From: Fibrobacter sp.
GTDB lineage: Bacteria; Fibrobacterota; Fibrobacteria; Fibrobacterales; Fibrobacteraceae
Length of the DNA: 64,000 nt
Direction: 5' to 3'
Assembly (NCBI GenBank): GCA_017530965.1
Contig: JAFXLS010000042.1
Location: 1-64,000 of the forward strand
A program made the translations under genes and the position numbers. Every line of letters starts with the position of its first letter. Within the stretch, counting starts at the first letter, position 1. Positions 1 through 64,000 of this stretch are shown piece after piece. The notes under the pieces were generated by a model that worked only from the letters and a program-made list of their open reading frames with translations, made no database searches and was not told where the DNA came from.

Positions 1-211
1 AATGGACAATGCCGCTGGCAAACTGGTCCTTAATCGCTCAGCAACTATGTATAAGGTTCGAGGACCGGTTTAAAATTTTATAACTTTTACTAAGGAATCA
101 AACAACGGACGATGACACAGTTTGATTTACACTACCCAAATTACGGCCTTCGGCCGACGAATGTTCGCTCGACGACTTATCTTCTTCCGCCTTAGGGCAT
201 GCCGCTCCCGC

Positions 212-238
212 TGTCATGCTGAACTCGGTTCAGCATCG
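212..238. repeat. Short dispersed palindromic repeat
   Basis: The sequence holds a near-perfect palindrome, GCTGAAC TCG GTTCAGC, inside TGTCATGCTGAAC. It lies just beyond the 3' end of the FISUMP lipoprotein gene. It resembles the short intergenic palindromes scattered through many Gram-negative genomes; related elements are seen at 13933-13957 and 50185-50227. That it belongs to one family with these is an inference from the shared AGGATGACA/TGTCATGCT type ends. Confidence 0.5.
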
Positions 239-265
239 GCAATTCCCTCCAGAGAAAAAAGACGG

Positions 266-420
266 TTATTCAACCATTACACAACGAACTGAAAAGCCAT
301 ACTTTTTGTAAACAGCTTGTTTAGAAGATGTTGTTAAAGAGCGTGTTGTATATCCAGCCAAAGCTCCCTCATCTGGATATTTATCCGACTCTACAGGATA
401 AAGCCAGTACGCCTCGTCAT
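266..420 (-). other. Out-of-frame 3' part of FISUMP lipoprotein
   Basis: Read on the minus strand in a shifted frame, this stretch continues the FISUMP domain that is cut short in the gene upstream. It encodes a plausible domain end with the family hallmark KYGFSVRCV and then stops at TAA (266-268). It joins the main frame if the G tract at 451-459 has seven or ten G instead of nine. It has no start or ribosome site of its own, so it is read here as the displaced C-terminus of the neighbouring gene. Confidence 0.75.
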
Positions 421-1311
421 TTACACCATCAAATGAATAATCCCAATTATCCCCCCCCCAAGCAAACTATATCCACTATAGTTCAGTCCACCAAAACTGG
501 TAGCACGCACGCCTTTTGCCCCGGCATCATTCCCATTAGCATGTAAAATAACATAGAAATCATCTTCAGTCAACAAGCGCCAACTATCCGGACAAATGCC
601 TTGGTGATTGGACTTAATCAAGTCAGCACAGCTTTCTGTGTTACAACGACTCGGCAGCAGCATCATTTCAGCCCACTGGTAAAGGCCGCCATATTTATCG
701 CAGTTGGTAGTGTCATTGTCGTAGCAATAGCGTTCTATTTTAGAATCGTTTTTCAGGTCTTCTTCGCCATCAACCATTTCACCAATATTCAAGTTTTCCG
801 CCATCACTGTAACAGAAGCCGGTTTATTATTCTTATCAACACCATTAATCGTCAAATAATAATAGGTTCGACCGTTACGAGTATCTGTAAACTGCTTATA
901 GGCTCCAGTAAGAACACTATCAGAATACAAAGCTTTTCGATGATTATACGGCACATACTCGCTACTACTCGACTTCACCGTTTCAGAAGAGGTAACGCTA
1001 CTGCTCGAAGCCACAACACTCGAAGAAGACTGCTTAACTTCTTCGCTGCTGCTCGACTTCGGCGAGACACTGGAAGAAGACTTCACAGCACTGCTGCTAG
1101 AGTTATCTTTTTTGATGGAAGAACTACTCCTGTCGCCACCAACGGAGCTAGATGAATTTTTCACTGTCGTCGAGGAACTAGATTCGTTTGTCATTTCAAT
1201 CGATGAAGACGATTTCTCGCTCAGGTCCGAAGCAGGCGCGGAGCTACTAGATTCATCGCCACAAGCGACAAACAAAGCGGCAACAGTCAACAACACAAAA
1301 AACTTTTTCAC
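421..1311 (-). CDS. FISUMP-domain lipoprotein, frameshifted
   Basis: A surface lipoprotein. The GTG start at 1311 has an AGGAGG site just upstream. Residues 1-17 form a lipoprotein signal ending in the lipobox FVAC, so Cys17 would be lipidated. Residues about 20-120 are a low-complexity linker with many SSSS runs, typical of Fibrobacter lipoproteins. Residues about 130-280 match the Fibrobacter succinogenes major paralogous domain (AENLN, YCYDNDTTNCDKYGGLYQW, CPDSWRLLTEDDF). The expected C-terminal SVRCV is missing from this frame: a run of nine G at 451-459 throws the frame to an early TAA. The rest of the domain is intact in another frame down to 266. It may be a phase-variable gene, a real frameshift, or a sequencing error in a homopolymer. 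Domain function is not known; surface display is inferred. Confidence 0.85.
   Translation of the reverse strand: MKKFFVLLTVAALFVACGDESSSSAPASDLSEKSSSSIEMTNESSSSTTVKNSSSSVGGDRSSSSIKKDNSSSSAVKSSSSVSPKSSSSEEVKQSSSSVVASSSSVTSSETVKSSSSEYVPYNHRKALYSDSVLTGAYKQFTDTRNGRTYYYLTINGVDKNNKPASVTVMAENLNIGEMVDGEEDLKNDSKIERYCYDNDTTNCDKYGGLYQWAEMMLLPSRCNTESCADLIKSNHQGICPDSWRLLTEDDFYVILHANGNDAGAKGVRATSFGGLNYSGYSLLGGGIIGIIHLMV
451..459. repeat. Nine-base C/G homopolymer at frame break
   Basis: Nine C on the plus strand (nine G in the coding sense) sit at the exact point where the FISUMP reading frame goes out of register. With nine G the protein ends after 14 unrelated residues; with seven or ten G it runs on into a correct FISUMP C-terminus, and with eight G it stops at once. 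Tracts of this kind mutate by slipped-strand pairing. Confidence 0.9.
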
Positions 1312-1346
1312 AGAAGACCTCCTAGAAACCGAAAATTAGAAAAGTA

Positions 1347-1649
1347 TTAATCTAGTTTTGTCGCAAGGTTCATCAGAGTTGCGAAATTGAGCTTGTTGCT
1401 CCTTGCGAATGCAAGAAATTCCTTTTCCTCTTTTGTGACTCGAATCTGAAATTTCAGCGGAGAGGCGAATTTCGTTTTTCTGCCCGCGTTTTCGCGCGCA
1501 CCGCCGTGCCCGAACTTTTTTTCGTAAAGGGCAATGCCCGATTTTTTCAGATATTCTTTTTCCGAGATAATCTTTTCATCTGCAGCGACATCCGATTCTT
1601 TTTTCTTGAATACGAATCCTTCGGAATCTTTCACATAAACATACGGCAT
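1347..1649 (-). CDS. Putative ribbon-helix-helix-type antitoxin
   Basis: A 100-residue basic protein, second gene of a toxin-antitoxin pair. The toxin stop TAG and this ATG are directly adjacent (TAGATG), and its ribosome site AGGAGG lies inside the last codons of the toxin, so translation is probably coupled. Residues about 50-60 hold a glycine/arginine stretch (GGARENAGRK) seen in DNA-contacting proteins, and residues 65-95 (KFQIRVTKEEKEFLAFA) look like the strand and helix of a ribbon-helix-helix fold. It does not look like the HTH antitoxin (HigA) usual for this toxin type. Role as antitoxin and autorepressor is inferred from position. Confidence 0.6.
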   Translation of the reverse strand: MPYVYVKDSEGFVFKKKESDVAADEKIISEKEYLKKSGIALYEKKFGHGGARENAGRKTKFASPLKFQIRVTKEEKEFLAFARSNKLNFATLMNLATKLD

Positions 1650-1946
1650 CTAAACCTCCTTCAATCGCTTTATGGCGAGTTTAATCTTTTCTTTCGGAGT
1701 TTTTTGTGTCTTCTTTACGAAGACAACTCCAATTACAATAATCGCTCCTGCCTTGTACTTAAACAAAGACCGTAGTTCATTCGACTTGATTTCAAAAATT
1801 TCTTTTTGAAGTGGTCTTACACGAACATATTCTAGTCCCTGTTTTTCAATTGTTTCGTACTCCTTGTTCAGAAGTTCTTTCTGAGATTGCTCCAAGGCGT
1901 TAATTTCGGCAGCGGCGGCAGGCAACTTTTCTACAGTGAACTTCAT
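1650..1946 (-). CDS. RelE/HigB-superfamily toxin (Gp49-like)
   Basis: A 98-residue protein of the RelE/ParE superfamily, most like the phage-derived Gp49/HigB branch. The C-terminal block VFVKKTQKTPKEKI followed by a basic helix is the family signature; residues 41-70 contain the preceding strands with the Arg and Leu positions usual for the fold. Known relatives are ribosome-dependent mRNA endonucleases. The toxin comes first and the antitoxin second, the higBA order. A TATATTCT box lies three bases before the ATG, which fits a very short leader. Cleavage activity is inferred from family membership only. Confidence 0.75.
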   Translation of the reverse strand: MKFTVEKLPAAAAEINALEQSQKELLNKEYETIEKQGLEYVRVRPLQKEIFEIKSNELRSLFKYKAGAIIVIGVVFVKKTQKTPKEKIKLAIKRLKEV

Positions 1947-2149
1947 ATTAGAATATAGGTAAAGAGTTTGAATTTGTCAACATATTCAAGTTTTGTGAGT
2001 TATTTTTCTTATTCATATTGTCCTTTTGTTTTTTATGACCTCCTCTTTATATACACGCCAAAAAGGGCTAAAGTGTCTGTTTTTATCCCCTGTTTTTGCT
2101 GAAAAAATTTTTATACCAGAAACGCAAGCAAATCCTTTAAAATCCCTGC

Positions 2150-2178
2150 TTTACAAACGGGTACGAAAAGACGATAAT
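2150..2178 (+). promoter_or_regulatory. Promoter of clpP unit
   Basis: TTTACA (2150-2155), a 17-base spacer and GATAAT (2173-2178) form a sigma70-type promoter about 45 bases before the clpP start. An AAAAGGAT ribosome site follows directly before the ATG. No other promoter of this quality is visible upstream of the clpP-ftsY unit. Confidence 0.55.
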
Positions 2179-2221
2179 ATATTGAATTTTCTAAATTGTA
2201 CCTGAACAAAAAGGATTTATT

Positions 2222-2803
2222 ATGGCAGATTGCAACGAAAAGAAAGAGAACGCCCCTTCCGAGATCATGAAGAAGGCTGAAGAATTCCTTGCCTCCAAGC
2301 GTAAGATTTTCTTGTGGGGCGGTGTCGACGACGAAAGCGCCGAACGCATCGTGAAGGAACTTTTGTACCTGGATTCCTTGAACCACGAAGACATCTATTT
2401 CTTCATCAACAGCCCGGGTGGCGTGATTTCTAGCGGCCTCGCCATTTACGACTGCATGAACGCTATCCAGAGCGATGTGGTCACGGTTTGCTGCGGCCAG
2501 GCAGCCTCCATGGGCGCCGTGCTTTTGACTTCGGGTGCGAAGGGCAAGCGTTATGCTTGGCCGAATGCCCGCATCATGATTCACCAGCCGCTCATTCACG
2601 GTGAAATTGTCGCCCCTGCAAGTGATATCCAGATTCAGGCCGAAGAAATGCTGCGCATCCGTAACATTACGGGCAAGATTCTTGCCGAAACGTCTGGCCA
2701 CACCATGGAAGAAATCGACCGCGACACGGAACGCGACAACTTTATGAGTGCCGAAGAAGCCAAGGCCTACGGCCTGGTCGACAAGGTCGAAAGCATCGTT
2801 TAA
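2222..2803 (+). CDS. clpP: ATP-dependent Clp protease proteolytic subunit
   Basis: The serine peptidase core of the Clp protease, which forms a two-ring barrel and degrades proteins fed in by a Clp ATPase in the cytoplasm. The 193-residue length is normal. The catalytic triad is visible: Ser96 in GQAASMGA, His121 in RIMIHQP and Asp172 in TERDNFMS. The glycine-rich INSPGGVISSG loop that lines the oxyanion side is also present. It is the first gene of a packed unit with ftsY 21 bases downstream; no clpX is next to it here. Confidence 0.96.
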   Translation: MADCNEKKENAPSEIMKKAEEFLASKRKIFLWGGVDDESAERIVKELLYLDSLNHEDIYFFINSPGGVISSGLAIYDCMNAIQSDVVTVCCGQAASMGAVLLTSGAKGKRYAWPNARIMIHQPLIHGEIVAPASDIQIQAEEMLRIRNITGKILAETSGHTMEEIDRDTERDNFMSAEEAKAYGLVDKVESIV

Positions 2804-2824
2804 CGATTTTACGGAAATTTTCGA

Positions 2825-3748
2825 ATGGGACTTTTTTCTGCCATTAAGAGTGGCCTTGCCAAGACCCGCGACGCCTTGATGGGCGAACTCAAGGGTATTG
2901 TCGGTGCAGGCAAAATTACAGACGACACTCTTGAGGAACTCGAAGAACACTTGATCAAGGCCGACGTGGGCGTCGAAGCTGCGTTCCTCTTGACGGATGC
3001 TTTGCGCGAACAGGCCTTGGGCAAGTCGCTGACGACTGAACAGGTGCTTGACATTATGCGGAACGAAGCGGAACGCCTGCTCAAGGATCCGCCGCCGTTT
3101 GAACTCAAGGGCAAGCCGCACGTTGTACTTGTGATTGGCGTGAACGGCGCCGGTAAAACGACTACGATCGGTAAACTTGCCGCCCGCCTTAAAGACGAAG
3201 GCAAGAAGGTGATGATTGCGGCCTGCGATACGTTCCGTGCAGCAGCCATCGATCAGCTTGAAACCTGGGCCGAACGCTCGGGGGCCGAATTCGTTAAGCA
3301 TCAGGAAGGTTCTGACCCTGCGGCTGTGGCGTTCGATGCTTGCAATGCGGCAGTGGCCCGCGGCTGCGACGTGGTACTGATCGATACCGCCGGCCGTCTG
3401 CACAACAAAGACTACTTGATGGAAGAACTCAAGAAGATTGTCCGCGTCATCAAGAAGGTAAGCCCCGACATGCCGCACGACATGTGGCTTGTAATCGACG
3501 GCAACACCGGACAGAATACCATCAACCAGACGAAGATTTTCAACCAGAGTTTCCCGCTCACCGGCCTTGTGGTGACCAAGCTCGACGGTACGGCCCGTGG
3601 CGGCGCCGTGCTCTCGATTGCAAGCTCGCTCCAGATTCCTATCCGCTGGATTGGCATGGGTGAACGTATCGACCAGCTGGTGCCTTTCAGCAAGGCCGAA
3701 TATGTAGAAGGCCTTTTCGAAAACGCTCTGGAAGAAAACGAGCAGTAA
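2825..3748 (+). CDS. ftsY: Signal recognition particle receptor FtsY
   Basis: The SRP receptor GTPase, which docks ribosomes translating membrane proteins at the inner membrane. It is 307 residues and has only the N and G domains: helical N domain at residues 1-90, then the G domain with P-loop GVNGAGKTTT (105-114), DTFRAAA, LIDTAGR and the TKLDGTARGG motif. The long acidic N-terminal A domain of E. coli FtsY is absent, as in many bacteria. The C-terminal GERIDQLVPF is typical of FtsY and separates it from Ffh. It follows clpP by 21 bases and runs into a lipoprotein gene five bases later. Confidence 0.96.
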   Translation: MGLFSAIKSGLAKTRDALMGELKGIVGAGKITDDTLEELEEHLIKADVGVEAAFLLTDALREQALGKSLTTEQVLDIMRNEAERLLKDPPPFELKGKPHVVLVIGVNGAGKTTTIGKLAARLKDEGKKVMIAACDTFRAAAIDQLETWAERSGAEFVKHQEGSDPAAVAFDACNAAVARGCDVVLIDTAGRLHNKDYLMEELKKIVRVIKKVSPDMPHDMWLVIDGNTGQNTINQTKIFNQSFPLTGLVVTKLDGTARGGAVLSIASSLQIPIRWIGMGERIDQLVPFSKAEYVEGLFENALEENEQ

Positions 3749-3753
3749 GATAG

Positions 3754-4203
3754 GTGTCTATGGCTTTAGTCGAAAACAAGACGATGGGGGCGCGTGCGGT
3801 TTTGGCCGTTGCGCTTCTTTTGTTTTCTGTTTTCAGCATGGTCGGCTGTAGCGGCGAAGTCTCCGTCGACCAGAAATTCGTAGACTTGTATGTAGAGATG
3901 CGTGTCATAGACATGACCTACGGCAAGGATGCACCGATGGGTCGCTTGGTGCGTCAAGACGCCTTGAAGGCTGCAGGCTACACCCGTGAAAAGTTCCTGG
4001 CAAAGACTGACGAAATATTGAATGACGAACGTCAGTGGGTGCCCTTTCAGAAAGCGGTTAACGCTCGCCTTGATACGCTGTTGGCTCCTCCACCCGAAAA
4101 CGCTGTGGCCGCAGACACTTCTGCGAAAAAGCCTCCTGTAAACATATCGCCGAGTCGAAAGGTGATGCCTCAAATGCCCGCGCATAAAGGAGGAGTACGT
4201 TGA
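3754..4203 (+). CDS. Small lipoprotein, unknown function
   Basis: A 149-residue lipoprotein read from GTG 3754; ATG 3760 is an equally possible start. A hydrophobic segment ends in the lipobox SMVGC. The body (VDQKFVDLYVEMRVIDMTYG) is predicted helical and resembles the DUF4296-like small lipoproteins of FCB-group bacteria, though I cannot confirm that family. The Pro/Ala-rich tail looks disordered. Its end overlaps the start of the thioredoxin-like gene by four bases (TTGA), so the two are probably made together. Confidence 0.8.
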   Translation: MSMALVENKTMGARAVLAVALLLFSVFSMVGCSGEVSVDQKFVDLYVEMRVIDMTYGKDAPMGRLVRQDALKAAGYTREKFLAKTDEILNDERQWVPFQKAVNARLDTLLAPPPENAVAADTSAKKPPVNISPSRKVMPQMPAHKGGVR

Positions 4204-4697
4204 TTTTACGTTTGTTGACGCTTGTCGCACTTTGCGTGCCGGCCACTTTTGCAGCGCCCTTGAATGATGCGGTTCCCGCAAAAAAAGCTTTGCCTAAATC
4301 GACGGTTCACTGGATGAGCTACGAGACGGCCTTGGAAAAAGCAAAGAACGGCCCGAAGCTGATATTTGTGGATTTGTATGCGGACTGGTGCATTCCATGC
4401 CGTGTAATGGATGCGAATGTATATAGCGACCCCACGGTATCTTCGCTTTTGAATACCCGCTTTTATGCCGTTAAGCTTAACGCCGATTCGCAGGATTCCA
4501 TTATGTGCGATGGCCAAAAGAAGACGGTGCAACGTTGCTATTTTGATGTGTGGGAACTGAATGCGCTTCCTGCTTTTGTGCTTGTGGCTCCCAAGGGCAT
4601 GAGCATTTTGACGGTGACTGATTCCATGTCGCCGCAAGAGTTGCAGTACATGTTATACCAGTTCCTTGAAAAAGAGAAGGAGTGGATGGCTCGATGA
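4200..4697 (+). CDS. Periplasmic thioredoxin-like protein
   Basis: A secreted thioredoxin-fold protein, 165 residues. A signal peptide (residues 1-18, ending ATFA) leads into the fold, with the redox motif WCIPC at about residues 63-67 preceded by DLYAD, as in the thioredoxin_7/DsbD C-terminal type. Two more Cys lie in the middle of the fold (MCDG and QRCYF). The cis-Pro is in ALPAFVLV. The start is TTG at 4200, chosen because a strong AAAGGAGGAG site lies just before it and it overlaps the upstream stop by four bases. It may receive electrons from the DsbD-like protein encoded at 48292; that link is inferred. Confidence 0.85.
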   Translation: MILRLLTLVALCVPATFAAPLNDAVPAKKALPKSTVHWMSYETALEKAKNGPKLIFVDLYADWCIPCRVMDANVYSDPTVSSLLNTRFYAVKLNADSQDSIMCDGQKKTVQRCYFDVWELNALPAFVLVAPKGMSILTVTDSMSPQELQYMLYQFLEKEKEWMAR

Positions 4698-5845
4698 ACG
4701 AACAATTCCTTTTTTACGCACAAATCGTCTTTTGGCTGATGATTTTCTTGCTGGTACATTGCTACCTGCTGTTCCCGATGACACTCCCCTTCGTAAGCGA
4801 AATCTTCAAGCGCCGCAAGTCACCGGAACAAGGCAATGCCGAACTGCCCACGGTGTCGATTCTTATTTCGGCCTACAACGAAGAGGCGGTAATTGAGCGC
4901 AAGATTCAAAATATTCTGGAACTCGATTACCCCAAGGACAAGCTGGAAGTCTTGATTGGTGACGACGGCTCTGCTGACAAAACCGCCGAAATCATCGCCC
5001 GCTATGAATCGCAGGGAATTACGCTGGTGAAGGCCCCGAAGAATGCAGGCAAGGCCGCCATGCTGAACCGTTTGAACAAGATTGCGAAAAACGACATCTT
5101 GCTCTTCTGCGATGCAAATACGATGTTCTTCCCGAATGTGGTGCGCAAGCTCGTGATCCCCTTCCGGGATAAGAAAATCGGTTGCGCCTGCGGTCACCTG
5201 ATTCTTTCGGACAAGAGCGGTTCTACGCTGGGACGTGGCGAAAGCTCTTACTGGGATCTGGAATCTGAAATCAAGAAGTTCGAAGGTGTTCTCGACATGC
5301 TGATTGGCGGTAACGGAGCTCTTTATGCCATTCGCCGAGAACTGTATACGGAACTGCCGGTCAAGAAGAGCGTCATGGACGACTTCTTCGTGACAACCAA
5401 GGTTCTTGAAAAAGGTTTCTACTGCACCTTCGTAACAAGCGCCATCGGTACCGAACAGACTTCCAAGGAATCCAGCGGTGAATTCCGCCGCAAGGTGCGT
5501 ATCGGCCGTGCGAATTTCAACTTCTTGTTCTCTTACTTGCCGCTGTTGAATCCGCTGCACCCGTTGCTCGCTTACTTGTTCTTCTCGCACAAGATTCTGC
5601 GCTGGTTCTCGCCGCACATCTTGATTCTCTTGTTCGCGGCCAACGCCTGCTTACTTACTAGCGGAATCTTCTATCAGATTTCTTTCGGCGCAATGACGCT
5701 TGCGTTCTTGGTGGCCTTGCTTAAGATTGTCCCGAGCGGTTACTATTTCCTTTCGATGAACTACGCTATGCTTAAAGGTTTCTTTATGGCCTTCAAGCCC
5801 GAAAAGAGCGGCGGCTGGGCTCGAGAAGCCCGCAGCGACGAGTAA
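4694..5845 (+). CDS. Family 2 glycosyltransferase, membrane-bound
   Basis: A processive-type GT2 enzyme of the inner membrane that moves sugars from nucleotide donors onto a glycan or lipid. An N-terminal membrane helix is followed by the GT-A domain: VSILISAYNEE, IGDDGSADKT, DANTMF as the metal-binding DxD-like site, an acceptor-region GGNGALYAIRR, and a (Q/R)xxRW-like RRKVRIGRANF stretch. Three C-terminal membrane segments follow (about residues 285-365). The ATG at 4694 overlaps the previous stop (ATGA); a GTG at 4682 would add four residues. Substrate cannot be told from the sequence. It ends the clpP-ftsY unit. Confidence 0.88.
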   Translation: MNEQFLFYAQIVFWLMIFLLVHCYLLFPMTLPFVSEIFKRRKSPEQGNAELPTVSILISAYNEEAVIERKIQNILELDYPKDKLEVLIGDDGSADKTAEIIARYESQGITLVKAPKNAGKAAMLNRLNKIAKNDILLFCDANTMFFPNVVRKLVIPFRDKKIGCACGHLILSDKSGSTLGRGESSYWDLESEIKKFEGVLDMLIGGNGALYAIRRELYTELPVKKSVMDDFFVTTKVLEKGFYCTFVTSAIGTEQTSKESSGEFRRKVRIGRANFNFLFSYLPLLNPLHPLLAYLFFSHKILRWFSPHILILLFAANACLLTSGIFYQISFGAMTLAFLVALLKIVPSGYYFLSMNYAMLKGFFMAFKPEKSGGWAREARSDE

Positions 5846-5895
5846 TATTGGTAGGAAGTAGACAGGGTGTCTTTCTTTTGAGTTATATTGTAGGT

Positions 5896-6354
5896 ATGAA
5901 AAAGACTTTCTCTGCCATCTTGTTTGCTTTAGCGTTCGCCGTTGTGCCGGCGAATGCGTTTACCATGGACGTGCAGGGTGGCGTAGTGAATCACGTAAGT
6001 GACATCGGATCTTTCAATCTGAACGTTTATGGCCACTTGTGGTATCCCATCGATCAGATGCTCTTTTTCGGCATCGGTTCGGGTTACCAGGAAATTGACA
6101 ACGTGAGCCTGATTCCCGTTTCGGGCAGCGTCTGGATTCGTCTACCGATCGGTAGCCGCACGCTTCCCGTGGCTACGGGCGATTGGGGCTATCTGTTCGG
6201 TTCTAACCACCAAATGTTCTGGCGCGCCGGCGGCGGTTTCGACATCAAGAATGGAGACTACTCGTCAATTTTGATCATGGGCGGCTACCAGTTCCTTGAT
6301 CATGAAGGCAAAGGTTATGCCTACGTGCAAGCCGGCATCCTAATCGAGTTATAG
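5896..6354 (+). CDS. Small outer-membrane beta-barrel-like protein
   Basis: A 152-residue exported protein. The ATG at 5896 is preferred because it is followed at once by a clear signal peptide (MKKTFSAILFALAFAVVPANA); the frame is open a further 16 codons upstream without signal character. The mature part alternates polar and hydrophobic residues with many Gly and aromatic residues (GIGSGYQEI, MFWRAGGGFDI, ILIMGGYQFL), which suggests a small eight-strand-type barrel. The function is unknown. A TATATTG box lies just before the start, so it may have its own promoter after the GT2 gene. Confidence 0.75.
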   Translation: MKKTFSAILFALAFAVVPANAFTMDVQGGVVNHVSDIGSFNLNVYGHLWYPIDQMLFFGIGSGYQEIDNVSLIPVSGSVWIRLPIGSRTLPVATGDWGYLFGSNHQMFWRAGGGFDIKNGDYSSILIMGGYQFLDHEGKGYAYVQAGILIEL

Positions 6355-6370
6355 CAAGCTTTTTCAGCAA

Positions 6371-6400
6371 AAAAATCCCTGATAAACAGGGATTTTTTTT
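6371..6400. terminator. Bidirectional terminator
   Basis: AAAATCCCTG, loop ATAAA, CAGGGATTTTTTTT. It lies between two convergent genes and has A and T tracts on both sides, so it can end transcripts from the small barrel gene (plus) and from the giant surface-protein gene (minus). Confidence 0.9.
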
Positions 6401-6426
6401 GTGGAATAATTTCGTGCCGCGGCTTT

Positions 6427-9400
6427 TTATTTCACCACAATTTTCTTGGCTTGCTGTTCGGAGCCTGCGCGGACGCGGAGCATGTACAGACCCGTTTGCG
6501 GAGCGTCCAGCACCAATGCGTTGGAACCGTCCAACGTCTTGGCCGTGACCGTAGACATCACGTGCCCCTTCATGTCCAGAATATCGACGCGGGCATTGGT
6601 GCCGGCAAGGCCTTCGGAAGCTTCAAAGGACACACGCAGCTGGTTTCCGAGCCTTGCCATGCGCAGGCCCTTGAGCGTATTCTGAGCAACTACACGGGCT
6701 GCAGGCGCCACGCGCACCGTCGCCATTTTGGCTGTCGACTTCAGATAGACCTTGAGCGGCACGCCATTCTGCATTTCGGTCGTATTGCCATCAACCGTCA
6801 CAAATACGCGGAAACCAAAATCCTTGATACCATCGATACCGTCAAAGCTCAGGTAACCAATGCGGTCACTGGACGCCGACAAGGCAATGGTCCATTCCAT
6901 TTCATCAGATGCTTCCTTAATAGACTTTGCAAGAGCACGCTTTCCATCGACAATAGAAAGGTTCACATGGTCAGCCATGCTTTCGGGAGGCTCCTCGGTT
7001 GTCAACGGATTCAAGCCGGCACCCAGAATGTTCCAGGAATCCTGCTTGCCATTCTTGTCCAAAAGCTTGGCCTGCAATGTCCAACGGTCTTTAGTCTTTG
7101 ACTTCGCAAGAGACCGAGACTTTTCGACAGCCTTGGATTCACCCTTGAACGCCGGAGCTGCAGAAACCTTCCACTTGGTATCCTTGGAAACCTGAACCCA
7201 CACCGCTTCATAAGGGCCAATTTCCTCGAACATCGGATCATATTGGCCGGTCGTGGTATTCCAGCTCCAGAATAGTACATCCGGATTTTCATCGATATCC
7301 TTGGCCGCATCCGGGTAGTTCGCAAACAGGTTCACGGCCCAACCATGAGGGTTTGCAACCATATTCCAACCCGAGTTTGCTTTATCCAGTTCCCAGACAA
7401 AGTCTTCGCCTTCATCATCGATTTCATCGCGCAGCGGAAGCGGGCGACCTTCCAGCGAGTTGTACCACACACCACGAGTTGCATCCAACGAATCGTTCTT
7501 GGTCAGCTGCTTATATTGCCAGAATTCACCCGTACCATATTCATCCCACCAATAGAATACCTGGTCGCCATCCCATGTAACCGCGGACATATCCACCGCC
7601 GAAAGCGAAAGCATCTGCCAGCTATCCGCCGCAATAGAAGATATTACAGGATCGACCGAGATTTCTCTACTGAAATTCTCTTTCACACCGGTCTTGTCTT
7701 CGAGAGTCACAACCATCCTGTAGTTACCCGGCTTCTTCATGCGGAAAACAAAGGTCGTATCAAAGCCCATGGCAATAGAATCACCAAATACAGATTGAGT
7801 GACAATCGAATCCTTTACAATATCAACAACCTGCACCTTTGCAGAGACCTTGCGCCGAACTTCAAAATCGCTAGCCGTAAAGCTCAACTTGAACATGCTG
7901 CCGGTACTATCCAAGCGAGCCCTCGCAAAATCAAGCTTTGTCTTGTTTTTCCAGCCAAAGTAAGCCTTGAGAGTCACATTGTCCAAAATCTCAGGCATGT
8001 AGTCACCCACATGGAGTACCGTGTCAACATTGCCATCACGCATCACCACCAGAGAATCTAGTACGTAAACAGAGGTGTCTGCACCCATCGCCCGCACCCT
8101 AAAGTTGCGACCATTCAATTCCATGGGAACAAACATGGTTCCCTCTTCGGTAAAGCGGCGTTCAATGGTCTTGTCCTTATCGCCTTCAGCAAACCAGATA
8201 CTTCCATTTTCCTGTTCAACAGCTAACTTCATAAAGGCACCGGCACAGCTGTCAAGATTCGTGGTCCACTTGGCATAAAGCAGTTCACGGACATCAACTC
8301 CCTGGCTCCTGCCCTTTGCACGCAATTTGCTCAGCAAGTCCTTATCAATCACGGTGAGCAACTCATCGGATTCCGGATCGGTTGTCCAACCAGCCAGGCA
8401 TTTTTCGGCATTGTAGACAATCGTCGGAAGCACCATGGCGGAATCCGGATTGTCGCTAGTCAATTCCTCGGTCCAATCGCTACCGAAGAACACCGAATCC
8501 TTGGAATTTTCATCCAAAGCAACACGGACAGAAGAAATACCGGCTGCAACCGAGAGCCAAAAGTCTTTCTGTCCCGGTTCTATGTTGAACATTTCATCTT
8601 CAGCAATGCGCATTAAAGTATCACCATCGGCATCAACACCATAAATGGAATCATTCACACTAAAGCCTTCCGAAGGGACAAACTTAAATCCGATTTCTCG
8701 TGTAAACGTGGGTATTTCAAGTCCATCTTTTCCCACATCAAACCAAACCGTATCTTCTTCATCCTTCATAACATAATAGACTTTAAAGACCCCATAATCA
8801 TCCATTTTCGAAGCAACCGTAAATTTTTCTTGCGTGCAGCTTTCATCCCATACTGCATACACCTGAACCTCATCTGTATAACCACTGCTTTCAAGCAACT
8901 TCAACAAGCTGTAATCCACCCTTTCATAGATATTTTGGGAATCGTCAGCCGAAAGAGTCCATCCGCTGATACACGCATCTGTACGACCATAGTACTCGTA
9001 ATTCCGCAAATCACCGCCATACAGATACGACACAAAATTTCCCTTACGGCCAGCAATCGCAAACGAAGTGTAGAAGACATTGGCATCCGTATTATCATTA
9101 TAGACAAAGAAATATTTACCCTTAAGCATCGGAGCCTTAATTATCACATTTGCATTTGGTGTAATAACATCATTCTGAACAGTACTCCACGCATCCGTTG
9201 CAGAGGCTCGATATGCAAATGGCACATTTGCCGTATCCAGCTTGTAGTCATATTCAGCATCTTCGGTCATATAGAAATACAATCTAAACGAAATATCATC
9301 ATAAGCAGGTATTTCTAAGCCATCTTTGGCATCAACCGCGAACGCATTCATGTCCCAACTGACTAACATTTGTTCCATATCACCAGCATAAAGATTCCAA

Positions 9401-12400
9401 TCGATTTCAGCCAATTTGGTTCTATGCGGTTGCCATAGAACCAAAGTTCCCTTGTCAGCATCAGCCGATGTAATTTTATATGTCGGTTGTTCTTTTCCAC
9501 AGTCTCGCCACACGGCATAAAGCGTCACAGATTCATCATATGGATTATTTTCCATATACGCATTGTATTCCTTAACGAACTCAGCGCTTGTTGCGTTTTT
9601 GTACCCCTTCGTTGCCGTTTCACTGAAGGCAAAACCGTCTTGGCACTTATCCTTGCGATACAAATGCGGGAATGTATAAGACGGATTTACAGCCATGTCA
9701 AGAGTCGCTTTAGAGACCCAATCATCACTATAGAAAACTTTGATCCCATCATCGAAATCAACATTTTCCGAGAAGAAAAGATTATACACGTTTTCTTCAT
9801 AACCAGAAGCAGTCAAAGACACCATCGTAGCACCTACAGATTTCGTTGAAAGAGTATTGAACACATACGGATTTGTAATGGTTTCCGTTTCTACCGGCGT
9901 AGAACTTGTTCCATTCGTATACACAGCAGTCATTTCGAATGTATTCGTCTTATGATACATGACTCCCGGCACGAATTCGACATAGAACTCGTAATCATCA
10001 CTCTTAAGTTGCTCAATCGACGTTCCCTTCTTAACAACACGAGAATTCGTTTCTTTGTCAACAACCTGATAAATCTTGAAAATGCCCTCTTCTTCGTCAA
10101 CATCTGTCGATACGGTATACGTTGCAGGAGGAGTACAAGCGGCATCCCAAATGGCGTATAGTTTGTAAACCTGTCTAGTCGAAGTTGTTCCATGATCTTC
10201 ATCAACCACAGTCTCTTCTTCAGGAGAAGCTTGTTCCAGCATCATCAAGAAAGCATCGTCACTCAAAGAGGTATAAGCATCTCGACCATTGAAAATCGTA
10301 GACCATCCATGAAAGCACTTCCCGAAAGTAGCGATATGTTGCGGCAACGGATTTTCAGCACCATTTACATAAACATCATATGCAGCCTTTTTCCAGTCAT
10401 TACCATAGAACACCATATCTTCCGTATTCACATTGAATACCAAATTCAACGGAACTGCAGCTGATTCCATCTTCAGGCTATATACGGTATTCTGAGAAGG
10501 CTTTTGCTGGTTATCATTCTGAGTACTTATCACAACAACATTTCCCGAGAGCGTAATATCTTCCGGCGTAGATACAGAACCATCATTGTTAGTCACTTCA
10601 ACCGAAGCTGTTATATCTCCCTTTGCGTAGCCAAACGAAACCGCACTATTTTCATCATCAATAGTAAACTCATAAATTCCACCGGCAAGAACTATATTCT
10701 GGTCATCCAGCATATGTTCGTAAACGACTCCATCAAAAGTTTGTTTTAAATTAAGCGTCGCTTTCGTGTTGCCGTTTGCAATCGTAATCTTAGTTGCAGG
10801 TGCATCTACGCAGGTACTCCAGTTCGCATAAAGCGTTGTAGGAGCATCAGGATCCATACTCAAGTTTTCCTGTATCGCATTCGCTTCAGAAAGATCCTTG
10901 TATTTATCCTGAGGCGTATTAACAAGTGGGTCCGTAACAGACCAGCCATCAAAGCACATAAGGTTCGCATTGTACGGTTGCCACAAGCTAACCGAATGAA
11001 CCGTTTTAGAAAATTCCAGTTTTTCACTTTCCTTGGCATCAACCGGGAAATAGAGATATTTCTTATCCGCATTTGTATTCAAGTCATAAGTCACATAGAA
11101 CGGACCTGCAACAAAATTAGGCGTGACCGTCAAGAAAGCTGTGGTTATTCCATGATCCATTTCGCGAGCAATCAACGAATTTGTAAGGTCTACTTCATCG
11201 CCATCTTCACTACCATGTTTACTCTTCAAGCCATCGACATGCCATGTCGATGCAGAACAATCTCCGCTTACACCGGCAAGAATTTCATCTGCCGTTGCGG
11301 AATAATCCACTTCTGTTTCAGCCGGATTTTCTCCATCGGCACAAACATCTTGCTTCGTTGCACGGAACGAAATAGAATAAGTTCCATCACAAGTATAACC
11401 CGTATTGCACTCAATATCCTTTACCTTGAGATACCTTGTAAGGGGCACAGATATATTACCAGGCGTTAGAGTATTTTGATTAACGTTTGAAACTGCACCA
11501 ACTATCTCATGCGACGACCCATCTGCCGCATCACCACTCATTTCGAGAGTAAACTTGACTGCTTCTGGATTTTGGACTTCGATATTTATTGACGAATTTG
11601 CAGTAATGGAATAGGTCGACGGATAATAGGTCAGAACAATCTTTTTAACATCTTCAGCACGACTATAACTATCATTAATCATATCATAAGCCAGCCAGTA
11701 CGCCATATTCGAGGTCAATGTTATAGGAGTGCCAACCGTTATCGAATAACCATATTCATCAAGAAATGCAACATCATACTGCAATCCCGTCGACTTTCCA
11801 AGTTCAAAGACCATCGGAATCACAATCTTTTTAAGAGAAGCATTTGAAAAAAGACGATTCACCCTCGGAGCCATGAAAATAAAGGTCTTGTCAACAATAT
11901 TGTCTATATTGGCACAGTTCGACGTTCCCAAGCTAGGATCACCATCGCAATACCGATACACGATATCATATGCCACGGGAGTTTCGCAAATCAGGCTTGA
12001 TGAAATTTCATCCGTTAGCGAAACAGGATTGCCAGCAGCATCAACAAACGAAACAAAATCTTTATTCAGATTTGCATTTGCGGCAACCGCCTTCTTTACC
12101 GCCTCAATCTTATCAACACCATTAGAGTTCAATTTACCATTAGCTTCGGTGTAAGTAGAAAAACCTGATGCCATTACTTCCGTATAATAATTTTGAGAAT
12201 TCAAGTCTGTCACGAATCGAGTGTAGTTATCCACTAGACCAAGAGTAGCCTTCTGCTCACTAGAGAGATCTTTTATCTGCACGACCACCAAGCGATTCGG
12301 ATAGTCAGAAGATTTTGCAAATGTCGGCAGTCCATCATTTTCGACATTGCTGACCCACAGGGCAGATTCGCTGTTAGATTCCAAATTATAGTTCAACAGA

Positions 12401-13806
12401 GCTGCAAAAAGTCCAGACGTCATGTCAGCTTCCGCAGCGACTCCATTTGCATTACGCGTCAAAGGTTGTCCAAGTTCTCCAGCAAAGAAATCAACATAAT
12501 TGCCACTAACATAACCACAGCCAGCAGAACAATCATAATTTTCATTCATGTAGTAATTCAAAGGTCCCGTTGCAGTCAACGTTCCTGTAGCATTGCGCAC
12601 ATTGGCATAAATGTTGGCATTTCCATAGGAATAGCCCTCAGACCAAACTAACCCATCTGCATAAAATCTATCGCCACCTACTCCCTTCTCCACAGTGTCA
12701 TCGCCAAAGTGGAAGTTGTTGTACAGGGTGACATTGCTGCTATAGTTAAACGGAGCATCTATAGAACCGACAATATATCCGGCAGCACTCGACCCCTCCT
12801 GAGTTACACCACCCGTAATGCGACCTTTCGAAAACGTATTGTCAATCCTAACAGTACCACCACCGGAAATAAGCCCCACAATGCCACCCGCTATAGATTT
12901 AGACGACACAGAACCTTGATAAAAAGACTTCGTTATCGCAATCGAACCGTCGGTAAAGCCAACAAGACCGCCAGCATTAGTTTCACTTTCAACCTTACTC
13001 TTGGTTACTGCCACATTTTTTAAGGTTACGAAACCACCTTCAATATAACCCGTGACAGCACCCGCATGATAGTCACTATTTATAGTCACGTTTTTTACCG
13101 TTACATTCTCTATATCCCCATTATAATTTAGGGTATAGCCAACAAGAGCACCTGCATAATCCGCCTCAAAGTAGGAGTCTTCGATATCGATGCCGTCGAA
13201 TGAATTAGGATAATATTCATAATCAAGATACACAACTCCCGCATGCGAACCGCTACCTGTCATTTCAAAGTAAACATCCGAGAACTTGACATTCGAAATA
13301 CCAGAGCTCGAACCATTCGTTATGCTAACAAAGCCGATGCCTTCATTAGCTTGATTTGAAGCATAACAGAGGCCCGAAATCGTATAGTTCTTTCCACTCT
13401 CACTCCAAAGGCCGCGGCCTTCGCTCAATTCCAAATACTTGCCCTTAAATGCATCATGGGAATCAATACAACCACCACTATTATGCCCAGCAAACGCGAT
13501 ATCCGATTTCAATACAACAGGATTCATGTACATGCCCAACCAATGCTGAATAAACCTATAAGCATCTGGCATCGGGTCTGTCGAATTAGCCGGATTCGAC
13601 TTTGTCTCATCGAACCAATACTCGAAGCAGGTTTCGTCTGCGTCACCGGATTCTACCTGGCGAAGCTCCAATTGCACCGGATAATCATACTGGTCTTTAA
13701 TTTCCTTTAAGCAGAAATATTTCGTCCCATCCGCCGCATAAGACGTAGCAGACAAGGCCATCAGGATGGCCGTGAACAACGCATAAAAACCCGGAATCTT
13801 TTTCAT
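6427..13806 (-). CDS. Giant T9SS surface protein with GLUG and InlB-type repeats
   Basis: A 2459-residue exported protein. ATG 13806 is chosen because a signal peptide (MKKIPGFYALFTAILM...) begins there; the frame extends 26 codons further with no signal character. Residues about 150-400 contain Gly-rich GLUG-like repeats (AGGLVGFTDGSIAITKSF, AGGIVGLISGGGTVRI) that fold as a beta-helix in adhesins. Residues about 900-1900 hold five modules of about 200 residues, each ending in LYAxW or VYAVW after a CxxGW motif, like the Listeria-Bacteroides (Flg_new/InlB) repeat. The last 75 residues form a T9SS type A sorting domain ending AKKIVVK. Inferred role: a large adhesin exported by T9SS. A shared terminator lies downstream and a TATATTTG box 27 bases upstream. 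Confidence 0.88.
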   Translation of the reverse strand: MKKIPGFYALFTAILMALSATSYAADGTKYFCLKEIKDQYDYPVQLELRQVESGDADETCFEYWFDETKSNPANSTDPMPDAYRFIQHWLGMYMNPVVLKSDIAFAGHNSGGCIDSHDAFKGKYLELSEGRGLWSESGKNYTISGLCYASNQANEGIGFVSITNGSSSGISNVKFSDVYFEMTGSGSHAGVVYLDYEYYPNSFDGIDIEDSYFEADYAGALVGYTLNYNGDIENVTVKNVTINSDYHAGAVTGYIEGGFVTLKNVAVTKSKVESETNAGGLVGFTDGSIAITKSFYQGSVSSKSIAGGIVGLISGGGTVRIDNTFSKGRITGGVTQEGSSAAGYIVGSIDAPFNYSSNVTLYNNFHFGDDTVEKGVGGDRFYADGLVWSEGYSYGNANIYANVRNATGTLTATGPLNYYMNENYDCSAGCGYVSGNYVDFFAGELGQPLTRNANGVAAEADMTSGLFAALLNYNLESNSESALWVSNVENDGLPTFAKSSDYPNRLVVVQIKDLSSEQKATLGLVDNYTRFVTDLNSQNYYTEVMASGFSTYTEANGKLNSNGVDKIEAVKKAVAANANLNKDFVSFVDAAGNPVSLTDEISSSLICETPVAYDIVYRYCDGDPSLGTSNCANIDNIVDKTFIFMAPRVNRLFSNASLKKIVIPMVFELGKSTGLQYDVAFLDEYGYSITVGTPITLTSNMAYWLAYDMINDSYSRAEDVKKIVLTYYPSTYSITANSSINIEVQNPEAVKFTLEMSGDAADGSSHEIVGAVSNVNQNTLTPGNISVPLTRYLKVKDIECNTGYTCDGTYSISFRATKQDVCADGENPAETEVDYSATADEILAGVSGDCSASTWHVDGLKSKHGSEDGDEVDLTNSLIAREMDHGITTAFLTVTPNFVAGPFYVTYDLNTNADKKYLYFPVDAKESEKLEFSKTVHSVSLWQPYNANLMCFDGWSVTDPLVNTPQDKYKDLSEANAIQENLSMDPDAPTTLYANWSTCVDAPATKITIANGNTKATLNLKQTFDGVVYEHMLDDQNIVLAGGIYEFTIDDENSAVSFGYAKGDITASVEVTNNDGSVSTPEDITLSGNVVVISTQNDNQQKPSQNTVYSLKMESAAVPLNLVFNVNTEDMVFYGNDWKKAAYDVYVNGAENPLPQHIATFGKCFHGWSTIFNGRDAYTSLSDDAFLMMLEQASPEEETVVDEDHGTTSTRQVYKLYAIWDAACTPPATYTVSTDVDEEEGIFKIYQVVDKETNSRVVKKGTSIEQLKSDDYEFYVEFVPGVMYHKTNTFEMTAVYTNGTSSTPVETETITNPYVFNTLSTKSVGATMVSLTASGYEENVYNLFFSENVDFDDGIKVFYSDDWVSKATLDMAVNPSYTFPHLYRKDKCQDGFAFSETATKGYKNATSAEFVKEYNAYMENNPYDESVTLYAVWRDCGKEQPTYKITSADADKGTLVLWQPHRTKLAEIDWNLYAGDMEQMLVSWDMNAFAVDAKDGLEIPAYDDISFRLYFYMTEDAEYDYKLDTANVPFAYRASATDAWSTVQNDVITPNANVIIKAPMLKGKYFFVYNDNTDANVFYTSFAIAGRKGNFVSYLYGGDLRNYEYYGRTDACISGWTLSADDSQNIYERVDYSLLKLLESSGYTDEVQVYAVWDESCTQEKFTVASKMDDYGVFKVYYVMKDEEDTVWFDVGKDGLEIPTFTREIGFKFVPSEGFSVNDSIYGVDADGDTLMRIAEDEMFNIEPGQKDFWLSVAAGISSVRVALDENSKDSVFFGSDWTEELTSDNPDSAMVLPTIVYNAEKCLAGWTTDPESDELLTVIDKDLLSKLRAKGRSQGVDVRELLYAKWTTNLDSCAGAFMKLAVEQENGSIWFAEGDKDKTIERRFTEEGTMFVPMELNGRNFRVRAMGADTSVYVLDSLVVMRDGNVDTVLHVGDYMPEILDNVTLKAYFGWKNKTKLDFARARLDSTGSMFKLSFTASDFEVRRKVSAKVQVVDIVKDSIVTQSVFGDSIAMGFDTTFVFRMKKPGNYRMVVTLEDKTGVKENFSREISVDPVISSIAADSWQMLSLSAVDMSAVTWDGDQVFYWWDEYGTGEFWQYKQLTKNDSLDATRGVWYNSLEGRPLPLRDEIDDEGEDFVWELDKANSGWNMVANPHGWAVNLFANYPDAAKDIDENPDVLFWSWNTTTGQYDPMFEEIGPYEAVWVQVSKDTKWKVSAAPAFKGESKAVEKSRSLAKSKTKDRWTLQAKLLDKNGKQDSWNILGAGLNPLTTEEPPESMADHVNLSIVDGKRALAKSIKEASDEMEWTIALSASSDRIGYLSFDGIDGIKDFGFRVFVTVDGNTTEMQNGVPLKVYLKSTAKMATVRVAPAARVVAQNTLKGLRMARLGNQLRVSFEASEGLAGTNARVDILDMKGHVMSTVTAKTLDGSNALVLDAPQTGLYMLRVRAGSEQQAKKIVVK
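8257..10840 (-). repeat. Five LYAxW modules within the giant protein
   Basis: Five protein modules end at LYANWSTC (near 10825), LYAIWDAAC (10155), LYAVWRDC (9517), VYAVWDESC (8852) and LYAKWTTN (8270), spaced 580 to 670 bases. Each has a preceding C..GW/GF segment and is followed by a strand-rich stretch beginning with a T-rich motif (TYTVSTDV, TYKITSAD, KFTVASKM). The modules are diverged in sequence, so they are old duplications rather than recent ones. Confidence 0.8.
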
Positions 13807-13833
13807 AAGGAATCCCCTGTTTATATTCGTTAA

Positions 13834-13841
13834 CAAATATA
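13834..13841 (-). promoter_or_regulatory. TATATTTG promoter-like box
   Basis: TATATTTG on the minus strand, 27 bases before the giant gene start. It matches the Bacteroidota -7 element TAnnTTTG and the similar boxes before several other genes in this window. No convincing -33 TTTG at the canonical spacing is seen. Confidence 0.4.
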
Positions 13842-13894
13842 GTTTTCTTACAAATACATTACAGAAGCTATCATTTGTAAACATCCGTAAATAA

Positions 13895-13920
13895 GAAAAG
13901 CCCCCGTTTCCGGGGGTTAA
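13895..13920 (-). terminator. Terminator of the rpmH-yidC unit
   Basis: On the minus strand, AACCCCCG, loop GAAA, CGGGGG, then CTTTTCTT. It lies about 60 bases after the yidC stop and is oriented to end that transcript. Confidence 0.8.
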
Positions 13921-13932
13921 ATGCGTTTTTCG

Positions 13933-13957
13933 GATCCTTTAGCAGGCTTAGGATGAC
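13933..13957. repeat. Short dispersed repeat (GATCC...AGGATGACA)
   Basis: GATCCTTTAGCAGGCTTAGGATGACA between yidC and its terminator. The two ends match those of the repeat at 50185-50227, while the middle differs. It is read as a degenerate copy of the same intergenic element. Confidence 0.4.
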
Positions 13958-13978
13958 AATTTCGGCCTATTTTGCCAA

Positions 13979-15829
13979 TTACTTCACGATTTCGGCGTCA
14001 ACGACCTTCTTGCCGTTCACAGTCTTCGGACCATTATTGCCGTTATCGCGGCGGATAATCTTGTACTGAATAATGCTCCAGAAGTTAGACACAATCCAGT
14101 AGAGCACGAGGCCGGAGGGCATCACCGCGCTGAACAGGAACATCATAGCAGGCATCATCCACACCATCATCTTCTGCTGGGCAGGATCCATGGCACCGTT
14201 GCCGCTCATGGTCACCTTGGTCTGGAAGTAGGTGGTGACCACCATGATCCACGGGAGGAGAGCAAGGCCATCGGGCATGAGGAACGGAATGCTGAAGCCG
14301 TGGAAAATCACATCGCTGCGGCTAAGGTCGGTAATCCAGAGGAATGCCGGCATGCCGCGGAGTTCAACAGCGCGACCGAGCACGAAGAAGAGGCCCATGA
14401 AGATCGGCATCTGGATAATCATCGGGAGGCAGCCACCGGTGCAGCTAGCGAGCGGGTTCACGCCGTTCTTCGCGTAGAGTTCCATAACAGCGGCCTGCTT
14501 CTTCTGCGGATCGCTGCGGTACTTCACGTTGATTTCATCGAGCTGCGGCTTGAGCTTGCTCATGGCGGAGGTCGACTTGAGCTGCTTGATGGTGAACGGG
14601 GTCGTAATGCCGCGAACAATGAAGGTCACGAGGATAATGGCGACACCGTAGTTCGGAATGATCGAGTAGAAGAACTTGAGCAGCTTGAGAAGCATAGCGC
14701 AAATCCACACGAACCACACGCTGGAACCGGGGAACCACTTGGAACCGGTCACGATGATCTTTTCGTAGCCCTGGCCGAGAGCTTCGACTTCGGCCCATTC
14801 CAGCGGGAGCACCATGAAGTTGTAAGCAACAGAATCACCGCGCACGTTGTCTGCAATAGAGAGGCTGTAAGTACCCGGGTCAGGATTGCCTTCGGTAGCC
14901 AAGTTAATGTGCTTGCCCTTCACCTGGGCGGGCACCGGAGAATCGAACTGTACCGACATGGCAACATACTTACGACGCATGCCAACCCAATAGTAGTTGG
15001 CGTTGTCAAAAGTCATGGCGTCGGAGAAGGTTTCGCGTTCGGTGATTTCGTTGTTCTTGAAAATCACTTCGCTAAAGAAATAGCTTGTACCGCCGAAGCT
15101 CTTGCCCTTCGGGAATTCTTCGGTTTCACGCATGCCGCCCTTCCAGGAGAGCTCGTAGTTGTCGACGCGGAAACCCTTGAACTTGTTCGCCTGACGGACA
15201 GCAACACCAGATTTGGTGAAGCCGTAGCTACGTACCAGCTGGTTGCCGTTGGCATCGGTAAAGACAAACTGCACCGTGGTATCGTTTTCGACATTGATCC
15301 ATTCCGGAGCTTCGACATCGAACATGACATCGGAAAGGTCTGCACCGCCGAGCTTCAAGTCGAGGGCGCCGAGAGTCGTATCTTGAATGAGTTCGGGGAA
15401 ATGGCCTGCGGAATCCGGCAGGGCCTTTACGATGACGCTCTGAACCTTACCGCCCTTGTTAGAAAGGGTCATGATGAACTTGTCGGTTTCGACCGTGACC
15501 GTGCGCTGGGCAATCACCTTAGGAGCTTCAATTGCGGCAGAGTCGTTAGCGGCAACCGTGGAATCCTTCACGGCACTATCGGCAGCAGCTTCGCCTGCGG
15601 CACCGAGAACCGGAGCGGCCTTGACTTCGGCCGTGGAACCCGGGAGCACGAGTCCGCTTGTAGACGGAGCTTCGGCAGAATCGGCGACCTGGGCGGCAGC
15701 TTCCTTGGCTGCGGCTTGCTTTGCGAGCTTCGCCTTTTCGGCAGCTTCGTTGTTCGCGCTGGTCGTCATGAACCACCAAATCATGATGGCACCGATAAGG
15801 ATGGATCCGATGAGAGTATTCTTGTTCAT
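13979..15829 (-). CDS. yidC: Membrane protein insertase YidC
   Basis: An inner-membrane insertase that places proteins in the membrane alone or with Sec. At 616 residues it is the long Gram-negative form: one N-terminal helix (MNKNTLIGSILIGAIMIWW), an Ala-rich linker, a large periplasmic domain (about 105-350), then the conserved core with helices from about residue 360 (PNYGVAIILVTFIVRGITTPFT, the GGCLPMIIQMPIFMGLFFVL segment and MMPAMMFLFSAVMPSGLVLYW). The conserved Arg is in FIVRG. ATG 15829 is chosen: it shares a base with the yidD stop (TGATG); a GTG one codon upstream is possible. Confidence 0.96.
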   Translation of the reverse strand: MNKNTLIGSILIGAIMIWWFMTTSANNEAAEKAKLAKQAAAKEAAAQVADSAEAPSTSGLVLPGSTAEVKAAPVLGAAGEAAADSAVKDSTVAANDSAAIEAPKVIAQRTVTVETDKFIMTLSNKGGKVQSVIVKALPDSAGHFPELIQDTTLGALDLKLGGADLSDVMFDVEAPEWINVENDTTVQFVFTDANGNQLVRSYGFTKSGVAVRQANKFKGFRVDNYELSWKGGMRETEEFPKGKSFGGTSYFFSEVIFKNNEITERETFSDAMTFDNANYYWVGMRRKYVAMSVQFDSPVPAQVKGKHINLATEGNPDPGTYSLSIADNVRGDSVAYNFMVLPLEWAEVEALGQGYEKIIVTGSKWFPGSSVWFVWICAMLLKLLKFFYSIIPNYGVAIILVTFIVRGITTPFTIKQLKSTSAMSKLKPQLDEINVKYRSDPQKKQAAVMELYAKNGVNPLASCTGGCLPMIIQMPIFMGLFFVLGRAVELRGMPAFLWITDLSRSDVIFHGFSIPFLMPDGLALLPWIMVVTTYFQTKVTMSGNGAMDPAQQKMMVWMMPAMMFLFSAVMPSGLVLYWIVSNFWSIIQYKIIRRDNGNNGPKTVNGKKVVDAEIVK

Positions 15830-16083
15830 CACTTTTCCTTTTTGGGCGGGACCGGGTCATAGCCGCCCTTGCAAAACGGGTTGCACCTTAAAATTCTAAA
15901 AACCGCAAGATAGAAACCTTTGAACACACCATGCACCTTGATTGCTTCTATCGCGTATTGCGAACATGTCGGCTGGAACCTGCACACCCCATGAAAAAAG
16001 AAAGGGTGAATAATCTGGTATAGCCGGATAGGCACAATCAACGCGCCCTTCAGAACCTCGTTAACCCTGTGCATCCAAGCCAT
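15829..16083 (-). CDS. yidD: Membrane protein insertion efficiency factor YidD
   Basis: An 84-residue basic, membrane-associated protein of the YidD family that aids YidC-dependent insertion. The family signature is clear: RLYQIIHPFF, CRFQPTCSQYAIEAI and RILRCNPFCKGGYDPVP with three conserved Cys. It lies between rnpA and yidC as in most bacteria, overlapping rnpA by 23 bases and yidC by three. Confidence 0.95.
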   Translation of the reverse strand: MAWMHRVNEVLKGALIVPIRLYQIIHPFFFHGVCRFQPTCSQYAIEAIKVHGVFKGFYLAVFRILRCNPFCKGGYDPVPPKKEK

Positions 16084-16411
16084 CGGTCCATTCCATCTTC
16101 TTGAACACCTTGAGCGCCGATTCGCGCATGCGCTCCGAAGACATGACTTCGGAATTGTCGCTCACAATGATCATAGCCCACACGGGCTTGGCAATATGGG
16201 GAACCCTTTCAAAAAACAGGGGCCGCAGTAATCTACGGCACTTGTTGCGGTAAACAGCGTTACCATTCTTCTTTTTTGCCAAAAAGCAAAAACGACAAAA
16301 ACCGTCCGGGCTTTCAATCCAACGCATCGTGAAAGACGGCGTGCGGATAAATTTCCCATGGACGGCTACTTGCCGATAAGCTGGCTGGTTAGGCAGCCTA
16401 TAGGAGCGCAA
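16061..16411 (-). CDS. rnpA: Ribonuclease P protein component
   Basis: The protein subunit of RNase P, which helps the catalytic RNA trim tRNA 5' leaders. The RNP-binding motif KNGNAVYRNKCRRLLR matches the family's RN(R)xKR(L)LR. At 116 residues the length is normal. The start is TTG 16411: no ATG exists until residue 29, which would remove the first strand, and the rpmH stop lies in the same frame 18 bases upstream. It overlaps yidD by 23 bases, so the two are probably co-translated. Confidence 0.9.
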   Translation of the reverse strand: MRSYRLPNQPAYRQVAVHGKFIRTPSFTMRWIESPDGFCRFCFLAKKKNGNAVYRNKCRRLLRPLFFERVPHIAKPVWAMIIVSDNSEVMSSERMRESALKVFKKMEWTDGLDAQG

Positions 16412-16429
16412 CGAGGCTATGAGCCAATC

Positions 16430-16585
16430 CTACTTTTTGTAGATGGTGTCGCTCACGGTGAGGCGCTTGCGACCCTTGGCGCGACGACGGCTCAGAACAG
16501 CACGACCCCAACGGTCTTCCATACGGGTGCGGAAACCATGCTTGTTGGCGCGCTTACGATTATGAGGCTGGAATGTTCTTTTCAT
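16430..16585 (-). CDS. rpmH: 50S ribosomal protein L34
   Basis: A 51-residue, strongly basic protein of the large ribosomal subunit. The sequence begins [19 protein letters not shown] and goes on with [20 protein letters not shown], the universal L34 pattern, and ends in TIYKK. It is the first gene of the conserved rpmH-rnpA-yidD-yidC run. Its TAG stop lies 18 bases before the rnpA start. No dnaA gene is next to it in this window. Confidence 0.96.
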
Positions 16586-16622
16586 TTTAGTAACCTTTAT
16601 TAAAAGTCAAATTTTTGAGTCT

Positions 16623-16630
16623 CAAAATTA
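16623..16630 (-). promoter_or_regulatory. TAATTTTG promoter-like box of rpmH
   Basis: On the minus strand TTGATT, 16 bases, TAATTTTG precedes rpmH by about 37 bases. The box fits both a sigma70 -10 and the TAnnTTTG pattern. The 228-base gap 16586-16813 holds nothing else that I can support apart from the AT-rich sequence upstream. Confidence 0.45.
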
Positions 16631-16813
16631 GAAAATTTCCTAGATAAATCAAGGGGTTAGGCACCACCGTAAGCAAGTTTTACTCACATTTTCGGCCTTT
16701 CCCCAGCGGTCATTCCAAATTATCAACAATCTATCAACACCTATTTTCAACCCACCCCTAAACGACAGCCCATTCATATCGACTCAGAACAAAAAGTTAT
16801 ATTTCCCCGCGTT

Positions 16814-18025
16814 ATGAAGAAGAAAATCATTCTTGCTATTTCTCTTTCGGTAGCGGCCCTGGTTACCGGCTGCTCTAAAGGCCTCAAACCCAGCGACCCC
16901 GATGTGTATCGCAACAAGACGGGTATTATCGGCGTTTTCCGCCAGACCGCCTTCTACTGCGAAGACGTAATGCCCCAGTACATGACTCTCGGCACCCAGA
17001 AGATTGTGGTAAAACCAGGCTGGAGTCACGATCAGGACAACCTGTTCATCAGCGAAATGAAACCGGGCGTCGCCCCGCTTTATAGCTACGAATACGCCTG
17101 CGGCATCGACGAAACCAAGCTCAAGCTCGACACCGCAGACAACGGCAAAAAGCCATTCCCCTACGCCGTAAAGATTCCGGACAAGGGATTCTGCAAGATC
17201 GTCATCTCGTTCTTGGAAAACGACAACCTGTTCTCTCATAACGATGACCTCCTGAGCGAATTCTTCGAAAAGAACGAAGTAGCCGCCGGCTACCCCAACA
17301 TCCCCTACTGCGAAGTCATCGACACCAAGGGTAGCACCGTCACCTTCATGGACCGCGACTCCCTTTACCGCGAACAGTACGCCGCAGCCGTCAAGAACGC
17401 AAAGAATCTGACAGCCGACGACATTTACCCGCTGGTATCTATCGACGGCAGTTCCGACATGGCGACCCTGAGCGGCGACAATTCGCAGGTGGTGCTGGTA
17501 ACTTGGCATAACAATCCCGACGACTTTAAAGACGGCCAAACCATCACCATCAAGGATAAGGTCATTTGGGCCTTTACCGATAAGGAATTCCTGAAATGGT
17601 TCCGTGAAAACCACGCCAAGGTGGACAACTGGGATATACGCCTCAAACAGCTCATCGGCATGTCTCCCGCAACTGACAACAGGTACTTTACCGTGTTCTG
17701 GGCCAACGTGACCGACGTGTTCCGCCCGGCATTCTTCCCCGAAATAAACAGCGGCATGATGAACACCACCTTTACCAACACCTTGGAAGAAGACACCAGC
17801 GAAAACGCCATGTGGTTCAAGAACTGGTTCGACAAGACCAGCGCAACCATTTATAGCAGAGATGGTGGCCACCCGTGGACCCGCCTAGGTTACACCTACG
17901 ACTGGGGCAATCCCAATAGCAAATACGGACTTTCTGAATTTATCGTGAAAGAAGGCGCCCAAATCGAAGTGAAGTTCACCCGCAAGAACCGCGCATTCCT
18001 CACCTGGATGAAGGACAGACTCTAA
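16814..18025 (+). CDS. Lipoprotein, unknown function
   Basis: A 403-residue lipoprotein with a clear signal and lipobox (ALVTGC, Cys20). I do not recognise the family. The body is rich in aromatic residues and Asp and predicted mixed alpha/beta, without long repeats or a Ser-rich linker, unlike other lipoproteins in this window. It has several Cys (YACGID, FCKIV, PYCEV) that could form disulfides. A TATATTTC box lies eight bases before the ATG. Its last 26 bases overlap the 3' end of the convergent methyltransferase gene. Confidence 0.82.
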   Translation: MKKKIILAISLSVAALVTGCSKGLKPSDPDVYRNKTGIIGVFRQTAFYCEDVMPQYMTLGTQKIVVKPGWSHDQDNLFISEMKPGVAPLYSYEYACGIDETKLKLDTADNGKKPFPYAVKIPDKGFCKIVISFLENDNLFSHNDDLLSEFFEKNEVAAGYPNIPYCEVIDTKGSTVTFMDRDSLYREQYAAAVKNAKNLTADDIYPLVSIDGSSDMATLSGDNSQVVLVTWHNNPDDFKDGQTITIKDKVIWAFTDKEFLKWFRENHAKVDNWDIRLKQLIGMSPATDNRYFTVFWANVTDVFRPAFFPEINSGMMNTTFTNTLEEDTSENAMWFKNWFDKTSATIYSRDGGHPWTRLGYTYDWGNPNSKYGLSEFIVKEGAQIEVKFTRKNRAFLTWMKDRL

Positions 18026-18767
18026 CTACAACCTTGTATAATTCCTGGCCGGCGGATTGATACTTTCGTTCGAAGGCAGTTTCAGGATTCTCGGGATCGA
18101 AGGCGTCAAGTCCCACATTGAACTTGAGCGAAAGTGTTTCGCCGAGAATGCGGGCGGCTTCAGCGAATTCGCGGGCGTAAATTTCCCAATTGGTGCGAAG
18201 TTCTGTCTCCGGGCTCAATCGCAAAAGGGTCGGAAAAATCGGGTGCAAATGGAAACGTCTGGTCGCTTCGCTTTCCTTGGGCCAGGGATTCGGGTAGTAG
18301 AGCGCATGGTGCAAGATTTTCCACTCCCCCGCATTTACCTTTTCAAGCGCAAGCCGCCAAAAATCCAGTAGCTCGGCACGCACCCAAAACACATTAGGAG
18401 GAAGTTCCTGGCACCCCGCCACGGCCTGCTTTAGCTGATAATCGTTACCGGCCTTGGTGAGCCGCTCTGCCGACTTGTCCACCCCAATCACAGGAATGTT
18501 CGGGAACTTGCGGGCCAAGTGGATGGTACTTTCACCCGTACCGCAACCGGAATCCAAAACGACCTCGAAGCATCCTGCAGCATCCGTTCCATAAAACGTT
18601 TGCACAAACTCGCAGGCATTCTCAAAGGCATCCCGAGTGTGGTCCGCGACCGGACGCAAAAAAGTCGTGGCAGCGTACTTGTGCACCACGGCTTCTAAAT
18701 TCTTGTAGATGTCTTCTTGATTTGATTTTACCGAATGAACTACGTTACCATTGGATTGCTTCGTCAC
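18000..18767 (-). CDS. trmB: TrmB-like tRNA (guanine-N7)-methyltransferase
   Basis: A Rossmann-fold SAM-dependent methyltransferase resembling TrmB, which makes m7G46 in the tRNA variable loop. Signs are the SAM motif VLDSGCGTGES (about 71-81), YYPNPWPK in place of the usual FPDPWPK, and the C-terminal TAFERKYQSAGQELYKV, equivalent to TrmB's T.FE..g..iY. At 255 residues it is slightly longer than usual. The GTG start at 18767 falls inside a dispersed repeat, so the first residues (TKQSNG) are repeat-derived; no ATG exists near the N-terminus, so the true start is unsure. It overlaps the convergent lipoprotein gene by 26 bases. Confidence 0.8.
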   Translation of the reverse strand: MTKQSNGNVVHSVKSNQEDIYKNLEAVVHKYAATTFLRPVADHTRDAFENACEFVQTFYGTDAAGCFEVVLDSGCGTGESTIHLARKFPNIPVIGVDKSAERLTKAGNDYQLKQAVAGCQELPPNVFWVRAELLDFWRLALEKVNAGEWKILHHALYYPNPWPKESEATRRFHLHPIFPTLLRLSPETELRTNWEIYAREFAEAARILGETLSLKFNVGLDAFDPENPETAFERKYQSAGQELYKVVVRVCPSSR

Positions 18768-18785
18768 TCCGTTCCTCGCAATGAC
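18753..18785. repeat. Dispersed repeat GTCATTGCGAGG...AAGCAATCC
   Basis: On the minus strand GTCATTGCGAGGAACGGAGTGACGAAGCAATCC. The same type occurs at 21820-21845 as GTCATTGCGAGCGGAGCAAAGCAATT. Elements of this form are common in many bacterial genomes. This copy supplies the apparent start codon of the TrmB-like gene. Confidence 0.65.
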
Positions 18786-18791
18786 GTATAA

Positions 18792-20033
18792 CTATTTTTC
18801 CCAAATGGAAAGACGATTGCCACCGATGAGTTCAACATCGTCGAGCCAGACTTCTGCATAACCGTCTATCGTCTTGAAATCCCAAGCCAACTGGTTAACA
18901 CACTTGAAGGCCTCCCTTTCGACCGGCAGCGGCACACTCACGCGTGTCCATTCTTCTTCAAGACCATACTCGGATTGAATCAACTTCTGATGGTCCAAAT
19001 CCAAATTGGAATCGATGATATTAAAGACAACGGAACCGATACCCTTGATGCGGAAGGCAATGGAATCCACCGACGAGATGTCGTTGCAAAGTGCCTTGTC
19101 ACTCTTGCCAAGTTCAACACCCATAGTCGCCCAGGGCCAGTAAGCGACTCCGGCAGAATCCTTGACGATATCGCCAAAGTGGGCCGCCACATGGGCAGAA
19201 ACATTTCCGTCTTCGTTAGCAAGCGTAAAGAGATGGTTTTCGCCGATAACAAAGTCAGGGGTCACATTCTCGGCAGAGAAGTCAAAATACCACCAACCAC
19301 CGTCATAGGTACGTGCAGGCATAAAGCGGTTCTGGTAGTTGGAATCCTGGAAGTCGTCCAACAGCAAAGCGCGACTTTCTTCGGCAAAGGTACTCGACTT
19401 GGTCTTCTCGCCAGCCACGACCTTCAAGTAGGTGCTGCTGGTATCCACATCTTCGACATCGGGAATAAACACCAAGCTGAGCACGCCTTCAGGCAGGGAA
19501 TCCAGCGTGAAGTTACCGTCTTTCACCTTGGCAGAATGTTCCAGGCCACGGACCTTGACAACGCCCTTCAGGGACTTGTCACCCACGCTACCCGAAACAG
19601 ACGCAGTTTTCTTGAGTCTGTCCTTACCGAGGTCAACGCTTGCACCGTTCACCTGAACCGGAATCTGCAAAGCTTCGCCACCGAGTTTAGCTTCGAGGGT
19701 GTAGTCACCGTCGGCAACGCCTTCGATTACCACTTTACCGTCCTTGTCGGTTTCGGCAGAATAAGCCTTTTCGCCATCCAGGCCTTCGCTATCCATAAGG
19801 CGAACCCTGGCGAGCGCAGCCGGAGATTTGTCAGCTGTTAAAATCTGTGCCGTAATGGCGTTCCCCGCTTCGGTACCGCTGGGGCCGCCACCCGCCGTTT
19901 TAGTCTCGCCACATGCCGAAAGGCCAAGCCCCATAGAAAGGGCAAGGATCGAGTATGCGGCACACTTAGCCGTATTTGCGGGATTCCTACTTAGCACATC
20001 CCAAAAATACAAAAATTTATTGCGGGTCATCAT
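18792..20033 (-). CDS. Lipoprotein with Ig-like and CBM11/CIA30-like domains
   Basis: A 413-residue surface lipoprotein. A long N-region precedes the hydrophobic segment and lipobox GLSAC near residue 41. Residues about 60-220 are two carboxypeptidase-regulatory-like beta domains (DKDGKVVIEGVADGDYTLEA is typical). Residues about 230-405 resemble the CBM11/CIA30-type jelly roll (LLDDFQDSN start, VSVPLP, VWLDDVELIG end), a fold that often binds beta-glucan. The start ATG shares one base with the stop of the upstream TIGR02147 regulator (TAATG), so the two are translationally coupled. Glucan binding is inferred. Confidence 0.8.
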   Translation of the reverse strand: MMTRNKFLYFWDVLSRNPANTAKCAAYSILALSMGLGLSACGETKTAGGGPSGTEAGNAITAQILTADKSPAALARVRLMDSEGLDGEKAYSAETDKDGKVVIEGVADGDYTLEAKLGGEALQIPVQVNGASVDLGKDRLKKTASVSGSVGDKSLKGVVKVRGLEHSAKVKDGNFTLDSLPEGVLSLVFIPDVEDVDTSSTYLKVVAGEKTKSSTFAEESRALLLDDFQDSNYQNRFMPARTYDGGWWYFDFSAENVTPDFVIGENHLFTLANEDGNVSAHVAAHFGDIVKDSAGVAYWPWATMGVELGKSDKALCNDISSVDSIAFRIKGIGSVVFNIIDSNLDLDHQKLIQSEYGLEEEWTRVSVPLPVEREAFKCVNQLAWDFKTIDGYAEVWLDDVELIGGNRLSIWEK

Positions 20034-20890
20034 TATACCCCCTTGTTTTGCGGAGCGGCGCCCGTGTCGGGATCGTCCACTTTATCAGACAAAGGGAACA
20101 TCGCAATATTTAAAGCATACACGCGGTCGGCACGTTCGCTCTTGCGGGCAAACTGCAACAGGCCACGACGAAATTCTTCGATACGGTGACGGATTTCAGG
20201 CAGGTCATCTTCGTCGGCAGTAAACACCACAGAAGAAATATCTCGTTCTTCGGGTTTGTGACGATCGATTGATTCTTGCGCGAGTTCAAGCGTATGCCTG
20301 TGGAAATCGCGCACCGCCTGACTCTTGACTTCGCCGCCAGTGCTGATAATCTGATCGGTAATATTCCAGCCATTGTTACCATCGGGCACCACAAGGCCAA
20401 GCTGTTTTAAAATGCCAAGAGCAGAGCGTGCTTCGTCCTGAGAAATAGCAGGGTTCAGTCTCTTGCCCAGCTTGCCGATATCGCTGGTGTCCTTGGTGAT
20501 ACCAATCAAGGCTCGGAGTGCGGCACAGGCCCAGCTGCCGAAATAAGAAAGTTCCGGTGCAGAAAGCACGCGGGTTTCCATGGAACGGAGTTCCATGAGG
20601 CGATAATACAATTCCGAAAGGGTCTGCTTCGCCTTGGTCTTGTTAAAACGATATAGAGTCTTGAAGTATTCGGCACGGCGATCGTCGAGTCCGCACAAGC
20701 GAATAAACGCCGGCAGGGTCCCCTCGTTCAAATGGCCTTCTTTCTGGAATACACGAACAAGCCAGGCCGGATCCACACCGGTCTTCTGGCCAAGATAGCG
20801 GTACGAGGTGAAGGGGCTGCCTTTCTTGGTTTCGACAAACCAATCCTTCAGGAACTCGCGGTATTCCAAATAGTCTAATACTTCGGGCAT
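20033..20890 (-). CDS. TIGR02147-family putative regulator
   Basis: A 285-residue protein matching the TIGR02147/DUF4423 type known mainly from Fibrobacter and Bdellovibrio. The N-terminus (YLEYREFLKDWF) and the segment FTSYRYLGQKTGVDPAWLVR, which reads as a helix-turn-helix, are typical; residues about 75-100 carry KTLYRFNKTKA. The C-terminal half (ALGILKQLGLVV...) looks like a winged helix. It has no signal peptide, so it acts in the cytoplasm. Known members are presumed transcription regulators without a defined ligand. A TATCTTTA box lies 18 bases before the start. It is coupled by a one-base overlap to the surface lipoprotein downstream. Confidence 0.85.
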   Translation of the reverse strand: MPEVLDYLEYREFLKDWFVETKKGSPFTSYRYLGQKTGVDPAWLVRVFQKEGHLNEGTLPAFIRLCGLDDRRAEYFKTLYRFNKTKAKQTLSELYYRLMELRSMETRVLSAPELSYFGSWACAALRALIGITKDTSDIGKLGKRLNPAISQDEARSALGILKQLGLVVPDGNNGWNITDQIISTGGEVKSQAVRDFHRHTLELAQESIDRHKPEERDISSVVFTADEDDLPEIRHRIEEFRRGLLQFARKSERADRVYALNIAMFPLSDKVDDPDTGAAPQNKGV

Positions 20891-20978
20891 ATCTATAATT
20901 TACCCTTTTAAAGATAGGAAATGTTTACAAATTTCAAAATGCTTACTATTTCTGTTGCAAAAATTTCAACGCGGCCAG

Positions 20979-21878
20979 CTATTCCTCATCAAGGTTCATC
21001 AGGCGCATGGCGGCCTTCCATGTCTCCTTGTTTTCAAAACCGTCCCGCTTGCCGCCGCCATAACGGGCATGGGCAAACTCCTCGACAAGAGTTTCCCACC
21101 CTTCGAGCTTACCCTCTTTCACTAGATTATCCAAATTCACCGCAGACTGGGCAATCCCCAAACAATCCGCCACATGTTCCTTGCATACACTTTCCAGCTC
21201 CAAGAGCCATTCGCGGCTATCGGCGGAATTCACACGCTGCTTTAGAACCACCATTTTTTCACGTAAGGCGCTTTCTGCAGCGTTTTTTACAGCCACGGCC
21301 TGCCGTGCAGCAGCACGGCGGCGAACGCGCCAGAAACCCGCCAACAGTACGCAAAGGGCCACCACTAGCCCAACACCTATAGGAAGGGGGTTAAAAGGCT
21401 CATTCACGCGCACAGGCACGCTTTCGCTACGCAGGTCTAGCGGTCGCCCCACCGGCGTCGGAATCTCGAACCGCAAGGCAGGAACATTCAAATTACCCGT
21501 ATCCTGCGCCACAATCTTGTAGGTAAACGTAATGGAAGCCACCTCGGCGCCGTCCTTAACAGACCGCGCCGACTCCTGGGACATCGCCACCTGCGTAAGC
21601 CCCTTTGCATTCGCCGAACTTGCAGGTACCACCAAAAGCGCGCTCCCCTGCACAGCCCAGGAGACTGTCACCGGGAAATCAAAAGTGTCGCCCACCGTTA
21701 CCGCATGCAAGCCGCCCTGGGGCCCCGACGTAATCGAAATACCCAACTGCTCGGGAGTCGGCAACTGGATTTCAGGTGCCGATACTACGCTATCAATTGC
21801 AGCGGTATCAGCATCTATGAATTGCTTTGCTCCGCTCGCAATGACGTTCTCACTTTCATTCAAAGAATCGTTTTCCAT
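20979..21878 (-). CDS. BatD-like membrane protein with repeat-derived N-terminus
   Basis: A 299-residue protein with a beta-rich domain (residues about 35-160), one membrane helix (PIGVGLVVALCVLLAGFW, about 168-185) and a basic then helical cytoplasmic tail. This order resembles BatD/aerotolerance-type proteins but the match is weak. There is no signal peptide at the only visible start; instead residues 11-18 (VIASGAKQ) come from a dispersed repeat (21820-21845). The original N-terminus, perhaps with a signal, may have been lost. A TATATTTTG box lies four bases before the ATG. No Bat or MoxR genes are nearby. Confidence 0.65.
   Translation of the reverse strand: MENDSLNESENVIASGAKQFIDADTAAIDSVVSAPEIQLPTPEQLGISITSGPQGGLHAVTVGDTFDFPVTVSWAVQGSALLVVPASSANAKGLTQVAMSQESARSVKDGAEVASITFTYKIVAQDTGNLNVPALRFEIPTPVGRPLDLRSESVPVRVNEPFNPLPIGVGLVVALCVLLAGFWRVRRRAAARQAVAVKNAAESALREKMVVLKQRVNSADSREWLLELESVCKEHVADCLGIAQSAVNLDNLVKEGKLEGWETLVEEFAHARYGGGKRDGFENKETWKAAMRLMNLDEE
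21820..21845. repeat. Dispersed repeat within coding sequence
   Basis: GTCATTGCGAGCGGAGCAAAGCAATT on the minus strand, the same family as 18753-18785. It lies in frame near the 5' end of the BatD-like gene and encodes VIASGAKQ. Confidence 0.65.
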
Positions 21879-22057
21879 ACGCCAAAATATACTAAATGGC
21901 TGCCCCCCAATGCTAATCTACGCCAATATGCTAAATAAAACAAACCTTTCAAATATTCGACTTTATTTTATTATATTAAGAAGTAATGTATTTTTTGCAT
22001 CCTAGGCACCCCCGAACGCTTAGGGTAAAAAAAGTGAGCAAAAGGAACACACTCAAT

Positions 22058-23122
22058 ATGAAATTTTCCAAGAACCGAATACTATCCTATATCACCGCAG
22101 CATCTATCTCGGTGTTCTTTGCCTGTGGCGACGACAGTAGTTCTTCCCCTAATCAAGAAAACGTAGAACCTATACCCAGTTCGTCGGCAACGGCATCCGA
22201 TTCAACGAATCCCCCCAACAATCCAACGCTTTCTAGCGCAGCTACCACTGAGACGTCTTCGGAGACTTCACAAATCGAGCAGTCCAGTTCCTCGGAACAA
22301 GTCGATCCTAATATTGGAGAATCCAGTTCTTCCGTAACCGAACTCCCGGCAAGCAGCTCCTCCAAGTTCCTTCGCGAACCTACCGAAGAAGAAATTGCCG
22401 AAGAACGCATTTATACAGCAAACTCCGCCACGAACGAATTCCAGGATCTACCAACTGTATACAAGAATCTCGACCCTACCGACAAGGTGGCCTTCGTCAT
22501 CCGCCACGCACAGCGCGAAAAAAGCACCGGAGTCGAATCGCAGCTGACAGAAAAAGGAATTGAACAGTCGAGAACCCTCGGCACCTACCTCGTATCCGAA
22601 GAACCCTTCTCCTACGGTTCCACCAACTTTGTCCGCACCCGCGCAACCGCCCAATACATTTCGGAAGGCCGCGGTCAGGAATTCCCCGAACCGATCGTTC
22701 TCCCGGAACTTGTCGCAAGTACCTTTGTTGCAGACGAAGAAAAGTTCAAGGCTCTAATGACTGAAGCCGGATACATAGACGAAGCCTACATGTATTCAGA
22801 ATGGGCTTTCGACGGAAAATACACCGAAGCGTTCAACGATTTGGAAAAGACTGGTGTTCAAATTATTACTCAGGCCATTCTCCCGAGGATGTCCACCGAG
22901 AACCGCGTCAACATCTTTATCAGCCACGACATGTTTCTCGGGCCTTTCATCGCTTACTGTACCAACAAAGAAACCAAGGTATTGCGTAAACACGCTATAA
23001 CGACCGAAAACTGCACCGACTGCCGCTGGATACAATACCTCGAAGGAATCGCCATTATCGTAAAAGCAGACGGAACACGTAAATACGTGCCCGTTTCGGG
23101 CAACATGTTGAACAAAAAGTAA
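22058..23122 (+). CDS. Lipoprotein with histidine-phosphatase domain
   Basis: A 354-residue lipoprotein. ATG 22058 is chosen for the AAAGGAAC site just before it and the signal that follows (lipobox VFFAC). A Ser-rich linker covers residues about 27-110. The catalytic domain belongs to the histidine phosphatase (phosphoglycerate mutase-like) superfamily: FVIRHAQREKS holds the RH pair with Ala instead of the usual Gly, and the second His is in FISHDMFLG. A further Arg follows in VRTRATAQYI. An extracytoplasmic phosphatase is inferred; substrate unknown. Confidence 0.85.
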   Translation: MKFSKNRILSYITAASISVFFACGDDSSSSPNQENVEPIPSSSATASDSTNPPNNPTLSSAATTETSSETSQIEQSSSSEQVDPNIGESSSSVTELPASSSSKFLREPTEEEIAEERIYTANSATNEFQDLPTVYKNLDPTDKVAFVIRHAQREKSTGVESQLTEKGIEQSRTLGTYLVSEEPFSYGSTNFVRTRATAQYISEGRGQEFPEPIVLPELVASTFVADEEKFKALMTEAGYIDEAYMYSEWAFDGKYTEAFNDLEKTGVQIITQAILPRMSTENRVNIFISHDMFLGPFIAYCTNKETKVLRKHAITTENCTDCRWIQYLEGIAIIVKADGTRKYVPVSGNMLNKK

Positions 23123-23165
23123 GTACGACAACCGAATAAATCATTCAACGTATTTCGCATTGAGA

Positions 23166-23196
23166 AAGCCCCCGACCAAAGGTCGGGGGCTTCTTT
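23166..23196. terminator. Bidirectional terminator
   Basis: AAGCCCCCGACC, loop AAA, GGTCGGGGGCTT, then CTTT. A twelve-pair stem lies between the convergent phosphatase-like gene and the GH8 gene and can serve both. Confidence 0.9.
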
Positions 23197-23214
23197 AAAC
23201 GAGAGATTTAGATT

Positions 23215-25131
23215 TTATTCAGCGATGCGAATGGTGCGGACCCAGTTGCTTGTGCCCTGCTTGACGCGGAGCATATAATTGCCCTGGCGCAGATTCAGCG
23301 GAACCTGTTCAGAGCTCGTCATGCTGAAGCTAGAGACAACTCTACCCTGCAAGTCCATCACGGTCACACGAGCAAGATCTGCATTGGGAAGCTGAATCTG
23401 CAAGAAACGCCCATCGACGTTCACGCTCAACTTGCCCGCAGGAACAGAAGTGCTCACCAGTCCCAAAGCCTGTTCTTTAATTAGGTCCTTACCGTCAGGG
23501 CCAACCAGTGACAAGTCAGAAATATCGACCTGCGGATTGTCCATCAAATTCAAGGACAGGTAGTAAATCATTTCGGCACTAGTCGCAGTAAATTCGCATT
23601 CGACGGAAAGTTCATCGGTATAGCTCAGCTTTTTCGCGGCGCCACAATACTTCTTGGTATCATCAAGAGCGTCGGCATAAAGTCCGTACGTGAGCCAAAG
23701 GAGCGTATTCATCGTTGTAGCCGTCGGATGCGTCTGAATCGCCTTGAACGAAAGCTTGTAGCTAGCACCAGTTGTCAGACCGGTAATGTGACGTTCCACT
23801 TCGCGATGATCACCTTGCGGAATCACCTTGCCGATATGAACGCTCGTGCTCGTTTCATTTTCAAGTTCGGCAGTAATAGAATTCCAGCCAAAGGCACCCG
23901 AATTCTTGTGATATTCAATAACCGCATTGCACGAATCCGGAATCACAATTTCCTGCGGAGTAGAAGGCTGTAGCTTGGGGTCAGCAAAATTCACCATGTT
24001 TCCCGACATCAAAAGACCGGTCAACAGACGCAGGCTGGAGTGGAAATATCCCGGCTGCTGCGACATCAACGCACTGTAGTTCGTACGAAGCTTGTCACTG
24101 TACTTTTCATCAATAATCAGCACGGAACTCAGAGAACCGATGGAAGAACCATTGGCCTTACAACCGTTAGATTTACAGGGTTCTCCCTGCATATTCGCAG
24201 TTCCATCCGTCTTCATGTTGATGTAAAGCTGGCCAAAGGGCTTGGAGTTCACCCAGCTTGCAAGCTTTTCGGACAGGTCCTTCGCCTGTGAGTGTCCATA
24301 CCAGGCATAACTCCAGGCCCAGCGCCACGGTGCACGCACGGCATCATAGTCGTAACCAGCAAAATTGTAGCCGTTATTTCCCGTAATCGGGCTATAGGAG
24401 TTCATGTCCGCCCATCCCGAAGGAATACCCGTCGAAGAATTGCGGTTCTTTACAAGGATGCCGTAGTTGGTCGAAATAGCCTTGCTCCAGAAGCTAGCAT
24501 CGTCAAGCTCCTTGAAGATTTCATAGGCAGCTGGGCTAACGTAACTCGGGTTCAGATACGGATCCCACTGGTTTCCCACCTTATGGCGACCATCGCTCGC
24601 GAATTCCTGCTCACGCATATTCGCAATCAGAGTCGCAGCAGCCGTCTTGTACTTAGTGTCACCAAACTGATGGTAAGCCATAGCCAAGGCAAAGGCCACA
24701 TCTTCTTCGGCATCGGTTGCACCACCAGTACCCTCAGCGCCACCAAAGCCACTGATTTTCCAGTCCATGATGCCATTACGCGAATGGGACTGGTAGTATT
24801 TCCAGAGCTTGTCAAACTGACTCTGGTAGCTCTTGGTGTTGTTACTGAAGTATACGCAAAGAATCATGCCATAGCCGATACCTTCAGACACGGTCACGCT
24901 TCTGGTATCGAACTTGATACGGGCCTGATCTCCACTTTCTTCGTAGAAATCTTTCATGTACGTTTCAAAATGTTTCAACAATTCCGTAGAAGCATTCTGC
25001 CCAGCACAATTCACGTATTCTACAATGTTCTTGGCATACGGATAAGTTTGTGCCTGCGGATAAGGGAACTTTACCGCAGCCATAGAAATTGTTGAGGCGG
25101 CCAAAAGGCCTGCAAAAAACAAGCGTTTCAT
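23215..25131 (-). CDS. GH8 endoglucanase with T9SS sorting domain
   Basis: A secreted glycoside hydrolase family 8 enzyme, 638 residues, which cuts beta-1,4-glucan with inversion. After a signal peptide (ending SMAA) the GH8 domain covers residues about 25-390: proton donor Glu83 in TVSEGIGYGM, the acidic ATDAEEDVAFAL motif, and YDAVRAPWRWAW, which carries the catalytic-base Asp. Residues about 400-560 form a beta-rich domain of unknown type, possibly carbohydrate binding. The last 75 residues are a T9SS sorting domain (VTVMDLQGRVVSSF ... YMLRVKQG). The ATG shares a base with the stop of the GH5 gene upstream (TAATG), so the two cellulases are coupled. Confidence 0.93.
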   Translation of the reverse strand: MKRLFFAGLLAASTISMAAVKFPYPQAQTYPYAKNIVEYVNCAGQNASTELLKHFETYMKDFYEESGDQARIKFDTRSVTVSEGIGYGMILCVYFSNNTKSYQSQFDKLWKYYQSHSRNGIMDWKISGFGGAEGTGGATDAEEDVAFALAMAYHQFGDTKYKTAAATLIANMREQEFASDGRHKVGNQWDPYLNPSYVSPAAYEIFKELDDASFWSKAISTNYGILVKNRNSSTGIPSGWADMNSYSPITGNNGYNFAGYDYDAVRAPWRWAWSYAWYGHSQAKDLSEKLASWVNSKPFGQLYINMKTDGTANMQGEPCKSNGCKANGSSIGSLSSVLIIDEKYSDKLRTNYSALMSQQPGYFHSSLRLLTGLLMSGNMVNFADPKLQPSTPQEIVIPDSCNAVIEYHKNSGAFGWNSITAELENETSTSVHIGKVIPQGDHREVERHITGLTTGASYKLSFKAIQTHPTATTMNTLLWLTYGLYADALDDTKKYCGAAKKLSYTDELSVECEFTATSAEMIYYLSLNLMDNPQVDISDLSLVGPDGKDLIKEQALGLVSTSVPAGKLSVNVDGRFLQIQLPNADLARVTVMDLQGRVVSSFSMTSSEQVPLNLRQGNYMLRVKQGTSNWVRTIRIAE

Positions 25132-27344
25132 TACTTATTCCCCCAACGAATGGTCTTCATAGCCGAAGAACTCTTAACCGTTACAATATAAAGGCCTTTT
25201 GCCATGTCAGAGAAGTCAACCGTATTCGTACCGGCAGACATAAAGCGAGATGCGTTACGGGCAATATTGCGACCGGCCACATCAAGCACCTGAATGTTCA
25301 CGAAACCGGAACGTTTTACATCCACCACAAGCTGGTTACCACGCATATAGGCGTTCGTAGCAAGGTTCTTGCGGGTCTGCGGAACGATATAGTCAGTACC
25401 ATCAAGACCAAATGCCTTCTTCGCCTGGGCTTCCAGTTCAGCATTGCCAGCCCCAATGGTCACAGTAATGTAACCAACAAAGCCTTCGTACTGTTCCGTT
25501 TCGGAAACTTCACCCTTGATAATGATGGTTGCGTCCTTGTCTCCTGCAACAAGCTTATCGCCTTGCTGTTCAGCATAGCCTTCAGGGAGAATCGTGTAAG
25601 AGGGAATAGCCCCACCACGAGCCTTGAGCGAAAACACCTGCGTCATAGAATTCTTCTCGACAGTCTTATTCCCAAAGTATTTCGGATCAAGCCCCTGTTC
25701 AGCTTTCTTGAGCGAGAAGGTAAACGTTGTATCGATAGCGCGGAAACCAGCGATAGCCTTTGCCGTTGCATGAATCTTGGCCGAACCCAGAGACTTGAAG
25801 GTCGCAATCCATACCTGCTGGTTCTTGTTATCGCCATAGCATTCGTTACTGGAACAGGTGGCCTTCGCCACAGAAACAACATCCGGATTATCGGATTCGT
25901 AAGTAATTTCAGCACCTTCGACAGTCTTCCTAGACACCTTCATCAGGTATTCCAGCTTGGTTGAAGCAGCCTGTCCCGAATAGTTAGAACAGCTTCCGCC
26001 ACCGCCAAGGCGGCAGACAACATCCGTCTGGCCAAAGGTCTGGCTCGGGACGGCGGTAACCATAACAACCGACTGGGAATTGTCATTACCCGTCATCACG
26101 GCGTAACCTGCACCATTGATCTTGATGGTACCCGCTTCAACCGTAGCAACCGTCGGATCGCTAGAGGTGTAGGTACAGGAAGAGCTAACCTTGCCCGTGA
26201 CCGAGCCATCCAATTCGCTTGCCGTCACGGCCTTAAAGGCGCAGGAGCCAGTATTCTTACCCGCAACCAGCAATTCAGCCCAATTTCTGTCATTCTTGTG
26301 CTTAGTCAAGTAGGACTTTACGAGGCTTCCGGAGGTCGAGTAAGAAGCAGCATCCAAGGCAGCCTTGGAGTTAAGCACCTTAGAACCAGCAAACATAGCT
26401 GAAGCTTCGTTCTTGTCGCCCACTGTTTCATGACGCAAGGACCAGTTGCAGTTCGGAATCTGCTTTTCGTCCATGTAAGCGGTCCATTCGTTTGTACTTC
26501 CGGAACTTACGCTACCGGCACCGGAAGCTTCGGTAGTACCCCATTCCGTAATAAAGACAGCTCCGTTACAATTTTCGATGTTACCCTTGAACGAATTAAG
26601 GGAATGCGTGGCTGCATAGAAATGGAACACATAGCCAACGTTAGACTGGTTCACGGTACCGCAGCTACCGCTTCCCATCTGCGACCAGCTGGGAGTACCC
26701 ACCAGGGCAAGGTTCGGCGAGTTTTTTCTGATAGCCGAAATCACGGTATTCGCGTAGCTCGCAATCGTTCCCGAGCTCGTATTCACGGGTTCGTTGTATA
26801 CTTCCCAAATGATGTTCGGGACATCCTTGTACTTTGCGGACATACGGCTAAAGAAATCCGTTGCCAGGCTCTGTTCGCTTTCGGCGCGGTGGCTGTGCCA
26901 GTCCACGATGATGTAGATGTCGTTTGCGATAGCCGCCTTCACCATGTTGTCGAGCTGAGCTTCCTTACCTGTCGGATTGTACTTGTAAGCAACATTGGAA
27001 GCAATAGCACCACTCTTTGTATCGTCTTTGGTACATCCACCGCCGTCACTATTGTAACAATCGATGCCCATTGCAAAGCGGAAAACATCGATACCAAGCC
27101 TATCAGCAGCCCAACCGATGACTTCGGAATTGTAATACGGCGTACCCGTAGCATCGGACCAGAAAAGGCTCATACCACGAAGCATCACCTGCTGGCCAGT
27201 TTTCTGGCTAACAATCTTCTTGCCACTTGTTCCCAAAGCTCCATAAACAGAAACTGGTCCCAGTCGCAGAGGTTTTGCGTCTACTGCCGCTTCTGCAAAC
27301 GACACTGCACAAGCAAGCATTGCTATTGATAGAAATTTTTTCAT
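25131..27344 (-). CDS. GH5 cellulase with T9SS sorting domain
   Basis: A secreted family 5 endoglucanase, 737 residues from ATG 27344, where the signal peptide MKKFLSIAMLACAVSFAEA begins; the frame opens 35 codons further upstream without signal features. The retaining pair is visible: acid/base Glu185 in WEVYNEP and nucleophile Glu267 in VFITEWGT. Active-site VDWHSH is also present. Residues about 370-660 contain BIG2/Ig-like beta domains with several Cys. A T9SS sorting domain ends the protein (IQVLDVAGRNIARN ... GLYIVTVKS). A TATCTTTG box lies 36 bases upstream. It is the first gene of a GH5-GH8 pair. Confidence 0.94.
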   Translation of the reverse strand: MKKFLSIAMLACAVSFAEAAVDAKPLRLGPVSVYGALGTSGKKIVSQKTGQQVMLRGMSLFWSDATGTPYYNSEVIGWAADRLGIDVFRFAMGIDCYNSDGGGCTKDDTKSGAIASNVAYKYNPTGKEAQLDNMVKAAIANDIYIIVDWHSHRAESEQSLATDFFSRMSAKYKDVPNIIWEVYNEPVNTSSGTIASYANTVISAIRKNSPNLALVGTPSWSQMGSGSCGTVNQSNVGYVFHFYAATHSLNSFKGNIENCNGAVFITEWGTTEASGAGSVSSGSTNEWTAYMDEKQIPNCNWSLRHETVGDKNEASAMFAGSKVLNSKAALDAASYSTSGSLVKSYLTKHKNDRNWAELLVAGKNTGSCAFKAVTASELDGSVTGKVSSSCTYTSSDPTVATVEAGTIKINGAGYAVMTGNDNSQSVVMVTAVPSQTFGQTDVVCRLGGGGSCSNYSGQAASTKLEYLMKVSRKTVEGAEITYESDNPDVVSVAKATCSSNECYGDNKNQQVWIATFKSLGSAKIHATAKAIAGFRAIDTTFTFSLKKAEQGLDPKYFGNKTVEKNSMTQVFSLKARGGAIPSYTILPEGYAEQQGDKLVAGDKDATIIIKGEVSETEQYEGFVGYITVTIGAGNAELEAQAKKAFGLDGTDYIVPQTRKNLATNAYMRGNQLVVDVKRSGFVNIQVLDVAGRNIARNASRFMSAGTNTVDFSDMAKGLYIVTVKSSSAMKTIRWGNK

Positions 27345-27380
27345 AATATTCTCTCGTTTTTTGCAATCCACACCCAAATA

Positions 27381-27388
27381 CAAAGATA
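27381..27388 (-). promoter_or_regulatory. TATCTTTG promoter-like box of GH5-GH8
   Basis: TATCTTTG on the minus strand with TTTG 18 bases further upstream, close to the Bacteroidota -33/-7 arrangement (TTTG, 19-21 bases, TAnnTTTG). It lies 36 bases before the GH5 start. Confidence 0.45.
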
Positions 27389-27446
27389 ATATTCGTAACC
27401 CCAATTCAAACCTATTTTTCAGCAATTCTTTGTTTACATAGGTAGA

Positions 27447-27471
27447 CAAAAAGGCCTTTTTTTAAAGGCCT
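27447..27471 (-). terminator. Terminator of the GH8 lipoprotein gene
   Basis: On the minus strand AGGCCTTT, loop AAAAA, AAGGCCT, then TTTTT. It follows the GH8 lipoprotein stop by about 50 bases and isolates it from the GH5 promoter. Confidence 0.8.
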
Positions 27472-27519
27472 GTGAAGAATTTCACACTTTGGTGGGGCAA
27501 TACGCCCCGAAAAAAGCTA

Positions 27520-28989
27520 TTAAATTTTAACAAAACCACCATTCATCAAGGTACTGAACATGAGGGTCAGGATTTCCTTGAAGTAGGTTCCCGTATAACC
27601 CACAGCCTGGTACGCATTGACAGAGGCCGTGAAGTAGTCAAAGCAGGCGTTGTACCATGTCGGATTTACACCAAGGCCCATCAAGCAATACGCCCCAATG
27701 TAGTGTTCACCAGCTGTCTGACTTTCCGAAAGGGCCCCTGTGCTATAGTTGTAAGACGTTTTCGGCAAGGAAGCCGGAGTGTTCGAAGTAGCAGTCGAAA
27801 TGAAGTCAGCCATCTTGGTCAGAATCTCGCTAGACTCGGGGCTCTGGTTCCAGTAGTAGTCCCACGCAATACGCCACGGCACACGGACCGATTCCTTGTC
27901 AAACAGCATGTAGGTATTTGCAGCAGAACCATTCCTGGGATCAACCGGTTCACCAGCCGCATTCGACCAGTCCGGGAAGAGGGGAACAGCTCCAGCAGCC
28001 TGGATGTTTTTCATATAGAGGTAATTTGCATTGAGGATGTCAGCCCAGCCACCTTCAGGTTGCACTTCCGCAAACATACGGAGCGCAGCCGGAGAGAAGT
28101 AGCTCAAGTTGTAGACATCCTTATTCGTCCAGGTGTCACCCGGACGGATCAAATTGTTGGCAAGGTTAATGCCCTTGTTCTTGATAGACGTCAACAGAGC
28201 CTTGGCATCTTCAAGATAATGAGCGTCGCCCCACTTTTTGTAGGCAAGAATCAGAGATGCAGCAACGTCAAGGTCGGCATCGAGTGCCGCAGCGGTCGAA
28301 ACGGTAGAGTTGAACGACAAGAGTTCCCAAGGCATCAGCCCATTGACATTGTAGCCACGGGCAATAATGTTGTAGGCCCAGAGCTGATTATACAGTTCCT
28401 GGTCGCCATGGAAGTAGGCAATAAGCATACCGTAGCCAATGCCTTCGGACACGGTACAGCCAATCTTGTTCGTAAGCGCAGCCGTAATGGAATTGCCCTT
28501 CCAGGTTTTCAATCCTTCAAGCGCACACTGATTCTTGTTTCCGCCATCCCAAATCACACGTGCCGGATTCGAGGTTGCCAAGGTTCCCATCTTTGTCGCA
28601 AGGGTGCTTTGGGCAAGGTCATCTTCGTACATGCTGTAGTTCAGAGTAGAACCACCGGCCTTTTCTTCTTCCAAGGTGATAATCCAGCGGGATTTCCACG
28701 TGGCATACAAAGCTGTTGCACTAGCCATATTGGCCGTAGGAGCCAGGGCGACAGCCGAAGGATTGGTATTACCTCCCGAAGCAGAAGAATTGTTATCCGG
28801 ATTAGGATTCTGATTGCCACCTTCTGACGCAGAAGATAACCCCGGATTATCGGGATTGGGCGGAACAACGGACTGAGAGGACTGGTCTACAGGATCGTCT
28901 GAAGGTGCAGCACTGGAAGAATCGTCACTTCCGCAAGCAAACAAGCCAAAAGCCAACGGCATGGCTAACAGAAAATGTTGGAATCGCAT
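27520..28989 (-). CDS. GH8 cellulase lipoprotein
   Basis: A second GH8 enzyme, 489 residues, this one a lipoprotein: lipobox GLFAC with Cys19, then a linker rich in Ser, Asn, Pro and Gly to about residue 85. The catalytic domain has the donor Glu182 in TVSEGIGYGM, ALDADLDVAASL, and the base region DKESVRVPWRIAWDYYW. There is no T9SS domain, so it is held by its lipid, probably at the outer membrane. It differs from the neighbouring T9SS GH8 in domain layout, so the two are likely to act at different places. It has its own terminator and a TATATTAG box upstream. Confidence 0.93.
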   Translation of the reverse strand: MRFQHFLLAMPLAFGLFACGSDDSSSAAPSDDPVDQSSQSVVPPNPDNPGLSSASEGGNQNPNPDNNSSASGGNTNPSAVALAPTANMASATALYATWKSRWIITLEEEKAGGSTLNYSMYEDDLAQSTLATKMGTLATSNPARVIWDGGNKNQCALEGLKTWKGNSITAALTNKIGCTVSEGIGYGMLIAYFHGDQELYNQLWAYNIIARGYNVNGLMPWELLSFNSTVSTAAALDADLDVAASLILAYKKWGDAHYLEDAKALLTSIKNKGINLANNLIRPGDTWTNKDVYNLSYFSPAALRMFAEVQPEGGWADILNANYLYMKNIQAAGAVPLFPDWSNAAGEPVDPRNGSAANTYMLFDKESVRVPWRIAWDYYWNQSPESSEILTKMADFISTATSNTPASLPKTSYNYSTGALSESQTAGEHYIGAYCLMGLGVNPTWYNACFDYFTASVNAYQAVGYTGTYFKEILTLMFSTLMNGGFVKI

Positions 28990-29033
28990 AAAGCCTCTTT
29001 ATTGGGGTTGAAAATTTTTTTTCTAATATATAT

Positions 29034-29071
29034 AAAAAAAGGGATTCCGTCTAATCGGAACCCCTTTTTTT
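29034..29071 (-). terminator. Terminator of the T9SS cargo gene
   Basis: On the minus strand A-tract, GGGGTTCCG, loop ATTAGA, CGGAATCCC, T-tract. The nine-base stem has one wobble. It follows the gene at 29091 by about 20 bases. Confidence 0.85.
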
Positions 29072-29090
29072 GAGAAATCTGTGAGGAAGA

Positions 29091-30122
29091 TTACTTCACG
29101 AGAATCTTCTGGCTCATGTGGACGGACTTGCCGGACACACGGACCATGTAGACACCTGCATCGAGGCTGGAGAGGCTGATGGAAGAAGCGACCTTGCCGC
29201 TCTTCACAACCTGACCCTGGAGGCTAACGATTTCGAACATGCCGTCCTTGACGCCATTGAACGAAAGGGTACGGCCAGAGAGCGTAGCCTTGACGCTACC
29301 GGCAGCGGCAACAGCCTTGATACCGATAGAAGATGCGTCGCAAGCAGCATGACCATCGCCGTCAGCCTTGCAAGAGAAGGAAGACGGTTCGGTACCAGCA
29401 ACGGACTTGCCACCCTTACAGGTACCAGCAGGACCAACTTCGAAAATACGGAGCTTACCATCAGCAGCGGAAGCACCACCATCGAGCTTGAACTTCACGG
29501 ACTGGGCAGCCTTGAATGCGTCAGCGCAAGAAGCAAGCTTGTTTTTAGCTTCAACCCAGCTCGGCTGCTTAAAGCCAGCGATTTCGATGCTTTCGGTCTT
29601 CGGAGTCGGAGAAGCCTTGAGTGTAGCATTGCAGGAAGCATCACCGGAAGTTGCTTCTGCAATTTCGAGGGTAACGTTCATGTCAGAGGTATAAGTTGCG
29701 CAAAGGCCACCAGCAGCAGTGATGTCCAAGGGATCCTTAGTGCCGTTCACCAGGTTGAAGCCGAAACCAACGAAGTTGTACGGATATTCAGCAGTCTGAC
29801 CGGTTGTGGTCGGATCTTCCAAGTGATACTGAATCACAACGTAACCGAGGTTTTCGATTTCCGGCTGAATCATGGAGCCATAATAGCCCGTGGTATCGTA
29901 CGGATACATGGCATAGGAACCACCGTGGTCGTTCTTACGGTCATCGTAGTCGTACCAGTAACCCATCGTGGAGTTGGGGCATTCGGTATAGTCGTACTTG
30001 CAGTCTCCACCAGTTTCAACCTGCTGGTCAGAACCGTCGAACCAAAGCGACGTATTAACAGTCTGAGCCATCGCGACGGATGCAACAGACGCAATTGCAG
30101 CGGCAAAGATTTTCTTTTTCAT
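29091..30122 (-). CDS. T9SS-secreted protein, possible glucan-binding
   Basis: A 343-residue exported protein. Signal peptide at residues 1-19 (ending SVAMA). Residues about 20-190 form an aromatic-rich beta domain (NTSLWFDGSDQQ, GYWYDYDDRKNDHGG, VVIQYHLED) of the jelly-roll kind seen in carbohydrate-binding proteins, but I cannot name the family. Four or more Cys pairs are likely. The last 70 residues are a T9SS sorting domain (MFEIVSLQGQVVKSG ... VYMVRVSGKS). It sits between cellulases and the envelope operon, so a role in binding plant polysaccharide is inferred from context. Confidence 0.8.
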   Translation of the reverse strand: MKKKIFAAAIASVASVAMAQTVNTSLWFDGSDQQVETGGDCKYDYTECPNSTMGYWYDYDDRKNDHGGSYAMYPYDTTGYYGSMIQPEIENLGYVVIQYHLEDPTTTGQTAEYPYNFVGFGFNLVNGTKDPLDITAAGGLCATYTSDMNVTLEIAEATSGDASCNATLKASPTPKTESIEIAGFKQPSWVEAKNKLASCADAFKAAQSVKFKLDGGASAADGKLRIFEVGPAGTCKGGKSVAGTEPSSFSCKADGDGHAACDASSIGIKAVAAAGSVKATLSGRTLSFNGVKDGMFEIVSLQGQVVKSGKVASSISLSSLDAGVYMVRVSGKSVHMSQKILVK

Positions 30123-30177
30123 AGGATTCTCTCTCTTTACTTACCTTTCGATAAGTGGTTTTGGGGTTGTTTGTGCT

Positions 30178-30185
30178 CAAATATA
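30178..30185 (-). promoter_or_regulatory. TATATTTG promoter-like box
   Basis: TATATTTG on the minus strand, 55 bases before the T9SS cargo gene at 29091-30122. It is the same form as boxes upstream of other exported proteins in this window. Confidence 0.4.
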
Positions 30186-30224
30186 TATTCTTTTTTTTAA
30201 AAAAGAAGGGGATTAAATGTAAAT

Positions 30225-30240
30225 TCACAAATGTTTGTGA
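30225..30240. promoter_or_regulatory. Inverted repeat, candidate operator
   Basis: TCACAAA TG TTTGTGA: seven-base arms with a two-base centre. It lies about 40 bases upstream of the TATATTTG box, where an activator site would sit. It has the half-site letters of a CRP site but in reversed polarity, so it is not a canonical CRP site. It could also be the end hairpin of the envelope operon, though no T tract follows. Confidence 0.35.
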
Positions 30241-30249
30241 TATTTTACA

Positions 30250-31296
30250 CTATTTTTTCTTTTTTACGGAATAATCCACTTCCGGACGAAGCTGCAAACC
30301 GATAGTCACCATAAGCGAAACGATATTTTCGTTATGGTCCTGGCTCAAATCGTAAACAGCGACTCCCGCCATACCATCGTCCTTTACCATGCCACAAATC
30401 GCTTTCATCGAGGGAATCCCGGTGAACACGATCGTTTCAGCATCGCTTACCGCCACTTCGGAAGCAGAAGATTCGTCAAAGGAAACCTTGTAGTCCGGAG
30501 CTTCAAACTTTTTCATGAGTTCCTTGTAAGGCAAGTAGCCTTCGTTGCCACTACCGGTACCCTGATGGGAAGAACCCAAGCCCGAAGCACCTGCAAAAGA
30601 CTTTCCGTAAAGGGGAACAACCGGAATAATCTTATCCTTGGAAACGCCCTTGCCGGTAAGGCCGGCAACAGCGCCTTCAATATCTTGCTTAGACAGGTTC
30701 GGCTTCACCGAAGATTCGGATTCATTCATCTGGTCACCAACCATGACCACCACGTAGTCAGCCTGGTTCAAGGCTTCGGAATAGGCATCCATAGAATTGC
30801 CATAAGCCAGTACAGAAACTTCCTTGGAAGAAAGCTTGGACTTAAGGGCGCTCACGGTTTTGCCGATCGATTCGGCATCTTCGGCGGTAGCGTTTTGCCA
30901 GTCGAGTTCGACACCGGCAAGATTGTACTTTTCAACCCATTCGGCAGCAGCTCCGCAAAAGGTTTCAAGCTTGGAATCGTCTGCGGCAATTGCCTTTAGG
31001 TTTTCTTCGACTTCAAAGCCGCCCAAGGATACGATGAGCGAAACATTGTTCGCAGCAGCATTCTTCGCCAGTTCTTCGAACTGCGGAGCATCGTTTTCGT
31101 CAGCAAACGCAAGGGAACCATCTTCAGCCGGGGCTAAAGAAGCGTAGTGGATGTGCGTTACAAACTGGTAGCGGACATCTTTCGGATAAAACTGGCTATA
31201 CTGTGCCCAGTAAGGATAATAGCCTACAACCCTGAAAGGAGCGGCAACCGCTGTCGCGACGAGGGCTGCAAAGGCAAGCAAAAAAATCTTTTTCAT
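30250..31296 (-). CDS. GH18-like protein with degenerate active site
   Basis: A 348-residue exported protein with a GH18 (chitinase-family) barrel. ATG 31296 starts a signal peptide (MKKIFLLAFAALVATAVAA). Fold markers are VVGYYPYWA, SLIVSLGGFE (the SxGG strand) and AGVELDWQ at residues 127-134, which aligns with the catalytic DxxDxDxE motif. In that motif only Asp132 is kept; the acid Glu is Gln134, so chitinase activity is very unlikely. Known GH18 proteins that lost this Glu act as lectins or inhibitors. It is the last gene of the six-gene envelope operon, 13 bases after the lipoprotein gene. A carbohydrate-binding role is inferred. Confidence 0.82.
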   Translation of the reverse strand: MKKIFLLAFAALVATAVAAPFRVVGYYPYWAQYSQFYPKDVRYQFVTHIHYASLAPAEDGSLAFADENDAPQFEELAKNAAANNVSLIVSLGGFEVEENLKAIAADDSKLETFCGAAAEWVEKYNLAGVELDWQNATAEDAESIGKTVSALKSKLSSKEVSVLAYGNSMDAYSEALNQADYVVVMVGDQMNESESSVKPNLSKQDIEGAVAGLTGKGVSKDKIIPVVPLYGKSFAGASGLGSSHQGTGSGNEGYLPYKELMKKFEAPDYKVSFDESSASEVAVSDAETIVFTGIPSMKAICGMVKDDGMAGVAVYDLSQDHNENIVSLMVTIGLQLRPEVDYSVKKKK

Positions 31297-31309
31297 AACG
31301 GTTACCTCA

Positions 31310-32407
31310 CTACGGATTTTCAATCAGGTAAATTTCCCAATCAGCTTCGTCCCTGCAATACAAATCGGCAGAGAAATCCCACACGCGATCTTTGTTTGCG
31401 GCAGGAGCCACAGCGTTCGGACTGAGGGGAGCAATTATTGTTTTCTTTCCAGGAACAAGGGTGGAATCCACCTTGACGGAATCATGCTTTTCGGTCGGAG
31501 GCGGCTTGATGGTATCCGTAATACTCAATGTAGGATCTTCTTCCATCTTTTTGCCACATGCCATATTGGACACGCATGTATCACCGTTCGAAAGCAAGAA
31601 CTTCCAAGTAGATTCTTCGGCTTCGATAACGCGAACGGTATCCTTGAACGTGTAGGTCCACTTATCCTTTGCCGGATCGGGAACGACCGTTACGTCAAGT
31701 TTTTTAGTTTTAACGGCAGGATCCTTAAAGTCAGTATTGCGGCACATACGATAGGGGCGGCCTTCGTAGCGACCGGCATACAGGAACTGTTTTTCGATAA
31801 GGCTCGAATCAATCTCGATGGTCTTGATGAAAGCGAGATCCTGGGTTGCCGTAAAGCCAAAACGGTGGAAGTTCTTAAAGGCACTGCGATATTCCATAGC
31901 ACGGGGGCCATTGATAGCATCAATCGCAGTGTCCCCCGTCACCGGGTCTACAATGAACATACCGTTAATAAGTGCGGAAAGTCCCGGCCACATTTCTTCG
32001 GAAAGTCCCGCATACTCCGTAAAGAGTGTCTTGACGGAAACTTCATCGTCGAAGAATACCGCGACTTCGGAGCTGTCGCTCATCGAAATCGTGAACTTGT
32101 TCACCTTGATCTTCACATTATTGGAATCCGATGCCGTCAAGGGTTCCGGAGCCTTCTTCTCGGCCGTAGCAACCAGCATGGAGTCAATCATCTTTTCACG
32201 AACGGCCTGCATATAGACTTCGTTAGAATCAGCAATGACCGCGATGATCTGGTACTTTGCCAAATCGGGATTCGCCTTGGAATATTCAGTCAAGGAAAAG
32301 TCATCGGGCCAGTTTTCGGAAATGGGGGCATCGATGCTGTCAGCAGAGCATGCGCCAAACACCATTGCCATGGCCAAACCCAAACCTAGTTTAAATTTCG
32401 TTTTCAT
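31310..32407 (-). CDS. Lipoprotein of the envelope operon
   Basis: A 365-residue lipoprotein. The second ATG (32407) is preferred because AGGAG lies six bases before it, whereas the first ATG (32413) abuts the site. Lipobox VFGAC, Cys20. I do not recognise the family. The body is acidic with predicted helices in the first half (LAKYQIIAVIADSNEVYM) and strands later (KWTYTFKDTVRVIEAEES); four Cys (RMCRN, DTCVSNMACGKK) suggest disulfides, and YCRDEADWEIYLIENP closes the chain. It lies nine bases after a barrel gene and 13 before the GH18-like gene, so it is probably a periplasm- or surface-facing partner of the barrels. Confidence 0.8.
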   Translation of the reverse strand: MKTKFKLGLGLAMAMVFGACSADSIDAPISENWPDDFSLTEYSKANPDLAKYQIIAVIADSNEVYMQAVREKMIDSMLVATAEKKAPEPLTASDSNNVKIKVNKFTISMSDSSEVAVFFDDEVSVKTLFTEYAGLSEEMWPGLSALINGMFIVDPVTGDTAIDAINGPRAMEYRSAFKNFHRFGFTATQDLAFIKTIEIDSSLIEKQFLYAGRYEGRPYRMCRNTDFKDPAVKTKKLDVTVVPDPAKDKWTYTFKDTVRVIEAEESTWKFLLSNGDTCVSNMACGKKMEEDPTLSITDTIKPPPTEKHDSVKVDSTLVPGKKTIIAPLSPNAVAPAANKDRVWDFSADLYCRDEADWEIYLIENP

Positions 32408-32416
32408 ATCCATCTC

Positions 32417-34615
32417 CTAGAACAAAACCGTAATGTTGCCCATGAGCAACAATTTGTCCAAGCTCAATTCAGAATCGACCATGGTCGAAACTTCGGGATT
32501 TTCTTCGCTTACAACGCTAGCCGAGTAATTCACCTTGTTCGTCAAGAGTCCACCCTGCAAATCAAGTGTAGCACCTGCGCCAAGCTTGATCTGGAGGCCA
32601 CCCATGGCAAGCATTTCGCTAGCATCCTTCACAATAACCGTTGCAGTTTCATTCAGGGCAAGGCCGTTATCGCCAAATTCCTTCTTGAGCATCTGCACGC
32701 CACCAAGAACCGCAAACGGTCCCCAGACATCGGCCGTGAGACCGCCCACAATGCGCGAGGTCTTACGCTTGAGGTATTCGCTTTCTTCGGCACCTTCGTA
32801 AGATCCCTGAAGAATCAGGCGACGGTCAAGACCCAGCAGCGGAGCGGCGTTGAAACCAAGGCCCGCGCCAATGGTCGTGAAGGAGTTGTCAGAAGCGTCT
32901 GCATTATACTTTGAGAAACGGACATTCAAGGTCACGGCATCGTTCCAGCCGACATTTGCATTCAGCGCAAAGCCCTTACGATCGGGGGTTGCAAGCCCCA
33001 TGGGCATCGCCATATTCACAGACGGATCCACGAATTCAGCAGCGGCCAGGTATTCCATGTACTTGTAGGCGACAGCCTTGTAGCCGTTCTTGTAGAAATG
33101 GCCCAACTTGTAGTTGTTGTTCAGGCGGCCGAAGGTATAGTAGGAATCCAATCTCTTCGCTTCAGCGCTGCCCTGGTCAAGAATTGACGTACCTTCGTTC
33201 TTGCTCATCAAGTTCTGCTGTTGCAGTACGTTGGTGTTGTAAATGGAGAAGTACATATTTTCGAGGCTTCCATAACGGAAACGTTCCAGGACGGCTTCGT
33301 TCGAACCCGTGATAATCGCGTCTCCGTTCAGGATAGTGGTGTTCCCCACATAGTAGTTGGAAGCAGCCTGTTCGGACCAGAAGTCTTTATCGTTACTGAC
33401 GTAGGTTCCCTTGACGTCGAACTTGATGCTTCCGATTTCACCGGCCACGTAAGGCGATACGTTGAAAGCAACACCCTTGCGTTCGTCGATTTCTTCCTTG
33501 TGCCAGTTGTATTCGGTCTTCTGGGACTTGATAAGGTAGAAAAGCGTATCGTAAGCGACAGCCCCCGTATCATCGCGGACGTAGCCGTTCTCGTCGAACT
33601 TTTCGTAACCCATGCCCCTTACGCTAAGAGTTTCAATCGTATCCTGAGTGTAGGCATCTTCGGTGTAGGTCCACTTGGATCCCGCAAATTCAGACTGGAT
33701 ACCCGCGTGAATGGCGCCATTCATGACCATATCCTTGGAATCGAAATTCAAGATTCCAGAATAGACCATGTTATCTTCGTAATACATCGCCGGAATGTGG
33801 GAGTCATCGCGAGAACGAGAGCTCTTTTCGCGGTCGAAGGTGTACACGTAATTACCACCCAAGGTAACTCCGAATGCTTCAACACCGGCATTTGCGCCAG
33901 CCATGTAGCGGTCGCTCCAGTCAAAGTCAAAGAACACTTCGTCATTCTTCTTGGCGATGTTACGGATACGAGCTCCGGTCATCTGCACGTAGATATTAGA
34001 AAGAGGGCCCATTTCGAAGCTATTGTACCTGAAGTTCAGGCCCTGCAGCAAGCGGTTGGAAGAAGTATCCAGGGAACGCAGGGCAAGCGCTTCGCTACGC
34101 TTTGCGGCAAAAATTTCCGGTTCCTGCAAGATTTCGGTCTGGGGAACATAAATCGTGAGCGGAGTGTAACCGACACGCATATAGCCCAAATTGAAATCTA
34201 CATGCTTGTTGAGGATCTTACCATCGTAGCTGAACCAGTGACCAATAATCGGGTTGATCGGTTCTTCGTAAGCTTCTTGCCAATCCTTGTGCAGACGAAG
34301 TTCAACCTTAGCCTCGGTTTCTTCGCTCGGACGGGCACGTACCACCAGATTCACGTCGGTGTAGGCCTGATTTTCGCGGAAATCCTGCTGATCGAGCAAC
34401 TGGTCGGAACTCAGCTTGGAAGAAAGGACGCCCGCCTTGGCCGTTCCGCCCAGACGAAGTCCCATCACAGAACTGTTGAGTGAATCGAGCGTTCCTACAA
34501 GGTTTTTCTGCTTTTCAACCAAGGTAGAGTCCGCAGCGCTTGCAAATGCCACAGCCCCGCAAAGGAGAAGCGAGATTCTGGAAGTCATCTTAAACATATC
34601 GTTATACCATTTCAT
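32417..34615 (-). CDS. Large outer-membrane beta-barrel protein (third)
   Basis: A 732-residue exported protein. A signal (ending FASA) is followed by a short coiled-coil-prone segment (EKQKNLVGTLDSLNSSV) and then about 680 residues of alternating amphipathic strands rich in Tyr, Gly and Asn, ending in Phe (NITVLF), the usual barrel-assembly signal. It is a paralog of the next gene upstream: both have PLT(I/L)Y then a short stretch and PEIF/PMIF, then RLLQGLNF/RNLQGINL, and MGLATPDRKG/NGLATPNRNG in equivalent places. No plug or TonB box is seen, so it is not a SusC-type transporter. Function unknown. Confidence 0.82.
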   Translation of the reverse strand: MKWYNDMFKMTSRISLLLCGAVAFASAADSTLVEKQKNLVGTLDSLNSSVMGLRLGGTAKAGVLSSKLSSDQLLDQQDFRENQAYTDVNLVVRARPSEETEAKVELRLHKDWQEAYEEPINPIIGHWFSYDGKILNKHVDFNLGYMRVGYTPLTIYVPQTEILQEPEIFAAKRSEALALRSLDTSSNRLLQGLNFRYNSFEMGPLSNIYVQMTGARIRNIAKKNDEVFFDFDWSDRYMAGANAGVEAFGVTLGGNYVYTFDREKSSRSRDDSHIPAMYYEDNMVYSGILNFDSKDMVMNGAIHAGIQSEFAGSKWTYTEDAYTQDTIETLSVRGMGYEKFDENGYVRDDTGAVAYDTLFYLIKSQKTEYNWHKEEIDERKGVAFNVSPYVAGEIGSIKFDVKGTYVSNDKDFWSEQAASNYYVGNTTILNGDAIITGSNEAVLERFRYGSLENMYFSIYNTNVLQQQNLMSKNEGTSILDQGSAEAKRLDSYYTFGRLNNNYKLGHFYKNGYKAVAYKYMEYLAAAEFVDPSVNMAMPMGLATPDRKGFALNANVGWNDAVTLNVRFSKYNADASDNSFTTIGAGLGFNAAPLLGLDRRLILQGSYEGAEESEYLKRKTSRIVGGLTADVWGPFAVLGGVQMLKKEFGDNGLALNETATVIVKDASEMLAMGGLQIKLGAGATLDLQGGLLTNKVNYSASVVSEENPEVSTMVDSELSLDKLLLMGNITVLF

Positions 34616-34627
34616 CTTGCACCCCCC

Positions 34628-36952
34628 TTAGAAATTGACGTTCAAGACTGCTTGAACAACAGCCTGGGAGAATTTATGCTTGTATTCGGGAACAACAACC
34701 GCGCTGCCGTCCTCGTTCACCATCGGATTGCCTTCGGCATCGTTCACTGCGATTTCGGCGTAGTTCGGCATATTGGTTCCGACGATACCCGACGAGGTAT
34801 TGTAGGTGTTTTCCGTAGTGATCCAACCGTAGTTCAAGGCAAGATACACGCCATCGCCCACGGTGTAGTCGAGGCCGACCATCCACTGCATTTGCTTTCC
34901 CTTGAGGAGCGGATTCACATAGCCCGGGGAAGCCTTAGCAGAAGAAAGGGCATCGAGTTTCATGTCGATCATCTGAAGTCCTGCACTTAAGCCGAGGCGC
35001 GGCATATACTGGACATAAAGGCCCGCATTGATGAAGTCAAGGCTCAGTTCACCCTTGTCGGCAACCGGCATAATGGCCTTGGCCTCGTCTGTCAGTTCCT
35101 GAGTCTTCACGGAATGCTTGTAGCTCCCCGAAAGTTCGAGCGGGAGAGTAAAGCCGAGCATCTTGAAGACGTTCCACTTGAGGCCACCGCCATATTCCAT
35201 GAATTCGGCTTCCTTAAAGGCAAAATTATCGCTCTTGTCCTGCTTAAGCATGGTGAAAAGGCCTCCCACTTCCACGAAGTCGTTGAAGCCCACCTTGAGG
35301 TCTGCCTTGGCACCGTTTCTGTTCGGTGTAGCAAGACCGTTCGGCAAGCTCATCTGAACAGCCGGATCAAGCATAGTGCTCATCAGGGCAAGTTCCTTGC
35401 GAGTGTACACCAGGTTACGCCAGGAATTCTTGACCATCGGAGCGATATTGTAGCTCTGGGTCTGACCCTTGATGGTGGGGTCATCGGTGTTGGCAAGCTG
35501 GGTCGATACCGGAGTGAATTTCGGGTCAAAGTAGTAGAGAGCTCCGAAAGTGGAGTACAAGGGGGAATTCACGCCGAAACGAATCGTGTTACCGTCCTTG
35601 TCGGTATTCAAAACGCGCGTAGCAAAGAACTGCGGCGACTGTGCCAAGTTGTTGTACCAGTTGCTGTCGTTCATGATATAGTTTGCAGAAAGCTGGATGT
35701 TCAATCCGGCAGGCATCTTGTAGCCAGCGTTCAACGTCGCAAGGATCGCCTTGCCGTCGTTATTGACTTCGTTTCTTTCGACATTCTGAATTTCGGTACC
35801 ATCTTCGGCGGTAGTCGTCACCGTTTCGTACTCGTAGAGCTTGTCGCTGGACATCGCATATTCACCCATGAGATCCAAGGTGAGATCCTTGTTCGCCATA
35901 AGTCCTGCGACATCGACACCGAGGCGACCGGCAAGAATGGTCGTACGCTGCGGCTCCATATCTAGCGGGTTGATGAAATCCGGCTTGTATTCGCCCAAAT
36001 CAAAAGATGTCGGGTTGGCCACATTGTCAAGGGAGCCATCGACGTAGGACTTCAACTGTCCATCGACAATCAATTCCTGATTTTCGGGGCGCATTGTACG
36101 AGTGAAAGAGGCGCTGTCGTCAAAGACGTACATACCCGTGAATCCGAGGAACACGTTTTTGTTTACCGGCAGGTATTCCAAGTTGCCGCTCAGCATCCAC
36201 TTGTCCATATTGGCAGACTGGTAAGATCCCGGATAAACGTCACCACCATTTATAATGGGGTTTCCGCCATTCGGAAGCAAGTTGCCGTTAGCGCCAGAAA
36301 AGTCCAGCAGCTGAACGCGACGCAGACGGGCAAAGATACCTTCGAGGCGAACTTCACCGGCCATACCGCCAAAGTCGTTACGCAACTGGAGGTTTATACC
36401 CTGAAGGTTGCGCTGGTTACCCTCGATCATGGCGTTGCTCATCGCCATTTCGCGACCACGCGTAAAGATCATGGGTTCGTAAAGGATATCGTCGATACCC
36501 GACGGTGAATACAGCGTAAGGGGGCTGTACTGTTCGCGGAAATCACCGACCACCCAGTACAGGGCACGTCCAACGTTACCTTCGACATTCAGCCAAGGAA
36601 CAGAAATGCTCTTCGCCGAACTAGCAAAGTAGTTCTGCATACCCGCTTCAAAACGGAGAATCGCATTAAAACGAACCGCATCGTAGGGGCGGAAATGGAA
36701 TCCCAAGTCAGCCGTTACGAACTGAGAACGTTCTGCATTGGGCAACTTGTTCAGCTCAGCTTTTTCCTGATCGGACGACATATAGGCGTTATTGAGCACG
36801 CCCTTGATGCTTCCGTCAATTTCTAGGCCACGCTTCGCTTCGAGGGAGTCCTGCTTTGCCTTCAGCTGCATGTTCATGTCGTAATCCGATACAGCGGATG
36901 CGGCAGTAGCCGTAACAAGGAGAGATAGTAATAACTTATACATCTTTTTCAT
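34628..36952 (-). CDS. Large outer-membrane beta-barrel protein (second)
   Basis: A 774-residue exported protein, paralogous to the barrel encoded downstream. Signal MKKMYKLLLSLLVTATAASA, then a short helical stretch (MQLKAKQDSLEAKRG), then a long strand-rich domain ending in Phe (VLNVNF). Shared landmarks with its paralog are SPLTLYSP ... ILYEPMIF, NLQGINLQL and SLPNGLATPNRNG. It has Asn- and Asp-rich loops that could face the surface (NGNLLPNGGNPIINGGD). AGGGGT precedes the ATG. It lies 12 bases from each neighbour. Confidence 0.82.
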   Translation of the reverse strand: MKKMYKLLLSLLVTATAASAVSDYDMNMQLKAKQDSLEAKRGLEIDGSIKGVLNNAYMSSDQEKAELNKLPNAERSQFVTADLGFHFRPYDAVRFNAILRFEAGMQNYFASSAKSISVPWLNVEGNVGRALYWVVGDFREQYSPLTLYSPSGIDDILYEPMIFTRGREMAMSNAMIEGNQRNLQGINLQLRNDFGGMAGEVRLEGIFARLRRVQLLDFSGANGNLLPNGGNPIINGGDVYPGSYQSANMDKWMLSGNLEYLPVNKNVFLGFTGMYVFDDSASFTRTMRPENQELIVDGQLKSYVDGSLDNVANPTSFDLGEYKPDFINPLDMEPQRTTILAGRLGVDVAGLMANKDLTLDLMGEYAMSSDKLYEYETVTTTAEDGTEIQNVERNEVNNDGKAILATLNAGYKMPAGLNIQLSANYIMNDSNWYNNLAQSPQFFATRVLNTDKDGNTIRFGVNSPLYSTFGALYYFDPKFTPVSTQLANTDDPTIKGQTQSYNIAPMVKNSWRNLVYTRKELALMSTMLDPAVQMSLPNGLATPNRNGAKADLKVGFNDFVEVGGLFTMLKQDKSDNFAFKEAEFMEYGGGLKWNVFKMLGFTLPLELSGSYKHSVKTQELTDEAKAIMPVADKGELSLDFINAGLYVQYMPRLGLSAGLQMIDMKLDALSSAKASPGYVNPLLKGKQMQWMVGLDYTVGDGVYLALNYGWITTENTYNTSSGIVGTNMPNYAEIAVNDAEGNPMVNEDGSAVVVPEYKHKFSQAVVQAVLNVNF

Positions 36953-36964
36953 ACCATTGACCCC

Positions 36965-39511
36965 TTAGAACCAAACCTTTGTTTCTGCAGTGATAAAGTG
37001 ACCGCTCCAGTTGTTTTCGGAGACGTAGTTATCCGTATGGGTCGCCCACTTGTAGCGCATGTGAAGCCCCGCACGCGGAGAGAAGTCCCAGTCAAAACCG
37101 ATACCGAGCGCAGTCTGATAGTAGTCGAGAGGAGCCTTGGTGTAGGTCGTCTGCGACGTAGGAATCAGGTTGCCGTAAGCACCACTTGCCACAATGCCAC
37201 CGACGCGGACGTCATCGTTTGCAACCGTATAACCGTATTCAGACTTCCAGGTTTCGAAACCGACCTGACCCACCAGATGGAGCGTCGGGGTGAGAGCGAA
37301 GGTGGGTTCGAAGAGGCCGTAGAAACTCCAGAGCAACATGTCGCTCTGCTCTTCGCTATAGGCAACCGGAGCAAAAGTCTTCGACACACCAGAAATTGCG
37401 ACATAGCCAGACATCATCAGGTTGCGGTCGGTACCGAACCAGTGACCGATATCGTAACCACCGTCAATCGAGAGATAAGAAGACCACTTGGTGTGTTCAG
37501 GAACTTCTTCGGCCTTAACCTGCTTTGCGTCTTCGTAAGCAACAAAGGATTCCCAAAGTTCCCAGGTTCCACCATAGAGACCACCGCGCTGACGTTCCAT
37601 CTTGCGGGCTGGAGTAAGCACGCCAGCACGGTTCACATAGCCATTGGAAACGGTCGAGTTACCCGAGTCAGCCCAGAAAAGGGCGTTATACTTGGTCCAA
37701 GAATTGGAGCTTTCCCACATGTTGCGGCCGTTCAAGCGGTAGTTGAACAGAACCACGTCCTTGCCCTTTGTCACCTGACGATGCTGGGCATACTGAACAC
37801 CCAAGCGGCCACGGTTAAATTCCGGTTCGAACTTGAAGTTCAAGCCCGCCATATTAGGACCATAGCGCATTGCACCGCCGTTCAGATAGAATTCGTCCTT
37901 ACGCCAGCTGCGGAAACGGGAAGGATCGGTGATGCCATACGGAGAGAAGAAGTTTTCGGAGAAATAAACACCTTCGATTGTTGTCGGGAGCCAGTCAAGA
38001 TGTTTGTCCTGCACCTTGACATAAATACCGAACGCCGGAGCAGAAGTGCCCTTGGAGATTGAATCGCGGTTATAGGCGCGCTTGTTCTCGTTACCCGCGT
38101 TATGGAAAGTCGTCGAATCGTCCCAGCTCAAACCGAGATCTGCCATCAAGTAGAATTTCGGGGTGAGGTTACCCTTGATATCCATGGTCGCAATCTGGTT
38201 GTTTTCGAAATGCGGTTCACCTTCGAACTTGAGCTTGGTCCAGGGACCGGCAAATTCGTCTTCGTCAATAAGACCATCATCGTAGAACACGCCCATATAG
38301 TTTGCACCAACCGTCATACCATCAAGAATCTTGGTCTTGGCAAGTCTTGCATGGTAGACATCGCCACGGAAATCGTAGTTACCGTCCATTTCAAGTTCGC
38401 TGGGCTGACCACCATAAAGACGCATACCGTCGCGGGTACCGGCATCCATATCCTTGGGCTGAGAAATCATCGCCTGGGCAATAAAACCGAAAGGCATATT
38501 GTACACGTTCATGAACACGCCACCGAAGGAACGGTTCGTCCAGAAGGCGCGACCACCTTCCTTGACGGGCTTGAAGGATTTTTCCTTATAATAGGTAGAA
38601 ACGGTCTTTTCTTCTTCGAAGGTTTCGTACTGCCAAGCAAAGCGAGGCATCGTTTCACGTTCCCACATGGTAAGAGGAGAGGCACATGCCCAAATCACAC
38701 CGCCAGCAGTCACGTAGGCGCCGAACACCGAGGAACGGATATCGACACCGAAGTTCATTTCTTCTTCGATAGACGCCGGAGTGTAGTCCGAGTTGTGGTC
38801 GAACGGAACGCGTTCCCAGCCGTAGCTCGGGTTTGTGTTCGGGCTCTTAGCCAAATAGTTTGTATAGAGACCCGTGAGATCGAACGGGAAGGTCATATTG
38901 CTCCACAACGTCATATAAGAGTTGGGCATAAGGACCATGTTCATCTTGAGGGTTGCGTCTACAAGCGTACGAGCCTTGTCGTCGCCGTACACCGGAGCGA
39001 TTTCGGTATAGTCGAAATTCTTGACGCGGAAGGCCATGTAACCGGAAACGGCGAGAGGGGCGTCATCCTTTCCTAGTAGCGTGGATTCCATATTATTGGA
39101 AAGGGTATCGATGTCAGCTTCGATAGCGGCAACACGCTGTTCCGAGGTCATTTCCTTAGGAATGTAGATAGGAGCAATCGAAGGTTCCTTCGCAGGGGCA
39201 GCCTCAGTGGCAGCACCAGCCAACTTAGGTTCTTCGGCCGGAGCAGGGGCTTCGGATTCAGCAACGGAGGTTTCTTCGACAGGGGCGGAATCATTGGATT
39301 CGGCAACGGATTCTTCGGAAGAAGATTCTTCGGAGACAGTTTCTTCTACAGAGGGTTCCTCGGAAGATTCATCCTCGACCGCCGGTTCAGGTTCGGAAAC
39401 AGATTCTTCAACCGCTGAAGATTCGTCACCGGAATACTGTTCATCGGCATCAAAATCTTGAGCCATCAAAAACGACGAGCAAAGCAGCACGGCTATAGAT
39501 AGATTACGCAT
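36965..39511 (-). CDS. Large outer-membrane barrel protein with acidic linker (first)
   Basis: An 848-residue exported protein. After the signal (ending FLMAQ) comes an unusual acidic linker, residues about 20-105, made of repeated SEE/EEP/SSEE units, then a short coil (RVAAIEADIDTLSNNM), then about 690 residues of strand-rich, aromatic sequence ending in Phe (TAETKVWF). Its sequence differs from the two barrels downstream but the order (helix, barrel, C-terminal Phe) is the same. The linker is longer and more acidic than anything else in the operon and might reach through the periplasm to peptidoglycan or a partner; that is inference. Confidence 0.82.
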   Translation of the reverse strand: MRNLSIAVLLCSSFLMAQDFDADEQYSGDESSAVEESVSEPEPAVEDESSEEPSVEETVSEESSSEESVAESNDSAPVEETSVAESEAPAPAEEPKLAGAATEAAPAKEPSIAPIYIPKEMTSEQRVAAIEADIDTLSNNMESTLLGKDDAPLAVSGYMAFRVKNFDYTEIAPVYGDDKARTLVDATLKMNMVLMPNSYMTLWSNMTFPFDLTGLYTNYLAKSPNTNPSYGWERVPFDHNSDYTPASIEEEMNFGVDIRSSVFGAYVTAGGVIWACASPLTMWERETMPRFAWQYETFEEEKTVSTYYKEKSFKPVKEGGRAFWTNRSFGGVFMNVYNMPFGFIAQAMISQPKDMDAGTRDGMRLYGGQPSELEMDGNYDFRGDVYHARLAKTKILDGMTVGANYMGVFYDDGLIDEDEFAGPWTKLKFEGEPHFENNQIATMDIKGNLTPKFYLMADLGLSWDDSTTFHNAGNENKRAYNRDSISKGTSAPAFGIYVKVQDKHLDWLPTTIEGVYFSENFFSPYGITDPSRFRSWRKDEFYLNGGAMRYGPNMAGLNFKFEPEFNRGRLGVQYAQHRQVTKGKDVVLFNYRLNGRNMWESSNSWTKYNALFWADSGNSTVSNGYVNRAGVLTPARKMERQRGGLYGGTWELWESFVAYEDAKQVKAEEVPEHTKWSSYLSIDGGYDIGHWFGTDRNLMMSGYVAISGVSKTFAPVAYSEEQSDMLLWSFYGLFEPTFALTPTLHLVGQVGFETWKSEYGYTVANDDVRVGGIVASGAYGNLIPTSQTTYTKAPLDYYQTALGIGFDWDFSPRAGLHMRYKWATHTDNYVSENNWSGHFITAETKVWF

Positions 39512-39520
39512 ACAAACCTC

Positions 39521-40261
39521 TTAAATCTCGTTGCGGAACGGGTAATAGGCCGGGCCTTCGTAAGCCTTGCCATGTTTCTTGATGACGATATCGTCCATCC
39601 AGACCTTGAATGACTCGTTTTCGTCTTTACGGACTTCGAGACGGAAACCCTTGAAGTTAGCCCAGTTGAAGGGAAGCATCACTTCGCGAGTATTCTTGGC
39701 ATCCCAGTAGACACCCGTCGTACCGAACAGCTTGAGGGGGATACTGAAATGAGTCCATTCGGAAGTGATTTCGCCGAGGCTCTTGGAGCGGAGTTTCACC
39801 TGCAAGGATTCACCACCGCTTTTCACGCCATCGTCCACGAGCACGAACAGTGCATTTTCGCCACCCTGTGCACCCTTAATCCAGAATTCAAGGACACCGT
39901 CTTCCATATAGGGAGTCAGGTCTACAGAACCGGCAATACAAATAGCGACACCAGAATAGTCACTTGCAATAAGTTCAATTTCCATAGAAAGAGCTCCTTC
40001 CATGGCGTACTTATCCGTGAGTACCGGTTCGGGGTTTTCACGCGGATACTGGTAAGTATATCCACCGCCACGAGGAATAGCTTCACGCATCACAACAGTG
40101 ACAATGTCCTTGTCAGGACGGAAAGGCTTACCTTCTTTAAGTACAAAGCGGCCCGCATCGCGGTCGCGGTAGCTACTAAACGAAGCCGCATCCGCCAAAG
40201 AAACGGCAAGAAGCACGCCAACAGCGCACTTCAATAAAGACGAGATTCTCATATGTTTCAT
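39521..40261 (-). CDS. CBM11/CIA30-like exported protein
   Basis: A 246-residue exported protein, first gene of the envelope operon. Signal at residues about 1-26 (ending LADA). ATG 40261 or ATG 40252 could be the start; AAGG lies too near the first. The mature domain is a jelly roll of the CBM11/CIA30 type: MEGALSMEIEL, GVLEFWIKGAQGG, WTHFSIPLKLFG, VWMDDIVIKK. CBM11 members bind beta-1,3-1,4- and beta-1,4-glucan. There is no enzyme attached and no lipobox or T9SS tail, so it may work in the periplasm or with the barrels. Binding is inferred from fold. Confidence 0.8.
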   Translation of the reverse strand: MKHMRISSLLKCAVGVLLAVSLADAASFSSYRDRDAGRFVLKEGKPFRPDKDIVTVVMREAIPRGGGYTYQYPRENPEPVLTDKYAMEGALSMEIELIASDYSGVAICIAGSVDLTPYMEDGVLEFWIKGAQGGENALFVLVDDGVKSGGESLQVKLRSKSLGEITSEWTHFSIPLKLFGTTGVYWDAKNTREVMLPFNWANFKGFRLEVRKDENESFKVWMDDIVIKKHGKAYEGPAYYPFRNEI

Positions 40262-40292
40262 ACCTTAACGAGTCTCCAAATACAGACAGGGC

Positions 40293-40300
40293 CAAAAATA
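40293..40300 (-). promoter_or_regulatory. TATTTTTG promoter-like box of the envelope operon
   Basis: TATTTTTG (within TATATTTTTG) on the minus strand, about 31 bases before the CBM11-like gene start. It fits the TAnnTTTG pattern. The rest of the 244-base gap up to the GH5 gene is AT-rich and holds nothing else I can support. Confidence 0.4.
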
Positions 40301-40505
40301 TAGTCTTTTTTGGGTATTCCGTACCCTAAAAAATTATTTTCGCAGCCGTGATACAAAAAATAGTTCTTTTAGACCAATAGCGAATTAGGCGTATACAGCA
40401 ATAATGGTTTCCAAAGTAAACAAAAACGGATAAAAATAAGGAATGGGGGGAAGAAAATAAAATTACTTTTACCATTGTTAAACATCATAGATTAGGGTTG
40501 TTTCT

Positions 40506-41720
40506 ATGAAAAAATTACTTTACACATTTTTAGTTATTTCTATGTCCCTGCTCGCACAGAGCTGTAATGAAGAATCTTCCAGTACGGCCCCCGAACCGGA
40601 TTCTTCCGAAAGCTCCTCCCTTTCGTCAGCAAGGGTAAATACAGAATCTTCCGCAAGCGCAGAGCTCCCCAACTACAGCCGCGCTATCGCCGTAAACAAG
40701 ATGCTCGGCCACGGCATCAACTTCGGAAACTCCTGGGAATCGGGCGTAGACATCACAAAAGCCTGCAAAGAAGGCCAGGAAACGAACTGGTGCTTTATCG
40801 AAGGCAAGGTCTACGATTACCTCGACGAAAACTGGAGCAACCCCATTCAGGATGAATGGTTCCAAGCAGTAAAGGACGCCGGTTTCCAGTCCATCCGTAT
40901 GCCAGTTCGCTGGAACCAGACAGCTCTCCACGAGCCGCCCTACACCTTGCAGGCGGCACGTGTGGAAGGCGTAAAGCGCCACGTCAAGATTGCAAACGGC
41001 CTTGGCATGCCGGTGGTTATCAACCAGCATCACTTTAACGAGCTCTATGACAACCCGGAAAAGTACATGGCCGCCTTCTACGGCATTTGGGAAAATATCG
41101 CCGAAGAATTCAAGGATTTCGACAACGATTCGCTCATATTCGAAATCCTGAATGAATCCAGAGGCAAATCTGACGCCGTCCTCGCCCAGATGACAGACAG
41201 CGCCATCAAGATTATTCGCAAGACAAACCCAGGCCGCACCATCATGATTGACCCGGGTAACTGGGGCAAGTTCGAACAGATGGACGCCTTCGCCGACATC
41301 AAGGACAGCAACATCATTATTGACGGCCACTATTACGAACCGTACAGCTACAGCCACAAAGGACACAGCTCCGATTGTTCCAAGGGCGAATTGTGGAAGT
41401 CGAACGACCAGGACGCAATCCTGAAAATTGCGAGCGATCTCAAGAGCTACGTTAACATGGCCAAGAGGATTTTCCCCGGTAAAGACGGCACCCATATTCC
41501 GCTGAACATCGGCGAATTTGGAGCCTCTTCCAGATGCGAAGCCGAAGGTCAAGACGACGCCAACAGAGCCATGTATATCAAGGCAATTGTCCAAACTGCA
41601 AACCAGCTAGGCTATTCTTGGCACATCTGGGGACTTACGGGTGTCGGATTCGACATCTACTACAGCAGCACGAATGAATGGTACCCCGAAATCTTGAAGG
41701 CGCTGCAAAGCAACATGTAA
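40506..41720 (+). CDS. GH5 cellulase lipoprotein
   Basis: A family 5 endoglucanase anchored as a lipoprotein, 404 residues. Lipobox LAQSC with Cys20, then a short Ser-rich linker to about residue 55. The catalytic domain shows RMPVRW, INQHH, the acid/base Glu217 in FEILNES (NES instead of the usual NEP), DGHYYEPY and the nucleophile Glu337 in NIGEFGA. The layout is closest to GH5 subfamily 4/2-like endoglucanases. No binding domain is attached. It is transcribed away from the envelope operon and ends two bases from the convergent lpxA. Confidence 0.93.
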   Translation: MKKLLYTFLVISMSLLAQSCNEESSSTAPEPDSSESSSLSSARVNTESSASAELPNYSRAIAVNKMLGHGINFGNSWESGVDITKACKEGQETNWCFIEGKVYDYLDENWSNPIQDEWFQAVKDAGFQSIRMPVRWNQTALHEPPYTLQAARVEGVKRHVKIANGLGMPVVINQHHFNELYDNPEKYMAAFYGIWENIAEEFKDFDNDSLIFEILNESRGKSDAVLAQMTDSAIKIIRKTNPGRTIMIDPGNWGKFEQMDAFADIKDSNIIIDGHYYEPYSYSHKGHSSDCSKGELWKSNDQDAILKIASDLKSYVNMAKRIFPGKDGTHIPLNIGEFGASSRCEAEGQDDANRAMYIKAIVQTANQLGYSWHIWGLTGVGFDIYYSSTNEWYPEILKALQSNM

Positions 41721-41722
41721 TT

Positions 41723-42490
41723 TCACGGGCGCACTAACGTGCCACCCCAATGCTCGTCGAAAAAGGCTTGGAACAGAGGTTCCGGGCCTTTTTTTAGTTC
41801 CTCGATGACTTCAGCCACGGGGCGGCCGCTACGGTAAAGTTCGCGATAGGCACGGGAAAGGGCCTGGATCCGTTCTTCAGGAAAACTTTCAGGATGCAGG
41901 CGCAGGGCATGCAAATTCAAGGCGCCATAGCGGATCGGGTTACCCGATGCCTTGGTGCATGGGGGAACATCACGGTCCACTTTATGGGTGCCGCCCACGA
42001 AAGCGTATGCGCCCACCTGATTGCGCTGCTGAATGGCAGTCACGCCACCAATGGTTGCATATTCACCGATGCGCACATGACCGCCCAGCTGGCAGCTATT
42101 CGCGATAACGACCCCAGTTCGAATATCGCAGTCATGGGCGATATGGGAATAGGCCATCACCAACACTTTGTCTGCAATACGGGTGCAACCGCCCCCTTGA
42201 ACAGTCCCCCGATTTAGCGTACAGTATTCCCGAATCGTGCAATTTTCGCCAATTTCGAGTCGAGTCGGTTCGCCCGCATACTTCAAATCTTGCGGAGGCC
42301 CCCCAAGAATGGCACCATCGTAAACATGGGTGTTTTTACCGACAGCAACACCACCGTATACGTGAACCCTGGACTCCAAGACGACACCCTCGGCAATTTC
42401 GGCACCGGCATCGATCAAGCACCAGGGGCCAATAACGGCCGTTTCGTGAACTTTAGCTTGCGGGTGAACAAATGCGGAAGGATGAATCAT
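41723..42490 (-). CDS. lpxA: UDP-N-acetylglucosamine acyltransferase
   Basis: The first enzyme of lipid A synthesis: it moves a hydroxyacyl chain from acyl-ACP to the 3-OH of UDP-GlcNAc in the cytoplasm. The 255-residue length is right. Left-handed beta-helix hexapeptides fill residues 1-180; the catalytic His is in MAYSHIAHDC, followed by NSCQLGGHV, IGGVTAIQQ and GGTHKVDRDVPP. ATG 42490 starts the canonical MIHPSAFVHP; the upstream open frame has no homology features. A TATCTTTG box lies five bases before the ATG, so the mRNA leader may be almost absent. Other lpx genes are not nearby. Confidence 0.95.
   Translation of the reverse strand: MIHPSAFVHPQAKVHETAVIGPWCLIDAGAEIAEGVVLESRVHVYGGVAVGKNTHVYDGAILGGPPQDLKYAGEPTRLEIGENCTIREYCTLNRGTVQGGGCTRIADKVLVMAYSHIAHDCDIRTGVVIANSCQLGGHVRIGEYATIGGVTAIQQRNQVGAYAFVGGTHKVDRDVPPCTKASGNPIRYGALNLHALRLHPESFPEERIQALSRAYRELYRSGRPVAEVIEELKKGPEPLFQAFFDEHWGGTLVRP
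41760..41795 (+). terminator. Terminator of the GH5 gene inside lpxA
   Basis: AAAAGGC TT GGAAC, loop AGAG, GTTCC GG GCCTTTTTTT. A strong stem with a seven-T tract lies about 40 bases after the GH5 stop, wholly within the 3' coding part of the convergent lpxA. Confidence 0.7.
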
Positions 42491-42495
42491 GGCAC

Positions 42496-42503
42496 CAAAG
42501 ATA
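42496..42503 (-). promoter_or_regulatory. TATCTTTG box of lpxA
   Basis: TATCTTTG, then GTGCC, then the lpxA ATG. The layout (box, five bases, ATG) is the same as for folE and for the FISUMP lipoprotein at 58407. Confidence 0.5.
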
Positions 42504-42524
42504 GTTTTTTCTAAATTTCCAGAC

Positions 42525-43628
42525 ATGGGTGGCATTCTCATCGCAAGCCTTACCGCACTATACGTGCTGTTGTTCCTATTCTTCATAATAGGGGTTATTC
42601 GCACACACCGATACAGGGGCCCCAAGGCCACGCCCAGCGTTACGGTAGTGGTCCCCATGCGTAACGAAGAAGAATTCGCGCAGCGCACCCTGGAAGCCCT
42701 TGCCGAACAGGATTACGTGGGCGAATGGGAAGTGATTTGCGTAGACGACCGTTCCACCGATTCCACCCGCGAAATTCTGGAAAAATTCGCCGCCACCCAT
42801 CCGAAATTCAAGGTACTCTCCCTTTCGCCGGATTTGCCCCAAATTGCAAGTCCCAAGAAACGCGCCCTGGAAAGCGCCTTCAAAATCGCAAAATACGATG
42901 TGCTTTTGACCATGGACGCCGACTGCATTCCCCGCAAGAGCTGGATTACCGCCATGGCAGGCCGATTCACCGACGGCATCTGCATTGTACAGGGACCCAA
43001 GCAGAATAACGGCAGCCGTACGCTCCCCCACCTTTACCAGAAACTGGAAACCCTGGGCTATACAGCCATGGAAGCAGCCGGATTCAGCTGGGGTCACCCA
43101 ATTGTGGCATCGGCCGCATGCCTCGCCTATAAAAAAGACCTGTTCTTTGCCGTAGGCGGTTTTGGCGACCTGGTGAATCTTTCCAGCGGCGACGACGACA
43201 TGCTCATCCATAAGATGATGAAGATCCCCGGCACCAAGGTCTGCTACAACCTGGACAAGGACGCCGTCATCGAAACCGCGCCGGTGCATACTTGGAAACA
43301 GCTCTTTAACCAGCGCGCCCGCTGGAGCAGCAACGGCACCAACTACGAAAGCAAGGCTTACATCTTGATGCTCACGCTGATTTACACCTACTACATCTGG
43401 ATGTTTATCAGCCCCTGGTGCGTGCTCTTTTTGGATTGCCCGTGGCAGTGGTGCGTATTCAGCATTCTGCCCAAGATTCTGGTGGACTTTGTATTCCTGA
43501 TGATAGCTTCTTGGAAGTTGCATGCCAAGCGCAAAATGCTTGCATTCTTGCCTACCGAAATCATCCAGGTTCCGATGATCGTCTTTGCGGTGCCCGCAGG
43601 CATCACCGGAATGTTCAGGTGGAAGTAA
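42525..43628 (+). CDS. Family 2 glycosyltransferase, membrane-bound
   Basis: A GT2 enzyme of the inner membrane. One N-terminal helix (IASLTALYVLLFLFFIIGV), then the GT-A domain with VTVVVPMRNEEE, VICVDDRSTDSTRE, MDADCIP (DxD), GGFGDLVNLSSGDDDML (the acidic acceptor site) and QRARWSS ((Q/R)xxRW). Three C-terminal membrane helices follow. The frame begins at 42489, overlapping the lpxA start codon; ATG 42525 is preferred as it leaves room for a promoter and keeps the whole membrane segment. The enzyme is of the class that makes polysaccharides or glycolipids; the product is unknown. Confidence 0.88.
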   Translation: MGGILIASLTALYVLLFLFFIIGVIRTHRYRGPKATPSVTVVVPMRNEEEFAQRTLEALAEQDYVGEWEVICVDDRSTDSTREILEKFAATHPKFKVLSLSPDLPQIASPKKRALESAFKIAKYDVLLTMDADCIPRKSWITAMAGRFTDGICIVQGPKQNNGSRTLPHLYQKLETLGYTAMEAAGFSWGHPIVASAACLAYKKDLFFAVGGFGDLVNLSSGDDDMLIHKMMKIPGTKVCYNLDKDAVIETAPVHTWKQLFNQRARWSSNGTNYESKAYILMLTLIYTYYIWMFISPWCVLFLDCPWQWCVFSILPKILVDFVFLMIASWKLHAKRKMLAFLPTEIIQVPMIVFAVPAGITGMFRWK

Positions 43629-43633
43629 TCAAA

Positions 43634-43688
43634 TGTGAAGTGTGAGATGTGCAATGTGTGATTATTAATTTCACACCACACATTCCTC
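43634..43688. repeat. Imperfect inverted repeat between convergent genes
   Basis: The 61-base gap between the GT2 gene and cca is made of AATGTG/CACATT words: AAATGTGAAGTGTGAG, AATGTGTGATTATTAATTTCACAC, CATTCCTCATTACACATT. They can pair into a loose AT-rich hairpin that may act as a terminator for both genes. Confidence 0.45.
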
Positions 43689-43689
43689 A

Positions 43690-45003
43690 TTACACATTCT
43701 TTCTTGCCCAGGCGATTGCCTCTTCGGCATTCTTGATTTCGCCGTCGAGTTGCAGTTCGAAACTTTTCTTGATGATTTCACCCATCTGCTTGCCTGGCTT
43801 CACGCCCATATCCATAAGCATCTTGCCCATCAGGTAAGGTTGCGGAGCTTCTTCAATCAGGTCCAAATCGCTAGCCGCATTCCAAAGCCTGTCGGCAAAG
43901 CATTCGCCATCGCCAGTAGCATCAGCATAAAATTCCTGCGGAGTACACTTCACAAGCAGGCAAAGGAGCTTTAACCCGCCAAGCTTTACCGCTAGGCGAC
44001 GCAGCGCAGGGGCGTCGTTTACGATGGCCGTATCCAGCGTACTGTAAGCATTCAGAACGAGGGGCACCACCTTGAGCAAATGGGTTTCGTTAGTAATCCG
44101 TTCCAGGAACTTGAGCGAAGTTTCTGCACACCCGCAAAGGAGGCCTGCGAAAGCGAATTCCATCGCCTGCGCCTCCGAAAGAGAGCAAGTTCCATTCCCC
44201 GTGAGGCAGGCGTCGCGCAGCGAAGCCATGTTGTCGAGGATCGCTCCAAGCGCGTCCCAGGAATTTTCGAACGGACGGATTTCGGGGAAATATTCGTTGA
44301 GCTTGATATCCAAAAATGCCCTGAGGCCAAGAGAAGGCTTGCCCGGCTTTAAAAGCCACTTCTTGAATTCTTCAAACAGACGTTCTATGGAAAGATCGTC
44401 CAGCGAAAGGGTTCGGCAAAGTTCCACCGTAGAAGGCGCGAGCGTGCAACCGAATCGACTAGCAAACTGCACACCACGCAAGATACGCAGGGAATCTTCA
44501 GCAAAGGCCGGGCCCACATGGCGCAAAGTATGGGTTTTCAAGTCGTCGATACCGCCGTACGGATCGCAAAGCGTAAGTTCCGGCAGTTCCATACCCATGG
44601 CATTGATGGTAAAGTCACGGCGAAGGGCGGCTTCCTTGAAGCTCAACTTTTCATCGGTATGCACCACGAATCCGCGGTGACCATAACCCACTTTACTTTC
44701 GGTACGGGGGAACGAGAAATCGAGCGACAGGCCCTTCATTGCCAGATGAATGACACCGAACGCCTTGCCGACCAAATTCGTGCGGCCGTACTTCGAAAGA
44801 ATCGGGACCAGCGCGTCCTGGGCCATGTCGTAGACTTCAACATCGTAGTCGCGGCAAGACTTGCCTAAAAGCGCATCGCGTACCCAACCGCCCACCAAAA
44901 AAGCGCGACCGCCCGCTTCGCGTATATCGCCCGCAATTTTAAGGAGGCGTCCCGGCAAATCCGGTTCGAACCATTCACCTGAAAGCGTCTGAATTTTCGC
45001 CAT
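43690..45003 (-). CDS. cca: CCA-adding enzyme / poly(A) polymerase family
   Basis: A class II nucleotidyltransferase that adds or repairs the 3' CCA of tRNA, or part of that task. The head domain shows LVGGWVRDALLGK, the metal-binding DYDVEVY and RRDFTINAM (residues about 35-140), then the RNA-binding DPYGGIDDL and LRILRGVQFASRFG. At 437 residues with no HD domain motif visible. CCA and poly(A) polymerases cannot be split by eye here. It is the last gene of the sigma/PorZ-like operon, 14 bases after a lipoprotein gene. Confidence 0.88.
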   Translation of the reverse strand: MAKIQTLSGEWFEPDLPGRLLKIAGDIREAGGRAFLVGGWVRDALLGKSCRDYDVEVYDMAQDALVPILSKYGRTNLVGKAFGVIHLAMKGLSLDFSFPRTESKVGYGHRGFVVHTDEKLSFKEAALRRDFTINAMGMELPELTLCDPYGGIDDLKTHTLRHVGPAFAEDSLRILRGVQFASRFGCTLAPSTVELCRTLSLDDLSIERLFEEFKKWLLKPGKPSLGLRAFLDIKLNEYFPEIRPFENSWDALGAILDNMASLRDACLTGNGTCSLSEAQAMEFAFAGLLCGCAETSLKFLERITNETHLLKVVPLVLNAYSTLDTAIVNDAPALRRLAVKLGGLKLLCLLVKCTPQEFYADATGDGECFADRLWNAASDLDLIEEAPQPYLMGKMLMDMGVKPGKQMGEIIKKSFELQLDGEIKNAEEAIAWARKNV

Positions 45004-45017
45004 CTACAGGGACCGCC

Positions 45018-45458
45018 TTATTGGAAACTTTCTGCATCTGCAGCAGATGTGTCTACCGGGACTTCGGCAGCCGTACTTTCTGCCGCAGGTTCAACAGCCT
45101 TATAGCGGTCGTAAATGCTGGTCGTTTCTACACCCGAAGAATCTTTTAATGACTCCGATACAGAGACTTCTTTGGTGGTTGAATCCGCAGCCGAAGATTC
45201 CTTCTTGGAATCCCCGTTAGATGTCATATAGCGGTCATAGATGCTCTGGCGAGCCGCAGCTCCTTCCGCCTTCTTTTGAGCTTCCTGCTCGCGGCACACG
45301 CGCAATTCTTCTTCGGCATAGGCTCGCTGGTCCGGGGAATAAGTCATTGTATTCAGGCGATATTCCATTTCTTCGCACACAAGGCCCTGGCGTTCACCGG
45401 CACAACCAATGAATGCAACGGCGATGCCCAAAAATAAAAGCGTCACAGCACGATTCAT
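45018..45458 (-). CDS. Small lipoprotein with two SIYDRY repeats
   Basis: A 146-residue lipoprotein (lipobox AFIGC, Cys19). Residues about 20-70 are helical and charged (MEYRLNTMTYSPDQRAYAEEE), and the second half is Ser/Ala/Glu-rich and looks disordered. The hexamer SIYDRY occurs twice, about 43 residues apart, each followed by a short polar stretch. I do not recognise the family. It lies 16 bases after the PorZ-like gene, so a link to T9SS or envelope work is inferred from position only. Confidence 0.78.
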   Translation of the reverse strand: MNRAVTLLFLGIAVAFIGCAGERQGLVCEEMEYRLNTMTYSPDQRAYAEEELRVCREQEAQKKAEGAAARQSIYDRYMTSNGDSKKESSAADSTTKEVSVSESLKDSSGVETTSIYDRYKAVEPAAESTAAEVPVDTSAADAESFQ

Positions 45459-45474
45459 TTAAAACCTCAACACA

Positions 45475-47613
45475 TTAATGGATAATGATGAACTTGCCTT
45501 TTTTAATCTTGGAGCCACTCTTGACAACATAATAGTAGACGCCCGGAGCCACGAGTTTACCAGATTTTTCATGGCCATCCCACTCAATCTTTCCACCCAA
45601 TACATCTTGGTTGCTGAAAGATCTTATCAAGGCCCCACCCCGGTTGAAAATGCTCACCACCGAATTTTCTGCAATGCCATCAATCGTGAACAAGGCATGA
45701 ATCTTCGGCCTAAACGGAATTGGGTACGCACGAACTTCCACCTTGGCAGAATCCGTCATGTTGTTACGGGCATCCTTGAGGTCATTGCGACGGTAATAAC
45801 TCACACCCTTTTCGTGAGCAAACCATGCAACACCAAGTACGGGATCAATGGCCAAATCGGAAACATTGTTGTCCAGCAAACCATCTTTTGTAGTAAACCG
45901 CTTTACAGTCAACGTATCCGGGGAACCTTTCCTAGGAGTCAGGCGAAAAACACCTTGGTTAGTCGTACCTACCCACAAATTTCCATGGACATCAACATCG
46001 ATGGACGTGAATTCAGCTCCAAGCAAACCATTTGTAGAAGACGGGGTTAAAAGCGTGTCTGATTCCTCGTCCAAATAGGCAATGTTTGACATCGAAACAA
46101 GCCAAAGCCTCTGACCCACGGAATCGTACACCATATCAATCGGAGCCGGGCTGATTCCGCGGTATGTTTTCAGGACCCCGTTGGACAGTTCGCCACCATT
46201 GGACTTTGGCGAGGGGAACCTTATGACATCAAGTCCGCCTTCGTTTGCAAGGGCCCCGCCATTCTTGCTCGCCACATATACAAGCCAGTCGTTTCCATCA
46301 ACTTTAGAATACATGACTCCAGGCACCGGATTTTCGCCAACCCGGTTGGCGCAATGAACTTCACCATCCTTAGTAAAGTAAATCACTCCATAGCCATTAT
46401 TACTACCCGTAGAAGTCAAGAAACCGGAATTGTCAGGAGCAGCAATTGTCGCAACAGAGATGACATAGTTTTCTATATACTCTTCGAAGCAATGATCTTC
46501 AGAAACCGCAAATGTGTAATCAACATTTTCGCCCCATCCGGAATACATCAAATAGACAAAACCCCAAATATGGAAAAATAGGTGCCCATCGGGCAAATAG
46601 GACAAGGCCTTGATTCTTGCCGAATAACCGCTAGCGCCACTGCTGATGGCGCCATAAACATAATGCGATTCTTCCCAGCCTCCAAGATTGCCATAGCTCA
46701 ACTTGCCATCAACTGTAGCAGCAAAAACGCCTCCGTAAGGGGCCGCCCGCAATTCATAGACTTCTCCAGGAGTATAGCCCGGCGTCATTGTAAGGTCGCT
46801 AACCTTCTTTTCGCCATTCCTGCAAAAGAAAATATACTCTGAGCCAACCAAGAAAGAACCGTCTTTAGTTTTAATCTGCCACTTGACCTTACTGGTTCCA
46901 TCGTCATGATACAATACAGGATCTGTCAAGGTAACGTCATCCACAACGACCTTCGAAACGGGCTTTTCGAATCCATCCACCGACACATCTTTGGGAACAT
47001 GAACCCAGGAATTGGGATCGCTCAACCGCCTATCTGCCGGCAAATTTACCCAATCCATTTTGCGAACATAGACGGCATCGTCCATCCTGACATAGAGGGA
47101 ATCCCCTCGCACCAAAAGTTCGCGAATAGGCGTATTCAAAAGCGACTTGGAGCCGATACGATCAATCGTCAATACGGAACGGTTCTGCGACAGGTCAAAA
47201 AAAGCCAAGCGGTCTTCAAAGGTTATCGTCAGAATCTTTTCTTTAATGACCGTACCACAAGGTACCGCGCGAACATTGTTCTTTACATAGGAGCGGCTCA
47301 AAACATTCCAAGGTTTTTGACCACCGACAAAAGAAGCAATAAGGCCATATTCCGAAACGGCATAAAGTCCCACGTCCGAAGAAACGACAGAATGGAATTT
47401 AGACGTTTCTAGTCCATGTTCCGAATGGAGTATGTTGTCTTCGGTAAGGGTACGGTAACGAATACCCCCATCTGTCGCAAGAACAATACCATTATCGCCC
47501 CAGGGAGCCGCATCATAAATAGGGAATGGATCCGAAAACGCCCCCCATTGATCAGTTGCGCCAACAAATACTGCTAAAAGCAGCAAGCATAAAACAAAAG
47601 ATTTAAATTTCAC
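45475..47613 (-). CDS. PorZ-like beta-propeller protein
   Basis: A 712-residue exported protein. Signal at residues 1-19. Most of the chain is strand-rich with two-component-regulator-propeller style repeats (IVLATDGGIRYRT, GNLWVGTTNQGVFRLTP, GVAWFAHEKGVSYYRR), and the last 90 residues are a FlgD/T9SS-type Ig domain (VRAYPIPFRP ... KLVAPGVYYYVVKSG). This layout is that of PorZ, the propeller of the T9SS attachment complex; the match is by layout and not proven. It follows an ECF-type sigma gene by nine bases and precedes a lipoprotein gene. Confidence 0.72.
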   Translation of the reverse strand: MKFKSFVLCLLLLAVFVGATDQWGAFSDPFPIYDAAPWGDNGIVLATDGGIRYRTLTEDNILHSEHGLETSKFHSVVSSDVGLYAVSEYGLIASFVGGQKPWNVLSRSYVKNNVRAVPCGTVIKEKILTITFEDRLAFFDLSQNRSVLTIDRIGSKSLLNTPIRELLVRGDSLYVRMDDAVYVRKMDWVNLPADRRLSDPNSWVHVPKDVSVDGFEKPVSKVVVDDVTLTDPVLYHDDGTSKVKWQIKTKDGSFLVGSEYIFFCRNGEKKVSDLTMTPGYTPGEVYELRAAPYGGVFAATVDGKLSYGNLGGWEESHYVYGAISSGASGYSARIKALSYLPDGHLFFHIWGFVYLMYSGWGENVDYTFAVSEDHCFEEYIENYVISVATIAAPDNSGFLTSTGSNNGYGVIYFTKDGEVHCANRVGENPVPGVMYSKVDGNDWLVYVASKNGGALANEGGLDVIRFPSPKSNGGELSNGVLKTYRGISPAPIDMVYDSVGQRLWLVSMSNIAYLDEESDTLLTPSSTNGLLGAEFTSIDVDVHGNLWVGTTNQGVFRLTPRKGSPDTLTVKRFTTKDGLLDNNVSDLAIDPVLGVAWFAHEKGVSYYRRNDLKDARNNMTDSAKVEVRAYPIPFRPKIHALFTIDGIAENSVVSIFNRGGALIRSFSNQDVLGGKIEWDGHEKSGKLVAPGVYYYVVKSGSKIKKGKFIIIH

Positions 47614-47622
47614 CCCCTAAAA

Positions 47623-48243
47623 TTACGAAAATTCAATAGCCCGCGTTAGTAAATCGTCCAATTTCAAGCAGGAACTTTCATCTTTTTTAAGCTTTGACAT
47701 ATAGAGCTCCTTCTTTTTTCGCATCTTTTTCATGGCGACCTTTTTACGGCTCAAAAAAGTACCCCGGTTGACACCGCAATATAGACAGGCTTCGGCAGCA
47801 CGAATTTCGCCAATGCAATGGAATTCTACGGCCATGCGCTCGGCAGCAGTAAGGTCCTTCATCAAGTAGTCCAACTCCTGACGAACAAAGAGCCTCTTGC
47901 GCTGATCCTGCAACTCCTGGGCAACATTCCTTTTACCATTCATGTCGTAAGGAACATTGGAATCCGACAATTGCGAAAGGGGTACTACAGGCAGCAATCT
48001 TCGATTCATATCGAAAAAAGTATTATGGACGACCGTCCGCAGCCACGGATAAATAGGCATGCTCATGTCCAAAGAGCTTGCAGACCGGCATAAACGGAGT
48101 GCAACCTCTTGAAAAAGGTCTTTTGCACTGTCGTCATCGCTACTCTGGGTCTTACAGAGTTTGTAAATTTGTGAGGCATTCTTGCGCCACACTTTTTCAA
48201 CCCATTCGGGAGGTTCTTCTGTTAAAATTCTTGATTTTGACAT
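47623..48243 (-). CDS. ECF-type RNA polymerase sigma factor
   Basis: A 206-residue sigma70-family factor with the ECF layout. Region 2 covers residues about 25-80 (SAKDLFQEVALRLCR and YPWLRTVVHNTFFDMNRR) and region 4 about 130-180 (LTAAERMAVEFHCIGEI then a helix-turn-helix with CGVNRGTFLSRKKVAMKKM). No anti-sigma factor gene is next to it. It heads an operon with the PorZ-like gene, a lipoprotein and cca. In Porphyromonas an ECF factor (SigP) controls T9SS genes; a similar link here is a hypothesis from context. Confidence 0.85.
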   Translation of the reverse strand: MSKSRILTEEPPEWVEKVWRKNASQIYKLCKTQSSDDDSAKDLFQEVALRLCRSASSLDMSMPIYPWLRTVVHNTFFDMNRRLLPVVPLSQLSDSNVPYDMNGKRNVAQELQDQRKRLFVRQELDYLMKDLTAAERMAVEFHCIGEIRAAEACLYCGVNRGTFLSRKKVAMKKMRKKKELYMSKLKKDESSCLKLDDLLTRAIEFS

Positions 48244-48291
48244 ATTGCAAACAGGAACTTTGACAGCGAACTTTCAGTTGCGATAAAATTT

Positions 48292-50178
48292 ATGAAAATA
48301 AAAGCGAAAAAACGGATTTTTGAAAATTTTGCAAACAACTGTTTGCAGCTATCAACAGCTTTTTTTAGTTTGGCTTTATTTTTGGTAATTTATCCACAAT
48401 CTGTCAACGCTCAAGAGTTCAACATGAACTCCATGCCGCCTCCCGAAATGCAAATGCAATACAGCGCGGGTGGATTGAAAGATGGCGGAACGCTCACCGT
48501 TACCATTACGATTCCAGAAAAATGGCACGTGAACGCCAATGAAGTCACCGACGAATTCTTGAAGCCCTCTTCCATTGAAGCAAAGGCCGAAGGAATTGAA
48601 TTTGCCGAACCGGTGTGGCCCAAGCCAATCAAGGAATACAACGAAGCCCTGGAACTTGAAATTCTGACCTTCCGTGAAACATTCTCCGTAGAACTCCCGG
48701 TAAAATCCGCTAGCGGCAACTACGACAGCTCGGGAACGACAGTCACTTTCCATTACCAGGCCTGCGACAATTCCATTTGCCTCGCGCCCGCAAGCAAGAC
48801 CATTTCGCTCAGCGAAATTGCAGCTGGAACAAAATCCAGCCATGTGAATAGCGGCGCAAAAAAAAACGATTCCGAAAATGAAGTAGCCGCCGCAAGCGCA
48901 GCAAATGATGCAAGCGCCTCCGCTTCGGCCGGAATCATCGCGCTCTTGTTTTTCGCATTCCTCGGCGGAATTATTCTGAACTTGATGCCGTGCGTATTGC
49001 CGGTACTTTCGCTCAAGCTCTTTAGCTTAATTAAGCAGGCAGGCGAAAATCGCGGACGGCTCCTCGCTTTGGGAGGAGCCACAACGGCGGGCATCTTGTG
49101 CAGTTTCTGGGCGCTGGCCGCCGTTGTCGCCGCCGTCAAGGCCGGCGGCGGGTCCGCAGGCTGGGGCATGCAATTCCAGAGTGCAGGATTCATCGCCTTC
49201 ATGGTCGTGATTCTGACCGCATTCGCCATGAGCTTTTTCGGCGTATTCGAAATTTGGCTTCCGTGGAACGCCACCACCAAAATGGATGCCGCGGGACACA
49301 AGGCAGGACTCGCAGGAGCCTTCTTTACCGGCGCATTGCTAGTTCTTTTAAGTACGCCCTGTTCGGCGCCCTTCCTCGGTACCGCCATGGGGTTCGCCTT
49401 CACCGCCAGCACCCCGGTGCTGTTCCTTTTCTTTACGGCGGCGGGTCTCGGGCTCGCCCTCCCCTACATACTCGTGAGCGCCTTCCCGAAAATCCTCAAG
49501 GTATTCCCGAAACCGGGTGCCTGGATGGTAAAACTTCAAAAGGTGATGGGCGTATTGCTCCTTGCAACTGTCGCTTGGCTCCTTTGGCTTGTGAACGAGC
49601 AGGCGGGAATGGCTGGCGTCGGGATGTTCGCCGTTGTCGTGGCGGCAAGCATCGGAGGGAGCATTATTGTCGGAAAATTCGCGCCGCCGGGAGCCGCCTT
49701 TAAACGCGAACTCATAACCCTCGGAGGAAGCATCGTTGTTATTGCGGCCGTCTGGTTTGCAGTCATCGCCCCGCAATACGAACTAGCCACAAGCGAAAAG
49801 TTCAACGCTCGCATGCAAGAGCAGATGACAGCCGACGGCTGGTACCGTTACAGCCCTGCACTCATCGAAGAATTCGCGAAAGCCAATCGCACCGTATTCA
49901 TTGACGCGACTGCCGACTGGTGTCTCACTTGCAAGACGAACGAAGCCGCCGTTTTAAACCGCGATGAATTCCGCCGCGCCATGGACAGCTTGAATGTGGC
50001 GCTGGTAAAAGCAGACTGGACCCGCGAAACCCCCGAGGTGAACGCGCTGTTGCGTAGCATGGGAAAATCGGGTGTGCCCGCTTATGCGATTTACCCGGCT
50101 GGAGATGCTTCAAAACAAATCGTGCTGCCGGAAATACTCACGACAGCAGCGATTGTGGAAAAGATTGTAGGAAAGTAA
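48292..50178 (+). CDS. dsbD: Thiol:disulfide interchange protein DsbD
   Basis: An inner-membrane protein that passes electrons from cytoplasmic thioredoxin to periplasmic thiol proteins. It is 628 residues with three parts: an N-terminal periplasmic domain (about 45-175) with the redox pair Cys158/Cys163 (ACDNSIC); eight or so membrane helices (about 215-500) with Cys234 in LMPCVLPVLS and the partner in STPCSAPFLG; and a C-terminal thioredoxin domain with WCLTC. The signal precedes an AQE cleavage site. It is divergent from the sigma gene with 48 bases between. Likely clients include the secreted thioredoxin-like protein at 4200 and Cys-rich lipoproteins; that is inferred. Confidence 0.93.
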   Translation: MKIKAKKRIFENFANNCLQLSTAFFSLALFLVIYPQSVNAQEFNMNSMPPPEMQMQYSAGGLKDGGTLTVTITIPEKWHVNANEVTDEFLKPSSIEAKAEGIEFAEPVWPKPIKEYNEALELEILTFRETFSVELPVKSASGNYDSSGTTVTFHYQACDNSICLAPASKTISLSEIAAGTKSSHVNSGAKKNDSENEVAAASAANDASASASAGIIALLFFAFLGGIILNLMPCVLPVLSLKLFSLIKQAGENRGRLLALGGATTAGILCSFWALAAVVAAVKAGGGSAGWGMQFQSAGFIAFMVVILTAFAMSFFGVFEIWLPWNATTKMDAAGHKAGLAGAFFTGALLVLLSTPCSAPFLGTAMGFAFTASTPVLFLFFTAAGLGLALPYILVSAFPKILKVFPKPGAWMVKLQKVMGVLLLATVAWLLWLVNEQAGMAGVGMFAVVVAASIGGSIIVGKFAPPGAAFKRELITLGGSIVVIAAVWFAVIAPQYELATSEKFNARMQEQMTADGWYRYSPALIEEFAKANRTVFIDATADWCLTCKTNEAAVLNRDEFRRAMDSLNVALVKADWTRETPEVNALLRSMGKSGVPAYAIYPAGDASKQIVLPEILTTAAIVEKIVGK

Positions 50179-50184
50179 GTAGAG

Positions 50185-50227
50185 ATCCTTCGACTTCGCC
50201 GCTAGTGCGGCTCCGCTCAGGATGACA
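50185..50227. repeat. Dispersed repeat GATCCTTCGACTTCG...AGGATGACA
   Basis: GATCCTTCGACTTCGCCGCTAGTGCGGCTCCGCTCAGGATGACA (positions 50185-50227) lies between the convergent dsbD and glgA genes. It contains the hairpin GCCGC TA GTGCGGC and ends like the elements at 13933-13957. It may double as a terminator, though a T tract is lacking. Confidence 0.6.
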
Positions 50228-50237
50228 TTTCGAGCAA

Positions 50238-51467
50238 TTATCTCTTTCCTTCTTTCTTGTAGCGGTCAATGCACTCCTGGTAGAAGTCAAAAGTCTGCTT
50301 GGCAATCGACTTCCAGCTAAACACGTCGATGGCGCGCTTGCGGCTGACTTCGCCCATCTTCTTCGCCAGTTCCGGGTTTCCGAGAATCTTGTTGAGCTTG
50401 TTCGCGAAATCGGTTTGGAAAGCCTTCGGATCGGCCGGTTCGAAATCCGTTTCGGACTTGGCCTTGAGGGGAACCAGGAATCCGGTTTCACCGTCCACGA
50501 TAATTTCCGGAATGCCACCGACAGCAGAGCCCACCACCGGCGTACCGCAACTCATGGCTTCGAGGTTGATTATACCGAACGGTTCGTAAAGCGAAGGCGT
50601 CGCGAATACGGTAGCATGGCTGTAAAGAACGCGAAGTTCTTCGTGCGGAATGGCTTCCTGAATCCACACCACGCCATCGCGGGTCTTCTGCACCTCTTCG
50701 ATGAGCGCTTTGCATTCATCGGCAAGTTCGATGGTATCCGGAGCACCGGCGCAGAGCACCACCTGGGCGCTCTTGTCGATTTGCGGAATCGCCTGAATCA
50801 GCTGGCTAATGCCCTTCTGGCGCGTAATGCGGCCCACGAACAGCACAAACGGACGCTTCGGATCGACGCCCCACTTAGCGAGGATTTTTTCGTCGAAAGT
50901 CGGGGCATAAAAGTCCGGATCGATACCGTTGTAAATCACCTTCACGCGATCTTCGGGGACGCCGTAAAGCTTCATCACGTCGCGCTTCATGCCCTGGCTA
51001 ACGGCAATCACGCCATCAGCCGCTTCGTAAGCGGTGCGTTCAATCCAGCAACTCATGGCGTAGCCACCATCACCCAACTGTTCTGCCTTCCAGGGACGGT
51101 GAGGTTCAAGCGAATGGGTCGTGAGAATCAACGGGCACTGCAAAAGACGGCTAGCGAGAACGCCGCCAAAATGGCTGTACCATGTATGACAGTGAATTAC
51201 ATCAACGTTATCGAGTGCGGCAGCCCACTGGAGATTGATATCCAACGGCTTGAAAATCTTCTGGAACCGGTCATCGTGCGGATTCAGGCCCAACTTGCGA
51301 GAAAAACCCAAAGCACGGATATTATCCTTGTCTTCGTCTTGCACACCAAAGCAACGTGCTTCCACATGACAAAGCTTTGCTAGTTCCTGCGTAAGGAACT
51401 TAACATGGATACCTGCGCCGCCATAAATTTCCGGCGGAAACTCATTCGTCAAAATTGCTGCGTTCAT
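50238..51467 (-). CDS. glgA: Glycogen synthase, GT4 type
   Basis: A GT-B glycosyltransferase of family GT4, 409 residues. N-terminal NEFPPEIYGGAGIHV and the glycogen-binding-type loop are followed by VIHCHTWYSHFGG, and the C-terminal donor site shows VLFVGRITRQKG and the EPFGIINLEAMSCGTPVV motif that binds the nucleotide sugar. The overall match is to the short Corynebacterium-type glycogen synthase (GlgA/GlgM), not to the 480-residue GT5 enzyme of E. coli. It uses an NDP-glucose to lengthen alpha-glucan. Fibrobacter stores much glycogen. A TATCTTAA box and a candidate structured RNA (51574-51657) lie upstream. Confidence 0.9.
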   Translation of the reverse strand: MNAAILTNEFPPEIYGGAGIHVKFLTQELAKLCHVEARCFGVQDEDKDNIRALGFSRKLGLNPHDDRFQKIFKPLDINLQWAAALDNVDVIHCHTWYSHFGGVLASRLLQCPLILTTHSLEPHRPWKAEQLGDGGYAMSCWIERTAYEAADGVIAVSQGMKRDVMKLYGVPEDRVKVIYNGIDPDFYAPTFDEKILAKWGVDPKRPFVLFVGRITRQKGISQLIQAIPQIDKSAQVVLCAGAPDTIELADECKALIEEVQKTRDGVVWIQEAIPHEELRVLYSHATVFATPSLYEPFGIINLEAMSCGTPVVGSAVGGIPEIIVDGETGFLVPLKAKSETDFEPADPKAFQTDFANKLNKILGNPELAKKMGEVSRKRAIDVFSWKSIAKQTFDFYQECIDRYKKEGKR

Positions 51468-51573
51468 GGAACTAAACTCCGTTTATTGCATTAAGATAGC
51501 TTTGTTTTGCCCACCGGACAAATCTGTAATAAAAATGTAGGTGTATTCTTTTAATTTCTGCGGCATAAACGAA

Positions 51574-51657
51574 GCCCCAGACATTAGTCTGGAGCTGAGT
51601 ATGCCGGCGAGGGGGCGCTGGCTTACGCCAATGCAATCTCAGTTTCGCCCCCGAGCT
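51574..51657 (-). ncRNA. Candidate structured RNA or leader upstream of glgA
   Basis: Minus-strand sequence that can form a seven-pair all-GC stem (GGGGGCG 51652-51646 with CGCCCCC 51617-51611) enclosing a hairpin with a GTAA (GNRA) tetraloop (TGGC/GCCA). CTGAG inside the stem loop can pair with CTCAG (51599-51595) outside it, giving a pseudoknot. A nine-pair hairpin GCTCCAGAC/GTCTGGGGC follows. It lies after a perfect TATAAT and about 110 bases before glgA. I do not recognise a known riboswitch or RNA family. It may be a short RNA or a control leader for glgA. Confidence 0.45.
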
Positions 51658-51660
51658 TTC

Positions 51661-51666
51661 ATTATA
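51661..51666 (-). promoter_or_regulatory. TATAAT -10 box before the structured RNA
   Basis: A perfect TATAAT on the minus strand, four bases before the structured element. No clear -35 is seen at 17 bases; TTGGGT is too near. The 333-base gap 51468-51800 also holds a hairpin GGGCAAGC/GCTTGCCC near 51693-51710 whose role is unclear. Confidence 0.45.
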
Positions 51667-51752
51667 ACAAAAACACCCAAGCCGAGAGTCGCGGGCAAGC
51701 TCGCTTGCCCATGACCGAGGCGCCGCGTTTTGAATTGACTTCGTCAATAAAA

Positions 51753-51780
51753 AACACCCCGCCCATTCGGACGGGGTGTA
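51753..51780 (-). terminator. Terminator of the esterase-like lipoprotein gene
   Basis: On the minus strand ACACCCCGTCC, loop GAAT, GGGCGGGGTGT, TTTTTT. It follows the gene at 51801 by about 20 bases. Confidence 0.88.
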
Positions 51781-51800
51781 AGGAGTGAGTGTGGAGTTTC

Positions 51801-53144
51801 TTAGAAATTCTTACATTGGCCTTTCCACTTGCCCTGTTCGCCAATGATGTTGCCATCGATGTACTTGCCGCTCGTGCCGACAAAGTCTGCCTTGCGGAAG
51901 TCTTCGCCACCGAGGTGCCAGCGCATCCAGGCAACCGTTGCAGCCATGCCGCCCCAAGGTCCCGAACCGTGGCCCCAGCCGCATTCCGTTTGACCAAATT
52001 CGTTCTTCTGACATTCATTGGAAGGCTTGCCACCAGTCATCCTGATGAGGCATGCCGGAGCCTTGACGCCCTGGTTGTTGTAGTCAGCTTCGGCATTCGG
52101 GCGTTCCATGCCGCCTTCGCCGTACACAATACCGATAGTCTTGTTCGGAGAAACCTGAGACATTGCAGTATGACCGAGATCGCCGCTGTTGTTGAGCATG
52201 GCCGTAATCACACGGTCATCCTTAAGCAGCATCTGTTCCGATTCGAGACCACCCATGGAGTGGCCGGAGCAGCCCACCTTGGTCATGTCGAGTTTCTGGT
52301 ACAAAGGATCGCTCGGATCATCATTCTTGCTTTTGAGCCAATCAAGAGCGGGCTTGCCCTGGGTAGCGTTTCCCGGAGACTGAGGAATGGCAACCACAAC
52401 GAAACCATGGGAAGCAAGACGCTTGATAATTCCGCCGTAGCTCTTAGGATCGGATCCACCACCGGGACCCCACATCACGACAGCGTGTTTCTGGGTCGTA
52501 GACAACTGCTTCGGATAAGCAAGAATCCTACAATATCTCTTTCCATTATCAAAAATGCACGGTTCGATATCTTCGGTATACGAAATTTCCAGCTGATCCT
52601 TGTTTTCATCGGAACCTTCGGCAAGGAAAATTCCAGCGGGTTTGGCTTCGCTAGAAGAGGATTCAGCCTTCTGTTCTTCGCTAGAAGAGCTTGCCGGCTT
52701 TACAGCATCACTAGAGCTGGACTGTGCAGGATTAGTCGGGCCGACATCTTCAGAAACGCTAGATGCAGGGTCTGTCGGGCCAGTCACCGGATCAGTACCC
52801 GGATTCGTCGAAGGATCCGTCGTCTGCTGAGCAAGATCACCATTGCCACTTTGAGACGGATCTACATTAGAATTGGAAGGGTCTGCGGCAGAATCATTGG
52901 AAGGATCTGTTGCCGGGTCACCCGTCGGAGTAATAATTTCACCGGTGACAGGATCAACTACAGGTTGAGACGGATCCGTCACCTGGGACGAATCTGCCGG
53001 ATTCTGCTGATTCTGATACTGTTCCTGAGCATCGGAAATTGCGGAATTCACCTTGTCGGTGGCATCTCCGCAGTTTGCAAGAGCCAGGGCGGCACTCATA
53101 ATAACGAGGCCCTTGGCCAAATTCTTGAAATATTTCGATTTCAT
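51801..53144 (-). CDS. Alpha/beta-hydrolase lipoprotein, possible esterase
   Basis: A 447-residue lipoprotein (lipobox LANC, Cys25). Residues about 30-170 are a long linker rich in Asp, Pro, Ser and Thr with many DP and SSSS units. The catalytic domain (about 180-447) has the nucleophile Ser296 in GCSGHSMGG, the oxyanion-side MWGPGGG and the strand HGFVVVAIPQS, a pattern near the chlorophyllase/polyester-hydrolase (cutinase-like) group. Several Cys could form disulfides. It may remove ester groups from plant wall polymers; substrate is not shown by the sequence. Transcribed alone with its own terminator. Confidence 0.82.
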   Translation of the reverse strand: MKSKYFKNLAKGLVIMSAALALANCGDATDKVNSAISDAQEQYQNQQNPADSSQVTDPSQPVVDPVTGEIITPTGDPATDPSNDSAADPSNSNVDPSQSGNGDLAQQTTDPSTNPGTDPVTGPTDPASSVSEDVGPTNPAQSSSSDAVKPASSSSEEQKAESSSSEAKPAGIFLAEGSDENKDQLEISYTEDIEPCIFDNGKRYCRILAYPKQLSTTQKHAVVMWGPGGGSDPKSYGGIIKRLASHGFVVVAIPQSPGNATQGKPALDWLKSKNDDPSDPLYQKLDMTKVGCSGHSMGGLESEQMLLKDDRVITAMLNNSGDLGHTAMSQVSPNKTIGIVYGEGGMERPNAEADYNNQGVKAPACLIRMTGGKPSNECQKNEFGQTECGWGHGSGPWGGMAATVAWMRWHLGGEDFRKADFVGTSGKYIDGNIIGEQGKWKGQCKNF

Positions 53145-53363
53145 TTTGACTCCTTATTTTTCCAACACCGGTAATAAAGATACCTCGTAAAAAAGGCGAA
53201 AAACCTAGCTAGAGCGGAGTTTCCATGGACAAAAAATCCAAGCGTTATGAATAAAAAATCCATAATTCGAGCTAAAAACGCCATTTTTCAATAATTAATT
53301 TATTTGTAATTTATCCATCATGGACAAGGTTATTCTTACACAACAAATACCTTTAAAACACAC

Positions 53364-53391
53364 GAAAAAAGCCGTCACAGAAGTAACGGCC
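53364..53391 (-). terminator. Terminator of folE
   Basis: On the minus strand GCCGTTAC, loop TTCT, GTGACGGC, TTTTTTC. It follows folE by about 40 bases. The rest of the gap to 53145 is AT-rich and holds only the upstream sequence of the esterase-like gene. Confidence 0.85.
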
Positions 53392-53432
53392 CAATTAATT
53401 TTTACACCTTATCGGATTATGCAAAGCTCGTT

Positions 53433-54002
53433 TTAGCGCGGGGCGTAAATCCTGGACATGAATTCGGCGCGAGTCTTTTCGTCGGTCTTGAACCGGCCCA
53501 AAAGTTGGGTCGTAACCATCATGGCTCCCGGTTTCTTGACACCGCGCATGGTCATGCACATGTGAGATGCTTCCAAAACTACGGCAACACCCTTCGGGTT
53601 CAATTCTTTCTGAATCAATTCAGCAATCTGGCGGGTCATGCGTTCCTGAATCTGCGGGAAACGAGCATAGAATTCCACCACGCGCGGAATCTTGGAAAGC
53701 CCGACCACGCAATCACCCGGAATGTAAGCCACGTGAGCCTTGCCCGTGAACGGAAGAAAATGGTGTTCGCACATGCTGGCAAACTCGATATCCGGCACGA
53801 TAATCATTTCATCGTACTTTTCGTGAAAGCGAGTCTTGAGGATATCTTCGGCGCGGGTTTCGCCCGAAAGACCCGTCATAAGTTCGGCATACATCTTGGC
53901 GACACGCTTGGGCGTATCGATAAGACCTTCGCGGTTCGGGTTTTCGCCCATGCCTTCCAGAATCATCCGGAAGCCATCTTCCATTTTCTTAAAATTCATC
54001 AT
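53433..54002 (-). CDS. folE: GTP cyclohydrolase I
   Basis: The first enzyme of folate (and queuosine/pterin) synthesis: it turns GTP into dihydroneopterin triphosphate in the cytoplasm. At 189 residues the length is right. Zinc ligands are Cys78 with His80/His81 in MCEHHFLPF and Cys149 in ASHMCM. The conserved [20 protein letters not shown] and RMTRQIA segments are present. Two ATG codons lie in a row; either may start. A TATCTTTG box lies five bases before the first ATG, so the mRNA is probably nearly leaderless. No other fol genes are adjacent. Confidence 0.96.
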
Positions 54003-54007
54003 GGAGC

Positions 54008-54015
54008 CAAAGATA
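54008..54015 (-). promoter_or_regulatory. TATCTTTG box of folE
   Basis: TATCTTTG, then GCTCC, then ATG. The box and spacing match those of lpxA. It falls in the 43-base gap between the nitroreductase and folE. Confidence 0.5.
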
Positions 54016-54045
54016 GCAAAATCAGCGGATCGCGACAGTCCAAAT

Positions 54046-54636
54046 TTACACGAAAGTTACTTCGTTTCCAACTCGTGGAGATTGGTTACGATTCGGGAAT
54101 CCGCTTTCTGTATCGGCATAGCCGAGAGCCACTGAAGCGTACACACGTTCGCTTTCCTTGAGACCCAGCGATTGCAAATACTTGAGAAGAGCAGAATCTT
54201 CGTTGAGCCACTTAAGCTGATTGATATAGCAACTGCCGAGATCCAGTTCATTGGCAGCAATCATCATGTTCTCGACGGCACAAGCCACATCGGCCATGTT
54301 GTTGCCATATTCCTTCTGGCTCGCCACCACAATCAGTGCAGGAGCATTGTAGTTAAATACATAGGTTCCCTTCTGCGAAAGGCGAATGGAGTTCTGCAGA
54401 CTCTTGTATAAGTCTTCGCGGAGTTCCATCGCAGCAAAAGCAGACTGCACCAGTTCCACCAACTTCTTAAGCACCTCCGGATTGCTAATCACGAAGAAGT
54501 GATTACTCTGGCAGTTACCGCCCGTAGGAGCATAGCGGCCTGCATCAACGATAGTTTGCAACTTTTCAAGTTCCACAGGCAGAGCCTTGAACTTGCGGGT
54601 ACTACGTCTTGTCAAAATTGCTTCGAGAGTATTCAT
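54046..54636 (-). CDS. Nitroreductase family protein
   Basis: A 196-residue FMN-dependent oxidoreductase of the nitroreductase family. The N-terminal RRSTRKF contacts flavin phosphate, [16 protein letters not shown] is the second conserved loop, and [21 protein letters not shown] is the dimer-helix segment. The C-terminal VALGYAD closes the fold. It uses NAD(P)H to reduce nitro groups, quinones or enones; the natural substrate is unknown. It lies 43 bases upstream of folE and 19 bases after the lipoprotein gene, but folE seems to have its own promoter. Confidence 0.92.
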
Positions 54637-54655
54637 GACCTTAATATATATAATT

Positions 54656-56371
54656 CTAGATTTCAGGAGATGACAAAGAATCCGTATTCAAAGCCGACGG
54701 AATCAATTCGGCGTCTTCTAGCTTGCGCCAGGTTCTAAAGGCAAAGCAGCCGTCTCCTTCACATTCCAGTTGCTCACAAATGTAATATGAACTGTCATAT
54801 TCCACGATGCGATCCAAGTCGCAATCATCGTTATAATATTCGGGAGGGTAAACTTCTCGCCATGTGGTATCGTCAATATCAGGCCATTTACCTAGGCAAG
54901 AATAATACGAGCCATTGTGCCTGGCCTTGTAATTGACACTAGAACAATGCCCCAAGTAATACAGCAGTGAATCAAGCGGATTCCACCTATTGTCAGAACA
55001 TTCTACATACAAGCTATCTAACTTTTGCATGTCGCCCGAGTTTTTGTACGTACATTTACCAAATTGTGCCGTCGCTTTGGCATCTAAAACCTTGGCATAC
55101 ATTGTATCGCTTTCCAAGAAAACTCTGTTCACATACTTGTCACTCCAAGCACATTTGCTGCCTTCGCATTCACAAACAAACAATGTATCACGAACGTAAA
55201 TAGGCTGTCCATTGTTTTTATTCCTTGAACACTCGCCATATTCACGATTGAACAGGGAATCCCGATCGGTAATGACTTCCCATATATGGGATTCCCCCCT
55301 ACATGTATAAATGGTATCATTGCGCTGAATAGATCTGGTACCGCCGTATATAACATCGTACTGATCGTAAATACAGCTTCCCAAAGAATCTTCCAGAACC
55401 GATTGCAAGCGCCATCTATTCGTGAGCAAGCCATATTTTCTGTGATATTCTATAATAAAACTTCTTCCATAAAACAGGCTGGCCTTGTTCTTAATTTGCA
55501 CCTTGTTTTGTGCCCCGGCGGCCACTTCAAAACCCATCCCATACGCCCGACCAAAAAAGATCTCGTCCAACCAACCTAAGCCATTCACAGTATCTCTCGA
55601 CTTACTCTTGAATAGGTAATCCGCCGAGTCTACAAGAATTTCAAAAGTAGAAAGCCAAGTATCTGCCGCCCTTATAATCCATGCAGAATCCAACGTTCCC
55701 TTCTTGGCAAAGCCATCACGGAATTTCTTAACGTCACTATAGAACAAGCTGTCCGAAATTTCATGGCGGCAAAAGACATACGGAATAAAATCCTCTAATC
55801 GATCTCCTTCATACCTCCCAGTACCTAGGCCTTTGTAATTTCGCCCATCAACCCCTTCCAAATTCATACCGAAAACCGCCCCCAGCTCCTCAAAAGCCTG
55901 TTTTTCAGCTTCATCAAAACTCTTTTTCTTCTTTTTGACAAGATACTCGATTCGGTCCGCAGCAAGGGCCGCAAAAATATTCTGCTTTAATCGGGTGTTA
56001 TCGCCGGAAAAATGCACATACTGCGCAAATTCCATTGTCTTTTTGTTCTCGGCCTCAAAAACCGTTACGATTTTTACATACGGGTATTCAAAATCGAGCA
56101 GTTCCGTGGCAAATATATCCGATCCATACGTTTTTTCTGTCGGGATTTCGAACGAATCTATCGGATTCAGCTTGTCATCTAGACGGACCACACGCACCAT
56201 TTCTGCATTCATCGAAGGCAAATATTCAATAGACCCCTGCAGACTCGCCGGAGAAAAAGCATTTCCATCTTCATCGATTCGGCGAACAATGTCTCCGCTA
56301 CCGTCATCGGAGCAGGCCCCAAGACAAAGCAAAACTAAAGACAACGTTATTATTTTATGCAAAACAGACAC
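54656..56371 (-). CDS. Lipoprotein with five Cys-rich repeats
   Basis: A 571-residue lipoprotein. GTG 56371 is preferred, as GGAG lies five bases before it; a TTG seven codons upstream also opens the frame. Lipobox LGAC, Cys20. Residues about 40-300 are a mixed domain of unknown type. Residues about 320-560 hold five modules of 35-45 residues, each with a Cys, then a DSLYVEC- or DTIYTC-like strand with a second Cys, and usually a Trp after it (for example GKWPDIDDTTW). The repeats are diverged. I do not know the function; a surface-exposed, disulfide-rich binding protein is inferred. Confidence 0.8.
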   Translation of the reverse strand: MSVLHKIITLSLVLLCLGACSDDGSGDIVRRIDEDGNAFSPASLQGSIEYLPSMNAEMVRVVRLDDKLNPIDSFEIPTEKTYGSDIFATELLDFEYPYVKIVTVFEAENKKTMEFAQYVHFSGDNTRLKQNIFAALAADRIEYLVKKKKKSFDEAEKQAFEELGAVFGMNLEGVDGRNYKGLGTGRYEGDRLEDFIPYVFCRHEISDSLFYSDVKKFRDGFAKKGTLDSAWIIRAADTWLSTFEILVDSADYLFKSKSRDTVNGLGWLDEIFFGRAYGMGFEVAAGAQNKVQIKNKASLFYGRSFIIEYHRKYGLLTNRWRLQSVLEDSLGSCIYDQYDVIYGGTRSIQRNDTIYTCRGESHIWEVITDRDSLFNREYGECSRNKNNGQPIYVRDTLFVCECEGSKCAWSDKYVNRVFLESDTMYAKVLDAKATAQFGKCTYKNSGDMQKLDSLYVECSDNRWNPLDSLLYYLGHCSSVNYKARHNGSYYSCLGKWPDIDDTTWREVYPPEYYNDDCDLDRIVEYDSSYYICEQLECEGDGCFAFRTWRKLEDAELIPSALNTDSLSSPEI

Positions 56372-56485
56372 AAGCTCTCCATTCCTAAGCAATAGCTAGA
56401 ATTTACATAAATTAACGGAAAAATGAATTTTTAGTATACAATTCACCGACAAACGGCCATTTTCGCTAGACAACTGACCAAGGCC

Positions 56486-56505
56486 CCGCAGGTTTTTGCC
56501 TGCGG
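56486..56505. other. Hairpin abutting the argA stop codon
   Basis: CCGCAGG, loop TTTTTG, CCTGCGG, directly against the argA TAA. A T tract is lacking in the direction of argA, so it may end the transcript weakly or protect its 3' end. Confidence 0.45.
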
Positions 56506-57870
56506 TTACTTGTCAAGCGGAAGCATCAAGATACGAGAATGCCGTTTCTTGTTGTAGTGGTCGCGCTTGGTAGGCGGCAATTCGTCTACCGTGCCGTCGA
56601 CAAATCCGAAGTGGTAGAACCAGTCGAGTGCCTGAGTGGTCAACAAGAACAGAGTCTTGTAGCCCTTCATGCGCCCCACCGAAATCAGATGACGGACAAT
56701 GGCATCGCCAATGCCCGACTTGCGGTAGTTCGCGGCCACCGCAATACCCGCCACTTCGGCCATTCCGTTTTCAAATTCGTGCAAGGCGCCACAACCGTGA
56801 ATGCTGTTGTCAATGCTGTAGACAACATAATCACGCAGCTTTTCGGAAATGCTTTCTTGCGTACGCGGCACCAGGAAACCCTTGTCGATGTAGTCCTGCA
56901 TAATCCGCAAGATATCCGGGATATCTTCCACGTTGGCAGGCCTGATACTGGAGTACTGGTTGGCGTACACCATGGTACCGTCACCGCGAGCGCTGAACAC
57001 TTCTTGCAGCACGCTACCCTGGAATTCACCACTCAGCAAGTGAACACGGTTCGCACCCGCCTCGCAGGCATGGATTGCGTTCATCAGGTAATCCATCTGG
57101 GCAAAATCCAACTGGTCGGAATTCAATTCCAACAGTTCCTTCGCCTGGTCCACGTCCATAGCCGAGATAACCCCGGATTCCGTAGGTTCCAAGTACTTGG
57201 TGTTCTTGCCGGTCACCAGGCCTTCCAGCTTGATACCGTTCTGGTTACCGATAAAGAACAGCTTACCGACCTTCATGTACTTGCAGAGTTCAGTCGCAAG
57301 TTCAGTCGAACTGATATTGTAGGCATGCCCGAGCTTGTTCCAGCCAATCGGTGGAATAATCGGCACGAACTTTTCGTCCAGAAGCTGTTCCAGAATGTCG
57401 CGCTGGATACGTTCGATACGTCCGGTACGCATGTAATCGATACCGTCTATCACGCCCATGCTACGGGCCAGCACCCAGTTGCCCTGAATGCCACGCAAGC
57501 CACTCGCAGTCAGGTGGCTCATGATATGCTGTGCAACGCCTAGAGACGCCTGCTCGATGTGGGGCAAGGCTTCTTCGCTAGTAAGTCTCACGCCGGCATG
57601 GAAGGTAGATTCCAGTTCCCACGCCTTGAGCTGAGCATCGATACTGTTGCGCGTTCCCGGCACAATAATGATGCGGATTCCCGACTTGTGCAAAATGGCG
57701 ATATCGCGCATGAGCACCGGGAAAAGGGGGTGACTCATCAGGTCATCCTCAATTTTCAGCACAAACAGCTGGCCCTTGAAGCGTTCCATATAGCCGAACA
57801 CTTCGCGGATGAAACCGGCAACTTCAAAATGTTGCGAATTAAAGTCAGGCGTTGCGTTATTCATAGTCAA
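56506..57870 (-). CDS. argA: N-acetylglutamate synthase
   Basis: The first step of arginine synthesis: acetyl-CoA plus glutamate to N-acetylglutamate, in the cytoplasm. At 454 residues it has the classic two-domain form: an amino-acid-kinase-like domain (about 15-295; IIIVPGTRNSIDAQL, GVRLTSEEAL, PPIGWNKLGHAYNIS) and a C-terminal GNAT acetyltransferase (about 305-450; SIRPANVEDIPDILR, AEVAGIAVAANYRKSGIGDAIV, which binds acetyl-CoA). In known ArgA the kinase-like part binds arginine for feedback inhibition. It stands alone; no other arg gene is in the window. Confidence 0.93.
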   Translation of the reverse strand: MTMNNATPDFNSQHFEVAGFIREVFGYMERFKGQLFVLKIEDDLMSHPLFPVLMRDIAILHKSGIRIIIVPGTRNSIDAQLKAWELESTFHAGVRLTSEEALPHIEQASLGVAQHIMSHLTASGLRGIQGNWVLARSMGVIDGIDYMRTGRIERIQRDILEQLLDEKFVPIIPPIGWNKLGHAYNISSTELATELCKYMKVGKLFFIGNQNGIKLEGLVTGKNTKYLEPTESGVISAMDVDQAKELLELNSDQLDFAQMDYLMNAIHACEAGANRVHLLSGEFQGSVLQEVFSARGDGTMVYANQYSSIRPANVEDIPDILRIMQDYIDKGFLVPRTQESISEKLRDYVVYSIDNSIHGCGALHEFENGMAEVAGIAVAANYRKSGIGDAIVRHLISVGRMKGYKTLFLLTTQALDWFYHFGFVDGTVDELPPTKRDHYNKKRHSRILMLPLDK

Positions 57871-57877
57871 TAAAGTA

Positions 57878-57914
57878 GAAAAAACAAACGCGGCCCCGTA
57901 GGACCGCGTTCGTT
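57878..57914 (-). terminator. Terminator of nuoA
   Basis: On the minus strand AACGCGGTCC, loop TAC, GGGGCCGCGTT, then TGTTTTTTC. It follows nuoA by about 30 bases, so nuoA is not co-transcribed with argA. Confidence 0.8.
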
Positions 57915-57945
57915 TAGTTGAGATAGAATATTCTTTTCCCGAATC

Positions 57946-58338
57946 CTAGTCCTGGATTCGAGTCCAGTTGAGAATTCCCTTCTTGACCAGGTAGATATAG
58001 CCCGCTTCAAGAATCACGAGGAATCCGAGCAACACGAACAGCAAGTCCCAGCCGCCCTTGAGGAACTGGACGGTCCAGGGGTAGAGGAACGCCACTTCCA
58101 GGTCAAAAACCAGGAACAACATGGCGACCATGTAATACTTTACAGGATATCGTTCGCCCGAAGTACCGGAAACATGGGCGACACCGCATTCATAAGACGT
58201 ACCTTTGATGGAGGTTCCCTTGATTTTACCCGGATGCAGGAACCAGTTCGCCACCAAAAGGGCGGTAGGAACAACGAGTGCCAGGACCACGAGAATAGTC
58301 ATGGCAAAAGTGGTATCAAAGATTTCAACGTTCGTCAT
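57946..58338 (-). CDS. nuoA: NADH-quinone oxidoreductase subunit A
   Basis: A small membrane subunit of respiratory complex I. Three helices are visible: LVVLALVVPTALLVANW, MVAMLFLVFDLEVAFLYPW and LLFVLLGFLVILEAGYIY, with the conserved YECG loop and FDLEVAFLYPW. ATG 58338 (MTNVEIF) is preferred: the upstream ATG at 58353 overlaps a TATGTTTG promoter-like box. Other nuo genes are not next to it; a terminator follows at once. An isolated nuoA is unusual, as the gene normally heads the nuo operon. Confidence 0.93.
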   Translation of the reverse strand: MTNVEIFDTTFAMTILVVLALVVPTALLVANWFLHPGKIKGTSIKGTSYECGVAHVSGTSGERYPVKYYMVAMLFLVFDLEVAFLYPWTVQFLKGGWDLLFVLLGFLVILEAGYIYLVKKGILNWTRIQD

Positions 58339-58346
58339 AGTGACAC

Positions 58347-58354
58347 CAAACATA
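58347..58354 (-). promoter_or_regulatory. TATGTTTG box of nuoA
   Basis: TATGTTTG on the minus strand, eight bases before the nuoA ATG at 58338. It fits the TAnnTTTG pattern of neighbouring genes. Confidence 0.45.
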
Positions 58355-58393
58355 GTAAAATTCTTTTTTCTAGTTAAGTCCGAAAATGTAAAC

Positions 58394-58401
58394 TATATTT
58401 A
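58394..58401 (+). promoter_or_regulatory. TATATTTA box of FISUMP lipoprotein gene
   Basis: TATATTTA, then GAGGC, then ATG. Same five-base spacing as the boxes of lpxA and folE. Confidence 0.4.
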
Positions 58402-58406
58402 GAGGC

Positions 58407-59348
58407 ATGAAAAAGATCACTACATTTTTGGGATGTGTGGGTGTGGTGTGCTTATTCTGGGGGTGCTCCTCTGACAGTGACTTACTGTCTCCCGGGAATA
58501 CACTTGCAGATGAACCCGCAATTTCCTCGGAAGCAGAAACCCCGACTAGTTCTGGCTCTACATCAAAAAACTCTTCTAGCTCTGTTAAATCGGACAAAAA
58601 GAATCCGACATCTTCATCAAGCGCAGCTGTCGCTAAGCCGGATACCGTAAAACAGCACCGCTATATACAGGACAGTCTCGCAATCGAAACCCCGAACTAC
58701 CTCGAAATTCCGTTTTTCTGTTGGGACAACAACAGCACAGAATGCCAGAAAGCAAAGGAAGCTGCAGCAACCATCCAGTCTTCGTCTTCAATAACGATTG
58801 ACATCGGCATGGAAGGCGGCGGCACCCAGTACGACAACAGCGTCCCCCCCGTCATTAACGGTCTGCAGATGACCGACATGCGCGACACCCAGAATTACAA
58901 GCTCGTCGAAGTCAGCGGTAAACTCTGGATGGCCCAGGATATCAATATCGCCCTACCGAACAGCCAGTGCTATGACGAAAATGACGCAAAATGCGCCACC
59001 AACGGAAGGCTCTACACCTTTACCGCCGCACAAAGCGCCTGTCCTCTCGGTTGGAGACTGCCCAGCCGCGAAGAAGCCCAGACAGTTCTCGACAACGCCA
59101 CTTACCCTTGGACCTACAGCGGCCGTTGCAAAGACGGCGAATGCAGCTTTATGGGTGATATGGGCTTCCACTGGACATCTGCCACGCCGCAAGAAGGCGA
59201 TAAAAAATATGGAGAAAACCAAGGAGAATCCTTCACCGTCATCATCGTAGAGAAAGCTCCTGATTACGGCGACAAGGACGACACGAAGTTGTTCTTCCAG
59301 GTAGACTCCAAGACCAAACGCTTCAGTGTGCGCTGCATCCAAGAGTAA
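58407..59348 (+). CDS. FISUMP-domain lipoprotein
   Basis: A 313-residue lipoprotein with an intact FISUMP domain. Lipobox FWGC, Cys20, then a Ser-rich linker to about residue 75. Residues about 75-150 are a spacer with one SSSS run, and residues about 150-313 are the FISUMP domain: KLVEVSGKLWMAQDIN, SQCYDENDAKCATNGRLYT, CPLGWRLPSREEA, FHWTSA and a final FSVRCIQE. The complete C-terminus shows what is missing from the frameshifted copy at 421-1311. The domain's job is unknown; Fibrobacter carries many copies. A shared terminator follows. Confidence 0.9.
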   Translation: MKKITTFLGCVGVVCLFWGCSSDSDLLSPGNTLADEPAISSEAETPTSSGSTSKNSSSSVKSDKKNPTSSSSAAVAKPDTVKQHRYIQDSLAIETPNYLEIPFFCWDNNSTECQKAKEAAATIQSSSSITIDIGMEGGGTQYDNSVPPVINGLQMTDMRDTQNYKLVEVSGKLWMAQDINIALPNSQCYDENDAKCATNGRLYTFTAAQSACPLGWRLPSREEAQTVLDNATYPWTYSGRCKDGECSFMGDMGFHWTSATPQEGDKKYGENQGESFTVIIVEKAPDYGDKDDTKLFFQVDSKTKRFSVRCIQE

Positions 59349-59366
59349 AAACGTTTCATACAAAAG

Positions 59367-59401
59367 AAAAGCCCGAGCGTAACGCCCGGGTTTCTTTTTT
59401 T
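59367..59401. terminator. Bidirectional terminator
   Basis: AAAGCCCGAGCG, loop TAA, CGCCCGGGTTTCTTTTTTT. The stem has one mismatch. It lies between the convergent FISUMP and zapA genes and can serve both. Confidence 0.85.
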
Positions 59402-59411
59402 AGGTTAGAAA

Positions 59412-59726
59412 TTAAAGCTGATCGCCACGATCCATGCCTTCGTCTAGCAAGAGCGTAAGGTTCTGGACTTCCTTTTCCATCTGGTCGTAATATATTTTCG
59501 CGCGCCCCAACTGCTTGCGTAGTTCCATGATTTCAGACGTAAGTTCCACGGCAAGCAAAGCCATGCGCTTACGGTTATCCATCTGGAATTTCGCCGAGCG
59601 TTCAAACCGCTGGTTGATGCTTTCAACAATTTCAGCCAGTTCCGCATCGGGCAAGTCGGTGCGAATCTGAATGGACTCCTGGGCAACGGAAATAGTTACC
59701 GATTTCAAAGGTTCGATACTAGCCAT
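59412..59726 (-). CDS. zapA: Cell division protein ZapA
   Basis: A 104-residue cytoplasmic protein that bundles FtsZ filaments at the division ring. The N-terminal domain (VTISVAQESIQIRTDLPDAEL and VESINQRFER) and the long C-terminal coiled coil (LAVELTSEIMELRKQLGR onward) are the ZapA pattern. It lies 43 bases after a gene for a long coiled-coil protein, which is a likely partner in the manner of ZapB. Confidence 0.88.
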   Translation of the reverse strand: MASIEPLKSVTISVAQESIQIRTDLPDAELAEIVESINQRFERSAKFQMDNRKRMALLAVELTSEIMELRKQLGRAKIYYDQMEKEVQNLTLLLDEGMDRGDQL

Positions 59727-59769
59727 TATTTTATCCCTACGCCGAATGGATCATCGTCCATCAGCATCC

Positions 59770-60684
59770 TTATCCGAAAAAATTTGTCTGCGAGCCCTCC
59801 TGCCTGCTCGCGAACAAATCGTTATCATTTTCGTCGGCCCCATGAACTTCGATTGCCGGAACATCTTCCTCGGTTTCCTGTTCCTGAGAAACGGATTCAT
59901 CAATCTGGGGTTCCTCGATAGATTTTGCTGCTTCCGCATTTTCAGCAGTGACATCTTCAAACACGAGCTCTTCATCGGAATTTGCCGGCTCTTCGGCTAC
60001 GTCTTCAGCAACTTCTTCCGTTTCGGTTTCCTCTGTCGCAGCAGCAGCTTCGGAACCTTCTACAACCGGTTCAATAGAAGGGGTATCGTCCAATTCAATG
60101 TCGGTACCCAGTTCGCTTTCGATGGTTGCCACCAGCTGGTTGAATTTCTCCTGGGCCTCGGCGATTTCTTCATTCTGGGCCTGCAACTGATCGTTCAGGC
60201 TATCGACCAGGGCGCTCTTTTCAGAAAGCTGTTCCATGAGTTTTGCAATTGCAGCATCCTTTTCGGCCACCTGGGTGTTGAGCGCATTCACAGTTTCAGC
60301 CCTTTCGTTGATTTGGCCGCTCAGCAGTTCCTGATTGCTTGTTAGTTCGCGGATTTTTGATTCCAAGCTTTCGATGCAGCCATCCTTTTCGACCAGCTGC
60401 TGACCAAGCACCACCGTCTTTTCGTTAAGCACTTCGATTTCGGAAGCCTGCTTGTTCAGCATTTCTTGCTGCGCATTGGCCTGGTTGGCACGAGCATCCA
60501 GAGCGGACTTGCAGTCAGCAAGATCATGTTTAGCCGATTCCAGCAGCAGGGTCTTGTCCTGAGCCATGGCCTGAGCCTGAGACAGTTCGCGCTTGATTTT
60601 TGCATTTTCTTCTTTGAGGGTACGGACCGTTCCCAACACTCCCTCAATTTTCTGAGATAAAACACTCATCTTTTCTAAATTCAT
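59770..60684 (-). CDS. Coiled-coil protein upstream of zapA
   Basis: A 304-residue soluble protein without signal or membrane segment. Residues about 1-200 are an almost unbroken coiled coil (VLSQKIEGVLGTVRTLKEEN onward with regular heptads); residues about 200-300 are very acidic and probably disordered (repeats of EE, TEE and VAEE). It lies directly upstream of zapA, in the same direction. In gammaproteobacteria ZapB is a 80-residue coiled coil that binds ZapA; this one is much longer, so a ZapB-like role is a guess from context. Confidence 0.78.
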   Translation of the reverse strand: MNLEKMSVLSQKIEGVLGTVRTLKEENAKIKRELSQAQAMAQDKTLLLESAKHDLADCKSALDARANQANAQQEMLNKQASEIEVLNEKTVVLGQQLVEKDGCIESLESKIRELTSNQELLSGQINERAETVNALNTQVAEKDAAIAKLMEQLSEKSALVDSLNDQLQAQNEEIAEAQEKFNQLVATIESELGTDIELDDTPSIEPVVEGSEAAAATEETETEEVAEDVAEEPANSDEELVFEDVTAENAEAAKSIEEPQIDESVSQEQETEEDVPAIEVHGADENDNDLFASRQEGSQTNFFG

Positions 60685-60782
60685 TTTTGCTCCGTAGAAT
60701 GAGTTTTAGAATTTTACAATATTAAGATAATTAATTTTCGACCCATAAGACAACTTTTTTGAAATTTATTATAAATAGAGTC

Positions 60783-62642
60783 GTGATTTCGGTAAACGAA
60801 CATATACAGCGCAGGCTTTCAGAGCTCCCTGACCGACCGGGTGTTTACATCATGAAGAACGCCCAAGGGAAAATCATATACATCGGCAAGGCGAAGGTCT
60901 TGAAGAACCGCGTGCGCAGCTACTTTGACGGCTCCGAGCACAACGGCCACCGCGCGGCAACGCTTATGCTCCCCTACATTCGCGACATCGAATGGATTAT
61001 TACCGAAAGCGAAGAAGAGGCGCTAATTCTCGAGGCGAACCTGATTCGAAAGCACACTCCCAAGTACAACGTGCTTTTGAAGGATGACAAGCATTTCCCC
61101 TACCTGGCATTTTCGGTGAAGGAGCCATTTCCAAGGCTTTCGCTGTCACGTTCAGTCAAGAAGGATGGCCGCCAGTATTTTGGCCCCTACATGAGTTCGC
61201 GATATATCGACAAACTGATTGACATTGCGGCAAGGCTTTTCCGCATTCGCGAATGTTCCATGGAGCTGCCGGCCAAGCACCCAGTACGCCCCTGCCTGAA
61301 TTACCATATCGGACGTTGTAGCGCCCCCTGCGCCGGGCTGATTTCGCAAGAGGATTACGCCCGCGATGTAGAAAGTGCGCGCCTGATGCTGGAAGGCAAA
61401 CGCGACGACCTGATTGACAAGTGGCAGCGCGAGATGGAAGAGGCAAGCGCCAACCTGGATTTTGAAACCGCCATGAAAAAGCGCGACGCCATTCAGGCGC
61501 TGCAAGCTTCCGGCACTCGCCAAAAGACCGATACCAGCGACCCGAACCTGTCGCTGGATGTGGTGACGCTCCGCCGTAACGGAGACATGGCCGCAGCCGT
61601 GATTCTCGAATACCGCAAGGGCGTGCTCATGGGGCGCAGGCATTACCGGTTGGAATGCAAGCTCGAAGACGACGAGACCGAAATCTTCAGGCAGATGGTG
61701 CTTCCGTGGTACATGGAGGCGCCCCTGATCCCTGCCGAAATCGCGACAGATATTGTGTTGCCGGATGACCGCAAGGAACTCGAAGCGGCGCTCAGCAAAC
61801 AGGCAGGGAGAAAGGTCTCTTTCAGCACGCCCCAACGCGGCGAAAAACTCGGATTCCTGAAGCTTGCAGGCGCGAATGCCGACATGATTCTTGTGGAAAT
61901 GCGCGCCGAAGTGCAGAAGTACAGCGAAATCGACCAGAGCGTATTCGAGCTGCAGAAAGTTCTCGGACTTAAAAAGACTCCCTTCCGCATCGAATGCGTG
62001 GATATTTCCCACCTCTCCGGCACCAACACGGTGGCAAGCCTCGTGGCCTTCAAGAACGGGCGCCCTGATAAAGCCAACTACCGCAAGTTCATCATCAAGA
62101 CAGTCGAAGGTGTCGACGACTTCGCGAGCATGCGCGAAGTGATGACCCGCCGCATTCGCAGACTCGAAAACGAGGGCGTGCCCATGCCCGACTTGTGGGT
62201 ATGCGACGGCGGTAAAGGCCAGGTAGATGCCACCATGCAGATTCTGAAAGAGCTCGGCCACGACCAGGATTTACCGCTCATCGGCCTCGCCAAGCGTCTC
62301 GAAGAAATCGTGTTCCCCGACGACCGCAAGAGCATCGTGCTGCACCGTACCAGCCCTGCACTAAAACTTTTGCAGAACGCCCGCGACGAGGCTCACCGAT
62401 TCGCCATTACCTACCAGCGCAGCAAACGCAAAAAAGACCTGGAAGTCGAATGGCTCAAGATGCCAGGTGTGGGTCACGAAACCCGCGTCAAGATTTTGAG
62501 CAAGTATAGGAGCGCCGAAGCGTTCATGGCAGCCCCCATCGAAGACATTGAAATCCTGCTCGGCAAGGTCCGCGGAAACAACTTACGCGACCAAGTCGCA
62601 AAGTACGTCACCGAATTTATCACTCCCGACACAGAAGGATGA
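60783..62642 (+). CDS. uvrC: Excinuclease ABC subunit C
   Basis: The nuclease of nucleotide excision repair, which cuts both sides of the lesion on DNA bound by UvrB. About 619 residues from GTG 60783; an ATG at 60759 would add eight. N-terminal GIY-YIG domain (PGVYIMKN ... GKIIYIGKAKVLKNRVRSYF), the Cys-rich CLNYHIGRCSAPC segment, the UvrBC motif near DFETAMKKRDAIQAL, and the RNase H-like C-terminal nuclease (RIECVDISHLSGT, CDGGKGQV) followed by a helix-hairpin-helix (MPGVGHETRVKIL). All expected catalytic parts are present. Confidence 0.94.
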   Translation: MISVNEHIQRRLSELPDRPGVYIMKNAQGKIIYIGKAKVLKNRVRSYFDGSEHNGHRAATLMLPYIRDIEWIITESEEEALILEANLIRKHTPKYNVLLKDDKHFPYLAFSVKEPFPRLSLSRSVKKDGRQYFGPYMSSRYIDKLIDIAARLFRIRECSMELPAKHPVRPCLNYHIGRCSAPCAGLISQEDYARDVESARLMLEGKRDDLIDKWQREMEEASANLDFETAMKKRDAIQALQASGTRQKTDTSDPNLSLDVVTLRRNGDMAAAVILEYRKGVLMGRRHYRLECKLEDDETEIFRQMVLPWYMEAPLIPAEIATDIVLPDDRKELEAALSKQAGRKVSFSTPQRGEKLGFLKLAGANADMILVEMRAEVQKYSEIDQSVFELQKVLGLKKTPFRIECVDISHLSGTNTVASLVAFKNGRPDKANYRKFIIKTVEGVDDFASMREVMTRRIRRLENEGVPMPDLWVCDGGKGQVDATMQILKELGHDQDLPLIGLAKRLEEIVFPDDRKSIVLHRTSPALKLLQNARDEAHRFAITYQRSKRKKDLEVEWLKMPGVGHETRVKILSKYRSAEAFMAAPIEDIEILLGKVRGNNLRDQVAKYVTEFITPDTEG

Positions 62643-62773
62643 ATATTCCAAAATGGAGTAGGGCTCGTTTGTATAAAAACGACCATTACAGACTAATTTC
62701 GCCAAACATAGATAACAATTATTTACTTAATCGACATTTTAAAATGCCGAAAAAATTTTTTTCGTTTTTTCGC

Positions 62774-62802
62774 TTGCTTTTGAGTTTCAACTTGGCTATA
62801 TT
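62774..62802 (+). promoter_or_regulatory. Promoter of the 6S-like RNA
   Basis: TTGCTT (62774-62779), a 17-base spacer and TATATT (62797-62802). It points to a start near 62806-62809, exactly where the closing stem of the RNA begins. The sequence 62643-62773 between uvrC and this promoter is AT-rich and holds nothing else I can support. Confidence 0.6.
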
Positions 62803-62805
62803 ACG

Positions 62806-62973
62806 GGTAGGCATCCCACGGATTAACGCCCGATCTAACAGTATTATTAAAGCTCGTCGCTCTTGGTGTTCAGTTTAGGCGCGCATCGACGCGAAAAACA
62901 AAGCCCCGAGGCACTGCTATCATTTTTAGATGAGTAGCTTCGAGTGTTCCACCGTGAGGGATGCCCTTTTTTT
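62806..62973 (+). ncRNA. Candidate 6S-like regulatory RNA
   Basis: A gap of 400 bases with no gene but with a promoter, a self-pairing transcript of about 168 bases and a T tract. The two ends pair (GGCATCCCACGG 62810-62821 with CCGTGAGGGATGCC 62952-62965, two bases bulged), followed at once by seven T. Inside are an open region, short inner helices (AUCUAA/UUAGAU; CUUGG/CCGAG) and an apical hairpin CGCG-CATCGA-CGCG (62880-62893). A long rod with paired ends and a central bubble is the form of 6S RNA, which holds sigma70 RNA polymerase. No SRP RNA or tmRNA signature is present. The 6S call is by shape only. Confidence 0.5.
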
Positions 62974-62997
62974 ATACCCTGAAAAAGTTTCCCACAA

Positions 62998-63028
62998 AAA
63001 AACACCCTATAAAGGGTGCTTTTTAGTT
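62998..63028 (-). terminator. Terminator of the membrane protein gene
   Basis: On the minus strand AAAAAGCACCC, loop TTTATA, GGGTG, then T tract. It follows the gene at 63043 by about 20 bases. Confidence 0.85.
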
Positions 63029-63042
63029 GAGTACCTGTAGGC

Positions 63043-63807
63043 TTATGCCTGCGGCTTGACCGTTGCACGAATCAGCATGAGCTGCGCCGGCACATACAAC
63101 CACCAAATGATATTGTTTGCGATTTCGGCAACCGACTGCAGCACGCTGTGATCATCACCCGTGACCATGGAAAGACCGACGCAAACATCGCCCAAGAAGA
63201 AGGCGACCATACCCCAACGGATAAGCTTTGCATTGACAGTCGGGAAATAACCTTTGCGCGGAGCAAGAATACCGACAACCACCGAGGTAATGACGAACAC
63301 GCCGTAAACCACGACAACGGCCACGGTGAGGCCCAAAGTGCCGGTAGCAATCAAGGCAATGCCTGCAAGAACAGCTACGGCCAAAAGCGCATAAATTTTA
63401 GGAACGCTCTTGTCATCTTCGGCTTTGCGAGAATGCCTGTAAATCAAGATGCTCTGGAACACCATGAAGAAGGTAATACCGAGAATGGTGCTCAGAGTTC
63501 CTGCATTGGCAACGGTCGCCTTGAGCAGGCTAAAACTGTAGTCCGCCAGCAGCGAGAACACGAACGCTACACGCAGCAGCTTGCCGTCTCGACTAGAGAA
63601 CGCGCTCGATGCCGTGATAAAGGCAAGCACCGTCAGCATGGTTGTCATGACCGACTTGGTGTATAGCTGCAAGGTGCCAGAATCCGACAGGCATTGGCTT
63701 ACCGCGCCGCAGGAATAGAAGTCAAACCAATCCTTGCCAGCCGTAATGAGGAGGAACACAGCAAGGACAGAAAAAACGATTTTTTGAGCAGTCGTTTGTA
63801 AAAGCAT
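63043..63807 (-). CDS. Polytopic membrane protein, YhhN/lysoplasmalogenase-like
   Basis: A 254-residue protein with about seven membrane helices from residue 8 onward (IVFSVLAVFLLITAG, VMTTMLTVLAFITA, GLTVAVVVVYGVFVI and so on). It resembles the YhhN family, in which members are lysoplasmalogenases or of unknown role: FFLGDVCVGLSMV and NNIIWWLYVPAQLMLI fit its C-terminal helices, though the match is loose. ATG 63807 is preferred; the frame opens from a GTG 18 codons upstream, with a polar N-terminus that reads like leader sequence. It is transcribed alone. Confidence 0.68.
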   Translation of the reverse strand: MLLQTTAQKIVFSVLAVFLLITAGKDWFDFYSCGAVSQCLSDSGTLQLYTKSVMTTMLTVLAFITASSAFSSRDGKLLRVAFVFSLLADYSFSLLKATVANAGTLSTILGITFFMVFQSILIYRHSRKAEDDKSVPKIYALLAVAVLAGIALIATGTLGLTVAVVVVYGVFVITSVVVGILAPRKGYFPTVNAKLIRWGMVAFFLGDVCVGLSMVTGDDHSVLQSVAEIANNIIWWLYVPAQLMLIRATVKPQA

Positions 63808-63878
63808 GAATAAAGGATAGCAAAATCCTTTTTCATTCAGTAAGCTTTTTGTAAATTTCACAAGATAATTGACACAAA

Positions 63879-64000
63879 CTATCTAATCCGCACCTGTTGC
63901 AAGCGGATTCCCTGACGAACAAGGTAAATTCCCGGAGCAAGTTTGAGCGATTTGCCCAAGAATCGGCCTTGCATATCAAAGACCTGGATAGATTCGCCCG
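63879..64000 (-). CDS. T9SS cargo protein, C-terminal end (partial)
   Basis: The last 39 codons of a gene that enters from the right edge, ending in TAG at 63879-63881. The sequence reads ESIQVFDMQGRFLGKSL then KLAPGIYLVRQG and ends QQVRIR, the pattern of a T9SS type A sorting domain (V.D..G ... L..G.YlV). The main part of the protein is outside the window. Confidence 0.85.
   Translation of the reverse strand, partial: GESIQVFDMQGRFLGKSLKLAPGIYLVRQGIRLQQVRIR

Follow-up and report, generated by a model that had tools for sequence, protein, structure and literature searches.

In the SusC/SusD systems of Bacteroidota, a glycan-binding surface protein is encoded beside a large barrel, in loci that also hold glycoside hydrolases. 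In Vibrio ChiP and E. coli LamB-MalEFGK, an outer-membrane barrel is combined with a periplasmic ABC importer for oligosaccharides, and the barrels of such chitoporins and maltoporins are composed of 16-18 strands. Fibrobacter is among the most efficient rumen cellulose degraders. The mechanism of cellodextrin transport in F. succinogenes has been stated to be unknown, and the products do not accumulate outside the cells (PMC6851124). The envelope proteins of strain S85 present on all substrates include Fisuc_1525 (CBM30), Cel51A and a family-5 solute-binding protein (PMC4619616), and the porin-like PopA superfamily is represented by FSU_2404 and FSU_0230 (PMC12228718). The Fibrobacter literature that we searched contained no description of Fisuc_1526-1529, of the operon presented below, of its barrels or of their phylum-wide coupling.

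The stretch of Fibrobacter sp. DNA analysed here (the window, 64,000 nucleotides) carries a six-gene operon on the minus strand at positions 30250-40261, encoding a CBM30 protein, three barrels (B1, B2 and B3), a lipoprotein and a GH18 pseudoenzyme (Table 1). All six reading frames were confirmed at the coordinates proposed by the first-pass annotation, and the GH18 gene starts with the ATG at 31296. The intergenic gaps were 9, 12, 12, 3 and 13 nt; the earlier values held for four of them, and the 9 nt reported for the fourth requires the lipoprotein gene to start at its second in-frame ATG. The earlier designation as an envelope operon located between cellulase genes was also upheld. The N-termini of the six products resemble signal peptides (read by eye), and the operon is flanked by a GH5 and a GH8 gene. 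The GH5 gene, the equivalent of S85 Fisuc_1523, holds its divergent position in most Fibrobacteraceae loci, and the GH8 gene is associated with the operon in part of the family. Only some of the Fibrobacteraceae have the possible seventh gene at this place; a strong terminator-like hairpin with a T run (29071-29034) follows it. Scans for promoters and terminators returned sites no more commonly than in shuffled sequence. No T9SS C-terminal sorting domain was found in the six operon proteins (Pfam, NCBIfam), the tail being confined to the neighbours, which rules out reading the six as T9SS cargo. NCBIfam gave nothing informative for these proteins.

Table 1. Features of the operon and its surroundings (positions in the window)
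Feature	Coordinates	Strand	Evidence or remark
Gene 1, exported single-domain CBM30 protein, c30a clade	39521..40261	-	PF21582, E 1.5e-16
Gene 2, B1, predicted outer-membrane beta-barrel, 848 aa	36965..39511	-	AlphaFold2 model
B1 residues 1-119, signal peptide and acidic low-complexity extension	39155..39511	-	pLDDT <50 over residues 9-119
Gene 3, B2, predicted outer-membrane beta-barrel, 774 aa	34628..36952	-	AlphaFold2 model
Gene 4, B3, predicted barrel, B2 paralogue, 732 aa	32417..34615	-	hhalign
Gene 5, fast-evolving lipoprotein	31310..32413	-	lipobox, conserved Cys residues in alignment
Gene 6, GH18 pseudoenzyme	30250..31296	-	PF00704, E 1.1e-34
Possible seventh gene; product exported, with a T9SS tail	29091..30122	-	127 nt downstream of the operon
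GH5 cellulase gene, divergent; associated, outside the operon	40506..41720	+	PF00150, E 3.8e-38
GH8 gene downstream	27520..28989	-	PF01270, E 7.8e-33

The product of gene 1, by locus order the equivalent of S85 Fisuc_1525/FSU_2007, had been described as CBM11/CIA30-like. This was corrected to CBM30: the protein matched the Pfam CBM30 family with 61.3 bits against a cut-off of 27 and the chains 1wmx/2c24 at E 2.7e-5, while CBM11 reached only E 0.08, below threshold. The aromatic positions of the CBM30 domain are conserved, and the protein is a putative binder of cellulose chains. It is the best-conserved protein of the operon, with a median identity of 83% across Fibrobacteraceae. Every operonic CBM30 protein contained a module of a single clade, c30a, with a support of 100/100.

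The three large barrel-like proteins ending in Phe were recovered, by AlphaFold2 modelling of B1 and B2 singly and by homology in the case of B3. The B1 model (pLDDT 69.6, pTM 0.71) places the barrel strands at residues 153-847; residues 1-119 were predicted to be disordered, and many B1 orthologues have no N-terminal extension, aligning only from residue 121-126. The B2 model (pLDDT 81.4, pTM 0.81) shows a short N-terminal helix and no N-terminal plug domain, with 42 residues before the first strand at residue 43. Counting the predicted elements gave approximately 22-24 strands in B2 and 26-28 in B1. An hhalign comparison showed B3 to be homologous to B2 (100%, E 2.8e-86); its similarity to B1 is weak (84%). 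The C-terminal ends read ...KVWF, ...VNF and ...VLF. The models thus indicate that B1 and B2 are large outer-membrane barrels, and B3 is probably one as well. B1 had no match among PDB sequences. Foldseek searches with B1 and B2 returned generic outer-membrane barrels only, with TM-scores (query length) of at most 0.32, so no barrel family could be assigned to either; the best matches of B2 were ushers, and MtrB also ranked near the top. The three proteins appear to be barrels of new families.

The lipoprotein encoded by gene 5 carries the lipobox VFGAC|S, showed a median identity of 24% across Fibrobacteraceae and matched no Pfam family. The GH18-fold protein encoded by gene 6 corresponds in locus order to S85 Fisuc_1530/FSU_2012, i.e., CBP-9. 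As had been proposed, it has lost the catalytic Glu: the sequence reads DWQ in place of DWE, and the Glu of the DxxDxDxE motif was replaced in all 21 Fibrobacteraceae sequences examined. The nearest relatives outside this family, encoded beside a related operon (loci L031 and L032), retain an intact motif. The 'chitinase' CBP-9 is indicated to be a member of a pseudoenzyme family.

The order CBM30-B1-B2-B3-lipoprotein-GH18 was kept in 20 of the 20 untruncated Fibrobacteraceae loci inspected, as anticipated for other Fibrobacter genomes, at barrel identities as low as 32-46%; such retention is far beyond chance. B1 relatives were detected in 145 of 168 Fibrobacterota genomes. Outside Fibrobacteraceae, B1 and B2 are in most loci followed by a CBM30-CBM30-CBM11-GH51 protein, which has the architecture of Cel51A, the genes overlapping or being separated mostly by a few tens of nucleotides. 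In several families (L107-L112) the third gene lacked GH51 and the c30a module was still present. Genome G022 encodes c30a as a separate gene beside the barrels (L042) and a c30b-CBM11-GH51 protein elsewhere (L120); no barrels lie near the cellulases without c30a (L116, L120, L121), and c30a, B1 and B2 are missing together from G006 (97% complete). The constant unit consists of B1, B2 and the one CBM30 clade c30a, from which GH51 is repeatedly missing.

Genome counts followed the same near-strict, phylum-wide rule by which one CBM30 clade goes with B1 and B2: B1 and CBM30/GH51 were both present in 145 genomes and both absent from 16, seven had a CBM30/GH51 match without B1, and none had B1 alone (Fisher p 3e-17 overall and 2e-11 outside Fibrobacteraceae, uncorrected for the relatedness of the genomes). 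No B1 was found in four Fibrobacteraceae genomes that are incomplete, or in G165 and G039, although there was a CBM30 match. Outside the phylum, one pattern-based collection scan with a distant B1 profile returned a single contig, probably mis-binned; this single scan does not prove absence elsewhere, and is consistent with the earlier remark that the system is not known from other phyla.

Of the 36 distant loci, about 20 held ABC importer genes. They belong to two unrelated types occupying the same place, one consisting of SBP_bac_5, OppBC-like proteins and two ATPases, the other of SBP_bac_1, two permeases and a MalK-like ATPase (MalFGK-type). A GH94 cellobiose phosphorylase gene follows in six distant loci. 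The window's own operon contains neither an importer nor a phosphorylase. A second version of the barrel unit (L031, L032, L131) is located with GH20 and active GH18 chitinases. No periplasmic energy or chaperone gene was found to be conserved with the barrels. In other classes, many c30a proteins seem to carry a lipid anchor of their own (lipobox by eye). The importers and GH94 found as neighbours in other classes point to the capture and uptake of oligosaccharides.

Published S85 data did not support cellulose-induced expression, and the link between expression and polysaccharide foreseen by the first-pass annotation was not borne out: the operon products are constitutive or nearly so (PMC6204037, PMC4619616), and FSU_2012 was 1.3-fold lower in envelopes of cellulose-grown cells (PMC6851124). 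The proposed association with beta-glucan, on the other hand, was strongly supported by the CBM30/Cel51A linkage throughout the phylum. The idea of a motor-like machine 'moving' glucan was unsupported.

We consider it somewhat probable (about 0.55) that the operon is a Fibrobacterota-specific outer-membrane unit for glycan capture and uptake, and the best reading is that it works like the SusC/SusD or chitoporin systems while being unrelated to them. A c30a module at the surface, stand-alone here and part of a Cel51A-type surface protein in other classes, would bind beta-1,4-glucan chains and act together with two or three large barrels (B1 and B2, plus B3 in the Fibrobacteraceae version), possibly in a physical complex whose parts the small lipoprotein may hold together. 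The barrels would serve as sugar-conducting channels in the inward direction, delivering oligosaccharides into the periplasm for further handling by ABC importers and phosphorylases. The Fibrobacteraceae have their importer and Cel51A encoded elsewhere in the genome, B2 has a paralogue in B3, and the neighbouring chitinase would have decayed to a binding-only pseudoenzyme. Several observations were counted against uptake: the Foldseek matches of the barrels are generic; B1 is lacking from some genomes, as given above; the link to importers and phosphorylases comes from relatives rather than from the window's operon; clustering in a cellulose locus is also expected of pure adhesins; the rise of TonB/ExbB/ExbD proteins on cellulose in S85 (PMC6851124) could mean another outer-membrane route; and published fractionation (PMC4668043) recovered the CBM30 protein exclusively, and the GH18 protein predominantly, from the extracellular medium, i.e., not membrane-locked.

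The main rival to uptake is adhesion, in which the barrels are outer-membrane sockets holding c30a-bearing proteins (CBM30, Cel51A), so that the cell grips cellulose and oligosaccharides enter otherwise. GH18 (CBP-9) and Cel51A are already cellulose-binding envelope proteins (PMC6851124, PMC3079729, PMC6204037), S85 has to be in close contact with its cellulose (PMC3079729), what stays constant is a module for binding rather than catalysis, and the high conservation of the CBM30 protein is as expected for tight contact constraints. However, two unrelated importer types and GH94 share the locus in other classes, three large barrels exceed the needs of an anchor, and many c30a proteins seem to own a lipid anchor. 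We regard anchoring as rather unlikely, if a serious contender. It is improbable that the barrels instead form an export or surface-display channel through which proteins with a c30a module cross the outer membrane, the module acting as their export tag. Their strict coupling to one module and not to the remaining cargo, the absence from gene 1 of the T9SS tail that the neighbouring cellulases have, and the usher and MtrB matches of B2 would suit such a channel, but it leaves unexplained why the loci also hold importers and GH94, a folded CBM would be unusual as a tag, and the barrels have no conserved energy or chaperone partner. General porins or structural envelope proteins, lying in a cellulose gene cluster by happenstance, would agree with the high and constant expression of the S85 GH18 gene (PMC6204037) and with barrels of new families. 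That the barrels occur strictly together with CBM30/Cel51A and are absent from the 16 genomes without CBM30/GH51, and that the linkage is retained across the phylum, makes this very improbable.

Nearly all Fibrobacterota that have this binding module keep the genes linked, many relatives beside genes for sugar importers and the splitting of cellodextrins, which makes the operon a strong candidate for gripping cellulose and bringing its sugars through the outer membrane. The analysis singles out four uncharacterised S85 genes, by locus order Fisuc_1526-1529, for the question of cellodextrin entry, and CBP-9, the CBM30 protein and Cel51A, all long known, are now linked in one system. Genes 1 and 6 correspond by locus order to known cellulose-binding envelope proteins of S85 (Fisuc_1525 and Fisuc_1530), and Cel51A/Fisuc_3111 has the same domain architecture as the distant operonic protein. 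The PopA proteins are likewise Fibrobacter outer-membrane barrels linked to cellulose growth or vesicles, but they have 16 strands (PMC12228718) and lie at other loci; membership of the barrels, with approximately 22-28 strands, was ruled out on strand number. The unit resembles chitoporin and maltoporin systems in pairing a barrel with an ABC importer in relatives, and there is a chitin version as well (L031, L032). It differs in its barrels, which are of 732-848 aa, have approximately 22-28 strands and are unrelated in sequence, and in the surface CBM30 protein that belongs to the unit. With SusC/SusD it shares a glycan-binding surface protein encoded beside a large barrel and loci with glycoside hydrolases. 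In agreement with the earlier statement that TonB, SusC and SusD features are lacking, a Pfam search of the six proteins found no SusC/SusD, TonB receptor or plug domain, which rules out membership in SusC/SusD or TonB-dependent systems. SusD_RagB was present in 9 of 168 Fibrobacterota genomes, no SusD was found in the window's genome, and no Fibrobacter genome sampled had more than three TonB-receptor barrel matches. Unlike in SusC/SusD, gene 1 encodes a CBM30 protein rather than SusD, two or three barrels without a SusC/TonB-receptor or plug domain stand side by side, and relatives are linked to ABC importers and phosphorylases. We tentatively suggest, at somewhat less than even odds, a new, phylum-specific class of outer-membrane glycan importer that replaces SusC/SusD. 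It would be built from large paralogous barrels of undescribed families, two or three in number and without a plug, and from a CBM30 docking or feeding module, with separate cellulose and chitin versions.

The six open reading frames of the operon were recovered where the first-pass annotation had placed them, all on the minus strand, and its intergenic distances of 9, 12, 12 and 13 nt held; the fourth gap measured 3 nt, the proposed 9 nt being obtained only with the second ATG. Gene 1, previously described as CBM11-like, was assigned by Pfam to CBM30 instead, which ruled out CBM11 as its identity. A divergently oriented GH5 gene lies upstream of the operon, and genes for a T9SS-tailed protein and a GH8 enzyme lie downstream.

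Operon genes and other secreted proteins in the window; signal peptides and the lipobox of the operon products were assigned by eye
Feature	Position	Strand	Match or description
CBM30 protein (gene 1)	39521-40261	-	PF21582, E 1.5e-16 (Pfam)
B1, barrel protein (gene 2)	36965-39511	-	no Pfam family above threshold
B1 extension, residues 1-119	39155-39511	-	acidic, Glu/Ser-rich, between signal peptide and barrel
B2, barrel protein (gene 3)	34628-36952	-	no Pfam family above threshold
B3, barrel protein (gene 4)	32417-34615	-	no Pfam family above threshold
Lipoprotein (gene 5)	31310-32413	-	lipobox; no Pfam family above threshold
GH18 protein (gene 6)	30250-31296	-	E 1.1e-34 (Pfam)
GH8 and GH5 genes, side by side downstream of the operon region	23215-27449	-	weak to moderate T9SS sorting-tail matches in both
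2485-aa very large secreted surface protein, close to the cellulase cluster	6427-13884	-	GLUG-like motif, weak T9SS C-terminal tail
712-aa protein	45475-47613	-	CHU_C type IX secretion signal, propeller-repeat match

The order CBM30-B1-B2-B3-lipoprotein-GH18 proved intact in all 20 untruncated Fibrobacteraceae loci, with the lipoprotein genes of L064, L065 and L070 recognised on inspection of the interval from B3 to GH18. Within the family, median identity to the window proteins was 83% for CBM30, 60% for B1, 57% for GH18, 45% for B2, 44% for B3 and 24% for the lipoprotein. The reported loss of the GH18 catalytic glutamate was borne out, the motif residue being absent from 21/21 family sequences. 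Outside the family, strong matches to gene 6 (E below 1e-40) occurred only in three genomes from another family of the same class (G156, G158 and G159). In two of these the match was a GH18 gene with an intact motif flanking a related operon (L031, L032), and the pseudoenzyme probably descends from a neighbour of this kind.

The AlphaFold2 models of B1 (61 aligned sequences; pLDDT 69.6, pTM 0.71) and B2 (38 sequences; pLDDT 81.4, pTM 0.81) were barrels of roughly 26-28 and 22-24 strands, respectively, counted from the listed elements. Two of the three barrels proposed earlier were supported by models; B3 was assigned by its paralogy to B2 only (hhalign 100%, E 2.8e-86). Similarity of B1 to B3 was weak (84%) and to B2 hardly detectable (21%); all three proteins have an SPLT/TPLT motif and a C-terminal Phe. 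B2 lacks an N-terminal plug, since only a signal peptide and a helix precede strand 1 (residue 43) in the model. The acidic extension of B1 was disordered in its model and is found in only part of the genus. Foldseek searches of the PDB with B1 and B2 returned only generic barrels (TonB receptors, ushers, MtrB, AlgE and chitoporin), with TM-scores by query length of at most 0.32.

Relatives of B1 were present in 145/168 Fibrobacterota genomes and B2/B3-type relatives in 146/168, many of the genomes outside Fibrobacteraceae being draft assemblies with truncated loci. The usual layout in these distant genomes was B1-B2-[CBM30-CBM30-CBM11-GH51], the bracketed third gene, which in many cases encodes a lipobox (by eye), having the domain architecture of Cel51A (Fisuc_3111) of Fibrobacter succinogenes S85 (PMC4668043). 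GH51 was missing from the third gene in several families (CBM30-CBM30-CBM11 or CBM30-CBM30; L107-L112), and G022 had a lone CBM30 in this place (L042) and a CBM30-CBM11-GH51 cellulase at a separate locus (L120). The CBM30 domain tree split cleanly into two clades, c30a and c30b (100/100 support). Every operonic CBM30 protein contained a c30a module, that of the window included, and cellulases without c30a had no barrels alongside, both where the flanks were informative (L116, L120 and L121) and where they were short (L119 and L124). A CBM30/GH51 match together with B1 was seen in 145 genomes, the match without B1 in 7, neither in 16 and B1 alone in 0 (Fisher p 3e-17 overall and 2e-11 outside the family, relatedness ignored). 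The seven comprised four incomplete Fibrobacteraceae genomes; G165, where a contig ends in a B2-like gene next to the c30a protein of that genome (L123); G006, which has no c30a; and G039, with a weak match only. An operonic Cel51A-type protein in G009 (L129, contig C35) carried an additional c30b module (c30a-c30b-c30b-CBM11-GH51). A free-standing c30a-c30b-CBM11 protein (L113, G018, contig C322) had no barrels nearby, and the barrels of that genome, accompanied by a Cel51A-type gene, lay on a different contig. The single scan beyond the phylum yielded a B1 about 50% identical to the distant Fibrobacterota query on a 5.6-kb contig assigned to Thermodesulfovibrionales (L082, JAOAEO010000110.1); the contig is probably mis-binned, or possibly reflects transfer.

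Gene neighbourhoods were clustered around 37 distant loci, with Pfam and NCBIfam searches on representatives. In many of them, SBP_bac_5, OppB- and OppC-like permeases and two ATPases stood beside B1-B2-Cel51A, and in one other family a MalFGK-type importer with SBP_bac_1 occupied the same place. A GH94 cellobiose/cellodextrin phosphorylase followed in six loci, a GT35-type phosphorylase and a PtsI-like protein were found in four, and GH9 in several. A chitin-type version, with CBM30, B1, B2 and a third barrel ahead of GH20 and GH18 genes, was found at L031, L032 and L131 (the last cut at its CBM30 end). The B1 tree (quick method) placed this version, Fibrobacteraceae and a sister family apart from the Cel51A-linked version (100% SH-aLRT), and G156 and G158 contained both. 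In the window's genome, the nearest SBP_bac_5 relative was on a different contig, with no Opp permeases among its scanned neighbours, and Cel51A on yet another.

By locus order, the S85 equivalents would run from Fisuc_1525 (CBM30, FSU_2007) to Fisuc_1530 (GH18, FSU_2012, CBP-9), with Fisuc_1523 as the divergent GH5 gene (locus identities from PMC3079729, PMC4619616, PMC6851124). FSU_2012 is described there as 'cellulose binding'. On every substrate, the envelope contained Fisuc_1525 along with Cel51A and a family-5 solute-binding protein (PMC4619616). Expression of Fisuc_1530 was high and stable (PMC6204037), and its level was 1.3-fold lower in envelopes of cellulose-grown cells (PMC6851124). 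In fractionation, Fisuc_1525 and Fisuc_1530 were recovered chiefly or exclusively from the extracellular medium (PMC4668043). No mention of Fisuc_1526-1528 (FSU_2008-2010) was found in the literature searched.

Judged by their gene content, the loci are equipped to bind, cut, import and phosphorolyse beta-1,4-glucan, and a counterpart for chitin exists; the barrels form their shared outer-membrane component. We propose that the barrels would serve the outer-membrane step of glycan capture and uptake (probability about 0.55), transport being suggested by gene context. The coupling to c30a would be explained equally well if the barrels served adhesion or anchoring, a less likely alternative, and export of the c30a proteins by the barrels appears improbable. 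The evidence fits all three readings, with the gene neighbourhood favouring uptake. The uptake proposal also draws on the near absence of SusD across the phylum (9/168 genomes), on a count of no more than three TonB-receptor barrel matches in any of the Fibrobacter genomes sampled, and on the S85 literature, which states the mechanism of cellodextrin transport to be unknown (PMC6851124). For chitin oligosaccharides, a phylum-level genome paper assumed TonB-dependent import (PMC4704652).
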